In this document: in pieces, positions 1-64,000 of the stretch
Numbering within the stretch: position 1 is the first letter of the stretch
How the letters are laid out: each line of letters begins with the position of its first letter
Source: Diacronema lutheri
Lineage: Eukaryota; Haptophyta; Pavlovophyceae; Pavlovales; Pavlovaceae
DNA length: 64,000 nucleotides
Direction of reading: 5' to 3'
Assembly: GCA_019448385.1 (NCBI GenBank)
Contig: JAGTXO010000014.1
Span: 806,001-870,000, forward strand
Made by a program: the position numbers and the translations under genes
Notes under the pieces: model-generated
Told to the model about the DNA's origin: nothing
The model's input: the letters and a program-made list of their open reading frames with translations, nothing else
Database searches by the model: none

Positions 1-1692
1 GACGTCGGTCGAGCCCATGCGCAGGTCGTTCACCGGCCCCTTGTGCTCCTTCATCGAGGCGATCATGACCTGCGCGCCCGTGTCGAGCTTCCACACGCGT
101 ACCTGTCCGTCCGCACCGCCCGTGATCAGCCGCGAGCCCGCGTTGGTCACGCAGAGCGCGGTGACGCCGTTGGCGGGCACGGTCCCGCCCGACGGGTTGC
201 CGACGCCGACGAGCTTATGCGCGTCGTTGATCACGTAAAGCAACTTGCCCGACTGCGGGCCAAAGGCGCGGACCTTGCCGTCGGACCAGCCCGAGATGAT
301 CGCCGATCCCTTCGGATTGAACGCGATCACGTTGCACTCGAGGTTGGGCACCTGGATGCGCAGCAGCTCGGATGCGGACGCGAGGTGCCAAATCCGGATG
401 TCCGCGGCCGAGCACGTCGCGAAGAGCTCCGAGTAGCCGCGCGGGAAGGCGACGTCGTTGATCTTGTCGTTGTGGCACGTCGACTTGAGCGTCACCGTGT
501 CGAGCACCGCCCCCTTGCCCGACGGGTGCCGCGCGTACTGCACGGCGTACACGTTTGAGACCGTCGTGCCGATGAGGAGCTCGCCCGACGGCGCGGCGGT
601 GATTGATGTGACCTGCCCGCTGATCTGGTCGGCGCCGATGGTGGCGACGACCTTGAACTCGTCGGGCGTGATGACCGTCAGCGCGTCACCCGAGCCGAGC
701 ACCAAGTTGCCGTTAAAGTCGAGCGCTGCGGCGGTGATCTGCCGAGCGATGCGCTGCTTGGGGCCGATGCGCCTGAGAAGCCGTTCGGAGATGCTCACCT
801 CGAGCACGTCGCCCGTCTCGGTCGCGGCGTAGACGTGCTTGTCGTCATCGGAGACGACCAGGCACGTAAAGCACCGGCGCGTCTGCCCGAGCTGGCAGTC
901 GATAGGGCGCACCTTGCGCTCGCCGACGTCAAAGTTCCAGACGCGCAGGTTCTCACGACCAGCGGTGATGAGCGTGTCGTCCGACGCCTTCGCCCAGACG
1001 ACGGCGAGCGCGATGTCGTGTGCGGCGGGCGCGCCACAGATGGCAATGCCGCGCGCGTTCTCTACGTCCACGTGCCAGACTACCAGGTTGTTGTCGTCCT
1101 CGCCGCCGATCGACGCGAGAAATTCGCCAGACGGCGAAAACGCGAGCGCCGCGACCGACACCTTGTGCAGCTGCAGCGTGCAGACGATCGCGCGCGCCTC
1201 GAGGTCCCACACGAGAATGGGCGCGAGGAACCCCATGTGCGTCACCTGACCGCTCGCGAGGATCCGCGAGTCGACCGGGTGAAGCGCCATGCACGCGATG
1301 CGATCCGAGTGGCCTGCGCGAGATCACGCGTGCGCGCGCGCGCGCGCGGCGCAGCGCGGCGCGGCGGGCGTGAGCGAACGGCGCGCGCGCGCTCGCAGCC
1401 TGATGCAAGCGCTAGAGTGTGCGCGCACCCTGCAAAAAGGTCTGGTCGCTCGGGTCGTCCATGTTCTTGAGAACGAGCGTCGAGCCGATCGAGTGCACAA
1501 GGTAGTTCATCTCGTTGAACCGCGTGCATACGAGCGCGCCGCGCGGCTTGCCTGCGCGCGCGGCGCACGCAGCGTGGCACGGACAGAAGCCGACGCGCGT
1601 GAGCGCGACGGCGCGCACGAAGCCCACGCAGCGCACCACGAGCGCGGACCGCTGAAGCCGATAACGGTCTCGAGCTCCAGCTTGCGCTCCAT
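1..1692 (-). CDS. CFAP52: CFAP52 (WDR16), cilia- and flagella-associated WD40 protein; 3' end outside window
   Basis: CFAP52 is an inner-junction protein of axonemal doublet microtubules. Model: exon 1 1692-1650, exon 2 1551-1429, exon 3 1313 to the window edge (all minus strand, both junctions phase 1). Splicing gives a protein that follows the known family closely: an N-terminus ending IGFSG, then a block matching the 'lhpdgehliyplG' region, then ASGQVTHMGF, GGEDDNNLVVW, ELFATCSAADIRIWH, SGWSDGKVRAFGPQSGKLLYVI and ITGGADGQVRVWKLDTGAQ. About 490 of an expected 620 residues are present; the last WD repeats lie to the left of base 1. The first intron starts GTCCGC, the second GTGCGC. The start codon is only 40 bp from that of the divergent START-domain gene, so the two probably share a promoter. 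Family identity is seen directly from the motif order; function is taken from the family. Confidence 0.93.
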
Positions 1693-1732
1693 GCTTTGAA
1701 ACCGACGCGACTGGGTTGCCCGACCGCAAACG

Positions 1733-2929
1733 ATGGGGCCAAAACCAGTCGCGTCGACGATTGTCGACGCGGGAGCGCCGGCGTGGGCGCAGCTGGGCCT
1801 GGCCATGCTTGCGGCGATCTTCGCCCTTCTCATAGTCCTTCTGCGCGACCTGCGCGCCTTCATCGCGCAGGTTGCGCGCGCCGAGGGGCAGCGCGAGCGG
1901 CGTGAGGCCGAGGAGCGGCGAGTCGGCGCCGTGCGCGCGCTGCGGCGGCACGAGGACGAGCGGCCGGACAGGCAGAAGGCCGCGCTCGGGTTTGCGAGTC
2001 TCGGCTGTGCCATTGATGCGCTCGAGAGCCTCGTTCGGGACACCAAGTGGATCGAAGCAGGCGAGCTGCTCGAGCGGTGCGTCGAGGTCGTGCGCGCCGC
2101 AAAGGGCGCGCCGCCGGGCGAAGGCGAGGCGGCGGCGAACCGGCTCGCGGCGTGCCTCGCGCCGGGCGGCTCGCTGTGCGACGTGCCTGCGCGATGCGCC
2201 ATGTGCCGCGCCGCCCTCTCCGACCTCAACTCGGACGCGAGCTGGACGCTCTCCTCTGAGCGCGACGGCACGCGGGTGCAGTATCGTCGCACGGACGCGG
2301 CGCTCGCAATCAAGGTCGACGCGCTCGTCGACGGCGTTCGCCCGGCGGACACGCTGTACGTGTGGCGCGAGACATCGGCGTACAACACGTGGTTCCCGAT
2401 GGTGACGGCCTCCGCCGAGCTGTGCGAAGTTTCCGAGGCGGATTCGATCCTCTATATTGAGATGGACCAATGGTTTGCGTACAACGACATGGCCATGCGC
2501 GGCTGGGGTTGCAATTGTCTCAAGGACGGGTACTTGCTGATGGTCGTACGCCCCGTCACGCAAGCCGATGTGCCCGCCGGCGTGACCGTCCCGCCGATGA
2601 AGCCCATCCGCCGCCTCTTGCCGTCGCAGCGCGTGCTCGCCGAGATCAACATCCTCGTCGAGCCGCTCTCAGCGTCGTCCGTGCGATTCGCGTACTCGCT
2701 CACCGTGCCGCTCGCGCCGAGCAGCCCATTGTGGCTCGTCAACCTGGTCCTGCAGAAAGGCGTCGCCGAGATCTTCGCGTCGATGCGCGAGCAGGCGCGC
2801 AAAATGTCCGCGAATGACCCGTCGTCCGCGCACGTGCGTAAGATGCAGACCGCTGACGGCAAGCGGCTCGCGTCGTGGCTCGGCGCGCGCATTGATCCGT
2901 ACGTCGCCGCGCTCGAGGGCCGAGCGTGA
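1733..2929 (+). CDS. START-like lipid-binding domain protein with N-terminal membrane anchor
   Basis: Single-exon gene of 398 codons with ATG at 1733. Residues about 18-38 form one hydrophobic segment (LGLAMLAAIFALLIVLL), followed by an Arg/Glu-rich helical stretch and a Cys-containing linker. From about residue 165 to 390 the protein looks like a START/polyketide-cyclase fold: SSERDGTRVQYRR, a strand-rich stretch, LYVWRETSAYNTWFPMV, ILYIEMDQWFAYNDMAMRGW and a long amphipathic C-terminal helix (LVLQKGVAEIFASMREQARK). START domains carry lipids or sterols in a closed pocket; the ligand cannot be told from sequence. A membrane-tethered START protein would act at an organelle contact or the endomembrane surface (inference). 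It is divergently paired with CFAP52. Confidence 0.72.
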   Translation: MGPKPVASTIVDAGAPAWAQLGLAMLAAIFALLIVLLRDLRAFIAQVARAEGQRERREAEERRVGAVRALRRHEDERPDRQKAALGFASLGCAIDALESLVRDTKWIEAGELLERCVEVVRAAKGAPPGEGEAAANRLAACLAPGGSLCDVPARCAMCRAALSDLNSDASWTLSSERDGTRVQYRRTDAALAIKVDALVDGVRPADTLYVWRETSAYNTWFPMVTASAELCEVSEADSILYIEMDQWFAYNDMAMRGWGCNCLKDGYLLMVVRPVTQADVPAGVTVPPMKPIRRLLPSQRVLAEINILVEPLSASSVRFAYSLTVPLAPSSPLWLVNLVLQKGVAEIFASMREQARKMSANDPSSAHVRKMQTADGKRLASWLGARIDPYVAALEGRA

Positions 2930-3010
2930 CATGCCCATACAACCACACACACCACCCTACGAAGGGTTGCCGCTACACTTAGCCGTTTTGGGCTGGCCTG
3001 CAACGAACCT

Positions 3011-4198
3011 TCATCCACGCGCCTCCATCGGGTCATCAGAGCCAGCGCTCGCTGGCTCGGCGCCGTCAGCGTCTGCGTGCGTGTCGGTGTCGGATGGCCG
3101 GCCAAAGACGGCGCGCACGACGCCATGCAGGAGGCGGACCTCGGCGCCGCTCGGCCTGAGGCGGAGGAGCATGTTGTGCAGCTTCGGATACACTGACATC
3201 GCACGCTCGGGCGAAAACTTGCCCGTCGCCTCGATCCCGTGCCGCAGGCGCGAGAAGAGCGCCTCGGTCTCGCTAAAAGTTGCCGGCATCGCCTCGAGCG
3301 TGACGGGCGGCTGCGGCGTCGCGGGCTCGGCGGCGGCGCGGCCGTCCTCCACAGCTTGCCCAATCGCATCAAAGCGCGCGCTCGGCCGGGCGCGCGCACG
3401 CTGCGCCGCGCGCTTCTCGCTGAGCGCGAGGAGCGCGAGCCAGCACTCGTACGCCAGAACCATGACGGCGTGCGAGAGGTTGAGCGAGCCGAACATCATG
3501 TTGGACGGGATGCAGACGAGCTCGTGCGCGACGTCCACCTCATCATTGGAGAGCCCATTCCGCTCCGAGCCGAAGAGGATGCCCACCTTTCGCCCGGCGC
3601 CAATCGACGCCGCGATCTGCTCGGCGGCCTCGCGCGGGACGAGCGGCTCGGGCTTGTTCGTGTCGCGGAAGCGCGCGGTCGTCGCGTAGACGGTGTGCAT
3701 GTCGGCGACGGCGGCGCGCAGGTCGTCGTACACCACCGCGTTTTCAAGGATCTCGCGCGCGCCCGTTGCGGTCGCGAGCGCGTCGTCGCACAGCCAGCGG
3801 GCGTCGTCCGGGCGGACGATTCGGAGCTCGGTCAGCCCAAAGTTGAGCATCGAGCGCGCGACCGAGCCAATGTTTTGGGGGAGGTGCGGGCGGACGAGGA
3901 GGACGACGGGCCCCGTGTACGCCTCGCGCGAGAAGGCGTACGCGTCCTCTTTGGAGAAAACGTTGCGCGCCTGCTGCGCGAGCGTCGAGTCCGTCGCGAT
4001 CACCGCCGAGTCAATCCGGCTGAGGAAGTCGCGCACCTTGCGGTACGAGGGCTTTTCGATGTTCATCACGGCGGACGCGCGCCGCAAATCCGCGCGCACG
4101 ACGCGCGCGCGCGTCGCGGCGCCGCGCACGCCCGTTTCCGTGCAGGCCAGCAGCGACAGACCCACCCACCACAGGCGCCACGCGACCGTCGCCGCCAT
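3011..4198 (-). CDS. SpoU/TrmH-family RNA 2'-O-methyltransferase (TrmJ-like)
   Basis: Single exon, 395 aa from the ATG at 4198; the open frame begins upstream at a TTG that I do not use. The SPOUT knot is clear: motif 1 region PVVLLVRPHLPQNIGSVARS with NFGLTELRIVRP, motif 2 VGILFGSERNGLSNDEVD, and motif 3 IPSNMMFGSLNLSHAVMV. The Asn-Ile-Gly-x-x-x-Arg and the Gly-x-Glx-Arg-x-Gly are the usual catalytic and AdoMet-binding positions of tRNA/rRNA ribose methylases. The N-terminus (WRLWWVGLSLLACTETG, then an Arg/Ala-rich stretch) looks like a targeting sequence, perhaps bipartite plastid or mitochondrial, so the substrate may be organellar tRNA (inference). The C-terminal 120 residues are a helical extension ending in an acidic low-complexity tail. 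The promoter is shared with the EF-hand gene; GTTTGAAAAA lies about 25 bp upstream of the ATG. Confidence 0.88.
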   Translation of the reverse strand: MAATVAWRLWWVGLSLLACTETGVRGAATRARVVRADLRRASAVMNIEKPSYRKVRDFLSRIDSAVIATDSTLAQQARNVFSKEDAYAFSREAYTGPVVLLVRPHLPQNIGSVARSMLNFGLTELRIVRPDDARWLCDDALATATGAREILENAVVYDDLRAAVADMHTVYATTARFRDTNKPEPLVPREAAEQIAASIGAGRKVGILFGSERNGLSNDEVDVAHELVCIPSNMMFGSLNLSHAVMVLAYECWLALLALSEKRAAQRARARPSARFDAIGQAVEDGRAAAEPATPQPPVTLEAMPATFSETEALFSRLRHGIEATGKFSPERAMSVYPKLHNMLLRLRPSGAEVRLLHGVVRAVFGRPSDTDTHADADGAEPASAGSDDPMEARG

Positions 4199-4346
4199 CG
4201 TGCTGTCGCCCTTTTCCGCGTTTTTCAAACTCGAGAGGCGACCAACCGCCCTTGTGGCAGGCAGGCCGAGCTAGCAAGGCCAGGGAGGCCCCGGGCAAGG
4301 CATTCCCGTTTGTCGCGCGCGCGACCGTGGTGTTTCGTTGGGCGCG

Positions 4347-5066
4347 ATGCAGTCGGTCATCATGGTCGTCTTCCTGCTCGGTGCGGCGATGCACTTTTCC
4401 CTCTGCCCGCTGCACATTTTCATGCCCGGCGAGCTCATGATCGGCAAGGCGACCAACAAGGACGTCAACCCGGCCGTGCGCCACTTCCTCGCCATCCTCG
4501 GCGCGGCACACGGCGGCTTCGCCGCGGCGCTGGTGGCGGCGGCTTTCTTGTCGGCGGAGGTGCGCCCGCAGTTCGCGTGCGTCACGCTCGTCTGGTACGC
4601 GATCCTCGGCCCGCTCGTCGAGGCGATGCGGCTCGAGAAGCCGCCGACGCTCTGGGACTGCCTCAACTGCTGCTTCGCGTCGCGCTCGTTCAGCCACCTG
4701 GACAAGGACGGCGACGGGCAGATCACGGAGGAGGAGTGGGAGGAGGCGCAACGCAGGGGCGTCATCGCCAAGAACCGCAAATTCTCGGAGATGCTCGCAA
4801 AGGGCGACAGGGACGGCGACGGGCGCATCAACCTCTCAGAGTTCAAGACCTTGCACAAAGCGCCGACGCTCAACTTCCAGATCGTCAACGCAATCCTGCT
4901 CCTCGCGCTCGTCGCGGACACGGGCCTCTCGCCATACACCATCGCCGCCGCCGTCACGATGGCCGTCGGCGCGCTCCTGTTCGTCATCACGGTCGTCGTC
5001 AAGACGGGCGCGTGCGCCTCCAAGGACGAGGAGGAGGACGAGTCGGTCGACGAGGAGGAGAAGTGA
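4347..5066 (+). CDS. Multi-pass membrane protein with a paired EF-hand between membrane segments
   Basis: 239 aa, single exon, ATG at 4347. Hydrophobic segments are seen at about residues 3-25, 45-70, 75-95, 170-190 and 195-218. Between the third and fourth lies a classical EF-hand pair: loop 1 DKDGDGQITEEE and loop 2 DRDGDGRINLSE, both with acidic residues at positions 1, 3, 5 and 12, so both should bind calcium. The first 95 residues contain CPLHIFMPGELMIGK and WDCLNCCFASRSF, and the C-terminus is acidic (EEEDESVDEEEK). I do not recognise the family. The layout (helices, calcium sensor, helices) suggests a calcium-regulated membrane protein, but transport or channel activity is not shown. 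Divergently paired with the SpoU gene. Confidence 0.7.
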   Translation: MQSVIMVVFLLGAAMHFSLCPLHIFMPGELMIGKATNKDVNPAVRHFLAILGAAHGGFAAALVAAAFLSAEVRPQFACVTLVWYAILGPLVEAMRLEKPPTLWDCLNCCFASRSFSHLDKDGDGQITEEEWEEAQRRGVIAKNRKFSEMLAKGDRDGDGRINLSEFKTLHKAPTLNFQIVNAILLLALVADTGLSPYTIAAAVTMAVGALLFVITVVVKTGACASKDEEEDESVDEEEK

Positions 5067-5305
5067 GCGCGGCGGGGTGGTGGGCGGCAGCGGCTGGGTG
5101 CAGGCAATGCTGCGCGTGAGTCTTCGACGAGCGCCGCTGAGCGCCGGCCGGCGACGGGAGGGCGGCAACTCGGCGGGGCTCTGGCTCGTTAGCGGCGGCT
5201 CGGCAGGATGGGTCTGGGTCTGGCAGAGCGCGTCGGCAGGGCGGCAGCGCTGATCCCTCAGACGGCAGTCGGGGTCTCACGTCGTCGCGTATACAACGCA
5301 GTTTC

Positions 5306-7446
5306 TCAGCGGGCGCTGATCGTGTCCTGCCGGTACTCGCGGATGATCACAGGCACCGACGTGGGCGGCGTCATGCCCACCTCGGAGATGACCATCGTCA
5401 CCAGCTCGCACGGCGTCACGTCGTACGTCAGGTTGAGCAGCCGCAGCGTGCTCACGTCGCGCCAGTCGGTCAGGCACGCGAGCACGTTCGCGCCTCCGTC
5501 CACTGACTCTGCAAGCGCGCCGCCCGCTGCCAACGCCGCGCCGCTAGTCGCGGCGGCCGCCCCGGTCTGCGCAGCGGCGCGAACAGGCCTCACCTGGTCA
5601 GGCGCGCATGCACGCGCAGGATGGCGCCGCGTTTAAAAGCGACGCGCTAGGTGAGCGCTTGCGCGCCCGCAGCATGCTCCTCCTCCCCACCACACCCGCC
5701 TCTGCGAGTCTCGAGGCGCCACTCTCTTCCCTGCCTGTCACTGCCCCCCCCCCGCCCAACCAACTGGCCTGCCCGTGCGCGTGTCGACGCAGCGCGGGCG
5801 CCAGCGCGCGCCGGCGCGCACCGTGACGAGGTCGTCCGGGTCTCCGAGCTCGTTGGCGCAGATCGAGTCGAGCATCACGCGCTCGGCGAACTTGTACGTC
5901 TCGCACGCGATCAAGACGGGCACGTTCTCGCGTGACGCGCACAGGGCGACGATTGCTGACCCGGCGCGCGAGACGACCGCGCCGTTCGAGAGGCACGCGT
6001 GCGCTCCCATCAGCACCTTGGTCGCGGAGCGCATGGCGTACGAAAGCGCATGCATCCCCGCGTAGCTCACGTGCAGGTGCGCCGCGACGAGCCGTCGCCA
6101 TAGTGCACGCCCTTCCCAGTGTGGCCGAGCGTCGAGCACTATGACTCGAAATGAGACGCCGCGCGAATGCGCGCTGAGCAAGATCTCCTCAACCACGTGC
6201 GCGCAGCCGTAACTGTGAGGGAGCGAGGCGCGCGCGAGAGGAGCGCGGGCGGCGCGGCGTGGGCCGACGGGGCCGGCGCGCCGCGGACGGCGCGGCGGAC
6301 GGCGCGGCGGACGGCGCGGCGGACGGCGCGGCGGACGGCGCGGCGGACGGCGCGGTGCGGCACGGGCGCGGCGCACGTGACGATCACGTCGCCGTTGGCG
6401 ACCTTGGAAGCGCCAAGGGCGGAGATGGCGGCGGAGGCGAGGGTGATACGCTCCGCGATGAAGCTGTCGATCTCCGCGCATAGCGCCTCCTTGGCCTCCG
6501 CCTCGGGCATGTGCGCCGGCAGCTTCGCGATCGTCGCCTTCAACCACGTGATCGAATTCCCCATGTTGATACCCACGGGACGGCAGTCGACGAGATATTG
6601 GATCTGCGGGCGGAGGCGCGATTCGAGGTCGCGGTTGAGCGTCTTGGCGGGCGGCGTGTGGTAGTCCCGGATCACCGCCTTGAACGCGTTGAGCATCGCG
6701 ACGCACCGCGCGTTCGCGCCCTGGATAACGCCCTCCGCATACTGCAAGCCAAGTCGTGCGACGACCGGGTGGATCTGGCACGCGTGCTGCGCGGGCAGCG
6801 AGATGGACTTTTCGCGCTCGTACTGCGGGAGGTGGGCGAAGAGCGCCACCGCCTTCTGCACGTCCGTCCGCTCGAGCAGCCGCTGCTTGCGCAGCTTGGC
6901 CGCGTCCGTCGTGTCGTGCTGCTTGGGCACGGGCGGCGGCTCGGACGCGGACGACGCGGACGCGTTAGCGCCCGTCGACGCTTGCTTGGAGCCGAAAGGC
7001 GCGGGCTTGCCGCCGGAGGCCGCGCCGGCGGTTGCCGCCTTGGCCGCGCGCTGCCGCTCCTGCAGCTCGCGCCGCTCCGCCTTGGTGAGCGCCTTCTTCG
7101 CCGGCGGCGCGTCCGGCGCGTCAGCCGACGCGCCCGCACTCCCGGCCGAGCCGGCCGCGCCGGAGATGACATCAGACGGGCGCGCTTGGACAGGCAGGCG
7201 CATCGGCGCAGGCACCGCGCCAACGCTGCCCTCGTCCCGCGCGCCCAAACCCGCGCCGCGCAGCGCCGGGCTGCACGCGCCGCCCGGCAGCGCCGACGGG
7301 CTGGGCGGCGAGTGCGCATGCTTGAGAAAGGTGCGCTGCTCGCCGCTTGCACGCGACTGCGCGTCGAGGTCGCGCTCCACCTTCTGGAAGTCCACCTGCG
7401 CCGAGTCGACCGAGCCGACCGGCGTCTCCACCGGAGACAGCTCCAT
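5306..7446 (-). CDS. EIF2B4: Translation initiation factor eIF2B subunit delta
   Basis: eIF2B-delta is a regulatory subunit of the guanine nucleotide exchange factor that recycles eIF2. Exons (minus): 7446-6377, 6212-5822, 5593-5306; junction phases 2 and 0; 582 aa. The first junction restores GDVIVT-YGCAHVVEEILL and the second runs into VRPVRAAAQ before LRLLNLTYDVTPCELVTMVI. Residues 1-170 are a low-complexity, lysine-rich tail (KKALTKAERRELQERQRAAK) as in other delta subunits; the rest is the Rossmann-like eIF2B alpha/beta/delta fold with VLMGAHACLSNGAVVSR and DSICANELGDPDDLVT. Intron 1 contains a 12-bp tandem repeat and stays open in frame (see that feature). The start codon is 64 bp from the divergent FAD oxidoreductase gene. 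Confidence 0.95.
6286..6354. repeat. 12-bp tandem repeat inside eIF2B-delta intron 1
   Basis: About six head-to-tail copies of the 12-mer ggcgcggcggac, nearly perfect. On the gene strand the repeat reads as Arg-Ala-Val-Arg repeats and has no stop, so the intron (6213-6376) could be retained without ending the frame. Conserved eIF2B sequence resumes only after splicing, so I treat it as intronic. Confidence 0.9.
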
Positions 7447-7510
7447 CACCGCTCGCTGTGCGCGTCACGCGCCGTCACCCGCGTGACCGGCCGAGGGAGG
7501 GCCCGTGGCA

Positions 7511-9577
7511 ATGGCTTTCGGCGCGTTCCTTCTCGCGGCCGGCCACATCGTGCGCGGGCCGTGGGACGCGCGCGTCGCGCAGCGGAGCAGCGTCGCGTGC
7601 GCCGCGCCGCTGGGTCCGCCCACGCGGCTCTGGCGCCTCTCCGGCGTGAGCGTGCCCTTCGACCAGGCGACGTTTGGCGTCGACTGCAAGACGGGAGATC
7701 CGCAGCCGTGGTGGAAGGACGAGTCTGCGGGCGGCGTGAGCGACGCGCTGCGCGACGCGATCGCGCAAACCCTTGGTGTGGGCGTCGAGCTTCTCGAGCG
7801 CCCTGACGCGATCACCGTCGTCCGCCGCTCGCTCGACGCGCGCCCACGCGCCGCACGCGGCAGCGGGCGCGCGGCCGCCGACCGGCGCCGCCGCGAGCCC
7901 GACGCGGAGCACGACGACAGGCCGCGCTACGCGTATATTGTCGACGTCGCGCTGCCAGCCAGCGCTCGGCTGCGCAAATCCGACCAGCTCGTGCCGCGCG
8001 ACGAGGCGTGCCCAACGCCCACACCGCCGGTGACCGCTGTGCGCCCGGATGCGAGCGCGCCGTCGCACGGCCCTGCCGACACCGGCCGCGTCGTGGTCGT
8101 TGGCGCGGGGCCGGCGGGGCTCTTCGCCGCGCTCACGCTGGTGGATGCGGGCGTGCGCGACATCACGATCATCGAGCGCGGCCAGCCCGTCGAGGGCCGC
8201 GGCAAAGACATCGGCAAACTGATCCACCGACGAGAGCTGAACGTCGAGTCCAACTTTTGCTACGGCGAGGGCGGCGCGGGCACGTGGTCGGATGGCAAGC
8301 TGACAACGCGGATCGGGCGCAATTCGGCGGCGGTGCGGCTTGTTCTCGAGCGCCTCGTCACGCACGGCGCGCCCGCACGCATCCTTGTCGACGGCAAGCC
8401 CCACCTTGGCACGGACCGGCTCGTCCGTATTTTAATCGACATGCGATCTGCGCTGCTCGCGCGCGGCGTCACGTTCCGGTGGGGCACGCGCGTCGACGGC
8501 GTGCTCGTCGAGGGCGGGCGCGCGGCGGGCGTGCGGCTCGCCAACGGCGAGACGTTACGCGCGCGCAGCGTCGTCCTCGCCGTCGGACACTCGGCGCGCG
8601 AGCTCGTCGAGCAGCTGCGCGGGGCTGGCGTGCCGCTCGTGCAAAAGCCGTTTGCCGTCGGCTTTCGGATCGAGCACCCGCAATCGCTCATCAACGACGC
8701 GCGGCTGGGCGCGTACGCGGGCGCGGTGGACAGCGGCGCGCTCCCCGCAGCAGACTATCGCCTCACGTGGCAGCCGCCGCGCGCCGATTCCCGCCGAGCG
8801 GGCGGCAGCGATGGCGACCGCGACCGCGACCGCGTCGCCGACGGCGGCGGCGACGGCGGCGCGGGCGCCGTCGGCGGCGGTGGTGGCGGCGGCGGCGACG
8901 CGTTCTCCTTCTGCATGTGCCCTGGCGGGCAGATCGTGCCCACATCCACTTCCGAGTCTGAGCTGTGCGTCAATGGAATGTCCTTCTCGCGCAGACAGTC
9001 AAAGTGGGCAAACTCGGCGGTTGTCACTCAAGTGACTGACGCGGCGCTCGCGCCGTACGCGGCGCATGGCGCGCTGGCCGGCCTGGCGTTCCAGGCGGCG
9101 ATCGAGCGCACCGCGGCGCAGATGGGTGGCGGCTCGCTTGTTGCGCCCGTGCAGCTCGCAGCTGATTTCCTTTGCGGCGCCCTAAGCGATCCGAACGCCT
9201 TGCCGCCATCGTCCTATCGGCTGGGCGTACGCTCGGCTCGGCTCGATCTCATATACCCACCGGAGCTAACGCGCTCGCTCCGCTCGGCGCTGCGTGACTG
9301 GGACCGCCGCATGCCAGGCTTCGCGTCCGACCCGCGCGCGCTGCTGCACGGCGTCGAGACGCGCACGAGTTGCCCTGTGCAGATCGCGCGCGACGAGCGC
9401 AGCCTCGAGTGCCCAGGCATCTCGGGGCTCTACCCCACGGGCGAGGGCGCCGGCTGGGCGGGCGGCATCATCTCGGCTGCCGTCGACGGCGTGCGTGTCG
9501 GCAGAGCGCTCGCGATCGCGAGCGGCGTGTCGGCCGTCAGCCTTGGCGGGCTGGCGTCCGCGCGCGACGACAGGTGA
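7511..9577 (+). CDS. FAD-dependent oxidoreductase of the COG2509 family
   Basis: 688 aa, single exon; ATG at 7511. It has the small N-terminal domain typical of this family (WRLSGVSVPFD..., ending VVRRSLDAR), then a dinucleotide-binding GAGPAGLFAALTL with the acidic end IIERG, the family signatures NFCYGEGGAGTWSDGKLTTR and KPFAVGFRIEHPQ, a CMCPGGQIVP block, and the C-terminal FAD motif GLYPTGEGAGWAGGI. The fold is that of flavin reductases acting on unknown substrates; plant and algal homologues are often plastid proteins. The first 35 residues (hydrophobic MAFGAFLLAAGH then AxC/A-rich) could be a targeting peptide. A Gly/Asp-rich insertion of about 30 residues (bases 8811-8900) interrupts the substrate domain and is probably a surface loop. 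Head-to-head with eIF2B-delta. Confidence 0.88.
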   Translation: MAFGAFLLAAGHIVRGPWDARVAQRSSVACAAPLGPPTRLWRLSGVSVPFDQATFGVDCKTGDPQPWWKDESAGGVSDALRDAIAQTLGVGVELLERPDAITVVRRSLDARPRAARGSGRAAADRRRREPDAEHDDRPRYAYIVDVALPASARLRKSDQLVPRDEACPTPTPPVTAVRPDASAPSHGPADTGRVVVVGAGPAGLFAALTLVDAGVRDITIIERGQPVEGRGKDIGKLIHRRELNVESNFCYGEGGAGTWSDGKLTTRIGRNSAAVRLVLERLVTHGAPARILVDGKPHLGTDRLVRILIDMRSALLARGVTFRWGTRVDGVLVEGGRAAGVRLANGETLRARSVVLAVGHSARELVEQLRGAGVPLVQKPFAVGFRIEHPQSLINDARLGAYAGAVDSGALPAADYRLTWQPPRADSRRAGGSDGDRDRDRVADGGGDGGAGAVGGGGGGGGDAFSFCMCPGGQIVPTSTSESELCVNGMSFSRRQSKWANSAVVTQVTDAALAPYAAHGALAGLAFQAAIERTAAQMGGGSLVAPVQLAADFLCGALSDPNALPPSSYRLGVRSARLDLIYPPELTRSLRSALRDWDRRMPGFASDPRALLHGVETRTSCPVQIARDERSLECPGISGLYPTGEGAGWAGGIISAAVDGVRVGRALAIASGVSAVSLGGLASARDDR

Positions 9578-9827
9578 TACCACGTGCGAGCGCTGAAAGC
9601 AGATTGTGGGCCGGCTGCATGTCTGGATATGCGGCGCGTGCATTCCATGCTGTGCCACTTGGCATTCTCCCCATCCCCGGCAACCCCAAGAAGTGGAGGG
9701 GGGAAACCTCATGAGGAGGTCTAGGGAGGGAGGGGCTTTTGGGTTTGAGCGGTCCGCTGCGGTCCGCCTCTGTGCCTCGCGCAGAGCTTCAGGGACCTGC
9801 ATGCCGAGCTGTCCGCGCCAGTCATTG

Positions 9828-11386
9828 TCAGACATGCAGCGCGAGCCTTGGCGCCTCAGCATGCAGCGCGGCGAGCATCGGCCGGTCCGTTTCATCCGCC
9901 CCTCCGCTCCCGCCTCCTCTCTCTGTCCGAATTCGCCCGTCCACGCCTCTGTGCGGCGCGGACAACGGCCGCTCGAGCGAGTCGGGCGTCGGCTCGTGGT
10001 GGTCTGAACGCGAGGACGTGCGCGACGTGTTGTACGACACGTCGCCCTCGAAGAGCGGCGAAGGCTCGATGATGCGCGCGCAGCTCAGCGCGATGAAGTT
10101 GCTGTGGTGAATCGTCAGCCCACCGACGACCAGGCAGAGCAGCAGCGCGCAGTGCGCGCTGACGACCTCGGCGGCCGCGTGCGCAAGCGACATGAGTCGA
10201 GGCGACGTGACGAGGCCAACTGCCGTGGGCACGATCAGCACCTCTGCGACGTAAAGCGCGGGCACGGAGTGCGCCTGCATGATCACGCGGCTCGTGACCG
10301 CGAGGAGGCACGAGGACAGCAGCCACGCGCCTGTGCGACTCGTCGCGAGTGGGCACGCCGCCTCCGGGTAGGTCTGCGCCGCGCGCGCCGGCGCGGCGCA
10401 GCGCGCGAGCGGCGGCGTGGCGTGCGGCAGCGCGGCGCAGCGCGCGAGCGGCGCGTCAGGCCGGCCGCCGGCATGGCCGGGCGAGCGCGCCACGCAGCTG
10501 CACATCGCGCGAGCGCGCGCACCACCCCCCAGAAGAAACAGCGGACGCCCTCGTCGATATTTCGCAAGACCTCACTGTGAGCGAAAACCTGGTCGTCGTT
10601 TGCGGAGGGGCCAATCTCGCGCGAGCCGTACGCGACGCCACGCAGCGAGTCGAGCGCGAAGAGCAGCGGGCCGAGCGCGAGACCGCACGCGAACTGGAAG
10701 AAGGCGAGCCAGGCGTTCAAATAGGTGCAGTCAATCACTTGAAGCATTAACCGTCTCCTCTTGTACACCGAAGACATGGCGCCAAACGCGCACGAGAGGG
10801 CGAAGAGCGCGCGGTCGACGACGTTCTCAACCGACTCGTCTGCGACCGCCGGCCGCGTGCAGCCCGCGAGCACAGAGACGAGCACGAGCGCCGCGCCGTA
10901 GACCTGCGCGCGCTCAAAGCGCGTGCGCAGCACGAGCGTGGCGAGCAGCATCGTGCACGGGATGGTGCCCTGCACGAGGATGGCCTGCGTGACGGCGAGG
11001 ACGCGCCCGCCCGCGTACAACGCGAGCAGGCACTGCATCGTGTCGAGGATCGCCATCGTGAGCAGCGCGTGCTTTGGGCATCGGCGCAGCTGATTGGACT
11101 GCGGGTCGAGCTGCGCCTGCGCACACGCGACCGGCGTGAAGAAGAGGAGATGCGCGCCGGCGACAAGCTGGTGCAGGACGACGTAAAATGGGCTCATCGA
11201 TACTGCCATCAGCCGGAAGCTCGCGCGCTCGCACGCGCCGATCAGCACATGCGCGGCGAAGACGAGGACAACGAGCGCGCGCCGGCCGACGACCGCGAGC
11301 GCGATCCGCGCGCGCGGCGAGTGCACCGGGGTCGTCACGCCGAGGAGTGGCCGCGCAATGTCGTCGGCCTTGCCAGGCGATGCCAT
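9828..11386 (-). CDS. CRT-like (chloroquine-resistance-transporter family) DMT membrane transporter
   Basis: Model: exon 1 11386 to about 10526, exon 2 10373-9828 (phase 0; the donor is either GTGGTG or GTGCGC three bases later); 468 aa. Ten hydrophobic helices are visible. The pattern LDTMQCLLALYAGGRVL, then TQAILVQGTIPCTMLLATLV and VYGAALVLVSVLAG is the CRT/drug-metabolite transporter core (compare 'lPQsviPfTmLlS' in the family). Family members move peptides, glutathione or drugs across vacuolar or plastid membranes; the substrate here is unknown. The acidic/basic C-terminal tail is low complexity. Divergent partner is the C2-PP2C gene; an ATG further upstream in the same open frame would overlap that gene and was rejected. 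Confidence 0.8.
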
Positions 11387-11543
11387 CGTGCGCGCCTCGG
11401 CGCGCGCAGAGCGGCCGAGCTCCACCCCCGCGCGGCAGTGAGCCGCGTCGTTGCGCACGGCCCTCGCCGCTGGAATGATGGCGGCGGACAAAGGGAGTGT
11501 GATGAGTGCTGGGTTTTGAAAAAGGGGTGTGGGTGGGTGAGCG

Positions 11544-13633
11544 ATGCCGTTCGACCTGGACGCGGCGCCGCCACGGGGGACGCTGACGGTCACGGTGCGG
11601 CGGGCGGACTTTGAGGCGGACTTTGTGGGCGCGGCCGACCCTTCAACGTACTGCATCCTCTGGATTCTCGAGCCCACGCGCCGACGGCGCAGACGGACGG
11701 TCGTCGCGCGCCGCACAATGTCGCCCGAGTGGCACGAGACTTTTGCGCTCGACGACACGAGCGCAGAGGCGACGGCGGTGATCGACGTGTGGCGCGAGCG
11801 CGAGGGATCGACGGACGAGTATTTTGGTAAGGTCACCCTTCCCGTCGCCGAGCTCCGCACCCTTCACTCCGCCCACTATGAGCTCGTGCAGGGCCGCATA
11901 GAGCTGTCGGCCATCTTCGCGCCGGAGCACAGCACAGCAGTCGCCGCGCGCGAGCACGCGCGGGGGGCCGAGACCGAGCGATTGGCGCCGCCAGCGGCAA
12001 CGGCGGTGGTATCGAGCATGCCAGCGGCGGCCATACCCGCTGCATTCGATGCCGCGCGGTCGCCAACGGCGGTGCTGCACTCGATGCCACGCGTTCACAT
12101 GGACGACAGCTTTGAGGACAAGGCCGCCGACGCAATTGATGCCGCGCGGTCCGCGGCGCACACCGTCGTTCAGTCCGCCGACGGCGGCGGCGGCGGTCGC
12201 GGCGGCGGCGGCGGCGGCGGCGGCGCGCGCGTGGAGTACTTTGAGTACACGCACCGCGGCGGTGACGGCACGGGGCCCAAGGAGAACCAGGACACCTTCT
12301 TTGCCTTGCGCCTCGACGAGGACAACCAAGTATGGGGCGTGCTTGATGGGCACGGGCACGACAATGGGCGCATAGCGGCAGAGACGGCGCGCGACTCGTT
12401 CAAGGCTTTCTTCGGCGAGCGCGCGAATTTTGCGCGGCTGCGCGCTGACGCCGACGCGACGATGACCGACGCCTTCGCGCGCGCTAACCGCGCCGTACGG
12501 GAGGCTATCCTCGCGCAGCCGTCCGTATTCGAACGCGACGGGCAACTCGTCATGGCCGACGAGGCGTCCCCCCTCGGGTACGACGTGGTGGACGGTGGCA
12601 CGACGGCGACGCTCGCCGTCCTCCTCGACCGCCGCACCCTCGTCGTCGCCGCCGTCGGCGACTCGTGTGGCGTGCTCGCGACGTGCTCGCATGGGCGCGT
12701 GTCGGCGCGCGAGCTCGTCCCCGAACACTCGGCACTGAACAAAAGCGAATACGAGCAGATTGGCGGTGGCGGGTGCGACTTCGTGTACGAGTACCCGGAC
12801 ATGTACGAGCAGGGCCACCTGCCCGTCTGGGAGCTTGGCTCAAAGGTGCGCCGCATGGCGGCGCACGCGCGCATGGCGCTTGCCTCCGTCCGCCCACCGC
12901 GCGCGCCGGCGCTCGGGCGCGCCGTCGCCTGCGCGCGTAGGGCGAGGTGCAGCTGTGCCTGGAATCGATCAAAACGGTCGACAGTTACAACCTGGGCTTC
13001 AAGACGGAGCGCGGCGACCGCGCAGCCTTCCTGTTGACGCCGGAGGTGAGGACGCGCTGTGCCTGCGCCCCTCTCTCGCCGACACTCGGGCGTAGCGGCG
13101 CGCCGTGCGATGCGCGCGCGCACACCCACGCCGCATGCGCGCGCGCGCTGCGTGGCGGGCTGCCTGGCCCTCCCGCGCGCCCCACCTGCTCGCGCCGATG
13201 ACGACGACGCGAGGCTTGACCACCACCGCTGCGCCCGACGCGCGCGCGCGCGCGTGCACGCTCGCGGCGGTCGCGCACGCAGCGCGAGTACTTTTCGCAA
13301 ATGTCACTCGCGGTTACGCGGACACTGGGCGACTTTTACCACCAGCACTTTGGTGTGGTGCACACGCCCGAGGTGCTCGTGCTCGACCTGCGCAACGTGC
13401 AGCCCGCCGATCCGTCCGACGGCGGGTGCGTTCTGCTCCTTGCCACGGACGGCGTGTGGGACCACTGGGAGTTTGACGCGGCGATGGCGATGCTCGTCGA
13501 CCCGCGCACGGGCGGCACGAGCCGCGAGCGCGTTGAGGCGATGATGGAGGAGACACGCGCAAAGGGCGAGGAAACGTTCGGCGCGACCGCCGACAACCTG
13601 ACGAGCATCACGGTCGTGCTGCCGCGCGCCTAA
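11544..13633 (+). CDS. C2-domain PP2C-type Ser/Thr protein phosphatase
   Basis: Exons 11544-12845, 12941-13045 and 13283-13633, all junctions phase 0; 585 aa. Residues 10-110 are a C2 domain (LTVTVRRADF, WHETFALDD, ATAVIDVWR), which in other proteins binds membrane lipid or calcium. After a Gly-rich linker comes the PP2C domain with its metal and catalytic motifs: KENQDTFF, VLDGHGHDNGR, VVAAVGDSCGVLAT, SLAVTRTLGDF, LLLATDGVWDHW and DNLTSITVVL. The third exon begins after an AG 9 bp upstream of TACTTTTCG; an alternative AG 6 bp later would also keep frame. A C2-PP2C fusion points to membrane-localised dephosphorylation (inference). TTTTGAAAAAGG lies about 30 bp before the ATG. Confidence 0.92.
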
Positions 13634-13690
13634 TTTTAGACCTGGTTGTCCAGCCTCGGCCCCGTGCGCGCCCCTCCTGCTGACCCGCCT

Positions 13691-13751
13691 GTAAGCGTCG
13701 TTAGTATTTTACAGTGGTATTTTTTTTTACGTAAGCGCCGTTAGTATTTTA
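13691..13751. repeat. Two copies of a dispersed GTAAGCGYCGTTAGTATTTTA motif
   Basis: Two direct copies (13691-13711 and 13731-13751) differ at one base and are separated by an A/T-rich stretch with a T run. The same 16-20 bp core recurs at about 31187 and 32592. Both copies here sit between the PP2C stop and the next gene's ATG. It could be a regulatory element or the end of a small transposon; nothing in the sequence decides. Confidence 0.7.
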
Positions 13752-13788
13752 GACCTGGGCCAACCGAGCAGGCCGGCTCATCTCAACG

Positions 13789-14520
13789 ATGGTGTCGTTG
13801 AGCACGACACCGACGACACGCCGACCCGCGTGCACAGCCGCGCCGGCGGCGTTGGCTGGGCGGTGGGCGGTGGCACAACGATCGTGCGGGGCCGTGCACG
13901 ACACAGCGATCGTCCGGCTGCGCGGTGGACGGTGGCCAGCCGCGCCGGTGGCGTCGGCTGCGGCGCTCGCTGTGCTTATCGCCGCGAACGCGCTGCAGAA
14001 TGGCCGTGCGGACCGAGCCGCGCCTCGGATCACATCGCAGCTGCACAGCGCGCGCGACGTGGCGGCGATCTGCCAGCGCAAGTGCGACGTGGTCGCGCTC
14101 TGGCGCTCAGGCACGGCCCCGCAGCCTCGCGCGCTCAGCGGCCGGCGGCTTCGCGGCGCGCTTCTCTGGCGCGGCGTTCTGTGCCCGGCGAGCGCGCTCG
14201 TCACGCACGTGCTCTTCGCTCCGGGCCACGCGTGGGTGGGCAAGGAGTTTGCCGCGGACGGCACCGGTCGCAACGTCTTTGCGGACGGCCGATGTCGTCG
14301 GCCATTTGCCTACGCGGTCGCGCCATCCGCGTTTGATGGCCGCCCAGCGCTCGTCCTCACGTACCGGCGGCGCGACCGGCTGTGGGGCAACGCTCTCGGC
14401 ATGCGCGACGAGCTGCGTACAATCCCCGGCCATCCGCGCATCCTGATTGGAATGGGCAGCATGGTCGCGAGCGGCGGGGTGCGCAACACGGCGCCCTTCG
14501 TGCTCGAGCTCGCGCCGTAA
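13789..14520 (+). CDS. Conserved-looking protein of unknown function, GXWXG/DUF4334-like pattern
   Basis: 243 aa, single exon with ATG at 13789. The first 75 residues are Arg/Ala-rich with one hydrophobic stretch (VASAAALAVLIAANAL) and may be a targeting or anchor region. The C-terminal 150 residues have the order W-x-G-K-x-F (HAWVGKEFAADGTGRNVF), FAYAVAPSAFDGRPALVLTY, then DELRTIPGHPRILIGMGSM and a closing hydrophobic strand APFVLEL. This order resembles the GXWXG + DUF4334 proteins (a small beta-barrel of unknown role), but similarity is weak and I would not transfer a function. It starts about 40 bp after the dispersed motif pair. Confidence 0.6.
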   Translation: MVSLSTTPTTRRPACTAAPAALAGRWAVAQRSCGAVHDTAIVRLRGGRWPAAPVASAAALAVLIAANALQNGRADRAAPRITSQLHSARDVAAICQRKCDVVALWRSGTAPQPRALSGRRLRGALLWRGVLCPASALVTHVLFAPGHAWVGKEFAADGTGRNVFADGRCRRPFAYAVAPSAFDGRPALVLTYRRRDRLWGNALGMRDELRTIPGHPRILIGMGSMVASGGVRNTAPFVLELAP

Positions 14521-14650
14521 ATGCGCTAGGCAAAATTCTGCACCCTCAGTCGCGCCACTCCTTGCAGCGGCGTGCTCAACACGCGCCACGGCGCGCCACG
14601 GCGCGTGCCGCGCGTGAGCCTGAGCGCCCGCCAACTTGCAACGGTCAATG

Positions 14651-15346
14651 TCAGCACGCCCAATCCTCCTGCCAACCACCGCGCCCATTCGGCCGAAATA
14701 CGGGCACGCGGCCAAGCGCGTGCACGAGCTCGGCATCCTCAGCGCCGAGCGCGCCCTTCCAGCCGTCCCCCTCCACGAGGAAAGCGCCAAGCCCGACCAC
14801 GTGCGCGCCGGCGGCGCGCAAGAGCCGCAGACCGGCAGCCGACGAGCCGCCGGTGGAGATGACGTCGTCGACAAAAACCGTGCGCTTGCCCGCGAGATGC
14901 GGCAGCCAGCGCCGATCCAGCCGGAGCATCTGCCGTCCCTGCGTCGTCGTCGACGTGAGCGGCTCGACGAGCGCGTCGGCGAGGTGCGCCTTCTCCGTCT
15001 TCATCAGGACGTACTGGCGGTGGAGGCCGAGCGCCTTGGCGACGGCCGCACCTACGGGAATGCCGAGCGTCGCCGCGGAAACGACGACCTCGGCGTTCAG
15101 TCGGCGCAGCGCGTCGGCAAGCTCCGCGCCGCACGCCTCGACGAAGTCGAGGTCGACCGACGTCGTCTCGAGTAGCGCGATCGCGAGGTCAGGCCGCACC
15201 TGGACGAGCGGCAGGCCAATGCGGTGCTTGCCCACGGTTGCGACATAATGCCCGACGGGCGGCTGCGGCAGGCGCGCCTCGAGCTGCGTCCGCGCCTCCA
15301 CCTGAGCCCCGACGCTCTCGCCAAACGGCCGGGGGGCGTCCGACAT
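14651..15346 (-). CDS. Type I phosphoribosyltransferase, adenine/xanthine PRTase-like
   Basis: 231 aa, single exon. The PRPP-binding loop is unmistakable: RTVFVDDVISTGGSSAAG (two acidic residues, then the T/S-G-G-S/T phosphate clamp). Upstream are the strand AEVVVSAATLGIPVGAAVA and VLMKTEKAHLADALV, laid out as in APRT and related purine salvage enzymes. The reaction would be base + PRPP to nucleotide + PPi; the C-terminal hood that chooses the base is not diagnostic, so adenine is only the likeliest substrate. Start chosen at MSDAPRPFG; the divergent RPB2 ATG is 72 bp away. Confidence 0.85.
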   Translation of the reverse strand: MSDAPRPFGESVGAQVEARTQLEARLPQPPVGHYVATVGKHRIGLPLVQVRPDLAIALLETTSVDLDFVEACGAELADALRRLNAEVVVSAATLGIPVGAAVAKALGLHRQYVLMKTEKAHLADALVEPLTSTTTQGRQMLRLDRRWLPHLAGKRTVFVDDVISTGGSSAAGLRLLRAAGAHVVGLGAFLVEGDGWKGALGAEDAELVHALGRVPVFRPNGRGGWQEDWAC

Positions 15347-15418
15347 GCTTTCCTCTTCCGCCAATCCTTCCTTTTTGTCGGGATGCATTCCGCGGGCGTG
15401 TGTCGCGCGCGCCGAGCG

Positions 15419-18273
15419 ATGGAGGACGCTCTCCCAGAGCGCGACGGGGACGAGGAGATCACGCAGGATGACGCGTGGGAGGTGATCTCCGCCTACTTTG
15501 CGGACAAGGGGCTGGTGCAGCAGCAGCTCAACTCGTTCGACGAGTTCCTTGAGACGACGATGCAGGAGATCATCGACGAGCACCCCAACGTCGAGGTGCG
15601 GCCGGGCATTCAGATCAGCCCGAGCCAGGCCGCGGGCGCGGACACGCGGCACGTGGTCACGTTCAACCAGGTCTACTTGTCGCGCGCGTCGGTGGTTGAG
15701 CCCGACGGCAAGAACATGACCCTTTTCCCCAACGAGGCGCGCCTGCGCAACCTGACGTACGCGTGCCCGCTCTACATCGACGTGAAGCACCGCACGATCG
15801 AGGTCCGGCCCGACGGCGAGGAGGACGTGCAGGACTCTGAGATTCCGAAGCTGTTCATCGGGCGCGTGCCGATGATGCTCAAGTCCAAGTTCTGCCTGCT
15901 CCACGACGCCAACGACAAGGAGCTCACCGAGTTTGGCGAGTGCCCGCTCGACCCGGGCGGCTACTTTGTGATCAACGGGAGCGAGAAGGTGCTGATCGGG
16001 CAGGAGAAGATGGCCAACAACCTCGTGTACGTCTTCCACAAGCGGACGCCCAACAAGTTTGCTTGGGTCTCCGAGATCCGCTCCGCCCCCGAGGCGGGCA
16101 ACCGCCCGCCTTCCGCGCTCTATCAAAAGCTCCTCCGCTCGCGCTACAAGAACGCGTCCGCCGGCTCCATCGTGACGACCGTCCCGCTCGTGCGCGAGGA
16201 CGTGCCGTGCATGATCGTCTTCCGCGCGCTCGGTGAGGGGTACAATGCCGACCGCCATGTCCTCGAGGTGCGCCGCGCCCGTGCTGTGCCGAGCGCGCGC
16301 CGAGCGCGCGCGCGCACGCTGCCGCTCATGCGCACGTTGCCCGCCGCGCCGCGCCCGCCGCCGCCGCCGCCACCACCGCCGCGCAGCACATCGTGTACGA
16401 CACCAACGACATGCAGATGATGGAGCTGCTCAAGCCGTCGCTCGAGGACTCGCAGCCCGTGCACACCACCGAGATGGCGCTCGACTACATTGGCACGCGC
16501 GGCGCGCAGCCAGGCGCGGCGCGCGCCCAGCGGCAGCAGCACGCGCGCGAGCTGCTCGTCAAGGAGATGCTCCCGCACGTGGGGATCACGGAGCACTGCG
16601 AGACGAAGAAGGCGTACTTCCTTGGCTACATGATCCACAAGCTGCTCATCGCCTCGCTCGGCGGGCGCAAAGAGGACGACCGCGACCACTTCGCACAGAA
16701 GCGCCTCGAGCTTTCGGGTCCGCTCCTCGCGTCGCTCTTCCGCAAGCTCTTCGCCAAGCTCAAGAAGGAGATGAGGACATCGCTGCAGAAGATGGTGGAC
16801 GCAGGGCATGAGATCACGCCCTCCAAGGCCGTCAACCCGAAGACGCTCACGCGCGGCCTCAAGTACGCGCTCGCCACCGGCAACTGGGGCGACCAGCAGG
16901 CCGCCGCTGGTACGAACCGCGCGGGCGTCGCGCAGGTGCTCAACCGGCTCGCCTTCGCCTCGTCGCTCTCGCACCTGCGCCGGCTGAACACGCCGATCGG
17001 CCGCGAGGGCAAGCTCGCGAAGCCACGCCAGCTGCACAACACCCACTGGGGCATGATCTGCCCCGCCGAGACGCCCGAGGGCCAGGCGGTCGGGCTCGTG
17101 AAGAACCTTGCGCTCATGGCGTACATCACGGTGGGCAAGCCGGCGTCGCCCATCCTCGAGTTCCTCGACGAGTGGGGCGTGGAGAACCTCGAGGAGATCT
17201 CGCCCATGGCCATCCCGAACGCGACCAAGATCTTCTGCAACGGCGCGTGGGTCGGAATCCATCGGGACCCGGACCAGCTCGTCTCGACGCTCAAAGAGCT
17301 TCGTCGGTCTGTGACGATTGATCCGGAGACGTCGGTCGTGCGCGACATCGCCGAGCGCGAGCTGCGGCTCAACACGGACCCGGGCCGCATCTCGCGCCCG
17401 CTCTTTGTCGTCGAGAACCAGCAGCTTGTGATCAAGAAGCACCACATCAAGCTCTTGCGCGAGTCGGACGCGTCAGGCGTCAACTGGGACTGGCTTGTCG
17501 CGAACGGGCTCGTCGAGTTCATCGACACGGAGGAGGAGGAGACGGCGATGATCGCGATGTTCGTCTCCGACCTCGCCCACGCGCACGGCATGGTGCTCAA
17601 CACGCACGCTGAGATCCACCCCGCTTTGATCCTTGGGATCTGTGCGTCGATCATCCCCTTCCCCGACCACAACCAGTCACCGCGCAACACGTATCAGTCG
17701 GCGATGGGCAAGCAGGCGATGGGGGTGTACATCACCAACTACCAGACGCGGATGGACGCGATGGCGAACGTGCTCTATTACTCGCAGAAGCCCCTCGCGT
17801 GCACGCAGTCGATGAAGTTCCTCTCCTTCCGCGAGCTGCCCACCGGCATCAACGCGATCGTCGCGATCGCGTGCTACTCGGGGTACAACCAGGAGGACTC
17901 GGTGATCATGAACCAGTCGTCCATCGACCGCGGCTTCTTCCGCTCCGTCCAGTACAAGACGTACAAGGACGAGGTGAACAAGGTGGGCCTCGACCTTGCC
18001 GAGCAGTTCGAGCGGCCGCAGCGCGATGTGTGCCAGGGGATGAAGTTTGCAAACTACGAAAAGATCGACGAGGACGGGCTGTGCTGCCCGGGCGTGCGCG
18101 TCTCGGGTGGCGACATCATCATCGGCAAGACCACGCCGCTCGAGCGGTGCGCGAGCGAGCGCGCGCGCGCGCGTGAGGGGCGGCAGCGGTGCCAGCGGCA
18201 GAAGCGCGGGCTAGTGCGGTGATGGCGCGGGCACGCGCGGCAGTACGCGGCACGGACCCAAGCCCACCACCCC

Positions 18274-18304
<31 letters not shown>

Positions 18305-19398
18305 ACACACACACACATTGCCAACTGCTAATTGCCAACTGCCATCCGCCAACTGCCAACTGCCAACTGCTTGCGCGCGCAGCACGGAGGAGGACCTCGA
18401 CCCGATGCAGGCCAAGTTCACAAAGCGCGATATGTCGACGCGCATGAAGATGAGCGAGTCGGGGATCGTCGACCAGGTGATGCTCTCGACGAACGAGAGC
18501 GGGCTCAAGTTTTGCAAGGTGCGCATTCGGTCTGTACGCATCCCGCAAATTGGCGACAAGTTTGCCTCTCGGCACGGGCAAAAGGGGACGGTCGGAATCA
18601 CGTACAGGCAGGAGGACATGCCCTTCTCATCCGAGGGCGTCTGCCCGGACATCATCGTCAACCCACACGCGATCCCGTCTCGCATGACCATCGGCCACTT
18701 GATCGAGTGCTTGCTCTCAAAGGTCGCGACGCTCACCGGGCAGGAGGGCGACGCGACGCCCTTCTCCAAAGTCACCGTCGACGAGATCTCCGCCGAGCTG
18801 CAGAAGCGTGGCTACCAGTGCCGCGCGTTCGAGCGGATGTACAACGGGCACACCGGACGCCGGCAGAACGCCTACATCTTCCTTGGACCCACCTTCTACC
18901 AGAGACTTAAGCACATGGTCGACGACAAGATTCACGCGCGCGCGCGCGGCCCGCTCACGACCCTCACGCGCCAGCCGGTCGAGGGTCGCGCAAAGGACGG
19001 CGGCCTGCGCTTTGGCGAGATGGAGCGCGACTGCATGATCTCGCACGGCGTCGCCTTGATGCTCAAGGTGCGCGCGCGCGCGCGCGCGCGAGATTGAGTG
19101 CACGGTGGGCAGGGCGCGCGTGCGCGCGCCCTGCCATTCACCGCCGCCGCGCGCGCGCTCGCCGCCATGCGCTCGCGTCGCGTAGGAGCGTCTGTTTGAG
19201 CAGAGCGATCACTTCCGCGTGCACGTGTGCGAGAGGTGTGGTCTCATGTCGATTGCCAACCTGCGCAAGCAGAACTTCCGCTGCCCGGTCAAGGCGTGCC
19301 AGAGCGCGCTGACGTGCCAGGTCTTTATGCCGTACGCGTGCAAGCTCCTCTTCCAGGAGCTGATGGCGATGCAGATCGCTCCGAGGATGGTCGTCTGA
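15419..19398 (+). CDS. RPB2: DNA-directed RNA polymerase II second-largest subunit RPB2
   Basis: Four exons, 15419-16267, 16387-18146, 18383-19067, 19186-19398 (phases 0, 2, 0); 1168 aa, about the human length. Splicing restores [27 protein letters not shown] and [15 protein letters not shown]. Hallmarks in order: [172 protein letters not shown] and a C-terminal zinc ribbon (CERCGL ... CPVKAC). All donors are GTGCGC. Pol II identity rests on overall match (for example [13 protein letters not shown] and SRMTIG context). An ATG at 15383 would add 12 residues; the one at 15419 fits the family N-terminus better. Intron 2 carries a simple-repeat block. Confidence 0.97.
18270..18372. repeat. Compound simple repeat in RPB2 intron 2
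   Basis: A run of about 21 C, then about 13 AC units, then imperfect copies of a CCAACTG-type heptamer/decamer. All inside the intron 18147-18382. Likely length-variable and hard to assemble. Confidence 0.9.
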
Positions 19399-19516
19399 TG
19401 AGAGAGGAGGGAGGAGGAGTTCGCCGTCACTGACGAGTCTAGCAAATCGTCACGACCGATTTACCTGCACCACTCACTCAGGGACGGTCGGTCAGCCGAG
19501 CCACAACTGCCGCCGG

Positions 19517-21141
19517 TCAGCTCGCGCTCGCAAAATCGACCAGCGCGTCCGGGAAGACGCGCAGCGCCTCCTCCGCGCCGGTGGGCGCGCCGTCGGCGTG
19601 CGTGGAGGGCGCGAGCACGTCGTACGCCGCGCCAAAGCCGCGCTGAATCGCCTGTGATGGCGGGCAGCGAGCGATGCGCGGTGGGCGGCGTTGGCGCGCG
19701 CGCGCGCGCACGGCCGCACGCACGCTGGCCAGCGATGCGGAGCGCGCGCGCGCCTGCAGTATGGGCAGAGGGCGCGTTTCCAGGCGGCCCATTTCGCTCG
19801 AGCCCTCGGCGAGCGCGACGGGCATGAGGAAGCCGCCCATTGTCTGTGCGCTCCCAGCCGGCACGTGCTTGCCGACGGGCACCTCCACAACCCGCCCGCG
19901 CGCGCCCTCATTTAAAAGGAGGATGTCCTCTGCGTACGTGCGCTTGGGCTGGGAGAGGAGCATGTGGCGAAGCATCTCGGGGTGCTTAAACTTGCGCCCA
20001 AAATACCGCCTGGGCACGGCGCGGGCCGGCGCGCGGCACGCCGTGTCGGCGCGCGGGGCGCAGGGACGGCGTGCGCGCGCGCACCGCGCGCCGAGGCCGG
20101 CGAGCGCACGCGCGCGCACCGCGCAATCAGGGCCTCCCCGAGCGAGACGTGCTTACTCACGCGCTTGCCGTCCGGCTGCGTGCGCAGCACGAGCACGTGC
20201 GTGCACCCCTCGGCGACGGCCGCGCGGTAAGGGATGGGCTCGGTGAGAACGGCGTCGGCGAGGGGTTCGTCAATCGAAGACGCGTGCCGCAGTTCGATTG
20301 GCGGTCCGGTGATTCCGGGAAGGAGCATGGACGCGCGCAGGCACGTGGCGAGCTCGGGCAGGTTGCTGAAGCACCGCTCCCTGCTCCCGAGCACGAAAGG
20401 GCGCTGCGTGCGCAGGCCGCTCGCGAGGACGCGTAACGGTGTGTGCGCGTTACGCGCCCAGAAGGCTGGCCAGTCGAGCGGCCGATCGCGTTGCATCACG
20501 TCGACGAGGAGAAAGTCGAGGTTGAGCGCAGGCGGGCCGAGCGATCGTGGGCTTTTCAGCCACTGCGTGAGCTGCAGCGCACCGAGCCCAACGGATCGCA
20601 CGAGCTGCACCGGGTTGATGAAGGCCTTGCCAGCGGTGCCGAGGCATTCGTAGTAGACGGACGGGCCGAAGCGTGGGAGCTGCTGCGAGATGAAGTAGGC
20701 GCCAACGAGCGCGCCCGCGCTCGAGCCATACACCGCGTCAAACGCGTCGCCCAGCCCAAGCTCGTGGAGCGCCGCGACCATGCCCGCGCCGACCGCACCG
20801 CGCATGCCGCCGCCCTCGATCGCGAGCCCGATCCGCAGCCCGTCCGCCCGCGCGCCGGGGCGCGAGCCGGCGGCGGCGCGGGCGCGGAGCGCGGCGAGGA
20901 CGGGGTGTGTGCTCCCACGCTCGCGCAGCACCGACGTGTCACCGCGCACGTCGAGCTGCCCGACCTGCAGCATCTCGTCGTCGAGGAGCCGCCTGAACGT
21001 CGCAATGTCGTCGACCGCCGTCGACCGCGCGCCGAGCCGGCCGATGGCGGCGAATGGACGGCCGGTGGCGCGCGCGCTCGGCCGCACCCGCGGCGTGCGG
21101 CCGGCGGCGACCAGCCCGAGCACGAGCGCGAGCGCGCGCAT
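19517..21141 (-). CDS. Patatin-like phospholipase
   Basis: Three exons (minus): 21141-20120, 20009 to about 19754, 19651-19517; about 470 aa. The serine-Asp dyad scaffold is clear: oxyanion loop IGLAIEGGGMRGAVGAGM, nucleophile elbow VYGSSAGALVGAY (GxSxG), and the Asp of SIDEPLADAVLTEPIPYRAA in the place of the usual DG(A/G). Members hydrolyse acyl chains from phospho- and galactolipids. The N-terminus (MRALALVLGLVAAG) is a signal peptide-like segment. The second intron has two possible 5' ends: GCGCGC directly after PILQ (a GC-AG intron) or GTGCGT 30 bases later; both keep phase 0, so the choice changes only 10 residues. Divergent partner starts at 21251. Confidence 0.88.
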
Positions 21142-21250
21142 GCCGCCCGCGCGGAAATTAGCGGACTGCCGATCGATGCCCCGGTCGGCGGCGCGGGTCC
21201 AGTTGCGACCCGACGCCGCCGCCCCTTTTCAAAGGCCGATTGCGCGGGCG
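21142..21250. promoter_or_regulatory. Shared promoter region with CCCTTTTCAAAGG motif
   Basis: The 109 bp between the divergent patatin and small membrane protein start codons hold one A/T island, ccccttttcaaagg (about 21223-21236), in otherwise GC-rich DNA. Similar TTTGAAA/TTTAAA islands lie close upstream of several other start codons (1694, 4221, 11514, 57861, 61371). A core-promoter role is inferred. Confidence 0.45.
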
Positions 21251-21802
21251 ATGTGGCCTCCAGCGCCGCTACTCGCGCGCGCGTCGTGGCTGGCAGGAGC
21301 TGCGCAGCGCGCGGCGCTCGTGCCGGCGCACGCGCCGCTGGCGAGCGCGCTGCTCGCCGAGGCACCGGGCGAGCTCGGCGTCGCCGCTTCGACGGACGCG
21401 ACGCCGTACGTGGCGATCTACGTGTCGCTCGTGCTGCTGCTCTTCGGCGGCGTCGGATTCCTCGTTTACCAGGACGTGCAGCTGGGGCAGCGGAAGCGCG
21501 AGGCGGTCGAGGCGCGCACGGAGATGGCAAAGAAGCTGCGCGAGCAGGGCATGGAGCGCGAGGCGCGCATTCTTGACATGGAGCGCGCCGAGCTCGAGGA
21601 GCAGATTGAGGACGCGCGCCTCAAGCCGGCGTGGGAGCGCGACGCGACGCCGGGGCGCGCGCGCGCCGAGGCTCTGTCGCGCGCGGAGCAGCCGGCGAGC
21701 ACGATGAACCGCGAGGATCGGCGCCAGGCCGAGCGCGCGCGGCGGCTGCAGGAGAAGCGGGAGAAGAAGGCGAAGAAGCCGGGCGCACGCCCGCCAAAGT
21801 GA
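21251..21802 (+). CDS. Small single-span membrane protein with charged coiled-coil tail, unknown function
   Basis: 183 aa, ATG at 21251. An Ala-rich N-terminus is followed by one membrane span (YVAIYVSLVLLLFGGVGFLVY) and then about 115 residues of Arg/Glu/Lys-rich helix (EARTEMAKKLREQGMEREAR, EDRRQAERARRLQEKREKK) with a basic end. The shape suggests a membrane-anchored tether, with the tail in the cytosol or stroma. No family recognised. Its codon use matches the neighbours. Confidence 0.6.
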   Translation: MWPPAPLLARASWLAGAAQRAALVPAHAPLASALLAEAPGELGVAASTDATPYVAIYVSLVLLLFGGVGFLVYQDVQLGQRKREAVEARTEMAKKLREQGMEREARILDMERAELEEQIEDARLKPAWERDATPGRARAEALSRAEQPASTMNREDRRQAERARRLQEKREKKAKKPGARPPK

Positions 21803-21908
21803 TTGGCCACGCGTACGGCACCCGCACGAGTGCGGCACAGGCACGACGACAGTGAGACTGGATCCGCTTGTCGATACGAAAGAGTCGACCGACGCACGAA
21901 CTTGGCAG

Positions 21909-24497
21909 TCACATCAGGCTCAGCTTGAGGCGTGGATTCACAATCGTACGGTTCAGCTCGGCGATCGCGTCGCGCAACCGGGCGTGCCGCGCCGACTGCA
22001 CGGCCGCCTTGCGCCGCTCGAGCTTCTCCACCTCGCGCGCGGCAAGCACGAGGTCGTCGTGCGCGAGCACGCGCGTGCCGGCGGGCACGATCTGCGACCC
22101 AAATGTCCCGGACGGGAAGTACGGCGCGCGCAGCGTGCGCGGCAGGCGGCAGCATGGCGGAATGCGGCGACGCAGGCGGCAGCTTGAGCGCAATGCGGCG
22201 ACGCGGCGCGCGCGCAAGGAGACGGGTGAGGGGTGCGGCGCGCGCGGCGCGCGCACCTGCGGCTCGAGCGCCTCAAGCTCGGTATCCGCCACCGCACCGC
22301 GCGCCACCGCATTGACCGCGCCGGCATCTGCACCACCTTGCGCACGTGGCGGCAGCAGCAGCCGACCGCCATCGTCCACATTCGGCAGGGCGAATGCCTC
22401 GCGCAGCGCCGCTTCGGTCGGCACGGGCAGCGCGAGCGGCGGTGACCCCTCGGCGAGCTCCACGTGCGGCTGCGGGTGGCAACGCGCGGGCGCGCGGCGG
22501 CGCGCGGGCGCATAGCCCGCACGCGAAAAAAAAAAAAAAAAAAAAAAAAAGGCCGCGCGGCGAACATGAGCGCGCGCCATAGGTGCCGTCGCGCGGCCGC
22601 CACACCGCTTCGCACGGCTCTTACGCCGCCCCTCGCGCGGCAATTGGCAACGCGGCGCGGCCACCGCGCTTCGCCGTGCGGCTGCGCCGAAGGCCAGGGC
22701 CACGCGCGCGCGCGCGCGCGCGGGTAGCGCCGGCCGGATGGGAGCGCGCGCGCGTCGCAGCGCGCACCTCGAGGTCCTCGTCGAGGGGCCCGCGCATCAG
22801 CGCCGGGAGGAGAAGCGGGTCTGCCTCCGCCCACGGGCTGAGGGGCTGCGCCCACCCGTCGCTCAACAAGGCGTCGCGCGAGAGCGCGCGCACCGAGCCG
22901 GTGCCGACGAGCTCGCGCTCGACAAACGACGCCCTGCCGAGCGGCGCCGGCTGCAGCACGTACAGCGGGTCGAGCTCGGTCAGCCGCGGCCCTGGCGCGT
23001 ACGCCAGCGGGCGGGCAGGCAACGCCATGGAGTCGACGCGCCCGTCGACGCGCTCGAACTGCGTCGCCTCAGCCGCGAGCGCACGCGTCGCGGTCGCATC
23101 CGCCGGCGGCGACGACGACGTGCGGAGAGCGTCGACGCTCGCGTCGAGCGCGCCGTCCAGCTCGCGCGTGCGCGCGAATGGCCCGTCCACGCCGCCCGCG
23201 TCCGCGCGCACCGCCGACGCCTTGGCGGCGCGCGCGCGCTCGTCTGCGCGCGATTTGGGCGCGTCTCGCCGTGCCTTCTCGGCAACGGCGCGCTCGGCAG
23301 CGGCGCGCTGCAGGAAGGCGATGCGCTCGCGTTTGGCCGCCTCGCCCGCAGCGAGCGCGCCGTGCCCCCACACCGCGTCGGCAGGCGTGATGGTGTCAGG
23401 CATCTGTGCCACGCGCGCAGCGGCGGGCGCGGCCGCGCCGGTCGGCAGCGGCGAGCCGTACTCATCCTCCGCGGTGACGCGGAGGGGCCGCGCGGTCTCA
23501 ACGGGCGCATACGAGCCCGTCGGCGCGTCGTCGATCGTGAAGACGCGATACTTGCTCAGCTCGTGCACGCGCGGCACGCGTAACGGCAGGAGCGTAACGG
23601 TTTCGAAGCCACCGAGCGGAGGCGCCGGCGCAAGCCCCGGCAGACCGAACGGGTCGTCGACCGCTCGCGGGAAGACGTGCGAGCCAATCTGCCGGCTGTC
23701 CAGCGCGCGCGGCGCCTCGTGCACGAGCTCAGAGATGAGCGGGTGCGGCGAGCTCGACGCGAGCGTCGCCGCCGCTCCCGCGCCCGGCGCGCTCGCGCCG
23801 CGCGCGCCGCCCGCCGCCGAGCTCTCACGCGCGCCTGCGCGCGCAAGCGCCGCATCGATCTTTGCCAAGCGGCGCTCGAGGCGGCGCGTGGCGGCGATCG
23901 CGAGGATCGCCTGCTTGAGCTGCTCAAGCGTTCGCACGCGCTCGCCCATTGCGTTCAGGTACCGGTCGAAGCGAGGCACGTAGGTCTGTGCTCGCACCAC
24001 CGCCCCCGCCTCCGCCCGCTCGTCGCCGCCGTCGGCCGCGGGCGCGCCGTCCATGCGCTCCGCTGCTGCTGCGGTGTGGCGCGGCGCGCCGCCATCGCCG
24101 CCATCGAGGATCCGTAACGGCCGTTCGTTACTCAGCTCGGCCTGCGTGCGTAGTAACTGCGCTTCCATCTTCAGCGTCGCGAGAGCGAGCGCGCGCCGCT
24201 CGCGCGCGGCGATCGTCGCGGCCGCGGCGTCCTCGGGGAGCAGCTCGTCGCCTATGCAGACGAAATGCTTGGTCTCCTTGCTCTTCTCGACGGTGGCGAT
24301 GCGCGCGAGCTCGCGCGAGAAGAGTACCTCCTTCATCTGCCGCTGCGCCGTCGAGAGCGCGAGGTCGAGCGCCGACGCGTCGACGAGCATGGACGAGCGC
24401 GCCGCAAGCGCCGCGCTCGAGCCGTGCCGGCTGCTGTTCGGCAGCGACGCGCGCGACGTGCGGCGGACGCGTGTGGCGAGGCCGTGTGTGCCGCCGC

Positions 24498-24531
<34 letters not shown>

Positions 24532-25876
24532 CGTGAGCGCCGCCGCGCGCTGCGCGGCGATCGCGGCGAGCGCCGACTCTTGCGCGGCAGCTGTCGCGCG
24601 CTGCTCGGCGATCGCCCCTTTTAAATCCTTCACCTTGAGCTTGCCTGGCACCTGGTTGAGCACGTACGTCGTCGCGCCGGGCGCGCGCATGTCCGCCGGG
24701 ATGAAGAGGCCGTCGATCTGCGCGTCGGGCCGCGGCTGCGGCGGCTGCGGCAGCCGCAGCTCGAGCGGCCGTCCCGACTTGAGCAGCGCGGCGCGTGACG
24801 CGTAGGATCGGGCGGCCGTGACGGCGTCGCCGCGCACATGGTCGCGGTATGTGCGCGGCGCGGCGAAGCGCGGCGGCGCGTCGGGCGCACCGTTGTCATC
24901 CGGCGCGTCCGCGAGCTCAGAGGTCAGCAGCAGGCCGCCGTCGTCCGCGTACTCGCCGTACTCGCCGTCGTACGCGCCGCCGCCCTCCGCCAGCCCGCCG
25001 TTAGCGCGCGCCTCCATTCGCAGCGTTGCGTCAAGCTCGCCGCTCGCCGCAAGGATCTGCTCCGCGAGCGTGCGCACCATCTGCGGGCGCCGTCGCGCGT
25101 GCATCGCCTCGATCCGTGCGGCCTCCCGCCCAAACGCCACGCCCGGCCGTGCCGCGCCCGTCACACGCACCTCGACTGGCGCGAAGCCAAACTGGGAGAG
25201 AGAGACGCGGAATCGGGCATGGGCCGACACGAGCGTGTCGGGCGTGTAGCCGACGCAGATATGCGCTTCGCTGCCGGCGGGCACGATGCCGCGCAACGGC
25301 GCCACGTCGATCTCGCCGTGCGGCTCGATCACCTGCACCTCAAACTCGAACTGCACGAGCGAAGACGAGCGGAGGGGAAGAAGCCGCTCGACGCGCGTGC
25401 CGGGCTCGCACACGCCAAAGTCGACGAGCGGCGGGATGGGCACGTCGTCCATGGCGGGGTAAGCGTGGATGGGCACGACCAGATTCTCGCCATTGCAGTG
25501 CACCCGAATCGAGTCCGTGTAGTAGCGCAGGTCCGCCGGGCGGAATGCCTGGCGCGACCACGCCCTTTTTCTCGCACCGCGACGAGAAGTAGGGCGTGCT
25601 GGGCGGGTGGATGTGGAAGCGCTGCGCGCGACCGGCCGTTGTGACGATCCGCACTGCCTTGGTCAGCACGTGCCCAGGCTCAAAGCCCACAAAGTGCACC
25701 ATCGGCGGGTCGGCCGCGACCGTGCCGCTGTCGCCCACCTTCTCGTACGCCTGGTCCTCGAGCAGCCGGTTGGGCGCAGCCTTGTCGAGGCGCGCGGCTG
25801 CGACGAGTTCGCGCGGTACATGCACGCCAGGGAAGTTGCTCTCGAGCGGCGTGAGGCTCACGGCCGGCGCCGTCAT
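21909..25876 (-). CDS. CFAP221: CFAP221 (PCDP1), central-pair C1d complex protein
   Basis: CFAP221 is a calmodulin-binding component of the flagellar central pair. Exon 1 (25876 to about 25540) encodes NFPGVHVPRELV, PMVHFVGFEPGHVLTKAVRI and FHIHPPSTPYFSSRCEKKG; the main exon (to 22768) continues with FRPADLRYYTDSIRVHCNGE, LVVPIHAYPAMDDVPIPP, the Ig-like ASH region and QVPGKLKVKDLKGAI. A further exon 22469-22257 (PHVELAEGSPPL...) is phase 0 on both sides. The last part, to the stop at 21909, contains FGSQIVPAGTRVLAHDDLV and a coiled coil; whether bases 22256-22170 are spliced out is unclear because the frame is open. Odd point: between APG and FRPADL at about 25540 the frame shifts by one and roughly eight expected residues are missing, with no room for an intron (see findings). 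Paired head to head with the SET gene. Confidence 0.85.
22526..22550. repeat. Poly-A run in CFAP221 intron
   Basis: A 25-base A run on the plus strand lies in the intron between 22768 and 22469; on the gene strand it is a T tract upstream of the 3' splice site, where a polypyrimidine tract is expected. It is unusually long for this GC-rich genome. Confidence 0.85.
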
Positions 25877-25951
25877 GCCGGCGCCGCGGCCACAACAGCC
25901 GGGAGCGCCGCCACCGTGGACCTGCAACTGACACGAAAAAGCTGCGCAACG

Positions 25952-27656
25952 ATGGCGGCGACGACGAAGCCGCGTGGCTCGCCGAAACGCCCCAGACCCG
26001 TCGGCGCGACGATTGACCCGGCGGCGCTCGCGCAGGTGCCCGCGCTCGAGCGGGTGCTCGCATGGGCGAGCGAGCGCGGCGGCGTCTTTGACGGCCTGCG
26101 CCTCGCGCTCGATGCGCATGGCGGCGTCGGCCTTTATGCCGCGCGCGACTTTGCGCCGGGCGACACGCTCGCATTCGTGCCGCGCGCGTGTGCGCTGACG
26201 GCGGCGACGGCGCGCGAGAGCGCACTCGGACAGCGCATACTCGCCGCCGCTGCCGAATGGGGCGCGCTCGCCGAGGCGACCGACGAGCTTGTCCTCTGCG
26301 TCTTTTTGAACTGGGCGCGCGCAGAGCCGTCGTGCGAATGGCACCCGCTCGTCGCCGCGATGCCCGCACAGTCGCCCGAGCCATGCTGCTGGCCCGAGCC
26401 AATCCGCACCGAGCTGGCAGGCACGCCTGTCGGCCTCGCCGTCAGCACCGCCATCGCACGCTTCGCCCTGCACGCCGCGCGGCTCACGACGCGCCTCGCG
26501 GCTGCCGGTATCATCCCCGAGGCGACTGCATCGCACGAGGCGCTCCTTTGGGCGCGCGGCATGTACCACTCGCGCGGGTACACGGGTCGGCTCGCGTCGC
26601 TCGAGGCCGCCGCCGCACCCGCCGGCCTGCCCACGCCAAACGGTGGAGCGGACGGCCTCCTCCTTCCAATAGTCGACCTGATGAATCACCGACACGGCCA
26701 GCCAATCACGTGGCAGGTGCGGCGCGCACGCTCCATCGCCCTCCTTGCTCGACCCGCACGTGTCTGCTTCGCTCGCTTTGCCGCCCTGGCGCGCGCGCCG
26801 ACGCGCCTACGCGACGCGCCACAGGGCGTGCCATCGGCCATGAGCGCATCGGGCTTTGAACCCCCCAGCCCGCCAACCCAACGCACGCCGGCAGGTGGAA
26901 CCGGACGGCGTGCGCTTCGTCGCGGGCGCGGCCGTGCTCGCGGGCGAGGAGGTGTGCACAAACTACGGTGCGCGCCCCAACGAGGAGCTCATCTTCTCCT
27001 ACGGGTTTGCGCTGCAAGAGCCGGCGGCGGAAGCTGTCTCCCTCGTACTCGCAGAGCAGCGCGGCGGCGACGCGGACGGCGCGCCGCGCGCGCGCGATAG
27101 CGGCGTGGCTGTGCGCAGGCAGACGCACTATGTCCGCCGGCTCGAGCACGGAGGCATTCCACCATCCCTTCTCCGCGCGCTCGCGCACGCGGCCGGCGCC
27201 GGCGACGCTGCCGAGCCGGCCGCGCGCGCTGATGGCCGGCGGAGCGCCGGCGAGCAGCCGGACTTGGTTGAGCGCGACGCGCCGGCGCCGGCGGAGGGCT
27301 CGGCCGAGGTCGATTACGACGCACCAGCCGACGCGTCCTCGACGGCCGACGACGACACGGTGGTGCTGAGCGGCGAGGCGCTCGAGCTGCTGCTCGCGGT
27401 GCTGTGCGACAAGCGCGACGCGCTCCGCCCGTCCGCGTCCGCGGACAGCCGCGCGCTCAAGCGCGCCGAGCGCGCGCGCGGCGCGCCGGGCGAGACCGAC
27501 GTGCGGCGGCGCGTTGCCGTCGCAATCTACCGCGACGGGCAGCGGCGCGTGCTCAAGGAGGCGATCGCGGCTGTGCGCGCGCTGCTGGACACCGCCATCG
27601 AGGAGGGCGACGGCGCGGGTGAGGCGGAGGCCGAGGTCGAGGCGGAGGCTGTGTGA
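25952..27656 (+). CDS. SET-domain protein lysine methyltransferase, SETD3/Rubisco-LSMT type
   Basis: Exons 25952-26716 and 26895-27656, phase 0; 508 aa. The SET domain is split by the intron: LRLALDAHGGVGLYAARDFAPGD at the start, then LLPIVDLMNHRHGQPITWQ, and after splicing VEPDGVRFVAGAAVLAGEEV and CTNYGARPNEELIFSYGF, which carry the NHx-type AdoMet pocket and catalytic Tyr. A helical Rubisco-LSMT substrate-binding domain follows (about residues 330-490), with a long low-complexity acidic insertion. Members methylate lysine or histidine in Rubisco, aldolase, ribosomal proteins or actin; the target here cannot be told. The gene ends 40 bp from the FIGNL1 stop (tail to tail). Confidence 0.88.
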
Positions 27657-27696
27657 GCGCCGTCGATCACGGTCACGGTCACTGTCGACTTAGCCC

Positions 27697-29838
27697 TCAG
27701 GTGCTCGGCGTGCCAGTCATTGCGACCGCGCAAGCCATTGGCAATCCACCGTACTCATCGCGCGCCCGAGCTGCGCCCGAGAAGGAGCCATACTGCTTGT
27801 CCCACTCGACGAGCGCGCCGAGCTGGTCTGCGGCGACACTGGCGCGCACCTGGCACACGGCGAGCTCAAAGTCGCGCAGCTCGATCGGCCGGACGGCGTC
27901 TGACGACATGACTCGAATGTCGCACCCCGGGTCGCGCATTGGCCCCATCGCGGCCTCGCGGCAGAGCGCGTGCATGTCGGAGCCCGAATACCCGTCGGTG
28001 CGTGCCACGACATCGTCGTACTCGGCCGCGCTCATCGAGATCTGCGAGGGGAAAAGGAAGGGGGGGGGGGCGGGGTCGGCGGATTGCAAAGCGGGGCCAA
28101 TTCGGCGTAGGCGACGCACGACATATCGGCGCTTATGAGCGCGCGTGCTGCGCGGCGACGAGGCGCAAGGCAGCCCACGCGGTGTGCGCATGCGTACGCA
28201 CGCAGCACGCCATGCGCGCGCGGCGGCTCCCAACGCGCGCACGGGCAGGCCAGTGAGCCAGTTCGCCATCATTGTACGACGCGCTGCGGCGTCTGGTAGC
28301 GGGATATATAGGCGCTTCTGCATGCGCCGGCGCGCGGCCTCGTCCAGCTCCTGCGGCCTGTTGGTCGCGCCGATGAGGAGCAGCCGGTCTCGCGGGTCTG
28401 TGGCCGCGCCGTCGAGTTGTACAAGGAATTCGGTCTTGACTCGGCGCGTTGAGTCCTGATCGCCCTCAGAACGCTGACAGAGGAGCGAATCGATCTCGTC
28501 GACGAAGATCACGGCGGGCAAGTGCCCGCGCGCGACGGTAAAGAGCGCACGGACCATCTTCTCCGCCTGCGCGCCGCGGCGCGCTCGGCCGCGCGGCGGG
28601 CGTTTGAGCGGCGCGCTTCGGCGCGCTCGGCCCCGGCACGCTGCCGCCTGGGCTCCGCTGCGAGCAGGTGCCCGTAACGCGCGCGCGTGCAACGTGGGTC
28701 CTGACGCGCGGACGACGCGCGCGGCACGTGCCTCGCCGATCCACTTGGACATGAGGGAGGACGCCGAGATCGAGAAGAAGGTCGCGCCTGACTCCGTCGC
28801 GATGGCCTTGCCGATCAGCGTCTTGCCTGTGCCCGGTGGGCCGAAAAGGAGGAGGCCCTTGGAGGGCTGCCGCAGTCCGGTGAAGAGGTCGGGCCGCTGG
28901 ATCGGCCAGACCACCGCCTCCATCACGCTCTGCTTTGCAAAGTCGAGGCCGGCCACGTCGCCCCACCGCACGCCCGGCGACTTGTCAAGGACCTCGTTCA
29001 AAATCATGTCGGCCATGCGCTTCTCGACGCCCTTGTACTCGCTCTCGCCCTCGCCGTCGGCGCCATCGCCACCGCCGCGCGACCGATCGGGCGCCAGCCC
29101 GCCGCCGCCGCCGCCGCCGCCGCCCCGATCGCCCGGCGAGCCGCCGCCCTCGCGCGCAAACGGCGAGACGAAACCGGCGTTCACGCCTCGTGCGCGCTTC
29201 ACACCGAGCGACCGGCCCGCGCCGCCCCTCGCCCCGTGCCCCGCGTCCAACTGCGCGCCGCCGTACCCGCCTCCGCGCGCTCCACCCCCACGCTTGGCCG
29301 CTCCGTCTGCGACCATCTTGTCATGCGCGGTCATGAAGCGGCCCGCGCCAGCGGCGCTTGGCGGCTCGTCGCCCTCGACGGCCGAGAGCAAAGGCCGGCT
29401 ATGAAGCGCGACGGCGCGCTCGCCATCGTCGCGTCGTGCGCGATCGCCCTCGCCGCTGCCGTGCATGCCGCGCGCGCCACGCGCGAGGTCGGCGGCGCCG
29501 CCGAGCGCGTGCTGGTGGTTTGGCGGGCGGTGCGGCGGCGGCGCTGGCGGCGCAAAGCCGCAGCCAAATGGAGGCCGGGCGTGCGCGCGCGCGTCCCCGT
29601 CAGCGATCTCGGCCGCGCACTCGTCGCCGAGCCGCCCGTTGCTGGCTGCGGCGCCGGCCGGCGTAAAATGATCGGGGGCGCGAACGCCGTGCGACGCGTC
29701 GGGCGGCAAGTGCTGCGGCGGCAAGGATGGCGGCACGATGTCGCGCAGGTGCGCATAGCATGGCAGCGCGAGCAGCTCGTCCAGCAGCGCGCTTGCCCGC
29801 TCCTCGCACGTTTGCGGCGCCAGCGCACAGGCGGCCAT
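27697..29838 (-). CDS. FIGNL1: FIGNL1 (fidgetin-like 1) AAA ATPase
   Basis: FIGNL1 is an AAA hexamer that acts in homologous recombination by dismantling RAD51 filaments. Exons (minus): 29838-28732, 28566-28243, 28041-27697, all phase 0; 591 aa. AAA core: [32 protein letters not shown], Walker [47 protein letters not shown], Walker [19 protein letters not shown], sensor [18 protein letters not shown], and the C-terminal [17 protein letters not shown]. The N-terminal half is Gly/Ala/Arg-rich and holds RFMTAHDKM, a likely FxxA RAD51-binding motif. Intron 1 starts GCACGT directly after the GGCGAG codons: only that GC donor restores the family reading [15 protein letters not shown]. The open frame runs 5' to about 30174 without another ATG, so a longer N-terminus is possible. 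Confidence 0.93.
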
Positions 29839-30318
29839 CGCCTCCTCCGGCTTTCCCGCGCTTCGGTCCAAGATTCGAAAGCTCTTCCGGGATCCTGCCA
29901 CGCCTCTCCTGCCCCGCGCGTGCCGCAGATGGCGCGCGGGCAGGCGCCGCCGCAGCGCCGCGCCGACCACGGCGTCCAGGCTGACGTGGACGCCTACGGC
30001 GGTGTGGACGGCTTCTGCTGCCGGCGAGGCGACGGCGGCGGCGGCCACCGGGTTCCGGCGCAGGGTGGCTAGGCGCTCTGACAGAGTTGACCGTCTCGCT
30101 GCGGGAGTGAAGGGCGGTGCGCCTGTCTCGTCGCAATATACACGCTTCACAGAAGAGTGGCGGGTGCCGCACACGCCCCACGAGCGGCCGAGCGCGCCGC
30201 CGACGCCTCGCCGCGCACGCGCGTCCGATGCCGCCGTCGCACGCGTCCCACTCCGCGCGCGCCGCGCCGCGCGCTCGTCCGCATGCGCGCCATGCGGGCA
30301 TTCAGCCGGCTGCCGGGT

Positions 30319-31098
30319 TCACGCCGTAGACTCGAGCAGCACGGCTGTCCGCTCAGCGGCGTCCGGCGAATAATGAAAGCGGAGCTGCGCCGGCGAGTAA
30401 CGAAACTCGGCGCCGACGGTGAACGCGGACGCGACGGCGACGAGGCCGTCCCAGCTCTCGCGCTCGCTGACGGTGCCCCACTTTGCCATCACCTCCGCCT
30501 GCATCGCCGCCACCTTCTGCAGCTCGGCGCGCTCGCACGGGCACCTGAGGCTGCCGTCCGCGCTGCCCGGGAGAGACTTGGCCCACGCTCGGCTCGGAAG
30601 CGTGATCACGGCGCGGTAGCCAAACCACGGGCCGTACACGGGGTGGAGGCTGCGCTGCGTGTTCTCCGCATCGTACCACGCCAGCCCGGCTACGTGCCCC
30701 GCCGTGTGCACCGAGCAGCACCGGCCGTTGGCCTCGACCGTCTCAAAGGCAAACACAATCTCTGCCTCCTCGCCCGGCGCGCACTGCGCGAGAACGCGCT
30801 GCACAATGTGCTTGGTGTACTCGTCGAGCGGGTCCTGGCTCTTCAGGATCGCCGCGCCCTCTAGGCTCGACTTGAGGTGCCGCACGAACGGCATCCACAG
30901 CTCGCGCGTGTTTCCGACGACGATCGCGAGCGTCACGCGGCTTTTGGCGGGGATGAGCAGGTCGGGCCGGCCGGCGATCTGCTCGTGCTCGTTGTACGCA
31001 CCGGCGGCGAACGGCGCGCACAAGTCAAAGCCCGCCGCGGCGAACTCGGCGCGCAGCGCGGGCACCAGCTCGGCGTCGCCCAGCGCCGGGCGACTCAT
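30319..31098 (-). CDS. MMACHC (CblC)-like cobalamin-processing protein
   Basis: 259 aa, single exon. MMACHC removes the upper axial ligand of vitamin B12 in the cytosol using a flavin or glutathione. The family core is seen: FDLCAPFAAGAYNE, LAIVVGNTRELWMPFVRHL, PLDEYTKHIVQRVL, the key CSVHTAGHVAGLAWYD (His of HVAG lies at the lower face of cobalamin), then LHPVYGPWFGYRAVITLPS and PCERAELQ. Length is close to human MMACHC (282). It implies the alga imports and uses B12, for example for MetH or methylmalonyl-CoA mutase (inference). It is followed on the same strand by FIGNL1, 480 bp away; that interval holds no further gene I can support. Confidence 0.88.
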   Translation of the reverse strand: MSRPALGDAELVPALRAEFAAAGFDLCAPFAAGAYNEHEQIAGRPDLLIPAKSRVTLAIVVGNTRELWMPFVRHLKSSLEGAAILKSQDPLDEYTKHIVQRVLAQCAPGEEAEIVFAFETVEANGRCCSVHTAGHVAGLAWYDAENTQRSLHPVYGPWFGYRAVITLPSRAWAKSLPGSADGSLRCPCERAELQKVAAMQAEVMAKWGTVSERESWDGLVAVASAFTVGAEFRYSPAQLRFHYSPDAAERTAVLLESTA

Positions 31099-31186
31099 GG
31101 GCGCTAGGCCTCGTCGCGCTCGTCGCGACCCAGCGGCGGCGAAATGTGCCCCAAAAAATGCGCGCCAGCCGAACCTGATTTTAATT

Positions 31187-31207
31187 GTAAGCGCCGTTAG
31201 TATTCTC
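31187..31207. repeat. Third copy of the dispersed GTAAGCGCCGTTAGTA motif
   Basis: gtaagcgccgttagtattct, preceded by an A/T-rich stretch (gattttaatt). It lies 90 bp upstream of the MMACHC start and at the left edge of the accessory region. Confidence 0.7.
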
Positions 31208-31305
31208 GACGTGGTGAGCTAGACGTTAACCGACGTGGTGAGCGCGACGCGCGTGCGCGCGGCCGCGCCGCCGGCCGGCGGCTTCGGGCCGATGATGTTG
31301 CTTGC

Positions 31306-32240
31306 GACAACGGCGTCCTCGCGCTCTAGCGACCGCGCTCCGCGCGCTTCGCCGCCCCTGCCCATCGACTGCGCCGGCACCACGAAACACACACATTTCG
31401 CCGCCGTCGATGGGTTTGGGAGCGGCGGGGCGCGCAGGCGCGGCTGCACGGGCGGCGGCGACGTGGTGTGCTCGACGACGACTTCTTCTTCTATCGCGAC
31501 GGCTGCGTCCTCGTGCTCTGGCGACCGCGCTCCGCGCGCTTCGCCGCCCCTGCCCATCGACTGCGCCGGCACCACGAAACACACACATTTCGCCGCCGTC
31601 GATGGGTTTGAGAGCGGCGGGGCGCGCGGGCGCGGCTGCACGGGCGGCGGCGGCGTGGTGTGCTCGACGACGAGTTCTTCTTCTATCGCGACGGCTGCGT
31701 CCTCGTGCTCTGGCGACCGCGCTCCGCGCGCTTCGCCGCCCCTGCCCATCGACTGCGCCGGCACCACGAAACACACACATTTCGCCGCCGTCGATGGGTT
31801 TGAGAGCGGCGGGGCGCGCGGGCGCGGCTACACGGGCGGCGGCTGTGTGGTGTGCTCGACGACGACTTCTTCTTCTATCGCGACGGCTGCGTCCTCGTGC
31901 TCTGGCGACCGCGCTCCGCGCGCTTCGCCGCCCCTGCCCATCGACTGCGCCGGCACCACGAAACACACACATTTCGCCGCCGTCGATGGGTTTGGGAGCG
32001 GCGGGGCGCGCAGGCGCGGCTGCACGGGCGGCGGCTGTGTGGTGTGCTCGACGACGACTTCTTCTTCTATCGCGACGGCTGCGTCCTCGTGCTCTGGCGA
32101 CCGCGCTCCGCGCGCTTCGCCGCCCCTGCCCATCGACTGCGCCGGCACCACGAAACACACACATTTCGCCGCCGTCGATGGGTTTGAGAGCGGCGGGGCG
32201 CGCGGGCGCGGCTGCACGGGCGGCGGCTGTGTGGTGTGCT
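31306..32240. repeat. Five-copy 192-bp tandem repeat with open frames on both strands
   Basis: Counting from a fixed anchor (gaccgcgctccgcgcgcttc) the copies start at 31331, 31523, 31715, 31907 and 32099, exactly 192 bp apart. 192 is 64 codons, so any open frame repeats in register. A plus-strand frame (about 31235-32464) and one minus-strand frame (32542-31226) are open right through. A second minus-strand frame reads a more protein-like 64-residue unit (CFVVPAQSMGRGGEARGARS, then an acidic VAIEEEVVVEHTT stretch and Pro-rich PPPVQPRPRAPP) but contains one stop in the third copy. Copies differ at only a few bases, so the array is young or being homogenised. No family recognised; coding status is undecided. 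Confidence 0.9.
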
Positions 32241-32591
32241 CGGGGTTGTGCTGCGCTCCGCCGGTGGGGTTGGGCGCCCTCGGTGGCGTGGCGCCCGGCA
32301 GCGGCCGGGAGGTCTTCGCGGCACCGGTGGTGCGCGCAGGGGCGGCATCGCGTCGTGCGGCCGACCGGGCGGCGGAAGCGGGCGCTGACACGTGCGGTGA
32401 CCTGGGCGGCGTGTATCGCCTGCACGCGGGCGGCGGCACGCGACCGGCAGCGCGCGGAGGTTAGGCACGTGCGGGCCCTTTGGGCCCGTAGGGCCTCGCT
32501 GCCCGCTCGCTGGTGACCGGGACGCGCGGGGATCGACGACATTGGTGGCTACTCGATTCCCCCGCAGCTGGTGCTGACCCCGCTGTCCTGA

Positions 32592-32673
32592 CGTAAGCGC
32601 CGTCAGTACTATATACGGCGCGGTCCGGGCTGGTCCGGCCAGTGTAAGGCTGAGAGTACGACCCGGGTCGTAC
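32592..32673. repeat. Fourth copy of the dispersed motif and an 18-bp perfect palindrome
   Basis: cgtaagcgccgtcagtacta at about 32592 is the fourth copy of the motif, so copies bracket the 192-bp array. At 32656-32673 gtacgacccgggtcgtac is a perfect 18-bp palindrome, of the sort bound by dimeric regulators or site-specific recombinases. The surrounding DNA (32,600-32,900) is less GC-biased than the flanks and has no convincing gene. Confidence 0.65.
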
Positions 32674-33149
32674 AATCAATGGTTAAAAGCCAGCCAATGA
32701 GCGCTCGAGGGGTCGGGGCGAGGCTTATGACGAGCCTAGGACCGAGACACCCTCCTGACCGGCCGATTTGGAGTAGAATTCGGGGTCGAGCGGGCGCGGC
32801 GGACGGAGGGCCCGAGCCGGGCCGACGGAGGGTCCGACCCCGGAATGCGGGCGACCGGAAGGGCTTGGGTGATTTACGCCTAGTAGAATAGAATGGCGGA
32901 TTCCGGGGGGGCTCGCAACTGGCATCGCGCAAGCTGAGGCCCCCTGACTGACCGGACCGCGCCGAGTGCGCGTGCACCCCGTGGAGGGCGCGGCCAGTCG
33001 GACACTCTTCGCGACTGAGCTCGCCGCGGCATACCGTGCGCTGCGCCGGCGCGCTACTTGCCGTTGGCCGAGCTGCGGGTGTTGCGCACCGCCGTGTTGC
33101 GCAGCCAGCGGCTGGATGCGCCGGTGGCCGGAACCTTGGCGCGCTTTGG

Positions 33150-33327
33150 CTAAGCGACCTCGGCCTGCACAGACTCGAACGCGTGCGTAAACTCGAGGCG
33201 TTGCAGGTGGCGAGCACGTGAGTTCGCGTAGGAGGTCTTGTACTCGGTGGCCTGACTGTCGACCGACGAGAGCTTGGGCGAGTTCGGCGGCACGTTGGCT
33301 CACTTGGGCTCGGTGCGCGGCTCTGCC

Positions 33328-33360
<33 letters not shown>

Positions 33361-34200
33361 CTTCGGACTCGCTGCCCGGCTCTGCCTGTGCGGGCGCGAT
33401 GCACTCGGACTCGATGCCCGGCTCTGCCTTCGTGGGCGCGGTCGCGGGCACGGGCGCGCCCTCGACCCCGTCGCGGTTGAAGACATCGAACTCGACGCAC
33501 ACGCCGTGGTCCTTGAAGTCGGTGGCCTCGCTGTCGTTCGCGTAAGCCTCGGGCGAACTCGCAACGAGCGACGACATCTCGGCGTGGAGCCAGCACATCT
33601 CATGCTGCACCGCGTGTTCAGGTTCTCGAGCGCTCCGTTGAAAGAGTCACTCTCACCGAGGCGCTCGCTGCACCACACCAGATAGCCATCGAGCTTGTGA
33701 GCGTGCTCGTGCGCCCGTGCGAGGTCCTTGGAGAGCGCGTCGGCGCGCGCGCACATGCCGTCGCATGACTTGGCCGGTGTCATGCTGTGCTTCCAAGGCC
33801 TGGTGCTCGGCGTTGAGCGTGTCGTGATCCTCGCGAACGAGCTGCAGCCAGCTGCAGCAGCCGCGCGACGCCGCTGTCGCCGACGATGCGCTGGAGCATG
33901 TGGCCCATGAGGTGTGCGCGGCACGTGGCGAGCGCCACATTTTTGCGCAGCAGCGCGAGGATCCGGGCGCCGCGGACGAGCCGGCCCATGCACTTGAGCG
34001 CGTAGATTCGGCCGCACATGCACGCGCCGACGACCGAGTCGGCGGGCCCGCCGTCGAGCCAAAAGTTGGCCTCGGCCGCATCGCGGCGGCGGGCGACGCG
34101 CTGAAGGATGCGCACGCGGTAGTGCCGGTCGACGAGCAGCTCGTCGCCGAAGATCTCGTCGGGCAGCAGCTCGGAGACGTTCTGGGGGTACATGCTGTGC
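33150..34200 (-). pseudogene. Decayed minus-strand gene, family not recognised
   Basis: On the minus strand, several short stretches in different frames look like real protein, beginning with a Met-Tyr-Pro-Gln-Asn start near 34,195 (SELLPDEIFGDELLVDRHYR) and including helical, Glu/Gln-rich segments and, near 33,160, LSSVDSQATEYKTSYANSR. The frame is broken at least three times, so I treat it as a fossil. It lies beside the foldback element and the PIF1 fossil and may belong to the same old insertion. Function unknown. Confidence 0.45.
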
Positions 34201-34615
34201 GAGCGTGCACGCGACGAGATCTCGTCGGGCGTGCCGTCCGTTCGTTCAGAGCAGAGCGCGTCGGACCGGCAGACAGACGATGCAGCGCGCGAAGGCACCT
34301 GCGGCGCGCGGCGTGGCCTCGCGTGCCGTCACGAAGCCGCCTGCGCGCACTGCGGAGGCGGCGAGCGCGACGAGGGCGGGCGCGGACGAGGTGCTGAGCG
34401 GCGTCACGTACGCGCCCTCGCTCGCCGAGCTCGACGCCGCGGCGCTGACGATGCGCGCGGCGTACCACACCGACCGCCCCTGAGACGATGCGCGGCGCCC
34501 GCGGAGGACTGGTCCGTTGGCGCGCAAACCGTGGGCGAAAGGGCGCGAAGCCAACGGCCGTCCGCGCACGTTCAAACGCGCGCATACGGGTGGCATCCTC
34601 CCACCTTCGGCGCCG

Positions 34616-34920
34616 CTTTCTAAAAGGGTGTAGGGTGTAGGGTGTAGGATGCAAAACAAGCCCTCCCCACATTTGGGCCCGACGTCATTCCTTCTTCGAA
34701 GCCGTGACGTTACTCACATACGAGTACCTTTACTTAGTGTAGGATGTATCTATTCTCTAGGTATTTGCATAGTGTAGGGTGTAGGATACGTACGGTTATG
34801 AAAGTCCCATAGGGGGGAGAAGGAATGACGCTGTGACGAAAGAAGGAATGACGTCGGGCCCAAATGTGGGGAGGGCTTGTTTTGCATCCTACACCCTACA
34901 CCCTACACCCTTTTAGAAAG
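34616..34920. mobile_element. 305-bp foldback (MITE-like) element with perfect 81-bp inverted arms
   Basis: Bases 34616-34696 and 34840-34920 are perfect inverted copies, joined by a 143-bp spacer that is much richer in A/T than the surroundings. The outer end begins ctttctaaaaggg and continues with three gtgtagg-type units; the inner end has gacgtcattccttctt. The spacer repeats the gtgtaggat and aggaatgac motifs. Flanks are cggcgccg on the left and cggcggcg on the right; no clear target-site duplication. A non-autonomous foldback/MITE is the simplest reading; an inverted junction of two longer copies is the alternative. The gtgtagg units resemble but do not equal the TTAGGG telomere repeat. 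Confidence 0.8.
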
Positions 34921-35069
34921 CGGCGGCGCCTCGGAGCATGGCGGCTCGACAGCATGGCGCCTCGACAGCATGGCGTCGTCCAGCGTCACGCCGCGTCGTG
35001 GTCCTGCCGCTCCTCCGTGGCGCACGGATGGCGCTCCTCCGTGACGCAGCCGAACGACGCCGCGGCGTC

Positions 35070-37171
35070 ACGGCCCGGGCGCAGTCGCCATCCTGGACGC
35101 CACGGATGGCGAACCGGTCGACGAGATCCGGCACGAGGACGTCTGCGCCATCGCCACGCAGCTCGACTGCGTCTACACGGGGCTCACGGGCTCGATGTTT
35201 GGCACCAAGTGGAACGTGTGCGGGGTCATGCTCCCGAAGCGCGCCGAGCAGCGGCCGCAGCCCGGCTCGGACGCCTTCGCCTCGTACAGCGTGGCCGCCT
35301 GGGCCGACACGTTCGACTCCACGGGGCTGTACGTGCCCGACGAGCGCGAGCGCGCGGCGGCGCTCGCGGCGGTGGCCGGTCTGCGCACGGCGCGCGCGCC
35401 GGCCGGGCCGGGCGGGCGCGAGCTCGCGCGCGCGCAGGGCTACGATCGCGCCGAGCAGGCTGCGAGCGCGGCGGCGGCGCGCGCGGCGATGGCCGAGACC
35501 GGCCAGCAGCGCGCGCTCCACGGCGCGGTCGTCGACTCGGCGCTGCGCGGCGTGGGCGACCGGCTGCACTTTTGCGACGCGCCGGGCGGCACGGGCAAGA
35601 CGTTCGTCGAGCGCGCCATCATCGCCGCCGTGCGCGCGGATGGGCACGCGGTCGTCGTGTGCGCGTCCTCGGGCGTCGCCGCCACGCTGCTGCCCGACGG
35701 CCGCACCTTCCACTCGACCTTCAAGGTGCCCGTCGGCGCCGACTCGGACGGGCAAGCCGTTCAATGGCGTGCCGCGCTCCGAGCGCGGGCGCTCCGTGGC
35801 CGCCGCGGCGAATGATCGTGGGGGACGAGGCGCCGATGCAGAAGCGGGGCCGCCTCGACTCGCTCGATCGGTGTTTGCGCGACGTGACGGGCGTCGACGA
35901 GCGCTTCGGCGGCAAGACGTTGCTGCTCGCCGGCGACTTTTGCCAGTGCTTGCCGGTGGTGCGGCGCGGCTCGCGCGCGCAGATCGTGCGCTCCTGCCTC
36001 GAGTACTCGGCATCGTGGCAGCACGATCGGCCGTACGCCTTGGTCGAGAACTCTCGCGCCTCGAACGCGGCGCGCGACACGGGCGACGCGCTCGGCGCGG
36101 GCGAGTGGGCGAAGCTGCCGCGCAGCCTCGGCGACGGCGCCTTTCCCGCGGCGGTGCCGCCTGCGGGGGCCATGCCCGGCGCATTCCCGCTCGATCCCGT
36201 GCAGCTGCCCGAGGCGTCTCGGCCTACCCGGCGGAGCTCGTAGCCACTCGCCTCCTCTCGCTCGGCGAGGGGCTGTGCAGCGGCACGCGGCTGGTCGTGC
36301 GCGGCGTGCGCGCCGGCGGCCGGCTGCTCGAGTGCGCGCGACCCGGCGCGGCCGCCGGGCGCGACAGCACCGTGCTCATCGCGCGCATCGGCCACCACTC
36401 GCCCGACGAGGGCACGTTCGCGTTTGCATGGCTGCACCGCCAGTTCCCGGTGCGGCCGGCGTAACAAGGCGCAGGGTCAAGCGCTCGGGTGCGCGGGCGT
36501 GTGGCTCGCCGAGCCGTGCTTCACGCACGGCCAGCTCTACGTGGCCGCTTCGCGCGTCGGGCACGCGTCGCGCATCCGCTTTGCGCTTGGCCCGGACCCT
36601 GTGACGCGCACCGTCGTCTTCAAAGAGGTGCTCCGCGCGGTCAGCGGTGGCGAGGCGGCGGCGGCGGCGGCGGCGTTCGCCGCGGCCGCCGTCGCCGCCG
36701 CGCGCGAATGCGCGGCGGCGGCGCGCGGTGGCGGCGGGCGCGGCGGGCGCGGCTCGGACGGCGCGCGCGGCGCCGGCGGCGGGCGGCGCGCTGGCGGCGG
36801 GCGCGACGCCGGCGCGCGGTGCTGCCCAGCACCCGCCGGCGCGACGCCCGTCGCGCCGCTCGCGGCCGACGCGCAGCCGGCGGGTGCTCGCCAACACCGC
36901 GCGCCGCGCGACTGGCCCGCGTACCTGCGCGCCCTTCTAGGGCGCGCAGGGCGGCGCCAATGCGGCCGGCAAGCAGGGGCCTCAAGCCGGCGCGCTGCCC
37001 GACGCCGCGTGGGTCGCCGCCGCGCGCGTGCCGTCGGCGCTGCCGCCGTCCGGCGTCGCGCTCGCGCCGCTGCCGCAACCTCAGCCGCCGCCGCCGCCGC
37101 CGCCTGCCGGCAAGCAGGGCAAGCGCGCAGCGGCGGCGACGGCGGTGCGCGGCCCGGCGAGCAAGCGGTAG
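35070..37171 (+). pseudogene. Decayed PIF1-family helicase gene
   Basis: Plus-strand segments in several frames carry PIF1/Helitron-type helicase motifs in the right order: Walker A CDAPGGTGKTFVERAI (near 35,590), VVVCASSGVAATLLPDGRTF, HSTFKVPV, the DEAPM Walker B region (near 35,830), LLLAGDFCQCLPVV, TRLVVRGVRAGGRLLEC, and the C-terminal GQLYVAASRVGHASRIRFAL. A basic, Pro-rich tail ends near 37,171. The reading frame is interrupted at least four times, so it is a fossil. PIF1 helicases of this type belong to Helitrons and some large mobile or viral elements; no Rep (HUH) domain is visible here, so the family stays open. Confidence 0.75.
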
Positions 37172-38334
37172 CGGTGCCGCCGAGCCGGGGGCGGGCTCCG
37201 TGGGCGACGCGGCTTGGCCCGCCACTCGCACCACTCGCGCCGGGCGCGCACAACGCGCCGTGGTCCGCTGCGTGGCCGAGCGAAAATGCGGTCCTGGCAC
37301 GCCATGCGGGAGAGGCCGTACAGCGCGTGAGCTTGGGCCCGTGATTTATTACTCATGGATTTATTACTCATGCCATGGCGTCGCGCCACGATTACGCCCG
37401 TGGCCCCGGCCGCCAGCCTCGCGCCGCTACGCCGTGTCGTCGCGGCCGGCGCACACAGCGAACTGTGTGTCCGCGGCACATGCCCGGCTGCTCGCGAGCT
37501 GCAAGCTTGCCGAACTGCTCGCGCTAAAATGGCGCGTTGCGGGCGTGCCCGCGCACCGCGCGTATGTTCCGCGCGTTCCAGGCGCGCCGCGCCGCGCGCC
37601 GAAGCGGCGCGCGGCGCACGTGCGGCCGCGAGCCGAAGAGGGGCCGGCGCGACCGGCCGCGAGGCAGACGCAGACGCTCGGCGTGCCGGTCGACGCGTCG
37701 TCCAAATCCGCGTCGGGCGGATGCGCGCCTAGGCCGGCGCTGCGTGCAATCGGCGCGGGTCGCCGCCGCATGACGAAGCATGCTTCCATCCGGTGCTCGG
37801 CCACGCGCTCGGGCGTAACGTTCGCGCCTGTTCGGCCGAGGCGCACTCGCCGTCCCCTCGCGCCGGCAATGCGCGTGCGTGCCAGCACGCCGGCAGCGGA
37901 GGATGCCACGGCAGCGGCGAGCGGATCCCCGCCGGTGTGCCGCTCGGCGCCCCGTCACGCGCAACGCGCGCGCCGCCCGCTGAACGCGCACAATTGCCTG
38001 GGCAAGATCGTCCCGCGCTCACGCCGCCGTCGCATCGTTCCATGCATGGCGCCCGGCTCGTCCGTACCGCTTTCGGGCAGTGCCGCGACGCCCTTTTTCA
38101 AAGGCGGGTGCCGCGCTGATTCGTCATCGGCCACCATCCATCTGGCCCTCTAAAGCCGGTTTGCGCGTGGGCGCCCGTCCGGTGCGAGAAGCGGCTCGCG
38201 TCCTCGCGCGGGGCGCCTCCGCGCCAGGCGCCCGGCGCGCGCTCGTCTTGCCGCGCCACCACGCTGATCTGCGCCCAACCCTCGCTCGCCTATTCCCCCG
38301 TCGTTTCTGCTGCGTAGCCCGCAACAGCGCGCGC
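37172..38334. other. Interval without a supported gene between the helicase fossil and the giant gene
   Basis: About 1.2 kb with long open frames on both strands but no recognisable domain and mixed codon use. It holds a direct duplication of gatttattactcatg at about 37342-37372, which stands out by its A/T content, and ccctttttcaaagg at 38091-38104, like the islands seen before host genes, about 230 bp upstream of the giant gene's first likely ATG. Confidence 0.5.
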
Positions 38335-41300
38335 ATGACGCGTGCACGGCGCAGCGCCTGGAGCAACTTCCGAGTCGTCGGCCGGCAGCCTGTGGGGGGC
38401 GCGTTCATCGGCCCGATGTGGCCGGTGAGAGTGCCCGACGTGCCGCGTGGTGAGCGCCTGCACGGCTCGCCGGGTTCGGCGCGTTCCCAGTCGGCCTCTC
38501 TCCGACCCGCCGTAAACCTTGCGTGCGCACCCCGCACACCCGGCGCTGCGCGGCGCGGCGCAGGCGTGAAAAACGAGGGCAACGCGTGCTACGTGAACGC
38601 CCTCGCGCAATCGCTCGTCGCCTTGAACGTGCTCCGTCCGATGCCCCGCTCCGCTTCGCGCCGTGCGGGAAGAGTCGAGAAGGCGCTTTTTCGGGACTTT
38701 GGCACGCTGCTCGAGGACACCGAGGCGCCGGCACAGCTGTGTCTTGTGTCCGTCGTCGACGTCATCTTGGGCCGTGGCACGCGAGGGACGCAGCAGGACG
38801 CTGCTGAGTTCTTCCAGATGCTACTCGGCCGAGTGCCCGGGCTCGCTGCTGCCTTCGAAGACGACAGACGCGTAGTGCTCGAGCCGATCGCTGTGGCCTC
38901 GAGCGAGCGCGGTGAGGGCATCGCCATCCTCGTCAGCATTGGCGGCGATGCGGCGCGCACGCTCGCACACGCTCTGGGGGGCGTCGCTGGGCCGCCGCAG
39001 GGTGGCAGCCCGGACGCGTGCCGCTCGGACGTGCTCATGCCAGCCAGCATTGCCGTCGAGGTGCCGCGCACGACGCGCGGCAATGGCTCGCAGTGCAAGA
39101 ACAAGCACGCGTTCGTGTGCGCGCCGCGGCTGCTACTCGGCGGGCGCGACTACCTCCTCGTCGCCGCCGTCGTGCACTTGGGCGAGGAGTCGACGAGCGG
39201 GCACCTTGTCGCCATCGTGCTCCGCAACGGGGCTTGGTTTCTGTGCGACGACGACAACGTGCGGCGGCGCGCACGGCCGCTTGGCGCCGCGACCGGCGGT
39301 TGATCGCAGCCGCAGCCGCCCCGTCCTCCCGCGCGGCACGCGCGCGTGGCCTGAAAGCTCGCGCCGCGCGCCTGCCGCACGCACGCGCGTTGCCCGCGCA
39401 GATGCACAACTTGTCTCAGTCCGACGCGCTGGCGTGGGCAAGTGGTGCGAGCATGCTCTTCTACAGCCGGCTCGACGCGGAACCGTTGGACCCGGCGCTG
39501 GGCTCAGCGTCACCGCCGTCGGCCGCATCGCCTGCGTGGCCGAGCTCGGCGCCCGACGCGCCGACCCTGTCGGCAGCCTGGTCGCGGGTGCGGCAGATGG
39601 CAGCGGTGCCAACAGATGCGACGATCGGCATCGCGGAGACGGCTGCAGACACCTCTGCGGCGGCGATCGGCCCAGCTGCGTGCGAGGCCCGCCAAGTTGT
39701 CTCCGCGACGCGCGCATTGCCAATGGCGGTGAGTGCCTCGCACGCGCACGCCGTCCGCTGTCCACAGCGTGGCGCCCGGCGCTTGCGTTCGCGCCAGGTA
39801 AAGTTTGCGCGTATAGCGTGCAGCACCCTCACGCATCCCCTACGCCTCCCGCCCGCCCGACCTCTTGCCCGCCGGCCGCGCGCAGGACCAGCGCACGCCA
39901 ATTGTTGGGCGCGGCCAAATCTGGGCATGCGCAAATTTTGAGCCGGCAGCGGAGGGCGGGGATGCGCAGCACAACTGGCGCAAGCGCACGTGGTGCCCGC
40001 AGCACGAGCAGCGCGAGCAGCGCGAGCAGCGCGAGCAGCGCGAGCAGCGCGAGCAGCGCGAGCAGCGCGAGCAGCGCGAGCAGCGCGTGCAGCGCGTGCA
40101 GCGCGAGCAGCGCGAGCAGCGCGAGCAGCCCTGGCAGCCAGCGCGGCCAGGCCTCGGCGCGGGCGCTGGCGTTCGGCCCGCTGCTCTGCCGCCGAGCCAT
40201 CCGCGCGCCAGCATGCGCGCGAGCAACCGCTTCGAGCCGCTCTTGTTGGCCGAGGCGGACGTGCCCGCCACCGAGCCCGCCGCCGCCCAGCCCGCCGCCC
40301 AGCCCGCCGCCGAGCCCGCCGCCAAGCCAGCCGCTGCCAAGCCCACCGCCGAGCCCGCCGCCCAGTCCACGGCCCAGCCTCCCACCGTGCCTGACGCCAA
40401 GCCAGCCGACCAGCCCGCCGTCAAATGCGCTGCCGCCAAGCGCGCTGACGACCGCATTGCTGCCGCTGAGGTAGGCGCCGTCGCCGCCACGCTTGCCGCC
40501 GCCACCGAGCCTGGCGGCGTTGCCGAGCTCGCCGCCGCCGCCGACGAGGGCTGCAGGGCGCGTGCCGACGCGCTCGCCAAGCGCGAGACCCGCCGCGCGC
40601 TCCACCGCGAGCAGCTTTTTCGCGAGGACAAGCGCGCGGCCGGCCGCCTGATCGAGCAGTGCGCGCTGGGCTCTGCGGACGATGCAGCGCGCGCGCGCGC
40701 CCTGCTCGAGCGCGTCAAGGCGCGTGGCCACGCGCTGCCTCCGCACCTGCTGCGGTCGCTGCGCGACCTCGCGTCGCCGCGGCTCGCGCTCGCCGCTGAG
40801 GCGGCGGGCGTGCTCGCCGCGTCCGAGATGGGCGAGGCGGACGCACCTGCGGAGGCGCGCGCGCTACTCATGCACGCCGAGGCCGTGGGCGCCCACCTGC
40901 CCGCGCACACAGAGCTCGCGCTGCGCCGCGCCTGCATCCCCACCGCCGAGCAGGCGGAGCTGCTCGCGACTGCGCGCGAGCTGCTCGCGCCGCGCGACCC
41001 CGAAGGCTCGGTGGCTCCGGCGGGCGCGCGTGCCGAGTGCGACGGCGCCGCGCTCGGCACTCGCGCGCGCGAGCTCCTCTCGCGACTCGACGAGGCGCAC
41101 CTCGACGTGCAGCCCTGCATTGCGCGGCAACTGCGCCGGCTCGCCGCCACCGAGCCAGACGCAAGTTCGAGCGCTGCGCTCGCCGCCACGCCCGGCACCG
41201 CCGGTCGCGCGGCCGCCGAGCCGCGGCGCGCGTGGCGCCCGCGCGGGTGGCGTCTCGCGGTAGGCGCAAAGGGTGCGCGCGCGCGCGCGCGCGCGCCGCG

Positions 41301-43180
41301 GCTGCTCCGCTCGACACGGCGCCGCCCGCGGCGGCCGGCGCCGTCCCGCCGCTCGAGCCGCAGCCCGAGCGCCGTGCAGCCGACGCCGCGGCCGCCGCAG
41401 CGGCGCCGGCGGCCGGCGACGACGGCGTGGCACGCGCGCTCGCAGCCGCAGCGCGCGGCGACGGCCTCGACGGCGTCGATGGCGCCGACGACCTCGTTTG
41501 CGCGCCGTGCGACCGAGGCTGCGCGCACGCACGCGACGGCGGCTGCTGCGAGCCTGCCGCGCGCAGCTCGCCCGACCAGTGCCCGCGCGCACCGCCGCGG
41601 CGCGCACGGCGGGCGGCAAAGCGCGCGCGCGACCGGCTGCGGAGATCAATCGACAGGTCAGAGCGGGCTGTCGGCCGCCGATTGCGTGGCGGCGACGCGC
41701 GCCGCGAGCGCAAGCGCAGGTGCGCGACGGGCGGCCAGCACGCACCGCAGCCGCTCCGCCGCGCGAGTCGCAGCCCGCCGTCGCGCACCGATCGGCCCTC
41801 GGCCGAGCATGCCGCCGAGCCTGCCGCCGAGCCCGACAGCCCCCACCGCCGCCCGTGTGCCGGTGCCGCCGTCGCCGTCGCCACTGTCCGGTGCGCCGTC
41901 GGCATCTTCGCGAGTGTCGTCGCCGCCTCTGCCGTCCGGGCCGCCATTGCTCCGGCCGCTCGCCCGTCTGCAGCCACCGCCTTTTGGCTCGTCGCCGTGT
42001 GCTCGGCCGCCGCATGGGCCGCCTTCGCCTCCGCCGCCCGCCCGACCGCCGCCTTGGCCGCGCCGCAGCCTGCCACGCAATCGTCGGCCGCCGAGCCCAC
42101 CGCCGCCGCGCCAGCCCCCGCCCAGCCCGCCGCTGCCGAGCCAGCCGCTGCCCAGCCCGCCGCGGCCGAGCCCGCCGTGGCGCAGCGCGACGTCCAGTCC
42201 GCCGCCCCGGCGCTGCTCGCGTGGGCGGGCGACGCGGCTGCGCTCCGGCTGGCCGATGCCGCCGCGCGCGCCGGCATCCCGCAGGCAGAGGTGGACTGCA
42301 TTGCGGGCGGCGACATGCTCGCCTCCACTGTGGACGCTTGCTGCGAGGTCGTGCTGCGCGTGCACGGGCAGGCCGGCGAAGGGCGCGTCTGCCACGTACC
42401 GCTTGCCGCTCAGCCCGCGGTGTTCCAGGACGGCGCCGAGCGCGCCGCGCTGCTGCACCGCCTGCACAGCGAGGCGACGACGCAGGCGGTCATCGGCATG
42501 TGGAGCCCGCCGGGCGGGCGCGGCGGTGCGGGCAGTGACGATGGCACGCCGCCCGCCTCCGGCCATTTCACCGCGTTGCGCCTCGTGCGCGTCGCGCGCG
42601 CGGGCGAGCATCGCTACGACGCGGTGCTTGTCGACACGCTCGCGTCGCCGAGCAGGCAGGCGCTCAAGCGTGCCAGGTCGATAACCGCCACGCTGCACGC
42701 GGCGGGCCTCGACGTCTTGCCCGTGCGCCGCGCGCGGCTGCTCGACAACGCGGCGCAGCGTGGCGCGACGTGCGGCCTCGCCGTGGTGGGCGCGCTCAAC
42801 GACGCCGCGCTCGCTGCGGCGGGCGGTGCATCCGCGCCGCGCACGTTCAGCGTGGCGGACATGTACGCTGTTGGCGAGCACCTCCGCGTCGCGTTGACTG
42901 GCGCGGTCAGCGGGCGTGCGCCGAGCGGCGCCTGCGCCGGGGCGGGCGCGGTGCGCGGCGGGGGCAGCCGCGATCGCGCTGCCGAAGCGCCGCGGCAGAC
43001 GCGCGGCGCCAAGGCCGCCGCAGACGCCGCCGCCGCTGCCGCCGTTCCGCCGCCGCCGCCACCTCCGCCGCCCGCGCTGGGCGCCGCCGCCGCCACCACC
43101 ACCGCCGCTGCCGCTGCTGCCGCCGCCGTGGCCGCGCCGCCACCGCCGCCACCGCCGCCGCGTGCCGGCGACGAGGGCGA

Positions 43181-43223
<43 letters not shown>

Positions 43224-46200
43224 GCCGCGCGCACGTTCTTGAAGCTCGCGCCCAGGGCGCGCGCGGCCGCCTCGGCGCGTGAGGCGTTGCGCGCCGCGTG
43301 TGCGCGCGCGGACGCGGCGGCGTCGTCACACGCGTCGGCGCCGCACGCGCCCGCCGGTGCGCGCCGCCGGCGGCGCGCGGGCGCAGGCGAGCTGGCGCTC
43401 GCGGCTGCGCGCGCGCTCGCCTCGACGGAGCACGGCGATTTGACGGACGACGCGCTCGAGGCCGCCGTCGAGCAGGAGCTGGGCGACGAGCGCGGCCAAC
43501 TGCTGCTGTGCACGCGGGGCGCAGCGGCGCAAAGGCCCGCGCTTTGCCGGCTCCTGAAGCACGCGTGCGCGTCGGCGCGCGCGGCGAAGCGCGCGCAATT
43601 CACGGTGTTCGTCGTGCGCGCGGCCACGCGCGGCGAGCGGGGGGGCGCCGCCGCGAGGCGCGTGGACTCGGTGGTCGAGCTGTCGTGCGCGCTGCACGAG
43701 AAGGCGGGCGCGCTCGGCGGCCTCCAGAGCGTCTGTGTGCGTGGCTTTGCCCTCGAGCGCCGCCGGACACTCGACGGTGGCGCCGAGGCCGGCGCGTCCG
43801 CCATCGGCCAGGACGAGCAGGTCGAGGCAGAGGCGGGCGAGGCGTCCGTCGCCGGCGTGACGATGGCCAAGCAGCTGCGTCAGTTTGCCGAGCAAGCTGC
43901 CCGCGACGACGTGCTCTTCCGCGTCGCCGTGTCCGAGGCCGACGCCCACGCCCGGCTGGCGCGCGTTGCGGGTGACGATGTCGGCGCGTACAGCGTCGTG
44001 CTCGCAGTCGCCGGGCTCGTCTGGCTGGCCAAGGCCGACGAGGTTGCGCCGGCGGCCGCCCGGTCCGCCGCCGCGCCGCCCGCCGCCCCGCCTGCTGCCG
44101 CCACGTCCGCCGACGCCGAGCGCGACGCCTCGCCTTCCGACCGCCTGCGCGCGCTGACGCTCGCCGTGCGAGTCGCGCTCGCGCGCGGCGTGCTGCGCCA
44201 CCTCCTCGCCGACGCGTCGCCGGGCGCGTCCGCGACCGCTGGCGGTAGTTGCGCGACGCCCGTCGAGGCGGCCGCGTCCGACGCCGCGCCGCCCGCCACG
44301 GGCGTCGTGACGAGTGGCGTCGCGGCGGGCGCTGTGGCGGCCGCACCGGCTGCTGCGGGCGGTGCGACGGCGGGTGCATCGCCCATCACGCGGCCGGCGA
44401 AGCGCGCGCGGCGCACGCTCACCGCCGCTCCAGCCGCCTCGGCCGTTGCGGCCGCTGGAGGCGCACGCGCTGGCGCACGCGGCGCGGCCGGCGCGCCTCG
44501 CGCGCGCGCCGCGCGCGCGCCGGCCGAGTACGTCTGGCTTGCCATCGCGCGCCGGATGCTGGCGGCGCGACACGCGGCGGCCGCGGGCGGCGACTTTGTC
44601 GCGTCGTGCGTCGCCGCGATGCAGGCCGAGTACGGCGACGGCTGTGCCGTCGTCGTCGGCGACGCGCCTGATGACGCCTTGGTCGAGGCTGCGGCGGCGG
44701 CGCTGCTCGAGGGCAAGCACGCGGCGGTGAGCCTCGGCTGCGTCGACCGGCCGGCGGTGCTCGTCGTGCAGCGCGCCGTGGACGCGCCCACGTCGCGCGT
44801 GCACGGGTGGTGCGCGCACGCGGCGGGCGCCGCCGAGTTTGACGAGGGCGCCGCGCACGGCGTGTTCAACGCGATCGTCGAGCGCGCGTGGGCGCTGCGT
44901 CCGGACCCGGCTGACGGCAGCCCGCCGCCCACGCGCACGTGGGAGGTCGAGCAAATCGCTGGCGACGCGCCCGACCAGGCGGGCGTGGCCGCGCTGCGCG
45001 TGCTCTACGCGCTCGTCGCGGCGCACGGCCGCTACCGCTCGGCCGCCGCGCTCTTTGGCGCGATCGCGCAGCTGCACGCGCCCGACGCCGCCGGCGCGCG
45101 CGCGGAGGTCGTCGCGGCGGCGTGCGCGGTGCCGCACGGCGCGCGGCCGGGCGCCGCGCCGGCGGCCGCGCGGGACGACGCGAGGGAGCGCGCATGGGAG
45201 GGCGCTCAGATCGCCGCGCTCGCCGTCGGCGCGGACGCTGCGCGCAGGCGTGTCGCGCCCGTGCGCGCGCTCGTCGACGCGCTCGGCACGCCACCGACCT
45301 CGGCGATCACGGGCGGGCCGGCGGTCCGGCTCGCGGGCGCGGGCGACGGCGGCCACGGTGCACGGTGGGTGGGCGGGCAGGCGGCGACGCCCGCCGAGCA
45401 GCTGCCGAGGGAGCTGCTGCGCGCCTACCACGAGGCGGTGCTGTGCGTCACGCCCGGCAGCCTCCAGCTCGGCCCGGCGGCGCTCGACGCGGTCACGCGG
45501 CCGCGCGAAAACGACACGCTGGAAGGCCTCCTCGCGCGCGTCAGCTGGCAGTGCGGCGCGAGGGCGAGCACGTGCGCCATGCTCGCCACGTTTTCCGAGC
45601 AGGCGGGCACCGGCTCGCGCGTCGCGCTCAAGGCCCTCCGCACGAGCTCCGACCTGGCCGGGCTGACGGCGGCTGCGGTCGGGCAGCAGGCGCCGCAGAC
45701 GCCGCCGCCGCCGCTGCTCGTGATGCTCGGCCGCTGCCCCAGCCCGCTCGTCGGCGGCGGCCTCTTCCCGCCCGACCGCGCGACGGGCGAGCCGGCGGTG
45801 CACGCGGCGACGTCCGAGCTCGCCGTCGAGCTGCTGCGCGACGCGCGCGCGCTGGCCGGCACGGACGGGCGGCTCGTCGTGCTGTGCCTCGAGGCGTCCA
45901 ACCCGCTCTGGTTCTGCCCCAAGGTGCGCGAGCTCGAGCTGCCGCGGACGCGGTCGGACGGCGTGCGCGCGTCCGGCTGCACCTGCCCTGCGACGTGCAG
46001 CGATGCGCGCGGCGCGGCGGGTGGCGCTGCCCGCGGCGCATCGACGCGGCCGGCGGCGCGCGCGATCAACAAGGCGGTGCTCGACCACTTCGTCGCGCTT
46101 TTCGGCCGCGAGGGCTTCGCGACCTTTGAGTTTGCGGGCGGCGGCGAGGCGAGCTGGCTGTGCGACAGCGCGGCCGGCAAGACGACCGTCGCGGCGTGCG

Positions 46201-49200
46201 CGTCGCTCCCGCCGCGCATGGGCGATGGGCAGCTGGCCATCCGGCGGCACACGCTCGGCACGGGCGCCGACGCGCCGGCGCACGCCGTCGTCTCGCTCCG
46301 CGTCGCGCACGTGAGCCACGCCATCCGCCGCGCGGCGGACGACGGCGGCGCGCGCGCCGAGCGGATGGCGCGCGCCGCGCGCGCGTTTTGCGATGTGGCG
46401 GCCGCGCTGCGCGTCGACGCGATCCTGGCGGAGGTGCCCGAGGACCGCCCGACGGGCACGCCCTTCCTTGGCGGGCTGCTCGAGTTTTGGAACAAACGCC
46501 ACGGGAGCTCGACGGCGCCAGCCACGCTCGCGCTCGGAGACGTGCGCGAGGTGGCCAAGCGGACGGCCGACGCAGCGGCCGGCCGAGCGGACGAGGTCCC
46601 TGCGGCTGGCCGTCCGCAGGTCGCGGCGCGCGCGTGCGCTGGCGCGATTGGCGGCGGCGCGGGCGCGGCGGGCGCCTCGGACGCTGCGCCCCGTGCACTG
46701 GCGGGCGCGTCGGGTGCGCGCACGGACGGCGGCCCTGCCGACGCACCGCGCCAGCTGGAGAGCCGCTACGGCGAGGCGAGCAAGCTCGACCTACCCCAAG
46801 ATTCCACTACGGGCTGCGTCCTCGACGCTCGCGAGGCCCAGGACCGCGCGCGCGTGCCTGCTGCGCCCGACGGCACAGCGCTGCGCCGCGTGCTCGACGC
46901 CGTCGGCGCGGGCGCGCCCGCGCAGCGCAGCCCGCGCTGGCACGACGAGCGATGGGAGGAGGTCACGGGCAGCAAGGTTGGCGACGTCGTGAACGACAAC
47001 GCCGGCGTCGCGCACGAGACGCTCACCGACGAGTACGTGCACCGGCGGCGGCGCGAGGTGCGGACCAAGGCGACGACCGCGGGCATCCTCGGCGAGGCCG
47101 TCGCGCTGCGCAAGCTGGCGGCCGCGTACGGCATCACCGTCGTGTGCAACCTGCCGATGGTGCGTGCGGACCCGCACGACAAGAGCGCGCCGTTCGCCTT
47201 CTCGCCGGACGGGCTCGCCATCCTCCCCGAAGACAACGAGCAGGTCCTCGTCGAGGTGAAGACGCTCACCAAGGCGGACGCCAAGGCGCACGAGGACGGG
47301 CCGCCGCAGCCGCACCGCGATCAGCTGCAGCTCGGCATGCACGTCCTCGGCGTGCGCAAAGCGCTCTACGTGCAGTACCTCAGGCACGAGGACCGGATCG
47401 TCGTGCACGTCGTGACGCGCGGCGTCGGCTGGCTTGCATTCGCGCAGCCGAGGGTGCAGGCCTTCTGGGCGCGCGTCGTCGAGCGGCGCGCGCGGCTCGA
47501 GCGCGCGCGCGCCGACCACCCGGCTGCGAGCCGGCGGCACCGGCGGCAGCAGACGCCGGCCGGGCCGCCGCTCGTGCTCGCGCTGGACGGGCGCATCCCC
47601 GCCGCGCGCGCCGCCGCGCTGCACGCCGTCGCGCACGGCACCGCGAGCGCGGCGGCGGTGGCGGCGACGGCGGCGACGGGCGACGCGACGGCGTTGCAAG
47701 ACGCGATCGCGGCGCTGCGCGCGCCCGTCGGCAATGCGGCGATCGACAGCGCAGCGCGTGCGGAGCGCGCGGCCGTCGAGCGGGCGATCGCGTACCTCGG
47801 GCAGCCGGCAGGCGACGCCGCCGCCCGCGGCACGGCCGAGGCGGCCGAGGAGGAGAGGACGGTCGACGCCGACATCTGCGCGTTGCTGCACCAGCTCGGC
47901 GCGAGCGTGGCGCACGTGCACGTCGAGGACGCGGATTGCGTCACGCGTGAGCACTGGGGCGGGGCGGTGCTCGCTGCAGCGGGCGACCCGTCGAGCGCCC
48001 CCGCCATTTCGAGCGTCATCGTCGCGCACATCGTGCGGCTCGCCGGCTTTGGCGTCGAGCTCCCGCAGTCGATTCGCGTCGCCCCCAGCACGGCCGACTG
48101 GCACGAGGGCTGGCTCGACGTGCAGTGCGTGCTGCTGCGCACGCGCCGGCGCGGGCGGCGCGACGACGACTTTGTGGCCGTCGTCAGGCGCGGTGGGCGC
48201 TGGTTTGCGTGCGAGCCCGGCCGCGCGCGGCGGCTGCAGTGGCGGTCGGTCCTGCGCCGCGCGCGCGGCGGCGTCGACGGGACCGGCGAGGAGGCGTTCG
48301 CGGTCGTCTACGTGCGGCGCGGCGACGCGGCCGGCGACGCGGCTGGCGACGCGCAGGCCGAACGGGCGCGCGGCGGGCGCGCGCGCAGGCGCACGCGCGG
48401 CGGCACGCGCAAGCGCAAGCGCGGCGCCTCCGCCGGGCTCGAGGCGGCCGCGCCCGCCGGCGCGCCGGCGGGCGCTGCTCACCGCCCGCCCGCCAGGCGT
48501 GCCACGGTCGCCGCGCGCACCACGCGCTCTGTGACCGACGCGCGGCACTCGGCGCCTGCCGCCACGGTTGCACCTGTCTTCGACTGGCGCGCCGGCCGCC
48601 CGCCCCCTGCCGCCGCCGCCGCCGCCAAGCGCGGCCAGGCGCTCGAGCCGGGGCAGTTCGCGCGGCCGCGTGGGCGCGCGCCATGGGGCAAGGTCTGGGA
48701 CAGAGTCTCGGGTGCGTGGGCGGACAAGCCGACTGGTGCTGCCGTCGCCGCCGCGCCGCCGCCGCTGCCGCCCGCCGCCGCGCCGCCGCCCGCCGCCGCG
48801 CCGCCGCCCACCGCCGCGCCGCCGCCCGCCGCCGCGCCGCCGCCCGCCGTCGCGCCGCCGCCCGCCGCCGCGCCGCCGCCGCCGCCGCCACCGGCGGCGC
48901 TCGGCCGCCGGCAGCACGTCGGCGCGGGCGGCAGCGCGGCGGGCCGGCGGCTCGCGGCCATCGCACGGCGGCAGCGCGGCGTGCGCGCGCCGCCGCCCGC
49001 CGCGCGCTTCCTCGCCACGCTGCCGCCACCGCCACGCGACGGCCTCGCGCGCACGAGCAAGCAGGCGCGCGCGAGGCGCAACGCGGACGGACGGCCGGCG
49101 CACGCGCGCGCGGCCAACGCGCGCGCCTTCTACCGCGGCGTGGAGCTCGGCGTGCACGCGACGCGCGCCATCGTCGACGCGCGCCACGCCGACCTGCCGC

Positions 49201-52200
49201 AGGCCGTCTTCGTGGCGGAGGCGCGGGCGATCGTCGCGCGCTCCGCCGGCGGCGGCGCGCTGCTCGCGCCGGACGACGTGCGCGACCTGTGCGACGCGCA
49301 GACGGACGCCGATCGCGCTGCGATCTGGGCGTCGGTGGGCGCGCACGAGGCGACGCGCATCTTCGCGCTCGTCACGCGCAACGCGAGCTTGGCGGGCGCG
49401 GCGCTGCTCGTGCTGCACACGCCGGCGGGCGCGCCGGCGCGCGCGCTCGGGCTCGTGGCGACGCGCTCGCGCGCGCCGTCGACGGGCGCGCCGCGCGACG
49501 CGCACAGGGCGCTGGTGCAGCGGTTGGACGTGCTGATGGACGCGATCGCCGCGGCGCGAGGCGCGTCGCCGCTCGAGCTCGAGCTCGCGCTCGCGCCCGA
49601 GCCGCAGAGCGCGTGCAACGCGCGTGCGGCCGCGCTGCTCTGCCTGCAGGCCGTCGCGGACGCGAGCGGCCGTCCCGCCGCTGAGGACGCGCTGGCCGCG
49701 CTCGACGACGCGCGCGGCATCGACCGGCACTGCCACGCCGTCCGGCAGCAGATCGAGGCGAAGCTCGCGTGGCGGCGCGCCGACGGCGCCGTCGGCGTTG
49801 ACGGCGCCGACGGCGCGCCCGCGCTCGCGCCTGCCGCCGCACCGCCGGCGTGCGCGCCGGCGCACGCTGCCGGCGAGGCGGCGGTCGACCAGGCGATCGT
49901 CACGCGGGTGCGCGACGCGCTGCGCGCGTGGGCGACGACTGGCACCGCGCCCAGCGCGGCGGTGCTCGACGACGCCTGCGCCGCGTACACGGCGCGCGCA
50001 CGCGCGCGCAAGGACGCGCGCACGGCGCTGGGCCCGACGCGCGCGGCCGAGCTGCTCGCCGCGGCCGCGCGCGGCGGAGCCGACGGGGCGGATGCCGCGC
50101 GCGCGCTGCTCGGCGGCACGCCGCGCCTGCTCGTCGTGCTCCTCTGCGTGCCCGTCGCCGCGCCGTCCGGCGAGCCGCCGCGCCCGGTCGGGCTGCTCGT
50201 CGCCGACCGGCCGACGGACGACTCGCGCCCGGCCGCGCTCGTGCGCTACGACTTTGCGCCGCTCGACGCGGACGTGGCCGTCGCGGTCGGCGCGCATGCC
50301 GTCGCGCTGGCCAGTGCGATCTGGCCGCTGCTCGCGGCCGAGGGGGAGCCGCGGCCATCGCCCGTCGTGCGCTCGCAGCCGCGCGGCGGCGACGATGGCG
50401 CGTGTGCGCTCGCAACGTTCGCGTGCCTCGACGCGCTGATGACCGCCAGCGTCGGCGCGCACGGCCTCGCGGGCGGCGCGGGCATGCTGCCCGCGCTGGT
50501 CGCGCGAGGCGCCGCGGCCGCCCAGCGCGAGCGGCAGCTGCGCGCGGCCGCCGAGAGGCTGGGCGGCACGGTCGCTGGGTGGCCGGACACGGGCGCGAGC
50601 GCGGCGGGCGCGAGCGTCGACGAGGAGGCGCGCACGTACGAGGTCGAGGCGGTCGTCGACGAGCGCCGCAAGGCGGGCAAGAAGGTGACGTTCCAGTTCC
50701 GGATCAGGTGGCGGGGCTACGACGAGAGCGCCGACACGTGGGAGCCTGAGGCCAACGTGAGCAGCGACCTCGTCGCCCAGTTCCGCAAGACGCGCGACGA
50801 GCAGAAGCGGCGCGCGGGCGTATCGGGCAGCGGCAGCGGCGGCGCGGGCGCGGCGTCGGCATTGGCGTCGGCGCCGCTTCGCGCGCACGGCGAGTCGGGC
50901 GCCGCGGGCAAGCGCGCCGCGGCGGGTGCCGCCGCGAGCGCGCGCGACGCCGCGGGCGCGCGCGCGCCGAGCGTTCCCCGCGCGCGCGGCGTCGAGCGCG
51001 CGCGCGTGGACGAGCCCGCTGCGCCGAGCGCGCGCGCCGCCGGCGGCGCGACGGCGCGCACGCGCGGCAGCGTGCTCCCGGGCTTCGTGGTCAAGCGCTC
51101 GACGCTCAACGCGGGGCCGCAGGCGGTGACGGCGCAGCCCGGTGCGCGGAAGGAGCTGCGGCGCATCGCGGCGGCCGTGCACAGGCTCACGACACAGGCG
51201 TACCGCGTCATCAACAAGGTGGTGCGCGACGAGGCTGCGGTGGCGAGCGCGCAGGCCGTCGGCGCGGCGTCGGGCGGCCCGTCGACCAGCGTGCACACGT
51301 CGACCACGATGGACAAGGGATCCGTCCGTGCGATCTTCTCGGCCATCGGCTGGCACAAGGACGAGAGCACGTACGGTGCAGCGCCCCGAGGCAAGCCCGC
51401 CGAGCAAGCCGCCGCGCAGACCAAGGCGGCGACGGCGCGCGCCGTCGGCGAGATGGCCGAGGGCGTCCAGCCCGTCTGCGCGGTGGGCCTCACGGAGATC
51501 CTCGAGGCGGAGGCGACGCAGGTGTCCACCGCGTGCCTGATGCATCCATCGCGCGTCGTGAACGGGCTGCTCCGCGACGTCGTCCGCGCGGCAGTCGAGC
51601 GCGACGAGGCGCTCGTCGCGCTGCCCGAGATGCAGCGAAACGCGCGCGTGCGCGAGCTGTGCGAGCGGCTGCTGCGCGGCGACGTGGAGGGCGCGCGCGT
51701 CGGCTGCCCCGCCGCGCTCGACCGCCACCTGCCCGACATGGTCCTCCACAAGATCGACTACAAGTGCACGCCCACGAAAAGGTGGAACTACGACCGGCAC
51801 ACGACGCGCTACTTCCTCGTGCAGATCCGCACCCTGCAGCACGTGGCCGAGGGGCAGGCGCTGCTCTGCCGGCTCGCGCACATCCACACGCAGCTGACCG
51901 GACGGCCGCCGCGGTACAATGTGGCGCCGCTGCGCACGCACAATGTGCGCGCGAGGCGTGGCTGCCGCTGCCGCCGCCGAGCGCCCAAGCGCGCGCGCCG
52001 CCGCCGTGCGCGCCGCCCCGCGGCCAGGTTGGTCACGCGCCCGCGCGCTCGCGCGCCGCGCGCTGCGCGCAGGTGCCGCGCAACGTGCGCCTCGCCGCGA
52101 GCGCCATCTGGGTGACGCTTTCGGATGACGAGCGCAAGGAGCTGCGCGCGCGGCTCAAGGCGCTGGACCTGCGCGACCACGATGGCGAGCCGATCAAGTG

Positions 52201-53797
52201 GACAGGCACAAACGGCAACACCCCGCCGATGTCGGACGTGCGCGTCAGGTACGCGGTCTTTGCGACGCGCTTCGACATCTCCAACCGCGTCTTCGACTAC
52301 GCCGGGCGCGAGCGGCCGCCGGCCGATCTGCCGTGGCACGCGCGGCGCTCGTGGGTTGGCCTCGCGCCGCTGCCGCGCGTGCCGCTCCCGGGCCGGCAGC
52401 CCGTCAAGTCGGTGGTGACAGATGGCGTCGCCGTGCACGCCGTCGGGACCGTCCTCGTGCCGAAGGCGCAGGCGCCGGCCGGCGGCTCGGGCGTCCTGCA
52501 CCGCTGGCGCCGGCCGGACGGGCGCATCGCCGTCGCGCTCGGCTCCGAGCTGCGGCGGGCGATCGACGTCGAGGCGGCGGTCGTCGTCGCGGCCGACCCG
52601 AACATGGGCAACATCACCACCTACTCTGCGCACGTCGGGCGGGCGGCCGTCTGGCGGCAGTTCACGCAGCGCGCGCGCGCGCGCGCCGCGGGCTTTGCGC
52701 GCGAGACGGCCAAGACCAACGCGGCGCGGCGGCGCGTGCGCACCGACGGGCGCGGCGAGGAGTTCAGCGTGGAGGCGGACGAGGCGCGGCTTGGCGAGGC
52801 GCACAGCGCCAAGGTGCTCGACGCGGGCAAATACATCGCCTTCCACCGCGAGAGCGCGCGGGTGCGCGAGCGCGCCGCCGAGCACGTGTACGACGCGCCG
52901 GCGCGCCGGAAGGAGCGCTGGCGGCGCGACAGCGGCGGGCGGTCCAACGCGGCGCGCGTCGCCGAGGCGCTCATCGCGGCGCACTGTGTCGACGGCGTGA
53001 CGCGCGACCGGCTGCTCGTGTGCGTGGGCAAGTGGCTGCGCGACCACAAGGGCGCGCAGCCCAAGGGCGCGCCGCCCGCCTTCCAGGTGGGGCTGCTGCG
53101 CGAGCTGCGGCGGCGCGGCGTCGCGGCCGTCTTCGTGCCCGAGCCGTACACGTCGATGCACTGCTCGATGCCGCGGCTCGCCAAGGGCGGCAGGCTGCAG
53201 CGCTGCGGCGCGGAGCTCGCGCAGAACCCGCGCCTGCCCGTGGCAAAGGGCGGCACGCGCACGGTGCACGCGCTCGTCATCTGCCCGGCGTGCAACGGCG
53301 GCAAGAAGCCCGTGCACCGCGACTACAACGCCGCGCGCAACATCTTCTACGACGTGCACGACATGGCGGCGCACGCGGCCGGGCGCGACACCACGTCGAC
53401 GCCTGAGCGCTTTGCCCTCGTGCTCGCCTGGTGGGCGCGCGGCGAGGTGTGGGAGCGTGAGGAGCGCATGGTGCACGGCGAGGGCGACGACTGCGACGAC
53501 GAGTGCGACGGCGACGACGAGGGCGACGACGAGGGCGACGACGACGACGACGACGATGGCAGCGGCGACGGCGGCGGCGGCGAGGGCGACGGCGACGGCG
53601 ACGGCGACGGAGGCGGCGGCGGCGACGACGACGATGACGGCGGGGGAGGCGGCGGCGGCGACGGCGGTGGCGACGACGGCGGCGGGCGCGGCGGCGGTGG
53701 CGGCGGCGGCTCTCGCGCCCGCACCCCCGCCCGCGGAGCTGCCAGCGCCAGTGCCGGCGGCGGCAGCGCGCGCGGGCCGAAGCGCGGCCGGCGTTGA
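38335..53797 (+). CDS. Giant multidomain protein: USP protease, Ulp1-like protease repeats, YqaJ nuclease, chromodomain, Fanzor nuclease
   Basis: Five exons restore one frame: 38335-39258, 39402-39728, 39886-41272, 41401-51944, 52073-53797 (phases 0, 0, 1, 0), about 4,968 residues. Exon 1-2 junction joins the two halves of a USP domain (FLCDDDN to MHNLSQSDALAWASGASMLF), and the last junction joins the two halves of Fanzor, so both are well supported; the 41272/41401 junction has an alternative AG at about 41380. Domains: USP at residues 75-345; Ala/Pro and Gln-Arg-Glu repeats; Ulp1-like protease near 42.2-42.9 kb with weaker copies near 44.5-45.1, 49.1-49.7 and 49.9-50.5 kb; YqaJ-like nuclease 46.8-47.5 kb; Pro/Ala linker 48.75-48.9 kb; chromodomain 50.63-50.80 kb; Fanzor from about 51.06 kb. 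Donors are host-like (GTGCGG, GTGAGT, GTGCGC, GTGCGC). The 10.5-kb exon has no stop, and the element looks whole. Whether one protein or several are made, and which ATG is used, is not shown. Confidence 0.7.
38560..39470 (+). other. Domain: USP/UCH (peptidase C19) ubiquitin-specific protease
   Basis: Catalytic Cys box GVKNEGNACYVNALAQSL (Cys codon 38587), the box around RGTQQDAAEFFQMLL, and the His box ESTSGHLVAIVLRNGAWFLC (His codon 39202) followed by the Asp-rich CDDDN and, after the intron, the closing strand ASMLFYSRL. At about 270 residues it is a minimal C19 fold without the zinc-finger insertion. It should cleave ubiquitin from substrates or from the polyprotein's own surroundings (inference). 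Confidence 0.85.
40003..40128 (+). repeat. 9-bp tandem repeat encoding Gln-Arg-Glu repeats
   Basis: About fourteen copies of cagcgcgag in frame with the giant gene, read as QREQREQ..., preceded by a WRKRTWCPQHE stretch. It predicts a long charged helix. Two copies have gtg for gag. Confidence 0.9.
42200..42870 (+). other. Domain: Ulp1/adenain-like (clan CE) cysteine protease
   Basis: The order His-Asp-Gln-Cys typical of clan CE is present: PASGHFTALRLVRVA (His codon 42563), YDAVLVDTLAS (Asp codon 42633), then NAAQRGATCGLAVVGALND (Gln codon 42756, Cys codon 42771). This class removes SUMO or ubiquitin-like tags and also processes viral and transposon proteins. Similarity is by motif and spacing only. 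Three related segments further along lack one or more of these residues. Confidence 0.6.
46780..47520 (+). other. Domain: YqaJ / lambda-exonuclease-like PD-(D/E)XK nuclease
   Basis: QRSPRWHDERWEEVTGSKVG opens the domain as in YqaJ proteins; GILGEAVALRKLA supplies the early Glu (codon 47094), FSPDGLAIL the Asp (codon 47208) and VLVEVKTLTK the E-x-K (codons 47253 and 47259), followed by RDQLQLGMHVLGVRKALYVQ. These are the metal and catalytic residues of the family. Such enzymes are 5'-3' exonucleases used in phage recombination and found in some eukaryotic mobile elements. Confidence 0.82.
50630..50800 (+). other. Domain: chromodomain
   Basis: RTYEVEAVVDERRKAGKKVT, FQFRIRWRGYDESADTWEPE and ANVSSDLVAQFRKTR give the full chromodomain pattern: a first strand Y-E-V-E, the W-R-G-Y-x-x-x-x-x-T-W-E-P core and the closing helix. 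Aromatic cage residues (Tyr of TYEVE, Trp of IRW, and Trp of TWEP) are all present, so binding of a methylated histone tail is possible. Confidence 0.9.
51060..53797 (+). other. Domain: Fanzor (eukaryotic TnpB-like RNA-guided nuclease)
   Basis: Begins around GSVLPGFVVKRSTLNAG and is split by the intron 51945-52072. RuvC-I is VVVAADPNMGNITTYS (Asp codon 52595), RuvC-II is AAVFVPEPYTSMHCS (Glu codon 53141), RuvC-III is KKPVHRDYNAARNIFYD (Asp codon 53321). Between II and III sits a Cys4 zinc ribbon (MHCS, RCG, ICPAC). The N-terminal helical part includes DMVLHKIDYKCTPTKRWNYD. All catalytic residues are present. The C-terminal 110 residues are an Asp/Gly-rich tail ending in a basic GPKRGRR, a possible nuclear signal. 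Confidence 0.88.
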
Positions 53798-54272
53798 CGC
53801 ACGGCCGAGCCGCGCAGCGGTCGACGCTTTGCGGGCTCTGCCCAGGTCGCGCGCGGCTGGCGACGCGTGCCGCGCGCGGCACGACCGTGCACGCCGCCAC
53901 CCGTGGCCGAGCGCGCCGCACCAGCCGGCCCGCTCCAACCGCCGTGCGGATCACGGACGCTCGCTACGGCTCGTCGGCGCGCGTCACCTGCGCCGGCGGC
54001 CACGGCGCCGTCTGCTCCGGCCTCGTCGCGAGCAGCCCGACCGCTGCTCGCCGCCCGCACGCCGCCGCAGCAACGCTGCGCGTCGTGCTCCCCCGCTCGC
54101 CAAACGCGAAGAGCTCCCTCACAAGGACGTCCTTCCGAACGGCCCGCGCTGCACTCGGGGCGCGATCGTGCCCCTGATCGGATTTGGCTTGACCATCTAT
54201 ACGTGGCGTCGGGCGGCCAAGAACTAAGAAGTCGCTGGGCCAGCCCGGAGGGCACGGTGGACTGGTGGAGAG

Positions 54273-54307
<35 letters not shown>

Positions 54308-54424
54308 AGCCCAGAGATGTGGAGCCGAGATGCGTCATAAGGCATGCTCGAAGCAAGCCAGCCGTGGCACAGCGCCTCGTCGCTGCACAGCACCTCGTTG
54401 CACAGCGCCTCGTTGCACACCGCC
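53798..54424. other. Interval between the giant gene and the PUF gene, with a 34-C run
   Basis: No convincing gene. One plus-strand frame ends with a hydrophobic GAIVPLIGFGLTIYTWRRAA at 54,163-54,227, without a recognisable start. A run of 34 C lies at 54274-54307, and short imperfect GCACAGCGCCTCGTT repeats at about 54368-54420. This is where the right end of the accessory region should lie, but I see no clear terminal repeat. A guide RNA gene for the Fanzor would be expected near here. Confidence 0.5.
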
Positions 54425-56213
54425 TCACGCGGCCGCGCCGACCGAGCGGGTAATGGCGCGCTCCACCTCGGCGCTGCCAAGTGCATCGTACAGCTGCCGT
54501 GCAAGCCTGTGCTGGAAGAGCTCGGCCTCGCGCTCGCGCAGCCACTCGACGACGGGCGCCATCGTGTCCGCGCCGCGCGCGTGCGCGAGCGCCGCGCGCA
54601 GCACGCACACGCCGTGCTTGTCGACGGCAAGCCGCTCCGCGCTCGCGGCGAGCGCGCGGAGGAGCTCGGCCGTCGCCGCGTCGGGCAACTCGACCGACGC
54701 GAGGAGGCCATCGACAATCAAGGCACCGCTCGGATCCGTTGCGAGCTCGGACGCACGCGCGAGCACGCGCGCGTGCGCGCGCGCTCCCTCCTCGCCGCTG
54801 CCGTGTGCCAGAGCCTGCATGGCGCGCGCGCAACCGTGCCGGGGTGCGGACGCGTGAGCGGGCGTGGCGAGCGGCGCGCGCGCTCGGCGCACGGGGCGGC
54901 ACGCGCGCGCTCACCGCCCGCACGGCGCGCGCCGCATGCACGGACAGCTCGGCGCTCAGCGGGCGCGCGAGCGGCGCGCCGTCCACACCGCGCGCCGTTG
55001 CCTCGCCCGACGCGCCGAGCGCCTCGTCGAGCACGCCGAGCGCCGCCGCTGTCGCGGCGCGCGCCGCGTCCGGCGCGCGCGCGCGCGACGCGAACAACCC
55101 TTCGAGCGCCGAGGCTCCACGCGGGTGGAGCAGCAGCTCGCGCGCGTTGAGCGCGAGGGCAGAGGCGAGCGCGGCTGCCTCCGCATCGGGCGCGTGCGCG
55201 ATGGCCGCGGACAGCGCCGCCGCGCCGTCGGCGCGGCGCGCCACGCGCGCCGCGCGCGGCGCGAGCGCGCTCGCGACGGCGCGCGCGCCGCCGTCGCTCG
55301 CCGCCGTCGCGAGCGCGAGTTCGGCGACGACGGCGAGCAGGCTGGAGCTGCGCGGCGCGTCGTCGTGTGGCGCCGCCTCGCCCGCGTTTTTCTCGACACC
55401 GTCCATAGCCGCGGCGAGCAACTCGGGCAGGCTCGCGACCAGCGTCGCCTCGAGCTCAGCCGCGGCCGCAAGACGCGCGCCGTCGGGGCGAGCGCGCAGC
55501 GCGGCGCAGACGAGGGCGGCGCCGGAGCCGTCGAGGGCGAGCGCACGGGCGTCGAGAACCAATGGTGCGACCATTTGCTCCGCGAACGCGCGCGGCGCCG
55601 CCGCGAGGCACGCCGCGACGACGGCGGCGCCAAAGCGGTTCCGGCCGATCGCGGGCAGCTGCGTTACGACGTGCGGCGCGATGCGCGCGGCAAAGTCGGA
55701 GGCGGCGTCGGCGGGCAGGTCGGCAAGGCACGCTCGTAGCACGGTGCTTGCGCGCCCGTGCCACATAAGCCGCGCCGAATGCGCCGCGAGCTCGTCGAGC
55801 GCCGCTGAGCGCTCGGTCGGCGTCGCGGCGCGCAGGAGCACGTCGGCGAGCACGCGGCTCGCGAAGCGATCGCACGCATACTTTGCAGGTATGGCGCACG
55901 CGGCGTGGACGATCAGCGAGCGCACGGGCTCATTGTTCTTAGTGAGCGCACGCCCGAGCGTCGCGCACACCGCCTCCGAGCCGCGCTCGGCGCGCGCGAG
56001 CGCGGCGACATCCTCGGCCGAGCTGCTCGACGTGATCAGCGGCGGCGGCGGGCGCGGCGCGGGCTCGCTGGCGCGCTCGATGGCGCGGCGGGCGCGGTAC
56101 CAATCGGCCTTGTTCAGCTTGCGCACGACGCGCCGCGCCGTCGCCTTGGACAGCGCGCGCGCTCCTGCCGGCGGCGCGCCCTCGCTGCCGAGCGCGCGTG
56201 CGAGCAGCAGCAT
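54425..56213 (-). CDS. PUF-like (pumilio-repeat, NOP9/PUM3 type) RNA-binding protein
   Basis: Exons (minus) 56213-54915 and 54814-54425, phase 0; 562 aa. The protein is almost wholly alpha-helical with about 36-residue repeats whose second helix reads like degenerate PUF repeats: YACDRFASRVLADVLLRAAT, WHGRASTVLRACLADLP, NRFGAAVVAACLAAA, HPRGASALEGLFASRA, DPSGALIVDGLLASVE and DKHGVCVLRAALAHA. The N-terminus is basic (KATARRVVRKLNKADWYRAR). Divergent repeats of this type occur in the nucleolar ribosome-biogenesis proteins NOP9 and PUM3/Puf6, which is the likeliest group; an armadillo-type protein is the alternative. Divergent from FBPase (starts 106 bp apart). Confidence 0.65.
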
Positions 56214-56319
56214 CGTGGCAAATGGGGTCCTTTACGTCGGCCCTTTTGCGCCAGGCAAAAAGGGTTAAAGGTGGAGCGCAATCAGCGCGGCGGTCAGGTT
56301 CCGCGAGTCCACAGGCTCA

Positions 56320-57515
56320 ATGAGCTCGAGCGTGCGCGACAACTCCGATGACGTGGACCAGGTGAACTACAAGACGCTGTCGCGCTTCGTGATGGCGAAC
56401 ACGGCCGATCAGGAGCTTACGATCCTGATGGGTGCCATCGCCCTCGCGTGCAAGGCGACCGCGCGCGCGTGCCGCAAGGCGGGGATCGCGAATCTGTTCG
56501 GACTCGCGGGCGAGCAGAACACGTCGGGCGACGACCAGAAGAAGCTCGACGTGCTGTCCAACGACATCTTTGTGAACGCGCTGCTCAATTGCCATGCCTG
56601 CGCCGTGCTTGTCTCCGAGGAGAACGAGGACCCCATCATCGTGCCGCCGTCGATGCAGGGCAAGTACTGCGTCGCGTTCGATCCGCTCGACGGCTCGTCC
56701 AACATTGACTGCAACGTGTCGACGGGCACGATCTTCGGCGTGTATGAGAAGACGATTCCCGGGCCGGGCACCGTCGACGACATCTTGCGGAAAGGCAAGG
56801 ACCTCGTCGTCGCCGGCTACTGCATGTACGGCGCGGCGACCGAGCTCGTCATCTGCTTCCAGGGGCGCGGCGTGCACCGCTTCGCGCTCGACCCGTCGAT
56901 CGGCGAGTTCATCCACACGCACGCGAACGTCAAGTTCCCGGCGGACGGCGGCAAGAAGATCTACTCGGCCAACGAGGGCAACAGTGGCCTCTGGGACGAG
57001 CCGTGCCAACGCGCGGTCGCGCACTTCAAGTCTGGCGACAAGCCCTATGCGCTGCGCTACGTCGGCTCGATGGTCTCGGACGTGCACCGCACGCTGCTGT
57101 ACGGCGGCGTCTTCATCTACCCGGCCGACAAGAAGTCGCCCGGAGGTGCGCGCGCGCGCGCCTGCGCGCGGCGCAGCGAAGGCGCGCGCCGCCGACGCTC
57201 GCCCACGCGCGGGGTGCTGCGCACCGCGGCGCCGCGGCGCGAGCGCGCGCAGGCAAGCTGCGCGTGCTGTACGAGGGTTTCCCGATGGCGATGATTGTCG
57301 AGGCGGCGGGCGGCGTCGCCTCGACGGGCCTCTTCAACGGCAAGATTCACCGAATGATGGACCTTGAGCCCAAGGGCGTACACGAGCGCTGCCCGGTCAT
57401 CCTCGGCTCGGAGCGGGACGTCAACCTGGTGCTCGGCTTCTACGACACGGCGGCGGCGGCGCCGCCCGGCACGCTCCCCAACTGGGCCGCCGCCGCCACC
57501 GCGCGCAGCAACTGA
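56320..57515 (+). CDS. FBP: Fructose-1,6-bisphosphatase
   Basis: Exons 56320-57145 and 57253-57515 (phase 1); 362 aa. Hydrolyses fructose-1,6-bisphosphate in gluconeogenesis or sucrose/polysaccharide synthesis. Motifs: GEQNTSGDDQKKLDVLSND, LVSEENEDPI, the metal site YCVAFDPLDGSSNIDCNVS, YGAATELVICF, YALRYVGSMVSDVHRTLLYG and, across the intron, KKSPGG-KLRVLYEGFPMA. No targeting peptide and no cysteine-rich redox loop of the chloroplast enzyme is seen, so a cytosolic location is likely. The intron donor is GTGCGC. Confidence 0.96.
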
Positions 57516-57900
57516 GCTGCGCCGCCGCCCGCGGCGCGCGCGCTGTGCGCGCCGCGAGCGGCACGGCGCGCGACCGCGGCTGCGCCGAGGGCAGCGCGCC
57601 GAGGGCAGCGCGGCGGGAGCCGCGCGGCGGCGGCGGCGGCAGCCGCGTAGTAGCGACCCGTGCTTGGCTCAACATGCATCAGCATGGCGTTTTCTCTCAT
57701 CCCATCACAGGTCACTGTCACTCTCACTCCAGATCCCGCCGCCCCACCCCCACCCCACACCCTCCCCCCCCCCGTGCACGGTGCACACCACTTCCTCAAC
57801 CGACCGGGCAACCGTTCCACGTCCACGGACGACGGCTGCGACTGTCCCGGACTCCCGAGTCGGTTCAAAAAGACGTGGTCGAAAGGCCGACAAAATTAAG

Positions 57901-59280
57901 ATGGCGTTGCGCGGAGTCATTCTGCTCGCCGTCGTGAGCGGCGCGGCATGCTTCAACGCGCCGCACCTGCACGCGCGCCCGGCGTCGGCCATGCGCGCAG
58001 TCGGCGTCAGGCCGCGCGCACAGCTTGCGCGCACGCCCGTCGCGGTCGCGCGGGTGAGCATGGCTGAGGCGGCGCCGGCGGAGGGCTCGTCCGGGCTGCT
58101 GAACACGCTCAAGGTGGGCTTCCTCTTCGGCGTGTGGTACGCCTTCAACATCGTGTACAACATATCCAACAAGAAGATTCTCAACGCTTTGCCGTGCGTG
58201 CCGCCGAAGCGCGCGTTCACGCGCCGCGTGCGCCGCTGCGATCGCTGCGCCGCGCCGCCCACGCCGCGCCGCTCTCCCGCGCCGCGCTCGCAGCTTCCCG
58301 TGGACGATGGCGGTGGTGCAGCTCGGCGTCGGGCTGCTCTACCTGTTGCCGCTCTGGATGTCCCCGCTGCGCAAAGCGCCAAAGCTCAGCTCGGAGAACA
58401 TCAAGGCTCTCATGCCGATCGCGCTGATGCACGGCATTGGCCATTTGTGCACGGTCATCTCGCTTGGCGCTGGCGCGGTCTCGTTCACGCACATCGTGAA
58501 GGCGGCGGAGCCCTTCTTCTCGACCGTGATGTCCGCCATCTTCACCAAGTCCTACTTCCCCGTCCCCGTCTACCTCGCGCTCCTCCCCGTCGTCGGTGGC
58601 GTCGGCATTGCATCGCTCACGGAGCTCTCCTTCTCGTGGGTCGCCTTCCTCAACGCGATGGGCTCGAACACGGCCTTCTCGCTGCGCGCCATCTTCTCGA
58701 AGAAGGCAATGGAGAAGCCGCAGGTGCGCTTTGCTAGCCCCGGCGACTGCACGCGCGGCACGCGGCGCCGCGCCCCCGCGCGCACGCGCCGAGACGGCCG
58801 CGCGCCGACTGCCCTCCGGAGCACGCGCGGCGGGCGCGCGCTCGTCGGCTCACCCGCCGCGGCGCGCCGCGCGCTCTTCATTCGGCGCAGGGCGAGAACA
58901 TGGGCGCGGCCAACCTGTACGGCGTGCTGACGATCATGTCCTTCCTCATGCTCCTGCCCTTTGCGCTCGTGCTCGAGGGCGCGAAGCTCAAGGGCGGCTG
59001 GGCGGCGGCAATTGCCGCGGGACACACGGCCAACTACCTGCTCAAGACGTCGCTGGTCTCCGGCCTTTTCTACTACCTGTACAACGAAGTGGCGTTCCTC
59101 TGCCTCGACAATGTCCACCCGATCACCCACGCCGTCGGCAACACGATCAAGCGCGTCGTGATCATCCTTGCGTCCGTCGTCGTCTTTGGGACCAAGATGA
59201 CGCCGCTCAACCAGATCGGCTCGTCGCTCGCAATCTTTGGCGTGCTGCTCTACTCGCTCGCTAAGCAGTATTGCAAGTGA
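57901..59280 (+). CDS. Plastid triose-phosphate/phosphate translocator
   Basis: Exons 57901-58193, 58294-58732 and 58891-59280 (phases 2, 0); 373 aa. It exchanges triose phosphate or related sugar phosphates for phosphate across a plastid envelope membrane. Motifs: YAFNIVYNISNKKILNALP, FPWTMAVVQLGVGLLYL, LMHGIGHLCTVISLGAGAVS, FTHIVKAAEPFFSTVMSA, PVVGGVGIASLTELSF, VAFLCLDNVHPITHAVGNT and IKRVVIILASVVVFGTKMT. The N-terminus is bipartite: signal peptide MALRGVILLAVVSGAA, then C-F at the cleavage point and an Arg/Ala-rich transit-like stretch, as in secondary red plastids. cggttcaaaaag lies about 35 bp before the ATG. Confidence 0.93.
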
Positions 59281-59522
59281 AGCGCGAGGGCCCGCTGCGC
59301 AACGTCTTCCTCGAGACTACGCGCCGCGCGCGCGCTGGAGTCTGATGCGCCGCGCTGGGGCAGAGGAACGCCACTGCTGATCCCGATGGCTGGCGGCGCA
59401 CAACAAACACCGCAAGACGTATGCTCAGGCTGACATCCCGCCTGAAGAGACTGCTCGGCCTTCGAGGTCGGCGCGGCACGTGCGCTCGCCGCGCCTGCCA
59501 GTGCCGCCTCACGAGTCATGTC

Positions 59523-60227
59523 TCACGAGAAGCTCACGCATGAGAACCAGCCGCTCGCCTGCTGGCCGACCTTGACGACCGGCTGCTCCAACGCGCCCCA
59601 CAGATTCGCGGCCGGCGACTTCTCGTCTTCCCCAAAGAAAAACGACATGAACGCGGCGGTGAACTCGGCGCGTGTGATGAGGCCGTCCGAGTTGTCGTCG
59701 ATGGCTTCGAACATGCGCTTCGCCTCGGTGGCGTCCACCTTGGTGAAGGCGGAGAGGAAGGCCACGTACTCGCGCTCGTCGCACATGCCGTTTGCGTTGC
59801 GATCGATCAAAAGGAAGAAGGCGTCTGCCGCAGCCGGCACCTGCACCTCCTTCTCCACCTTGAGCACATGCGGGTCTGTGCGAGCGTGCAGGATGGTCCC
59901 GACGAAGTCGGCGCGCTCAACTTTGGCCGTGTCGCTGCCGCGCCAAAAGTTGGTCCAGATCCAGTCAAGCGCCTCGTGGGCGCGCTTCTGGCTCGCCGGA
60001 GTGGATGCAGGGTCCGCGGCGAGGTTGGCCTCGATCAGCGCAAAGTCCTCCTTCGTGACGACGCCGTTGTTCTTCACGTCGAAGAAGTCCCACAGCCTGT
60101 CGAGCTTGCGGAGCATGAATGGGCTCGTCGCGGCGACGGCCTCGTCGCGCGTCTTTGTGGGCGCGAACACATGGTTGTCGGGCTTGTACGCCGGTGGCAG
60201 CGACGGCGACGAGGAGCACACGCCCAT
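59523..60227 (-). CDS. N-myristoylated EF-hand calcium-binding protein (calexcitin-like)
   Basis: 234 aa from the ATG at 60227. It starts MGVCSSSPS: Gly2 with Ser6 fits N-myristoylation and Cys4 fits palmitoylation, so the protein is probably membrane-associated. EF-hand loops: DVKNNGVVTKED (weaker), DRNANGMCDERE and DDNSDGLITRAE, the last with all ligand positions. The region between the first and second loops (WIWTNFWRGSD) could be a cryptic EF-hand, as in calexcitin and sarcoplasmic calcium-binding proteins. Role presumed in calcium signalling, perhaps flagellar. Confidence 0.8.
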   Translation of the reverse strand: MGVCSSSPSLPPAYKPDNHVFAPTKTRDEAVAATSPFMLRKLDRLWDFFDVKNNGVVTKEDFALIEANLAADPASTPASQKRAHEALDWIWTNFWRGSDTAKVERADFVGTILHARTDPHVLKVEKEVQVPAAADAFFLLIDRNANGMCDEREYVAFLSAFTKVDATEAKRMFEAIDDNSDGLITRAEFTAAFMSFFFGEDEKSPAANLWGALEQPVVKVGQQASGWFSCVSFS

Positions 60228-60387
60228 AGTACTGCTCACTCCTTCCAGCGCCGCTTTCGCGCGTCCAACGTTCTCTCAACTTTCGGGGCCGGCGCGCGGT
60301 GGTTGCAACAACTTCTAGGAATCGAAGTGGGTACCTGAGTGTCACACTCACTCTCTGAGTCCGACTCACCCGTGCCTCCTGCTCCGC

Positions 60388-61315
60388 TCACGCCGGCTGG
60401 CGCGCGAGCGGCGAGAAGAGCGGCTGGATCGCGGCAAAGACCTCGGCTGGCGAGCCCGTCGCACGCACGCGCCGGAGGAGGCCGCGCCGCTCGACGAGCT
60501 CGAGCACGGGGAGCGTCTGCTCGTGGAAGGTGCGGAAGCGCTTGCGGATCGTCGGCAGGTTGTCGTCCGACCGGCCGCTGCTCTGCCCACGCTCGAGCAG
60601 CCGCGCGCACATCTCTGACGACGGCCACGCGGCCATTCGCACGGCCAAAATGTCGGCACGGCGCAGCGGCACGGCCGGGCGCGCATGCGCGCGCGCGCGC
60701 GCGTGCAGAGAAGGGCAAGGGTACAATGCGCGCAGACGCGACAGCAGCACGCAGCGCGCGCCGCCCACGCAGTGCCGCGCGCGCCGGCTGGCGCAGGCGG
60801 CGTGCCCTCCGCGTGATCGCGCGCTCACCATCCTCGCTCAGATCCAAATAAAGCATGAAGGCGCATGGCGCACCGTCGCACTGCTGCTCGTAGACTTGCA
60901 GGTTCTCAAGCGAGCGCGGGAACCCGTCGATTAAGAACGGGCCGCTCTGCGCGGCCATCGCGTGCCTGAGCAGCTCGACCGTTACGGACGACGGGACGAT
61001 CTGCCCGTCGGCGAGGATACGCGAGATGCGCTCGCCGAGCGGCGTGGGCTTGGACGCCTCGGCACGCAAGAGCTCGCCCGCGCTGAGGTGCGCAAAGCCG
61101 TGTGCGCGATGCAGCAGCTCGCACTGCGTCCCTTTGCCCGAGCCGGGCCCACCGAGCACGAAGACAACCGCGTCGTTGGCGAGCGCGGCCGAGGCGCTCA
61201 GCCGCGCGGCGCGCCCGATGCGCGACGGCCCGAATGTGCCGCCCCGCGCGGCAATAGAAAAAGCGAGCGTCTGCGGCACGATGAACAGCGCCGTCGCCAG
61301 CGCCCCGCGCCGCAT
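60388..61315 (-). CDS. Adenylate / UMP-CMP kinase family, plastid-targeted
   Basis: Exons (minus) 61315-60829 and 60614-60388 (phase 1); 237 aa. P-loop VFVLGGPGSGKGTQCELL, NMP-binding LSAGELLRAE, FLIDGFPRSLENLQVYEQQ, and after splicing SEDEMCARLLERGQSSGR, SDDNLPTIRKRFRTFHEQT. The short lid (RGQSSGRSDD) is that of UMP-CMP kinases and short adenylate kinases, so the NMP acceptor is uncertain. The N-terminus MRRGALATALFIVPQTLAF is a signal peptide ending at A-F, followed by a transit-like stretch, which again indicates a complex plastid. It shares a promoter region (gaggtttaaaacc at about 61368-61380) with the cap methyltransferase. Confidence 0.92.
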
Positions 61316-61441
61316 CGCGTCGCCGAACCGGCGGCAACCTCGAGCTTGATGGCGCGCCTCGTGCGCGAGGTTTAAAACCGAAACAGCGTGCTCGCTTCGC
61401 TTGGCTTTGCATCACGCGTCACACGCGCGCCGGCGGTCGCG

Positions 61442-64000
61442 ATGGAAGCCGTGGCCGAGAAGCGGTGGCCGTGGTCGGGGCAGCCGCTGTTTGACGAGAG
61501 CGTGCCCGCGCAGCCGCGCCGCCCGCCTCCGCGATACCTGCCCGAGGAGCACCGTATCATCTACGAGGAGCTCGACCCATTCGGCTACGAGCCGCTTGAC
61601 CGAAGCGCGGAGGCGGGCGCGCCAAGGCTCGCGGTACGGCTGCCCCCGCCGCTCGCCGCGGCGATCGCAACGCTGGAGGCGCCGATCGAGAGCTTGCCGC
61701 CGTCAAGTGCGCCCGTGCCGACGATCGACGAGCTCAGCGCCGGCCGCGATGCGATCAAGGCCACGGTCGCCGCGCGCCGCGCGCCACCGGCCGGCGCAGC
61801 TTCGGCCGCCGCGCCGGCCGCCGACACGACTGAGACGCTGCCGCAGGAGCTGCGCGAGCTTGAGCCCGAGCTGCTGGACATGGGCATGGCCACGCAGCTT
61901 CTCGCCGCGCGCGCCAGCCTCGCCTCCTTCCCCGCGCAGATCGTCGTGAGGGCGCGCGGCGAGACGAACCCGGCCGAGCGGCTCGGGGCGGGCCCATTTC
62001 TCTCGCGCGCGGCGCTCAAGCTCGCCGAGTTGGACGCGCGCACGGGCTTCGTGCTCGCGGTGCCGTGCGAGCGCGACTACGACACGGGCGAGGTCCGGCC
62101 CGAGCCGGACAGCGAGCTGCAATTTGCCGACCTGTGCGGCGGTCCGGGCGGTTGGGCCGAGTATTTGCTGTGGAGGCGTGGCCCACGGTGCGCTCGCAAC
62201 CGCCAGCCGCGCGCGGGTGGGGGGGGAAGGGGGGGGGGGGGGTAGGGGGGGGGGGAGGGATGACGGGGGGTGGAAGGGAGCAGGGAGGGGGAGGGAGGAG
62301 CTGTGCGAGCGTGCGAGCGCGGCGGGCAGGTGACTGGATCGTGCGGGGTTGTGCGGGGCTGAGGTTTGGCCCTGCCATTGCGCGCGCGCGACTGCGCCCG
62401 GCGATCCGTGCCATGCGCCGCAGGAAGGCGCGGGGGTGGGGCCTGACGCTGCGTGCGAGCGGCGCGGAGGACTACGCGCTCGACCGTTTCGGCGCGCATG
62501 CCAATCCGGCGCACGGCGTGTTCGTGCCGCTCTATGAGGGCGACGGGACGGGTGACGTCACGGGTACCGACAACGTGCGCGCCTTTTTTCAAAAGGTGAT
62601 GCCGCTCACGCTTGGCGGGCAGGGCGTGCACTTGTGCGTCGCGGACGGCGGCCGCCGGTGGGGGGCCGACGAGGCGCGGCAGGAGGTCGCGACGCGCCGG
62701 CTCCTCCTCTGCCAAGCGGCATGCGGTCTGCTCGTGACAAGGCCGGGCGGCCGCCTTGTTTTGAAATGCTTTGGCCTTGCGAGCCGTTTCTCCGCCGGAC
62801 TCATCGCGTTGCTCCGGACCGAGTTCGACCACGTCGCCGGTGTGTGTGCGCGTCGCCGCTGCAGTGCGCGAACGCGCAGTGGGCGCGCATGCAACACCCG
62901 CCACGGTCCTCGCCTCGCGACTGCGCCATGTGCGCGTGCGCGCGTGTGCGCGCGGCGATTGTCGGTGATTGGGGCGCGCTGCGTGCCGCGACCGATTTTG
63001 AAAGGCGCATCGTGCGCGCGCGTGCGCGCGTGTCTGTGGAGGACGCCATCCTGCATCGCGCCATTCACCTTTGCCGCCTGCGCGACGCGCGCCCGCGCCA
63101 TCGTCCCGCACCGCGCCGGACTGCACCGGACCGCGCCGGACTGTGTCCAGTCGTCAAGCCACTCACCTCCCGGCCGGCATCGAGCGAGCGTTTCGTGCTC
63201 TGCGTGAACAGGAGGGGCGGCGGCTCGCAGGTCGTGCCCAAGTTTCTCCTCGATGTGCGCGCTCTGGGCGGGCAAGCGGGTGCGGGCGGGCGGGGTGGTC
63301 CGGGCGGGGCGATCCGGCCGAGCGTGCTGCGCGCGCGTCTTTGCGGAAGGGGGGGGGGGGGGGGGGGGAGGGGGGAAGGGCGCGCATTTTCAAACCGCGC
63401 GAGGGCTCGCCACCCTGCGCGCTCACTTGAGGCGCACATCTTTGATCCCCCTGCGCATCACCATTCCCCTTCCTTCTCGGCTTTTCAGATCAACGAAAAG
63501 CTCGGCAGACAGGAGCGGCAGGCGGCAGGCGGTGCGTGCATCGCGCCGAGCGCCGAGCGCGTCGAGCAGCTCAACGACGCGGCGGAGTGCGACGAGCTGC
63601 TGCCGTGGCCCGCGCTCGCCGCAGACACAGCACTCATCGCTTATCTGCGCGCATCCAACGACCGGCTCGAGGCGAACCAGCTCGTCGCCGTGCGTGCGCT
63701 CAGCGCGCACGCGAAGCAGCTCGCCGCGCATGCCGAACTGGACGATGGGAGTGCAGATGCACCACCCCCGCCCACGCCGCCACTGCCCGCTGGCGCGTGC
63801 ACCGACTTGTGCGCCCGCTCGCTCCTCGCATGGCGACTGCCCGCGATGCACGAGTGCGTGCAGGGCGCGCGCCAGCCGCCGCCGCCCGAGCGCGCCGCAG
63901 CCGTCGCGGCCGCGGCTACGGCGGCGGCCGGCGCGGCGGGCGGCGGCGCAAACGCGGGCTATGGGTGCCCGCGCGCATTCCGCGCGGGAGGCTGCACCGG
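61442..64000 (+). CDS. Cap-specific mRNA (nucleoside-2'-O-)methyltransferase, CMTR1-like; 3' end outside window
   Basis: CMTR1 methylates the first transcribed nucleotide of capped mRNA. Exons 61442-62175, 62424-62839, 63151-63254 and 63489 to the window edge (phases 2, 1, 0). FtsJ fold: NPAERLGAGPFLSRAALKL (first catalytic Lys), AdoMet site FADLCGGPGGWAEYLLW, KARGWGLTLRASG, GVHLCVADGGRRW (catalytic Asp), GGRLVLKCFGLASRFSAGL (catalytic Lys) and VKPLTSRPASSERFVLC (catalytic Glu). Intron 1 must start GCGTGG right after the LLW-R codon to restore EYLLWRKARGWG, so it is a GC-AG intron; it also carries long G runs. Intron 3 carries another G run (about 63339-63368). The last exon matches the helical region that follows the methylase, ending near SLLAWRLP. 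The ATG at 61442 is chosen; the frame also opens upstream at GTG 61388. Confidence 0.92.
62217..62300. repeat. Poly-G rich tract in CMTR1-like intron 1
   Basis: Several G runs of 6 to 15 bases, broken by single A or T, with GGGAGG units. Likely G-quadruplex forming; intronic. Confidence 0.85.

Follow-up and report, generated by a model that had tools for sequence, protein, structure and literature searches.

The 64,000-nucleotide stretch of the Diacronema lutheri genome that we analysed (the window) carries on its + strand a giant gene: the open frame from 40800 to 52115 is coding and is joined to the C-terminal half of a Fanzor nuclease by one predicted intron. The gene sits in a giant DNA transposon family of ∼190 copies with fixed ends and several size classes. 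The features, with the evidence for each, are as follows.

32609..54202, +: whole mobile element, short (21.6 kb) form; shared ends, differing flanks
32609..32616, +: left-terminal 8-mer, CTATATAC in the window; junction reading
32656..32673, no strand: 18-bp perfect palindrome GTACGACCCGGGTCGTAC near the 5' end; modest 92-nt fold, z −1.84
34608..34928, no strand: inverted repeat, 89-nt arms, 99% complementary, 143 nt apart
35045..36600 (limits approximate), +: PIF1-type helicase gene in several frames, apparently damaged; Pfam PIF1
38563..39252, +: USP (UCH) protease region with Cys and His motifs; Pfam UCH, motif positions
39850..41200 (limits approximate), +: coding-like segment of the short form, without known domain; codon-phase GC
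42150..51944 (start approximate), +: giant gene main exon; open frame, codon-phase GC, dN/dS
42561..42776, +: Ulp1-like motif set (His, Asp, Gln, Cys); motif residues only
46914..47489, +: lambda-exonuclease/YqaJ-type nuclease domain; PHROG 434, TIGR03033, Pfam YqaJ
50637..50789, +: chromodomain; Pfam Chromo
51069..51944, +: Fanzor N-terminal half; position, phase-0 splice to the C-terminal half
51945..52072, +: predicted intron, GT..AG, phase 0; splice sites joining frames in phase
52073..53797, +: Fanzor C-terminal half with RuvC D/E/D, four-Cys zinc ribbon and acidic tail; Pfam, alignment
53798..54202, +: 3' non-coding end, expected place of any Fanzor guide RNA; identical in the compared copy

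The frame from 40800 to 52115 runs for 3,771 codons without a stop. Since long open frames are common in such GC-rich DNA, its length was compared with that of the longest open frames in 100 first-order Markov sequences of the same length, which averaged 814 codons and reached a maximum of 1,461; the observed frame lies well beyond this null. GC content at its third codon positions was 0.80–0.98 across 33 intervals between 42.2 and 52.1 kb (at least 0.93 in 21 of them) and was low at second positions in most intervals, a coding-like pattern that past 52.1 kb shifts to the frame of the Fanzor C-terminal half. The predicted intron links the two in phase (...PLRTHN followed by VPRNVRL...), and the giant frame from stop to stop, together with the Fanzor exon, amounts to 4,289 residues. 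The first methionine of this stop-to-stop frame is at 42315; codon-phase GC at 41.3–42.1 kb is not coding-like. Upstream, the segment at 39850..41200 had no counterpart in a 31-kb copy of the element and nothing above the Pfam cut-off.

Two domains encoded in the main exon have profile support. The exonuclease region matched the RecE-like exonucleases of PHROG 434 at 7.7e-16 over ∼190 residues and the lambda-exonuclease family TIGR03033 (NCBIfam) at 6.3e-6, covering positions 3–151 of 153 with a score below that family's own curated cut-off, and these matches bear out the proposal of a YqaJ nuclease in the initial annotation. Pfam YqaJ itself was weak in the window (0.014; 16.1 bits where the cut-off is 22). 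When the whole genome was searched with it, 150 of 203 candidates were scored and a single place, in a sister copy on contig 71, reached the cut-off (5.9e-5). The domain thus resembles the RecE/YqaJ phage recombination exonucleases by its PHROG 434 match, and differs from them in being one domain of a giant eukaryotic element protein in which a partner annealing protein was not recognised. The proposed chromodomain was likewise upheld, with positions 1–52 of the 53 in the Pfam Chromo model matched at 4.5e-12, above cut-off.

Searches for relatives of the giant protein returned none at an E-value of 0.001 among 2,026 candidates, while the exonuclease region had a sole relative among 8,000 candidates, protein P0005, listed under the same species (as Pavlova lutheri). 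P0005 is a match to the giant protein; inspection by eye shows it to share the residue of the contig-71 copy at one position where the window differs. The ∼1,200 residues at 43.2–46.8 kb were recognised by no profile. An endonuclease/exonuclease/phosphatase-like reading of 45.6–46.6 kb was made by eye, without profile support, and was not retained; tandem Ulp1-like repeats in the giant protein were also dropped, since their 21 pairwise local scores, each set against 150 shuffles, gave z-values of −1.3 to 2.9, mostly chance.

The Fanzor C-terminal half matched Pfam Cas12f1-like_TNB at 1.8e-6 (28.4 bits against a cut-off of 26.3), and the guided_TnpB family NF040570 scored 0.016, far under its cut-off; the N-terminal half had no profile match of its own. 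The three RuvC acids (D, E, D) and the four cysteines of a zinc ribbon are present, as the initial annotation had it. The predicted protein carries the Fanzor/TnpB hallmark, with RuvC D...E...D, a C4 ribbon before the last D, [TS][TS]xxC and RD, in keeping with the motif D-X(125-275)-[TS][TS]-X-X-C4 finger-X(5-50)-RD given by Bao and Jurka (2013; PMC3627910). A search with this half gave four matches among 8,000 candidates, one at 99% identity and three at 39–47%. The window's motifs ADPN, EPYTSMHC, RC, CPAC and HRD have counterparts in relative P0002, in which the RuvC and zinc residues are conserved; the zinc part is absent from P0003 and P0004. A profile built from the window's Fanzor half and its three distant relatives matched two PDB sequences up to an E-value of 1: Cas12f1 (0.012) and, at 0.72, an unrelated protease. 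Within the genome, all 93 of the scored Fanzor-half copies (from 423 candidates) were 99–100% identical and without a stop. Fanzor proteins are RNA-guided cutters, and RNA guidance of the window's enzyme is presumed from its family membership. The fold of 53963–54203 was not significant (z −1.46), and an Rfam search of the window gave no match.

The initial annotation had gone further, placing a ubiquitin protease and a Ulp1-like protease in the same gene, within one spliced frame of ∼4,970 codons. The protease itself is supported, with Pfam UCH matched in two stretches above cut-off at 2.8e-15 (4.3e-8 in the 31-kb copy) and the Cys and His boxes located. Its membership of the same protein is not supported: it lies in a different frame from the giant gene, and the DNA between them at 39.2–39.8 kb looks non-coding; in the 31-kb copy the USP lies about 3 kb upstream of where the giant gene probably begins (by eye). 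For the Ulp1-like (clan CE) protease the motif residues are present, whereas Pfam found no match in the window protein and, in the comparable stretch of the 31-kb copy, none that reached its cut-off; no PDB sequence matched that stretch. What remains of the single frame is therefore the 3,771-codon coding frame joined to the Fanzor C-terminal half, with exonuclease, chromodomain and Fanzor RuvC/zinc parts together in one gene by profile, and the USP and Ulp1 parts outside this statement.

The extent of the element was established from its copies in the genome searched (43.49 Mb in 103 contigs; the published assembly has 103 contigs, 43.50 Mb and 73.25% GC, PMC8379373). An exact 33-mer of the 5' end occurred 186 times and an exact 27-mer of the 3' end 193 times, and the reversed control of each occurred 0 times; the gene with its Fanzor, exonuclease and chromodomain is thus inside a mobile element, as had been proposed. 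With window positions 30001–38500 as query, 22 other copies were found (23 of 1,750 candidates scored), of which 21, including two that are matched in two pieces, start within ∼36 bp of window position 32609; the start of the remaining one is 96 bp farther downstream. The 3' end is likewise common to copies whose flanks differ. In a sample of 98 of the 193 3' ends and 98 of the 186 5' ends, 62 of the 3' ends paired with a 5' end and 36 remained unpaired. The 62 paired copies total 1.72 Mb and fall, with one exception of 12.7 kb, into classes of about 21.6, 26, 29 and 31 kb (14 at 21.4–22.2 kb, 8 at 26.0–26.9, 8 at 29.1–29.4 and 31 at 30.5–32.5), so that 47 of them are longer than the window's 21.6-kb form. 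Extrapolating from the copy count, all copies together may come near 5 Mb, roughly a tenth of this compact genome. The copy on contig 71 aligns to window 42097–54203 at 98.2%, being nearly identical from 43.24 kb on and ∼82–92% identical in the kilobase before. The near-identity of the compared copies indicates that the family was probably active recently.

Some contigs end exactly at element ends, and a few copies share a flank. Contigs ending at the 3' end had suggested telomere targeting, a reading that we do not keep, as an assembly break at a repeat edge explains them equally well; such breaks would be reached more often at the 3' end, since the subfamilies vary in their 5' parts.

Long and short forms differ most in the 5' half. 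The 31-kb copy (C71:151838-182854) is 99.4% identical to the window over the first 2.4 kb and 87–96% identical over the helicase and USP regions; ∼10 kb of it, before the shared 12-kb 3' part, have no window counterpart, and the window has 2.4 kb of its own. In the 31-kb copy the helicase extends further at its N-terminus, and both a PIF1 core (1.8e-24) and a 2B domain (6.2e-13) were matched. The window's helicase is without this N-terminal extension and ∼340 bp found there, and its PIF1 matches (6.5e-19 and 2.7e-23) are on two frames. That the element of the window is self-contained, as had been proposed, is not supported: it is a short form whose helicase gene is apparently damaged. The N-terminal part of the longer helicase looked SSB-like by eye, a reading that no profile supports and that was set aside.

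The window and the 31-kb copy, the one pair used for dN/dS, gave a ratio of 0.42 in the Ulp1-like stretch (42207–42893), against 1.25–1.44 in the wrong frames, and of 0.52 in the rest of the giant exon, from only 9 synonymous and 12 other changes. The two helicase stretches gave 0.94 and 1.98, and the USP 1.3, against 0.69–0.77 in wrong frames. Coming from a single pair, these values hint at constraint on the giant gene and give no sign of it for the helicase or the USP, for which a putative part in shielding the element from ubiquitin/SUMO control had been suggested in the initial annotation.

Junctions were read in the window, in 20 further short-form copies (both sides in 19 of these 21) and in 20 more copies, three of which reach contig ends. 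The left 8-mer across these 41 copies was CTATATAC in 18, CTATATAG in 13, GTATATAG in five and other sequences in five, followed always by GGCGCGG, and the right end was CCATCTATAC wherever a right junction was found. There are no terminal inverted repeats: no 10-mer is common to the inverted 400-bp ends. In 35 of the 36 copies with both flanks the junction repeat was 0–2 bp, that is, the target was not duplicated. The remaining copy has a 12-bp target duplication, and its target contains the element's own end sequence CTATATACGG; this lone case fits another mechanism better than the one that we favour below. Palindromes were seen by eye near both element ends; shuffled sequences fold as well as the 3' end does (z −0.02).

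Two of three candidate insertion sites, the third being that on C46, could be resolved by comparison with element-free repeats. At the first, 11 of 11 such repeats carry ∼8 bp between the flanks, CATTGAAT in nine of them; at the second, 12 of 12 repeats examined (13 matched) also carry ∼8 bp, CATTAAAG in nine, with two variants and one sequence a base shorter. As the right flank of the filled copy at the second site has diverged, the length of 8 bp there depends on pairing TGAGTGT with TAAGTGT in the alignment. At both resolvable sites, then, ∼8 bp of AT-rich target are replaced by the element. Both lost 8-mers begin with CATT, resembling the CATA adjacent motif of SpuFz1 (Saito 2023, PMC10432273), two cases that prove nothing. 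In the 36 copies AT content was 0.475 in the left 10 bp and 0.464 in the right 10 bp, against 0.341 at 30–60 bp. Over 0–25 bp the right flank (0.449) exceeded the 30–60 bp level (p 0.0007), while the left did not clearly do so (p 0.075), and at 10–25 bp the right flank was more AT-rich than the left (p 0.007).

No transposase family scored above cut-off in the longer element frames given to Pfam; a DDE transposase, a Helitron Rep and a tyrosine or serine recombinase were all missing from these frames, and the ends lack the inverted repeats and fixed-length duplication that are the hallmarks of cut-and-paste DDE elements. A transposase could hide in the ∼1,200 residues at 43.2–46.8 kb. Since none of the three enzyme types was found among the scanned frames, we favour a break-and-copy account in which the element is moved by its own nuclease, exonuclease and helicase, and we put the probability of the whole account at about 0.4, its details being less certain. 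The chromodomain would dock the giant protein on chromatin; the Fanzor domain would open AT-rich DNA and then cut it; the exonuclease would trim the cut ends, with loss of the 8 bp; and the helicase would drive copying of the element into the break. Spread would thus be by copying and not by classic cut-and-paste, and longer copies with a fuller helicase gene would probably supply the helicase to short copies like that of the window. The conservation of both ends is by itself not explained by a cut-and-copy model.

Four other explanations were weighed. The element could be a Helitron-like (Helitron2) rolling-circle element whose Rep acts in trans or is too diverged to recognise, which we consider rather unlikely. 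A PIF1-type helicase, ends without terminal inverted repeats, the usual lack of target duplication and AT-rich sites all agree with it. Helitrons end in TC...CTRR, however, and the ends here, CTATATA...CTATAC, differ from these; nor is an 8-bp target loss, to our knowledge, a known Helitron feature. No HUH Rep was found in the element frames given to Pfam, and PF14214 matched once in the whole genome against ∼190 element copies, with the 12 kb around that match lacking the element's full end motifs even at up to 3 differences. The 3' fold, at the level of its shuffles, lends a Helitron no support. The 12-bp duplication of one copy here does find a parallel in Helitron2, in which Fanzor1 is known and where many elements have duplications of 7–19 bp (PMC3627910).

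A site-specific recombinase of the Crypton or Starship kind, acting on a short core common to both ends, would account for the CTATA(TA)C found at both ends, for the exchange of ∼8 bp at both resolvable sites and for the same core in one target. Starships are large and without inverted repeats, and the element's size and lack of inverted repeats recall them. We nevertheless regard this explanation as unlikely, as no tyrosine or serine recombinase domain appeared in the longer element frames given to Pfam, and the target cores CATTGAAT and CATTAAAG are unlike CTATATAC, a mismatch that a crossover should, we infer, tolerate poorly.

The relic of a virus-like replicon with a giant-virus-type gene set, persisting as a repeat, is very improbable. 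Large DNA viruses do have exonucleases, helicases, USP-type and perhaps Ulp1-type proteases, as this element does; yet no capsid, packaging ATPase or polymerase family was found in the frames given to Pfam, none of 71 pattern matches to the Fanzor half in one scan of viral contigs was confirmed as a relative, and, like a transposon, the element keeps its ends fixed across many unrelated sites. Duplication of an ordinary host gene by rearrangement or assembly error, for which the contigs ending at element ends and the few shared flanks might speak, is refuted by the junctions: both ends are sharp, the flanks at almost every site read are unrelated, and the empty sites match.

The element has partial likenesses among known systems. 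Bao and Jurka (2013; PMC3627910) described Fanzor in several kinds of transposon, including Helitron2 and unclassified elements without inverted repeats. The Fanzor1 transposons among these, including the Helitron2 elements CRe-1/2/3, share with the present element a Fanzor carried by a DNA element, the Fanzor motif, the lack of inverted repeats and AT/T-rich sites (PMC3627910). In contrast to these transposons, the element here is 21.6–31 kb long and encodes a giant multi-domain protein, its Fanzor gene also carries exonuclease and chromodomain parts, ∼8 bp of target are lost, and no Rep was found in the scanned frames. MCi-2 of Mucor also has subfamilies with differing 5' regions and a near-identical Fanzor 3' part, again with no recognisable inverted repeats, whereas its common part is 6 kb, its variable 5' regions are 1–3 kb, its copies number 11, and two of its subfamilies have target duplications of 11–12 bp (PMC3627910). 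SpuFz1 belongs to the same RuvC/zinc nuclease family, and differs in that its ∼2.1-kb locus carries one frame and has inverted repeats (Saito 2023, PMC10432273). The words 'Ulp1', 'YqaJ' and 'fused' do not occur in the main text of PMC3627910, nor 'Diacronema' and 'helicase' in a paper on the origin of Fanzors (PMC10711439), nor 'Fanzor', 'helicase' or any word in 'transpos-' in the main text of the D. lutheri genome paper (PMC8379373). Full-text searches, in a library without most subscription journals and separate bioRxiv preprints, listed no paper whose title or opening of abstract describes this Fanzor domain combination.

Our best reading is that the element represents a new giant Fanzor transposon group. 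A bolder proposal is a new giant superfamily of eukaryotic transposons without a classic transposase, in which an RNA-guided nuclease opens the target and an exonuclease, a helicase and a chromatin anchor complete the insertion. We hold this to be quite improbable; if it were true, a guided cut would have left its mark in the AT-rich right flank and in the loss of 8 bp.

Here one predicted protein unites the nuclease with a chromatin reader and a resection enzyme, and the transposase that would be expected was not recognised. With a Fanzor fused to an exonuclease and a chromodomain in this way, in ∼190 copies that are near-identical where compared and in an alga that is apparently cultured, it becomes possible to test directly what a guided nuclease does in eukaryotic transposition.

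The DNA in and around the element in the window carries the following features, the three nearby genes appearing to be ordinary host genes and the tandem array lying a little to the left of the element's 5' end:

7487-9574, (-) strand, FAD-dependent protein
16237-18219, (-) strand, RNA polymerase Rpb2-type
27700-30318, (-) strand, AAA ATPase
31313-32242, tandem array, 192-bp unit, 4.8 copies, 97%
46791-52154, (-) strand, open frame antisense to the giant gene, 1,787 codons

The antisense frame gave no Pfam match and probably arose as a side effect of GC-rich codon use.

Several insertions of the element lie at the border of a different repeat family, as in the left flank in the window (to 32608) and at loci L082-L089, L096 and L097. 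This family terminates in CGTCGTTAGT/CGCCGTCAGTA, often with TATATA-like DNA after it, and looks like the end of another mobile element. A common 5' flank is found between the copies at C86:1156974 and C28:466365 (contig:position), and also at C75:1020631 and on contigs C94 and C95; these copies represent duplicated or allelic regions.

Contigs of the genome frequently terminate at an element end or 1 base past it (C1, C3, C8, C12, C14, C32, C33 and others). Among the half of the matches that was listed, the outward-facing end at such termini is more commonly the 3' than the 5' end, the latter facing outward at C32 and C49. These termini may reflect either assembly breaks or a terminal location of the element.

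The sole match in the whole genome to Helitron Rep lies within C63:30001-42000 (stretches L100/L101), where it is adjoined by a frame of repeated 'HLEVLQWAREHGCEW' units that, judged by eye, appear ankyrin-like.
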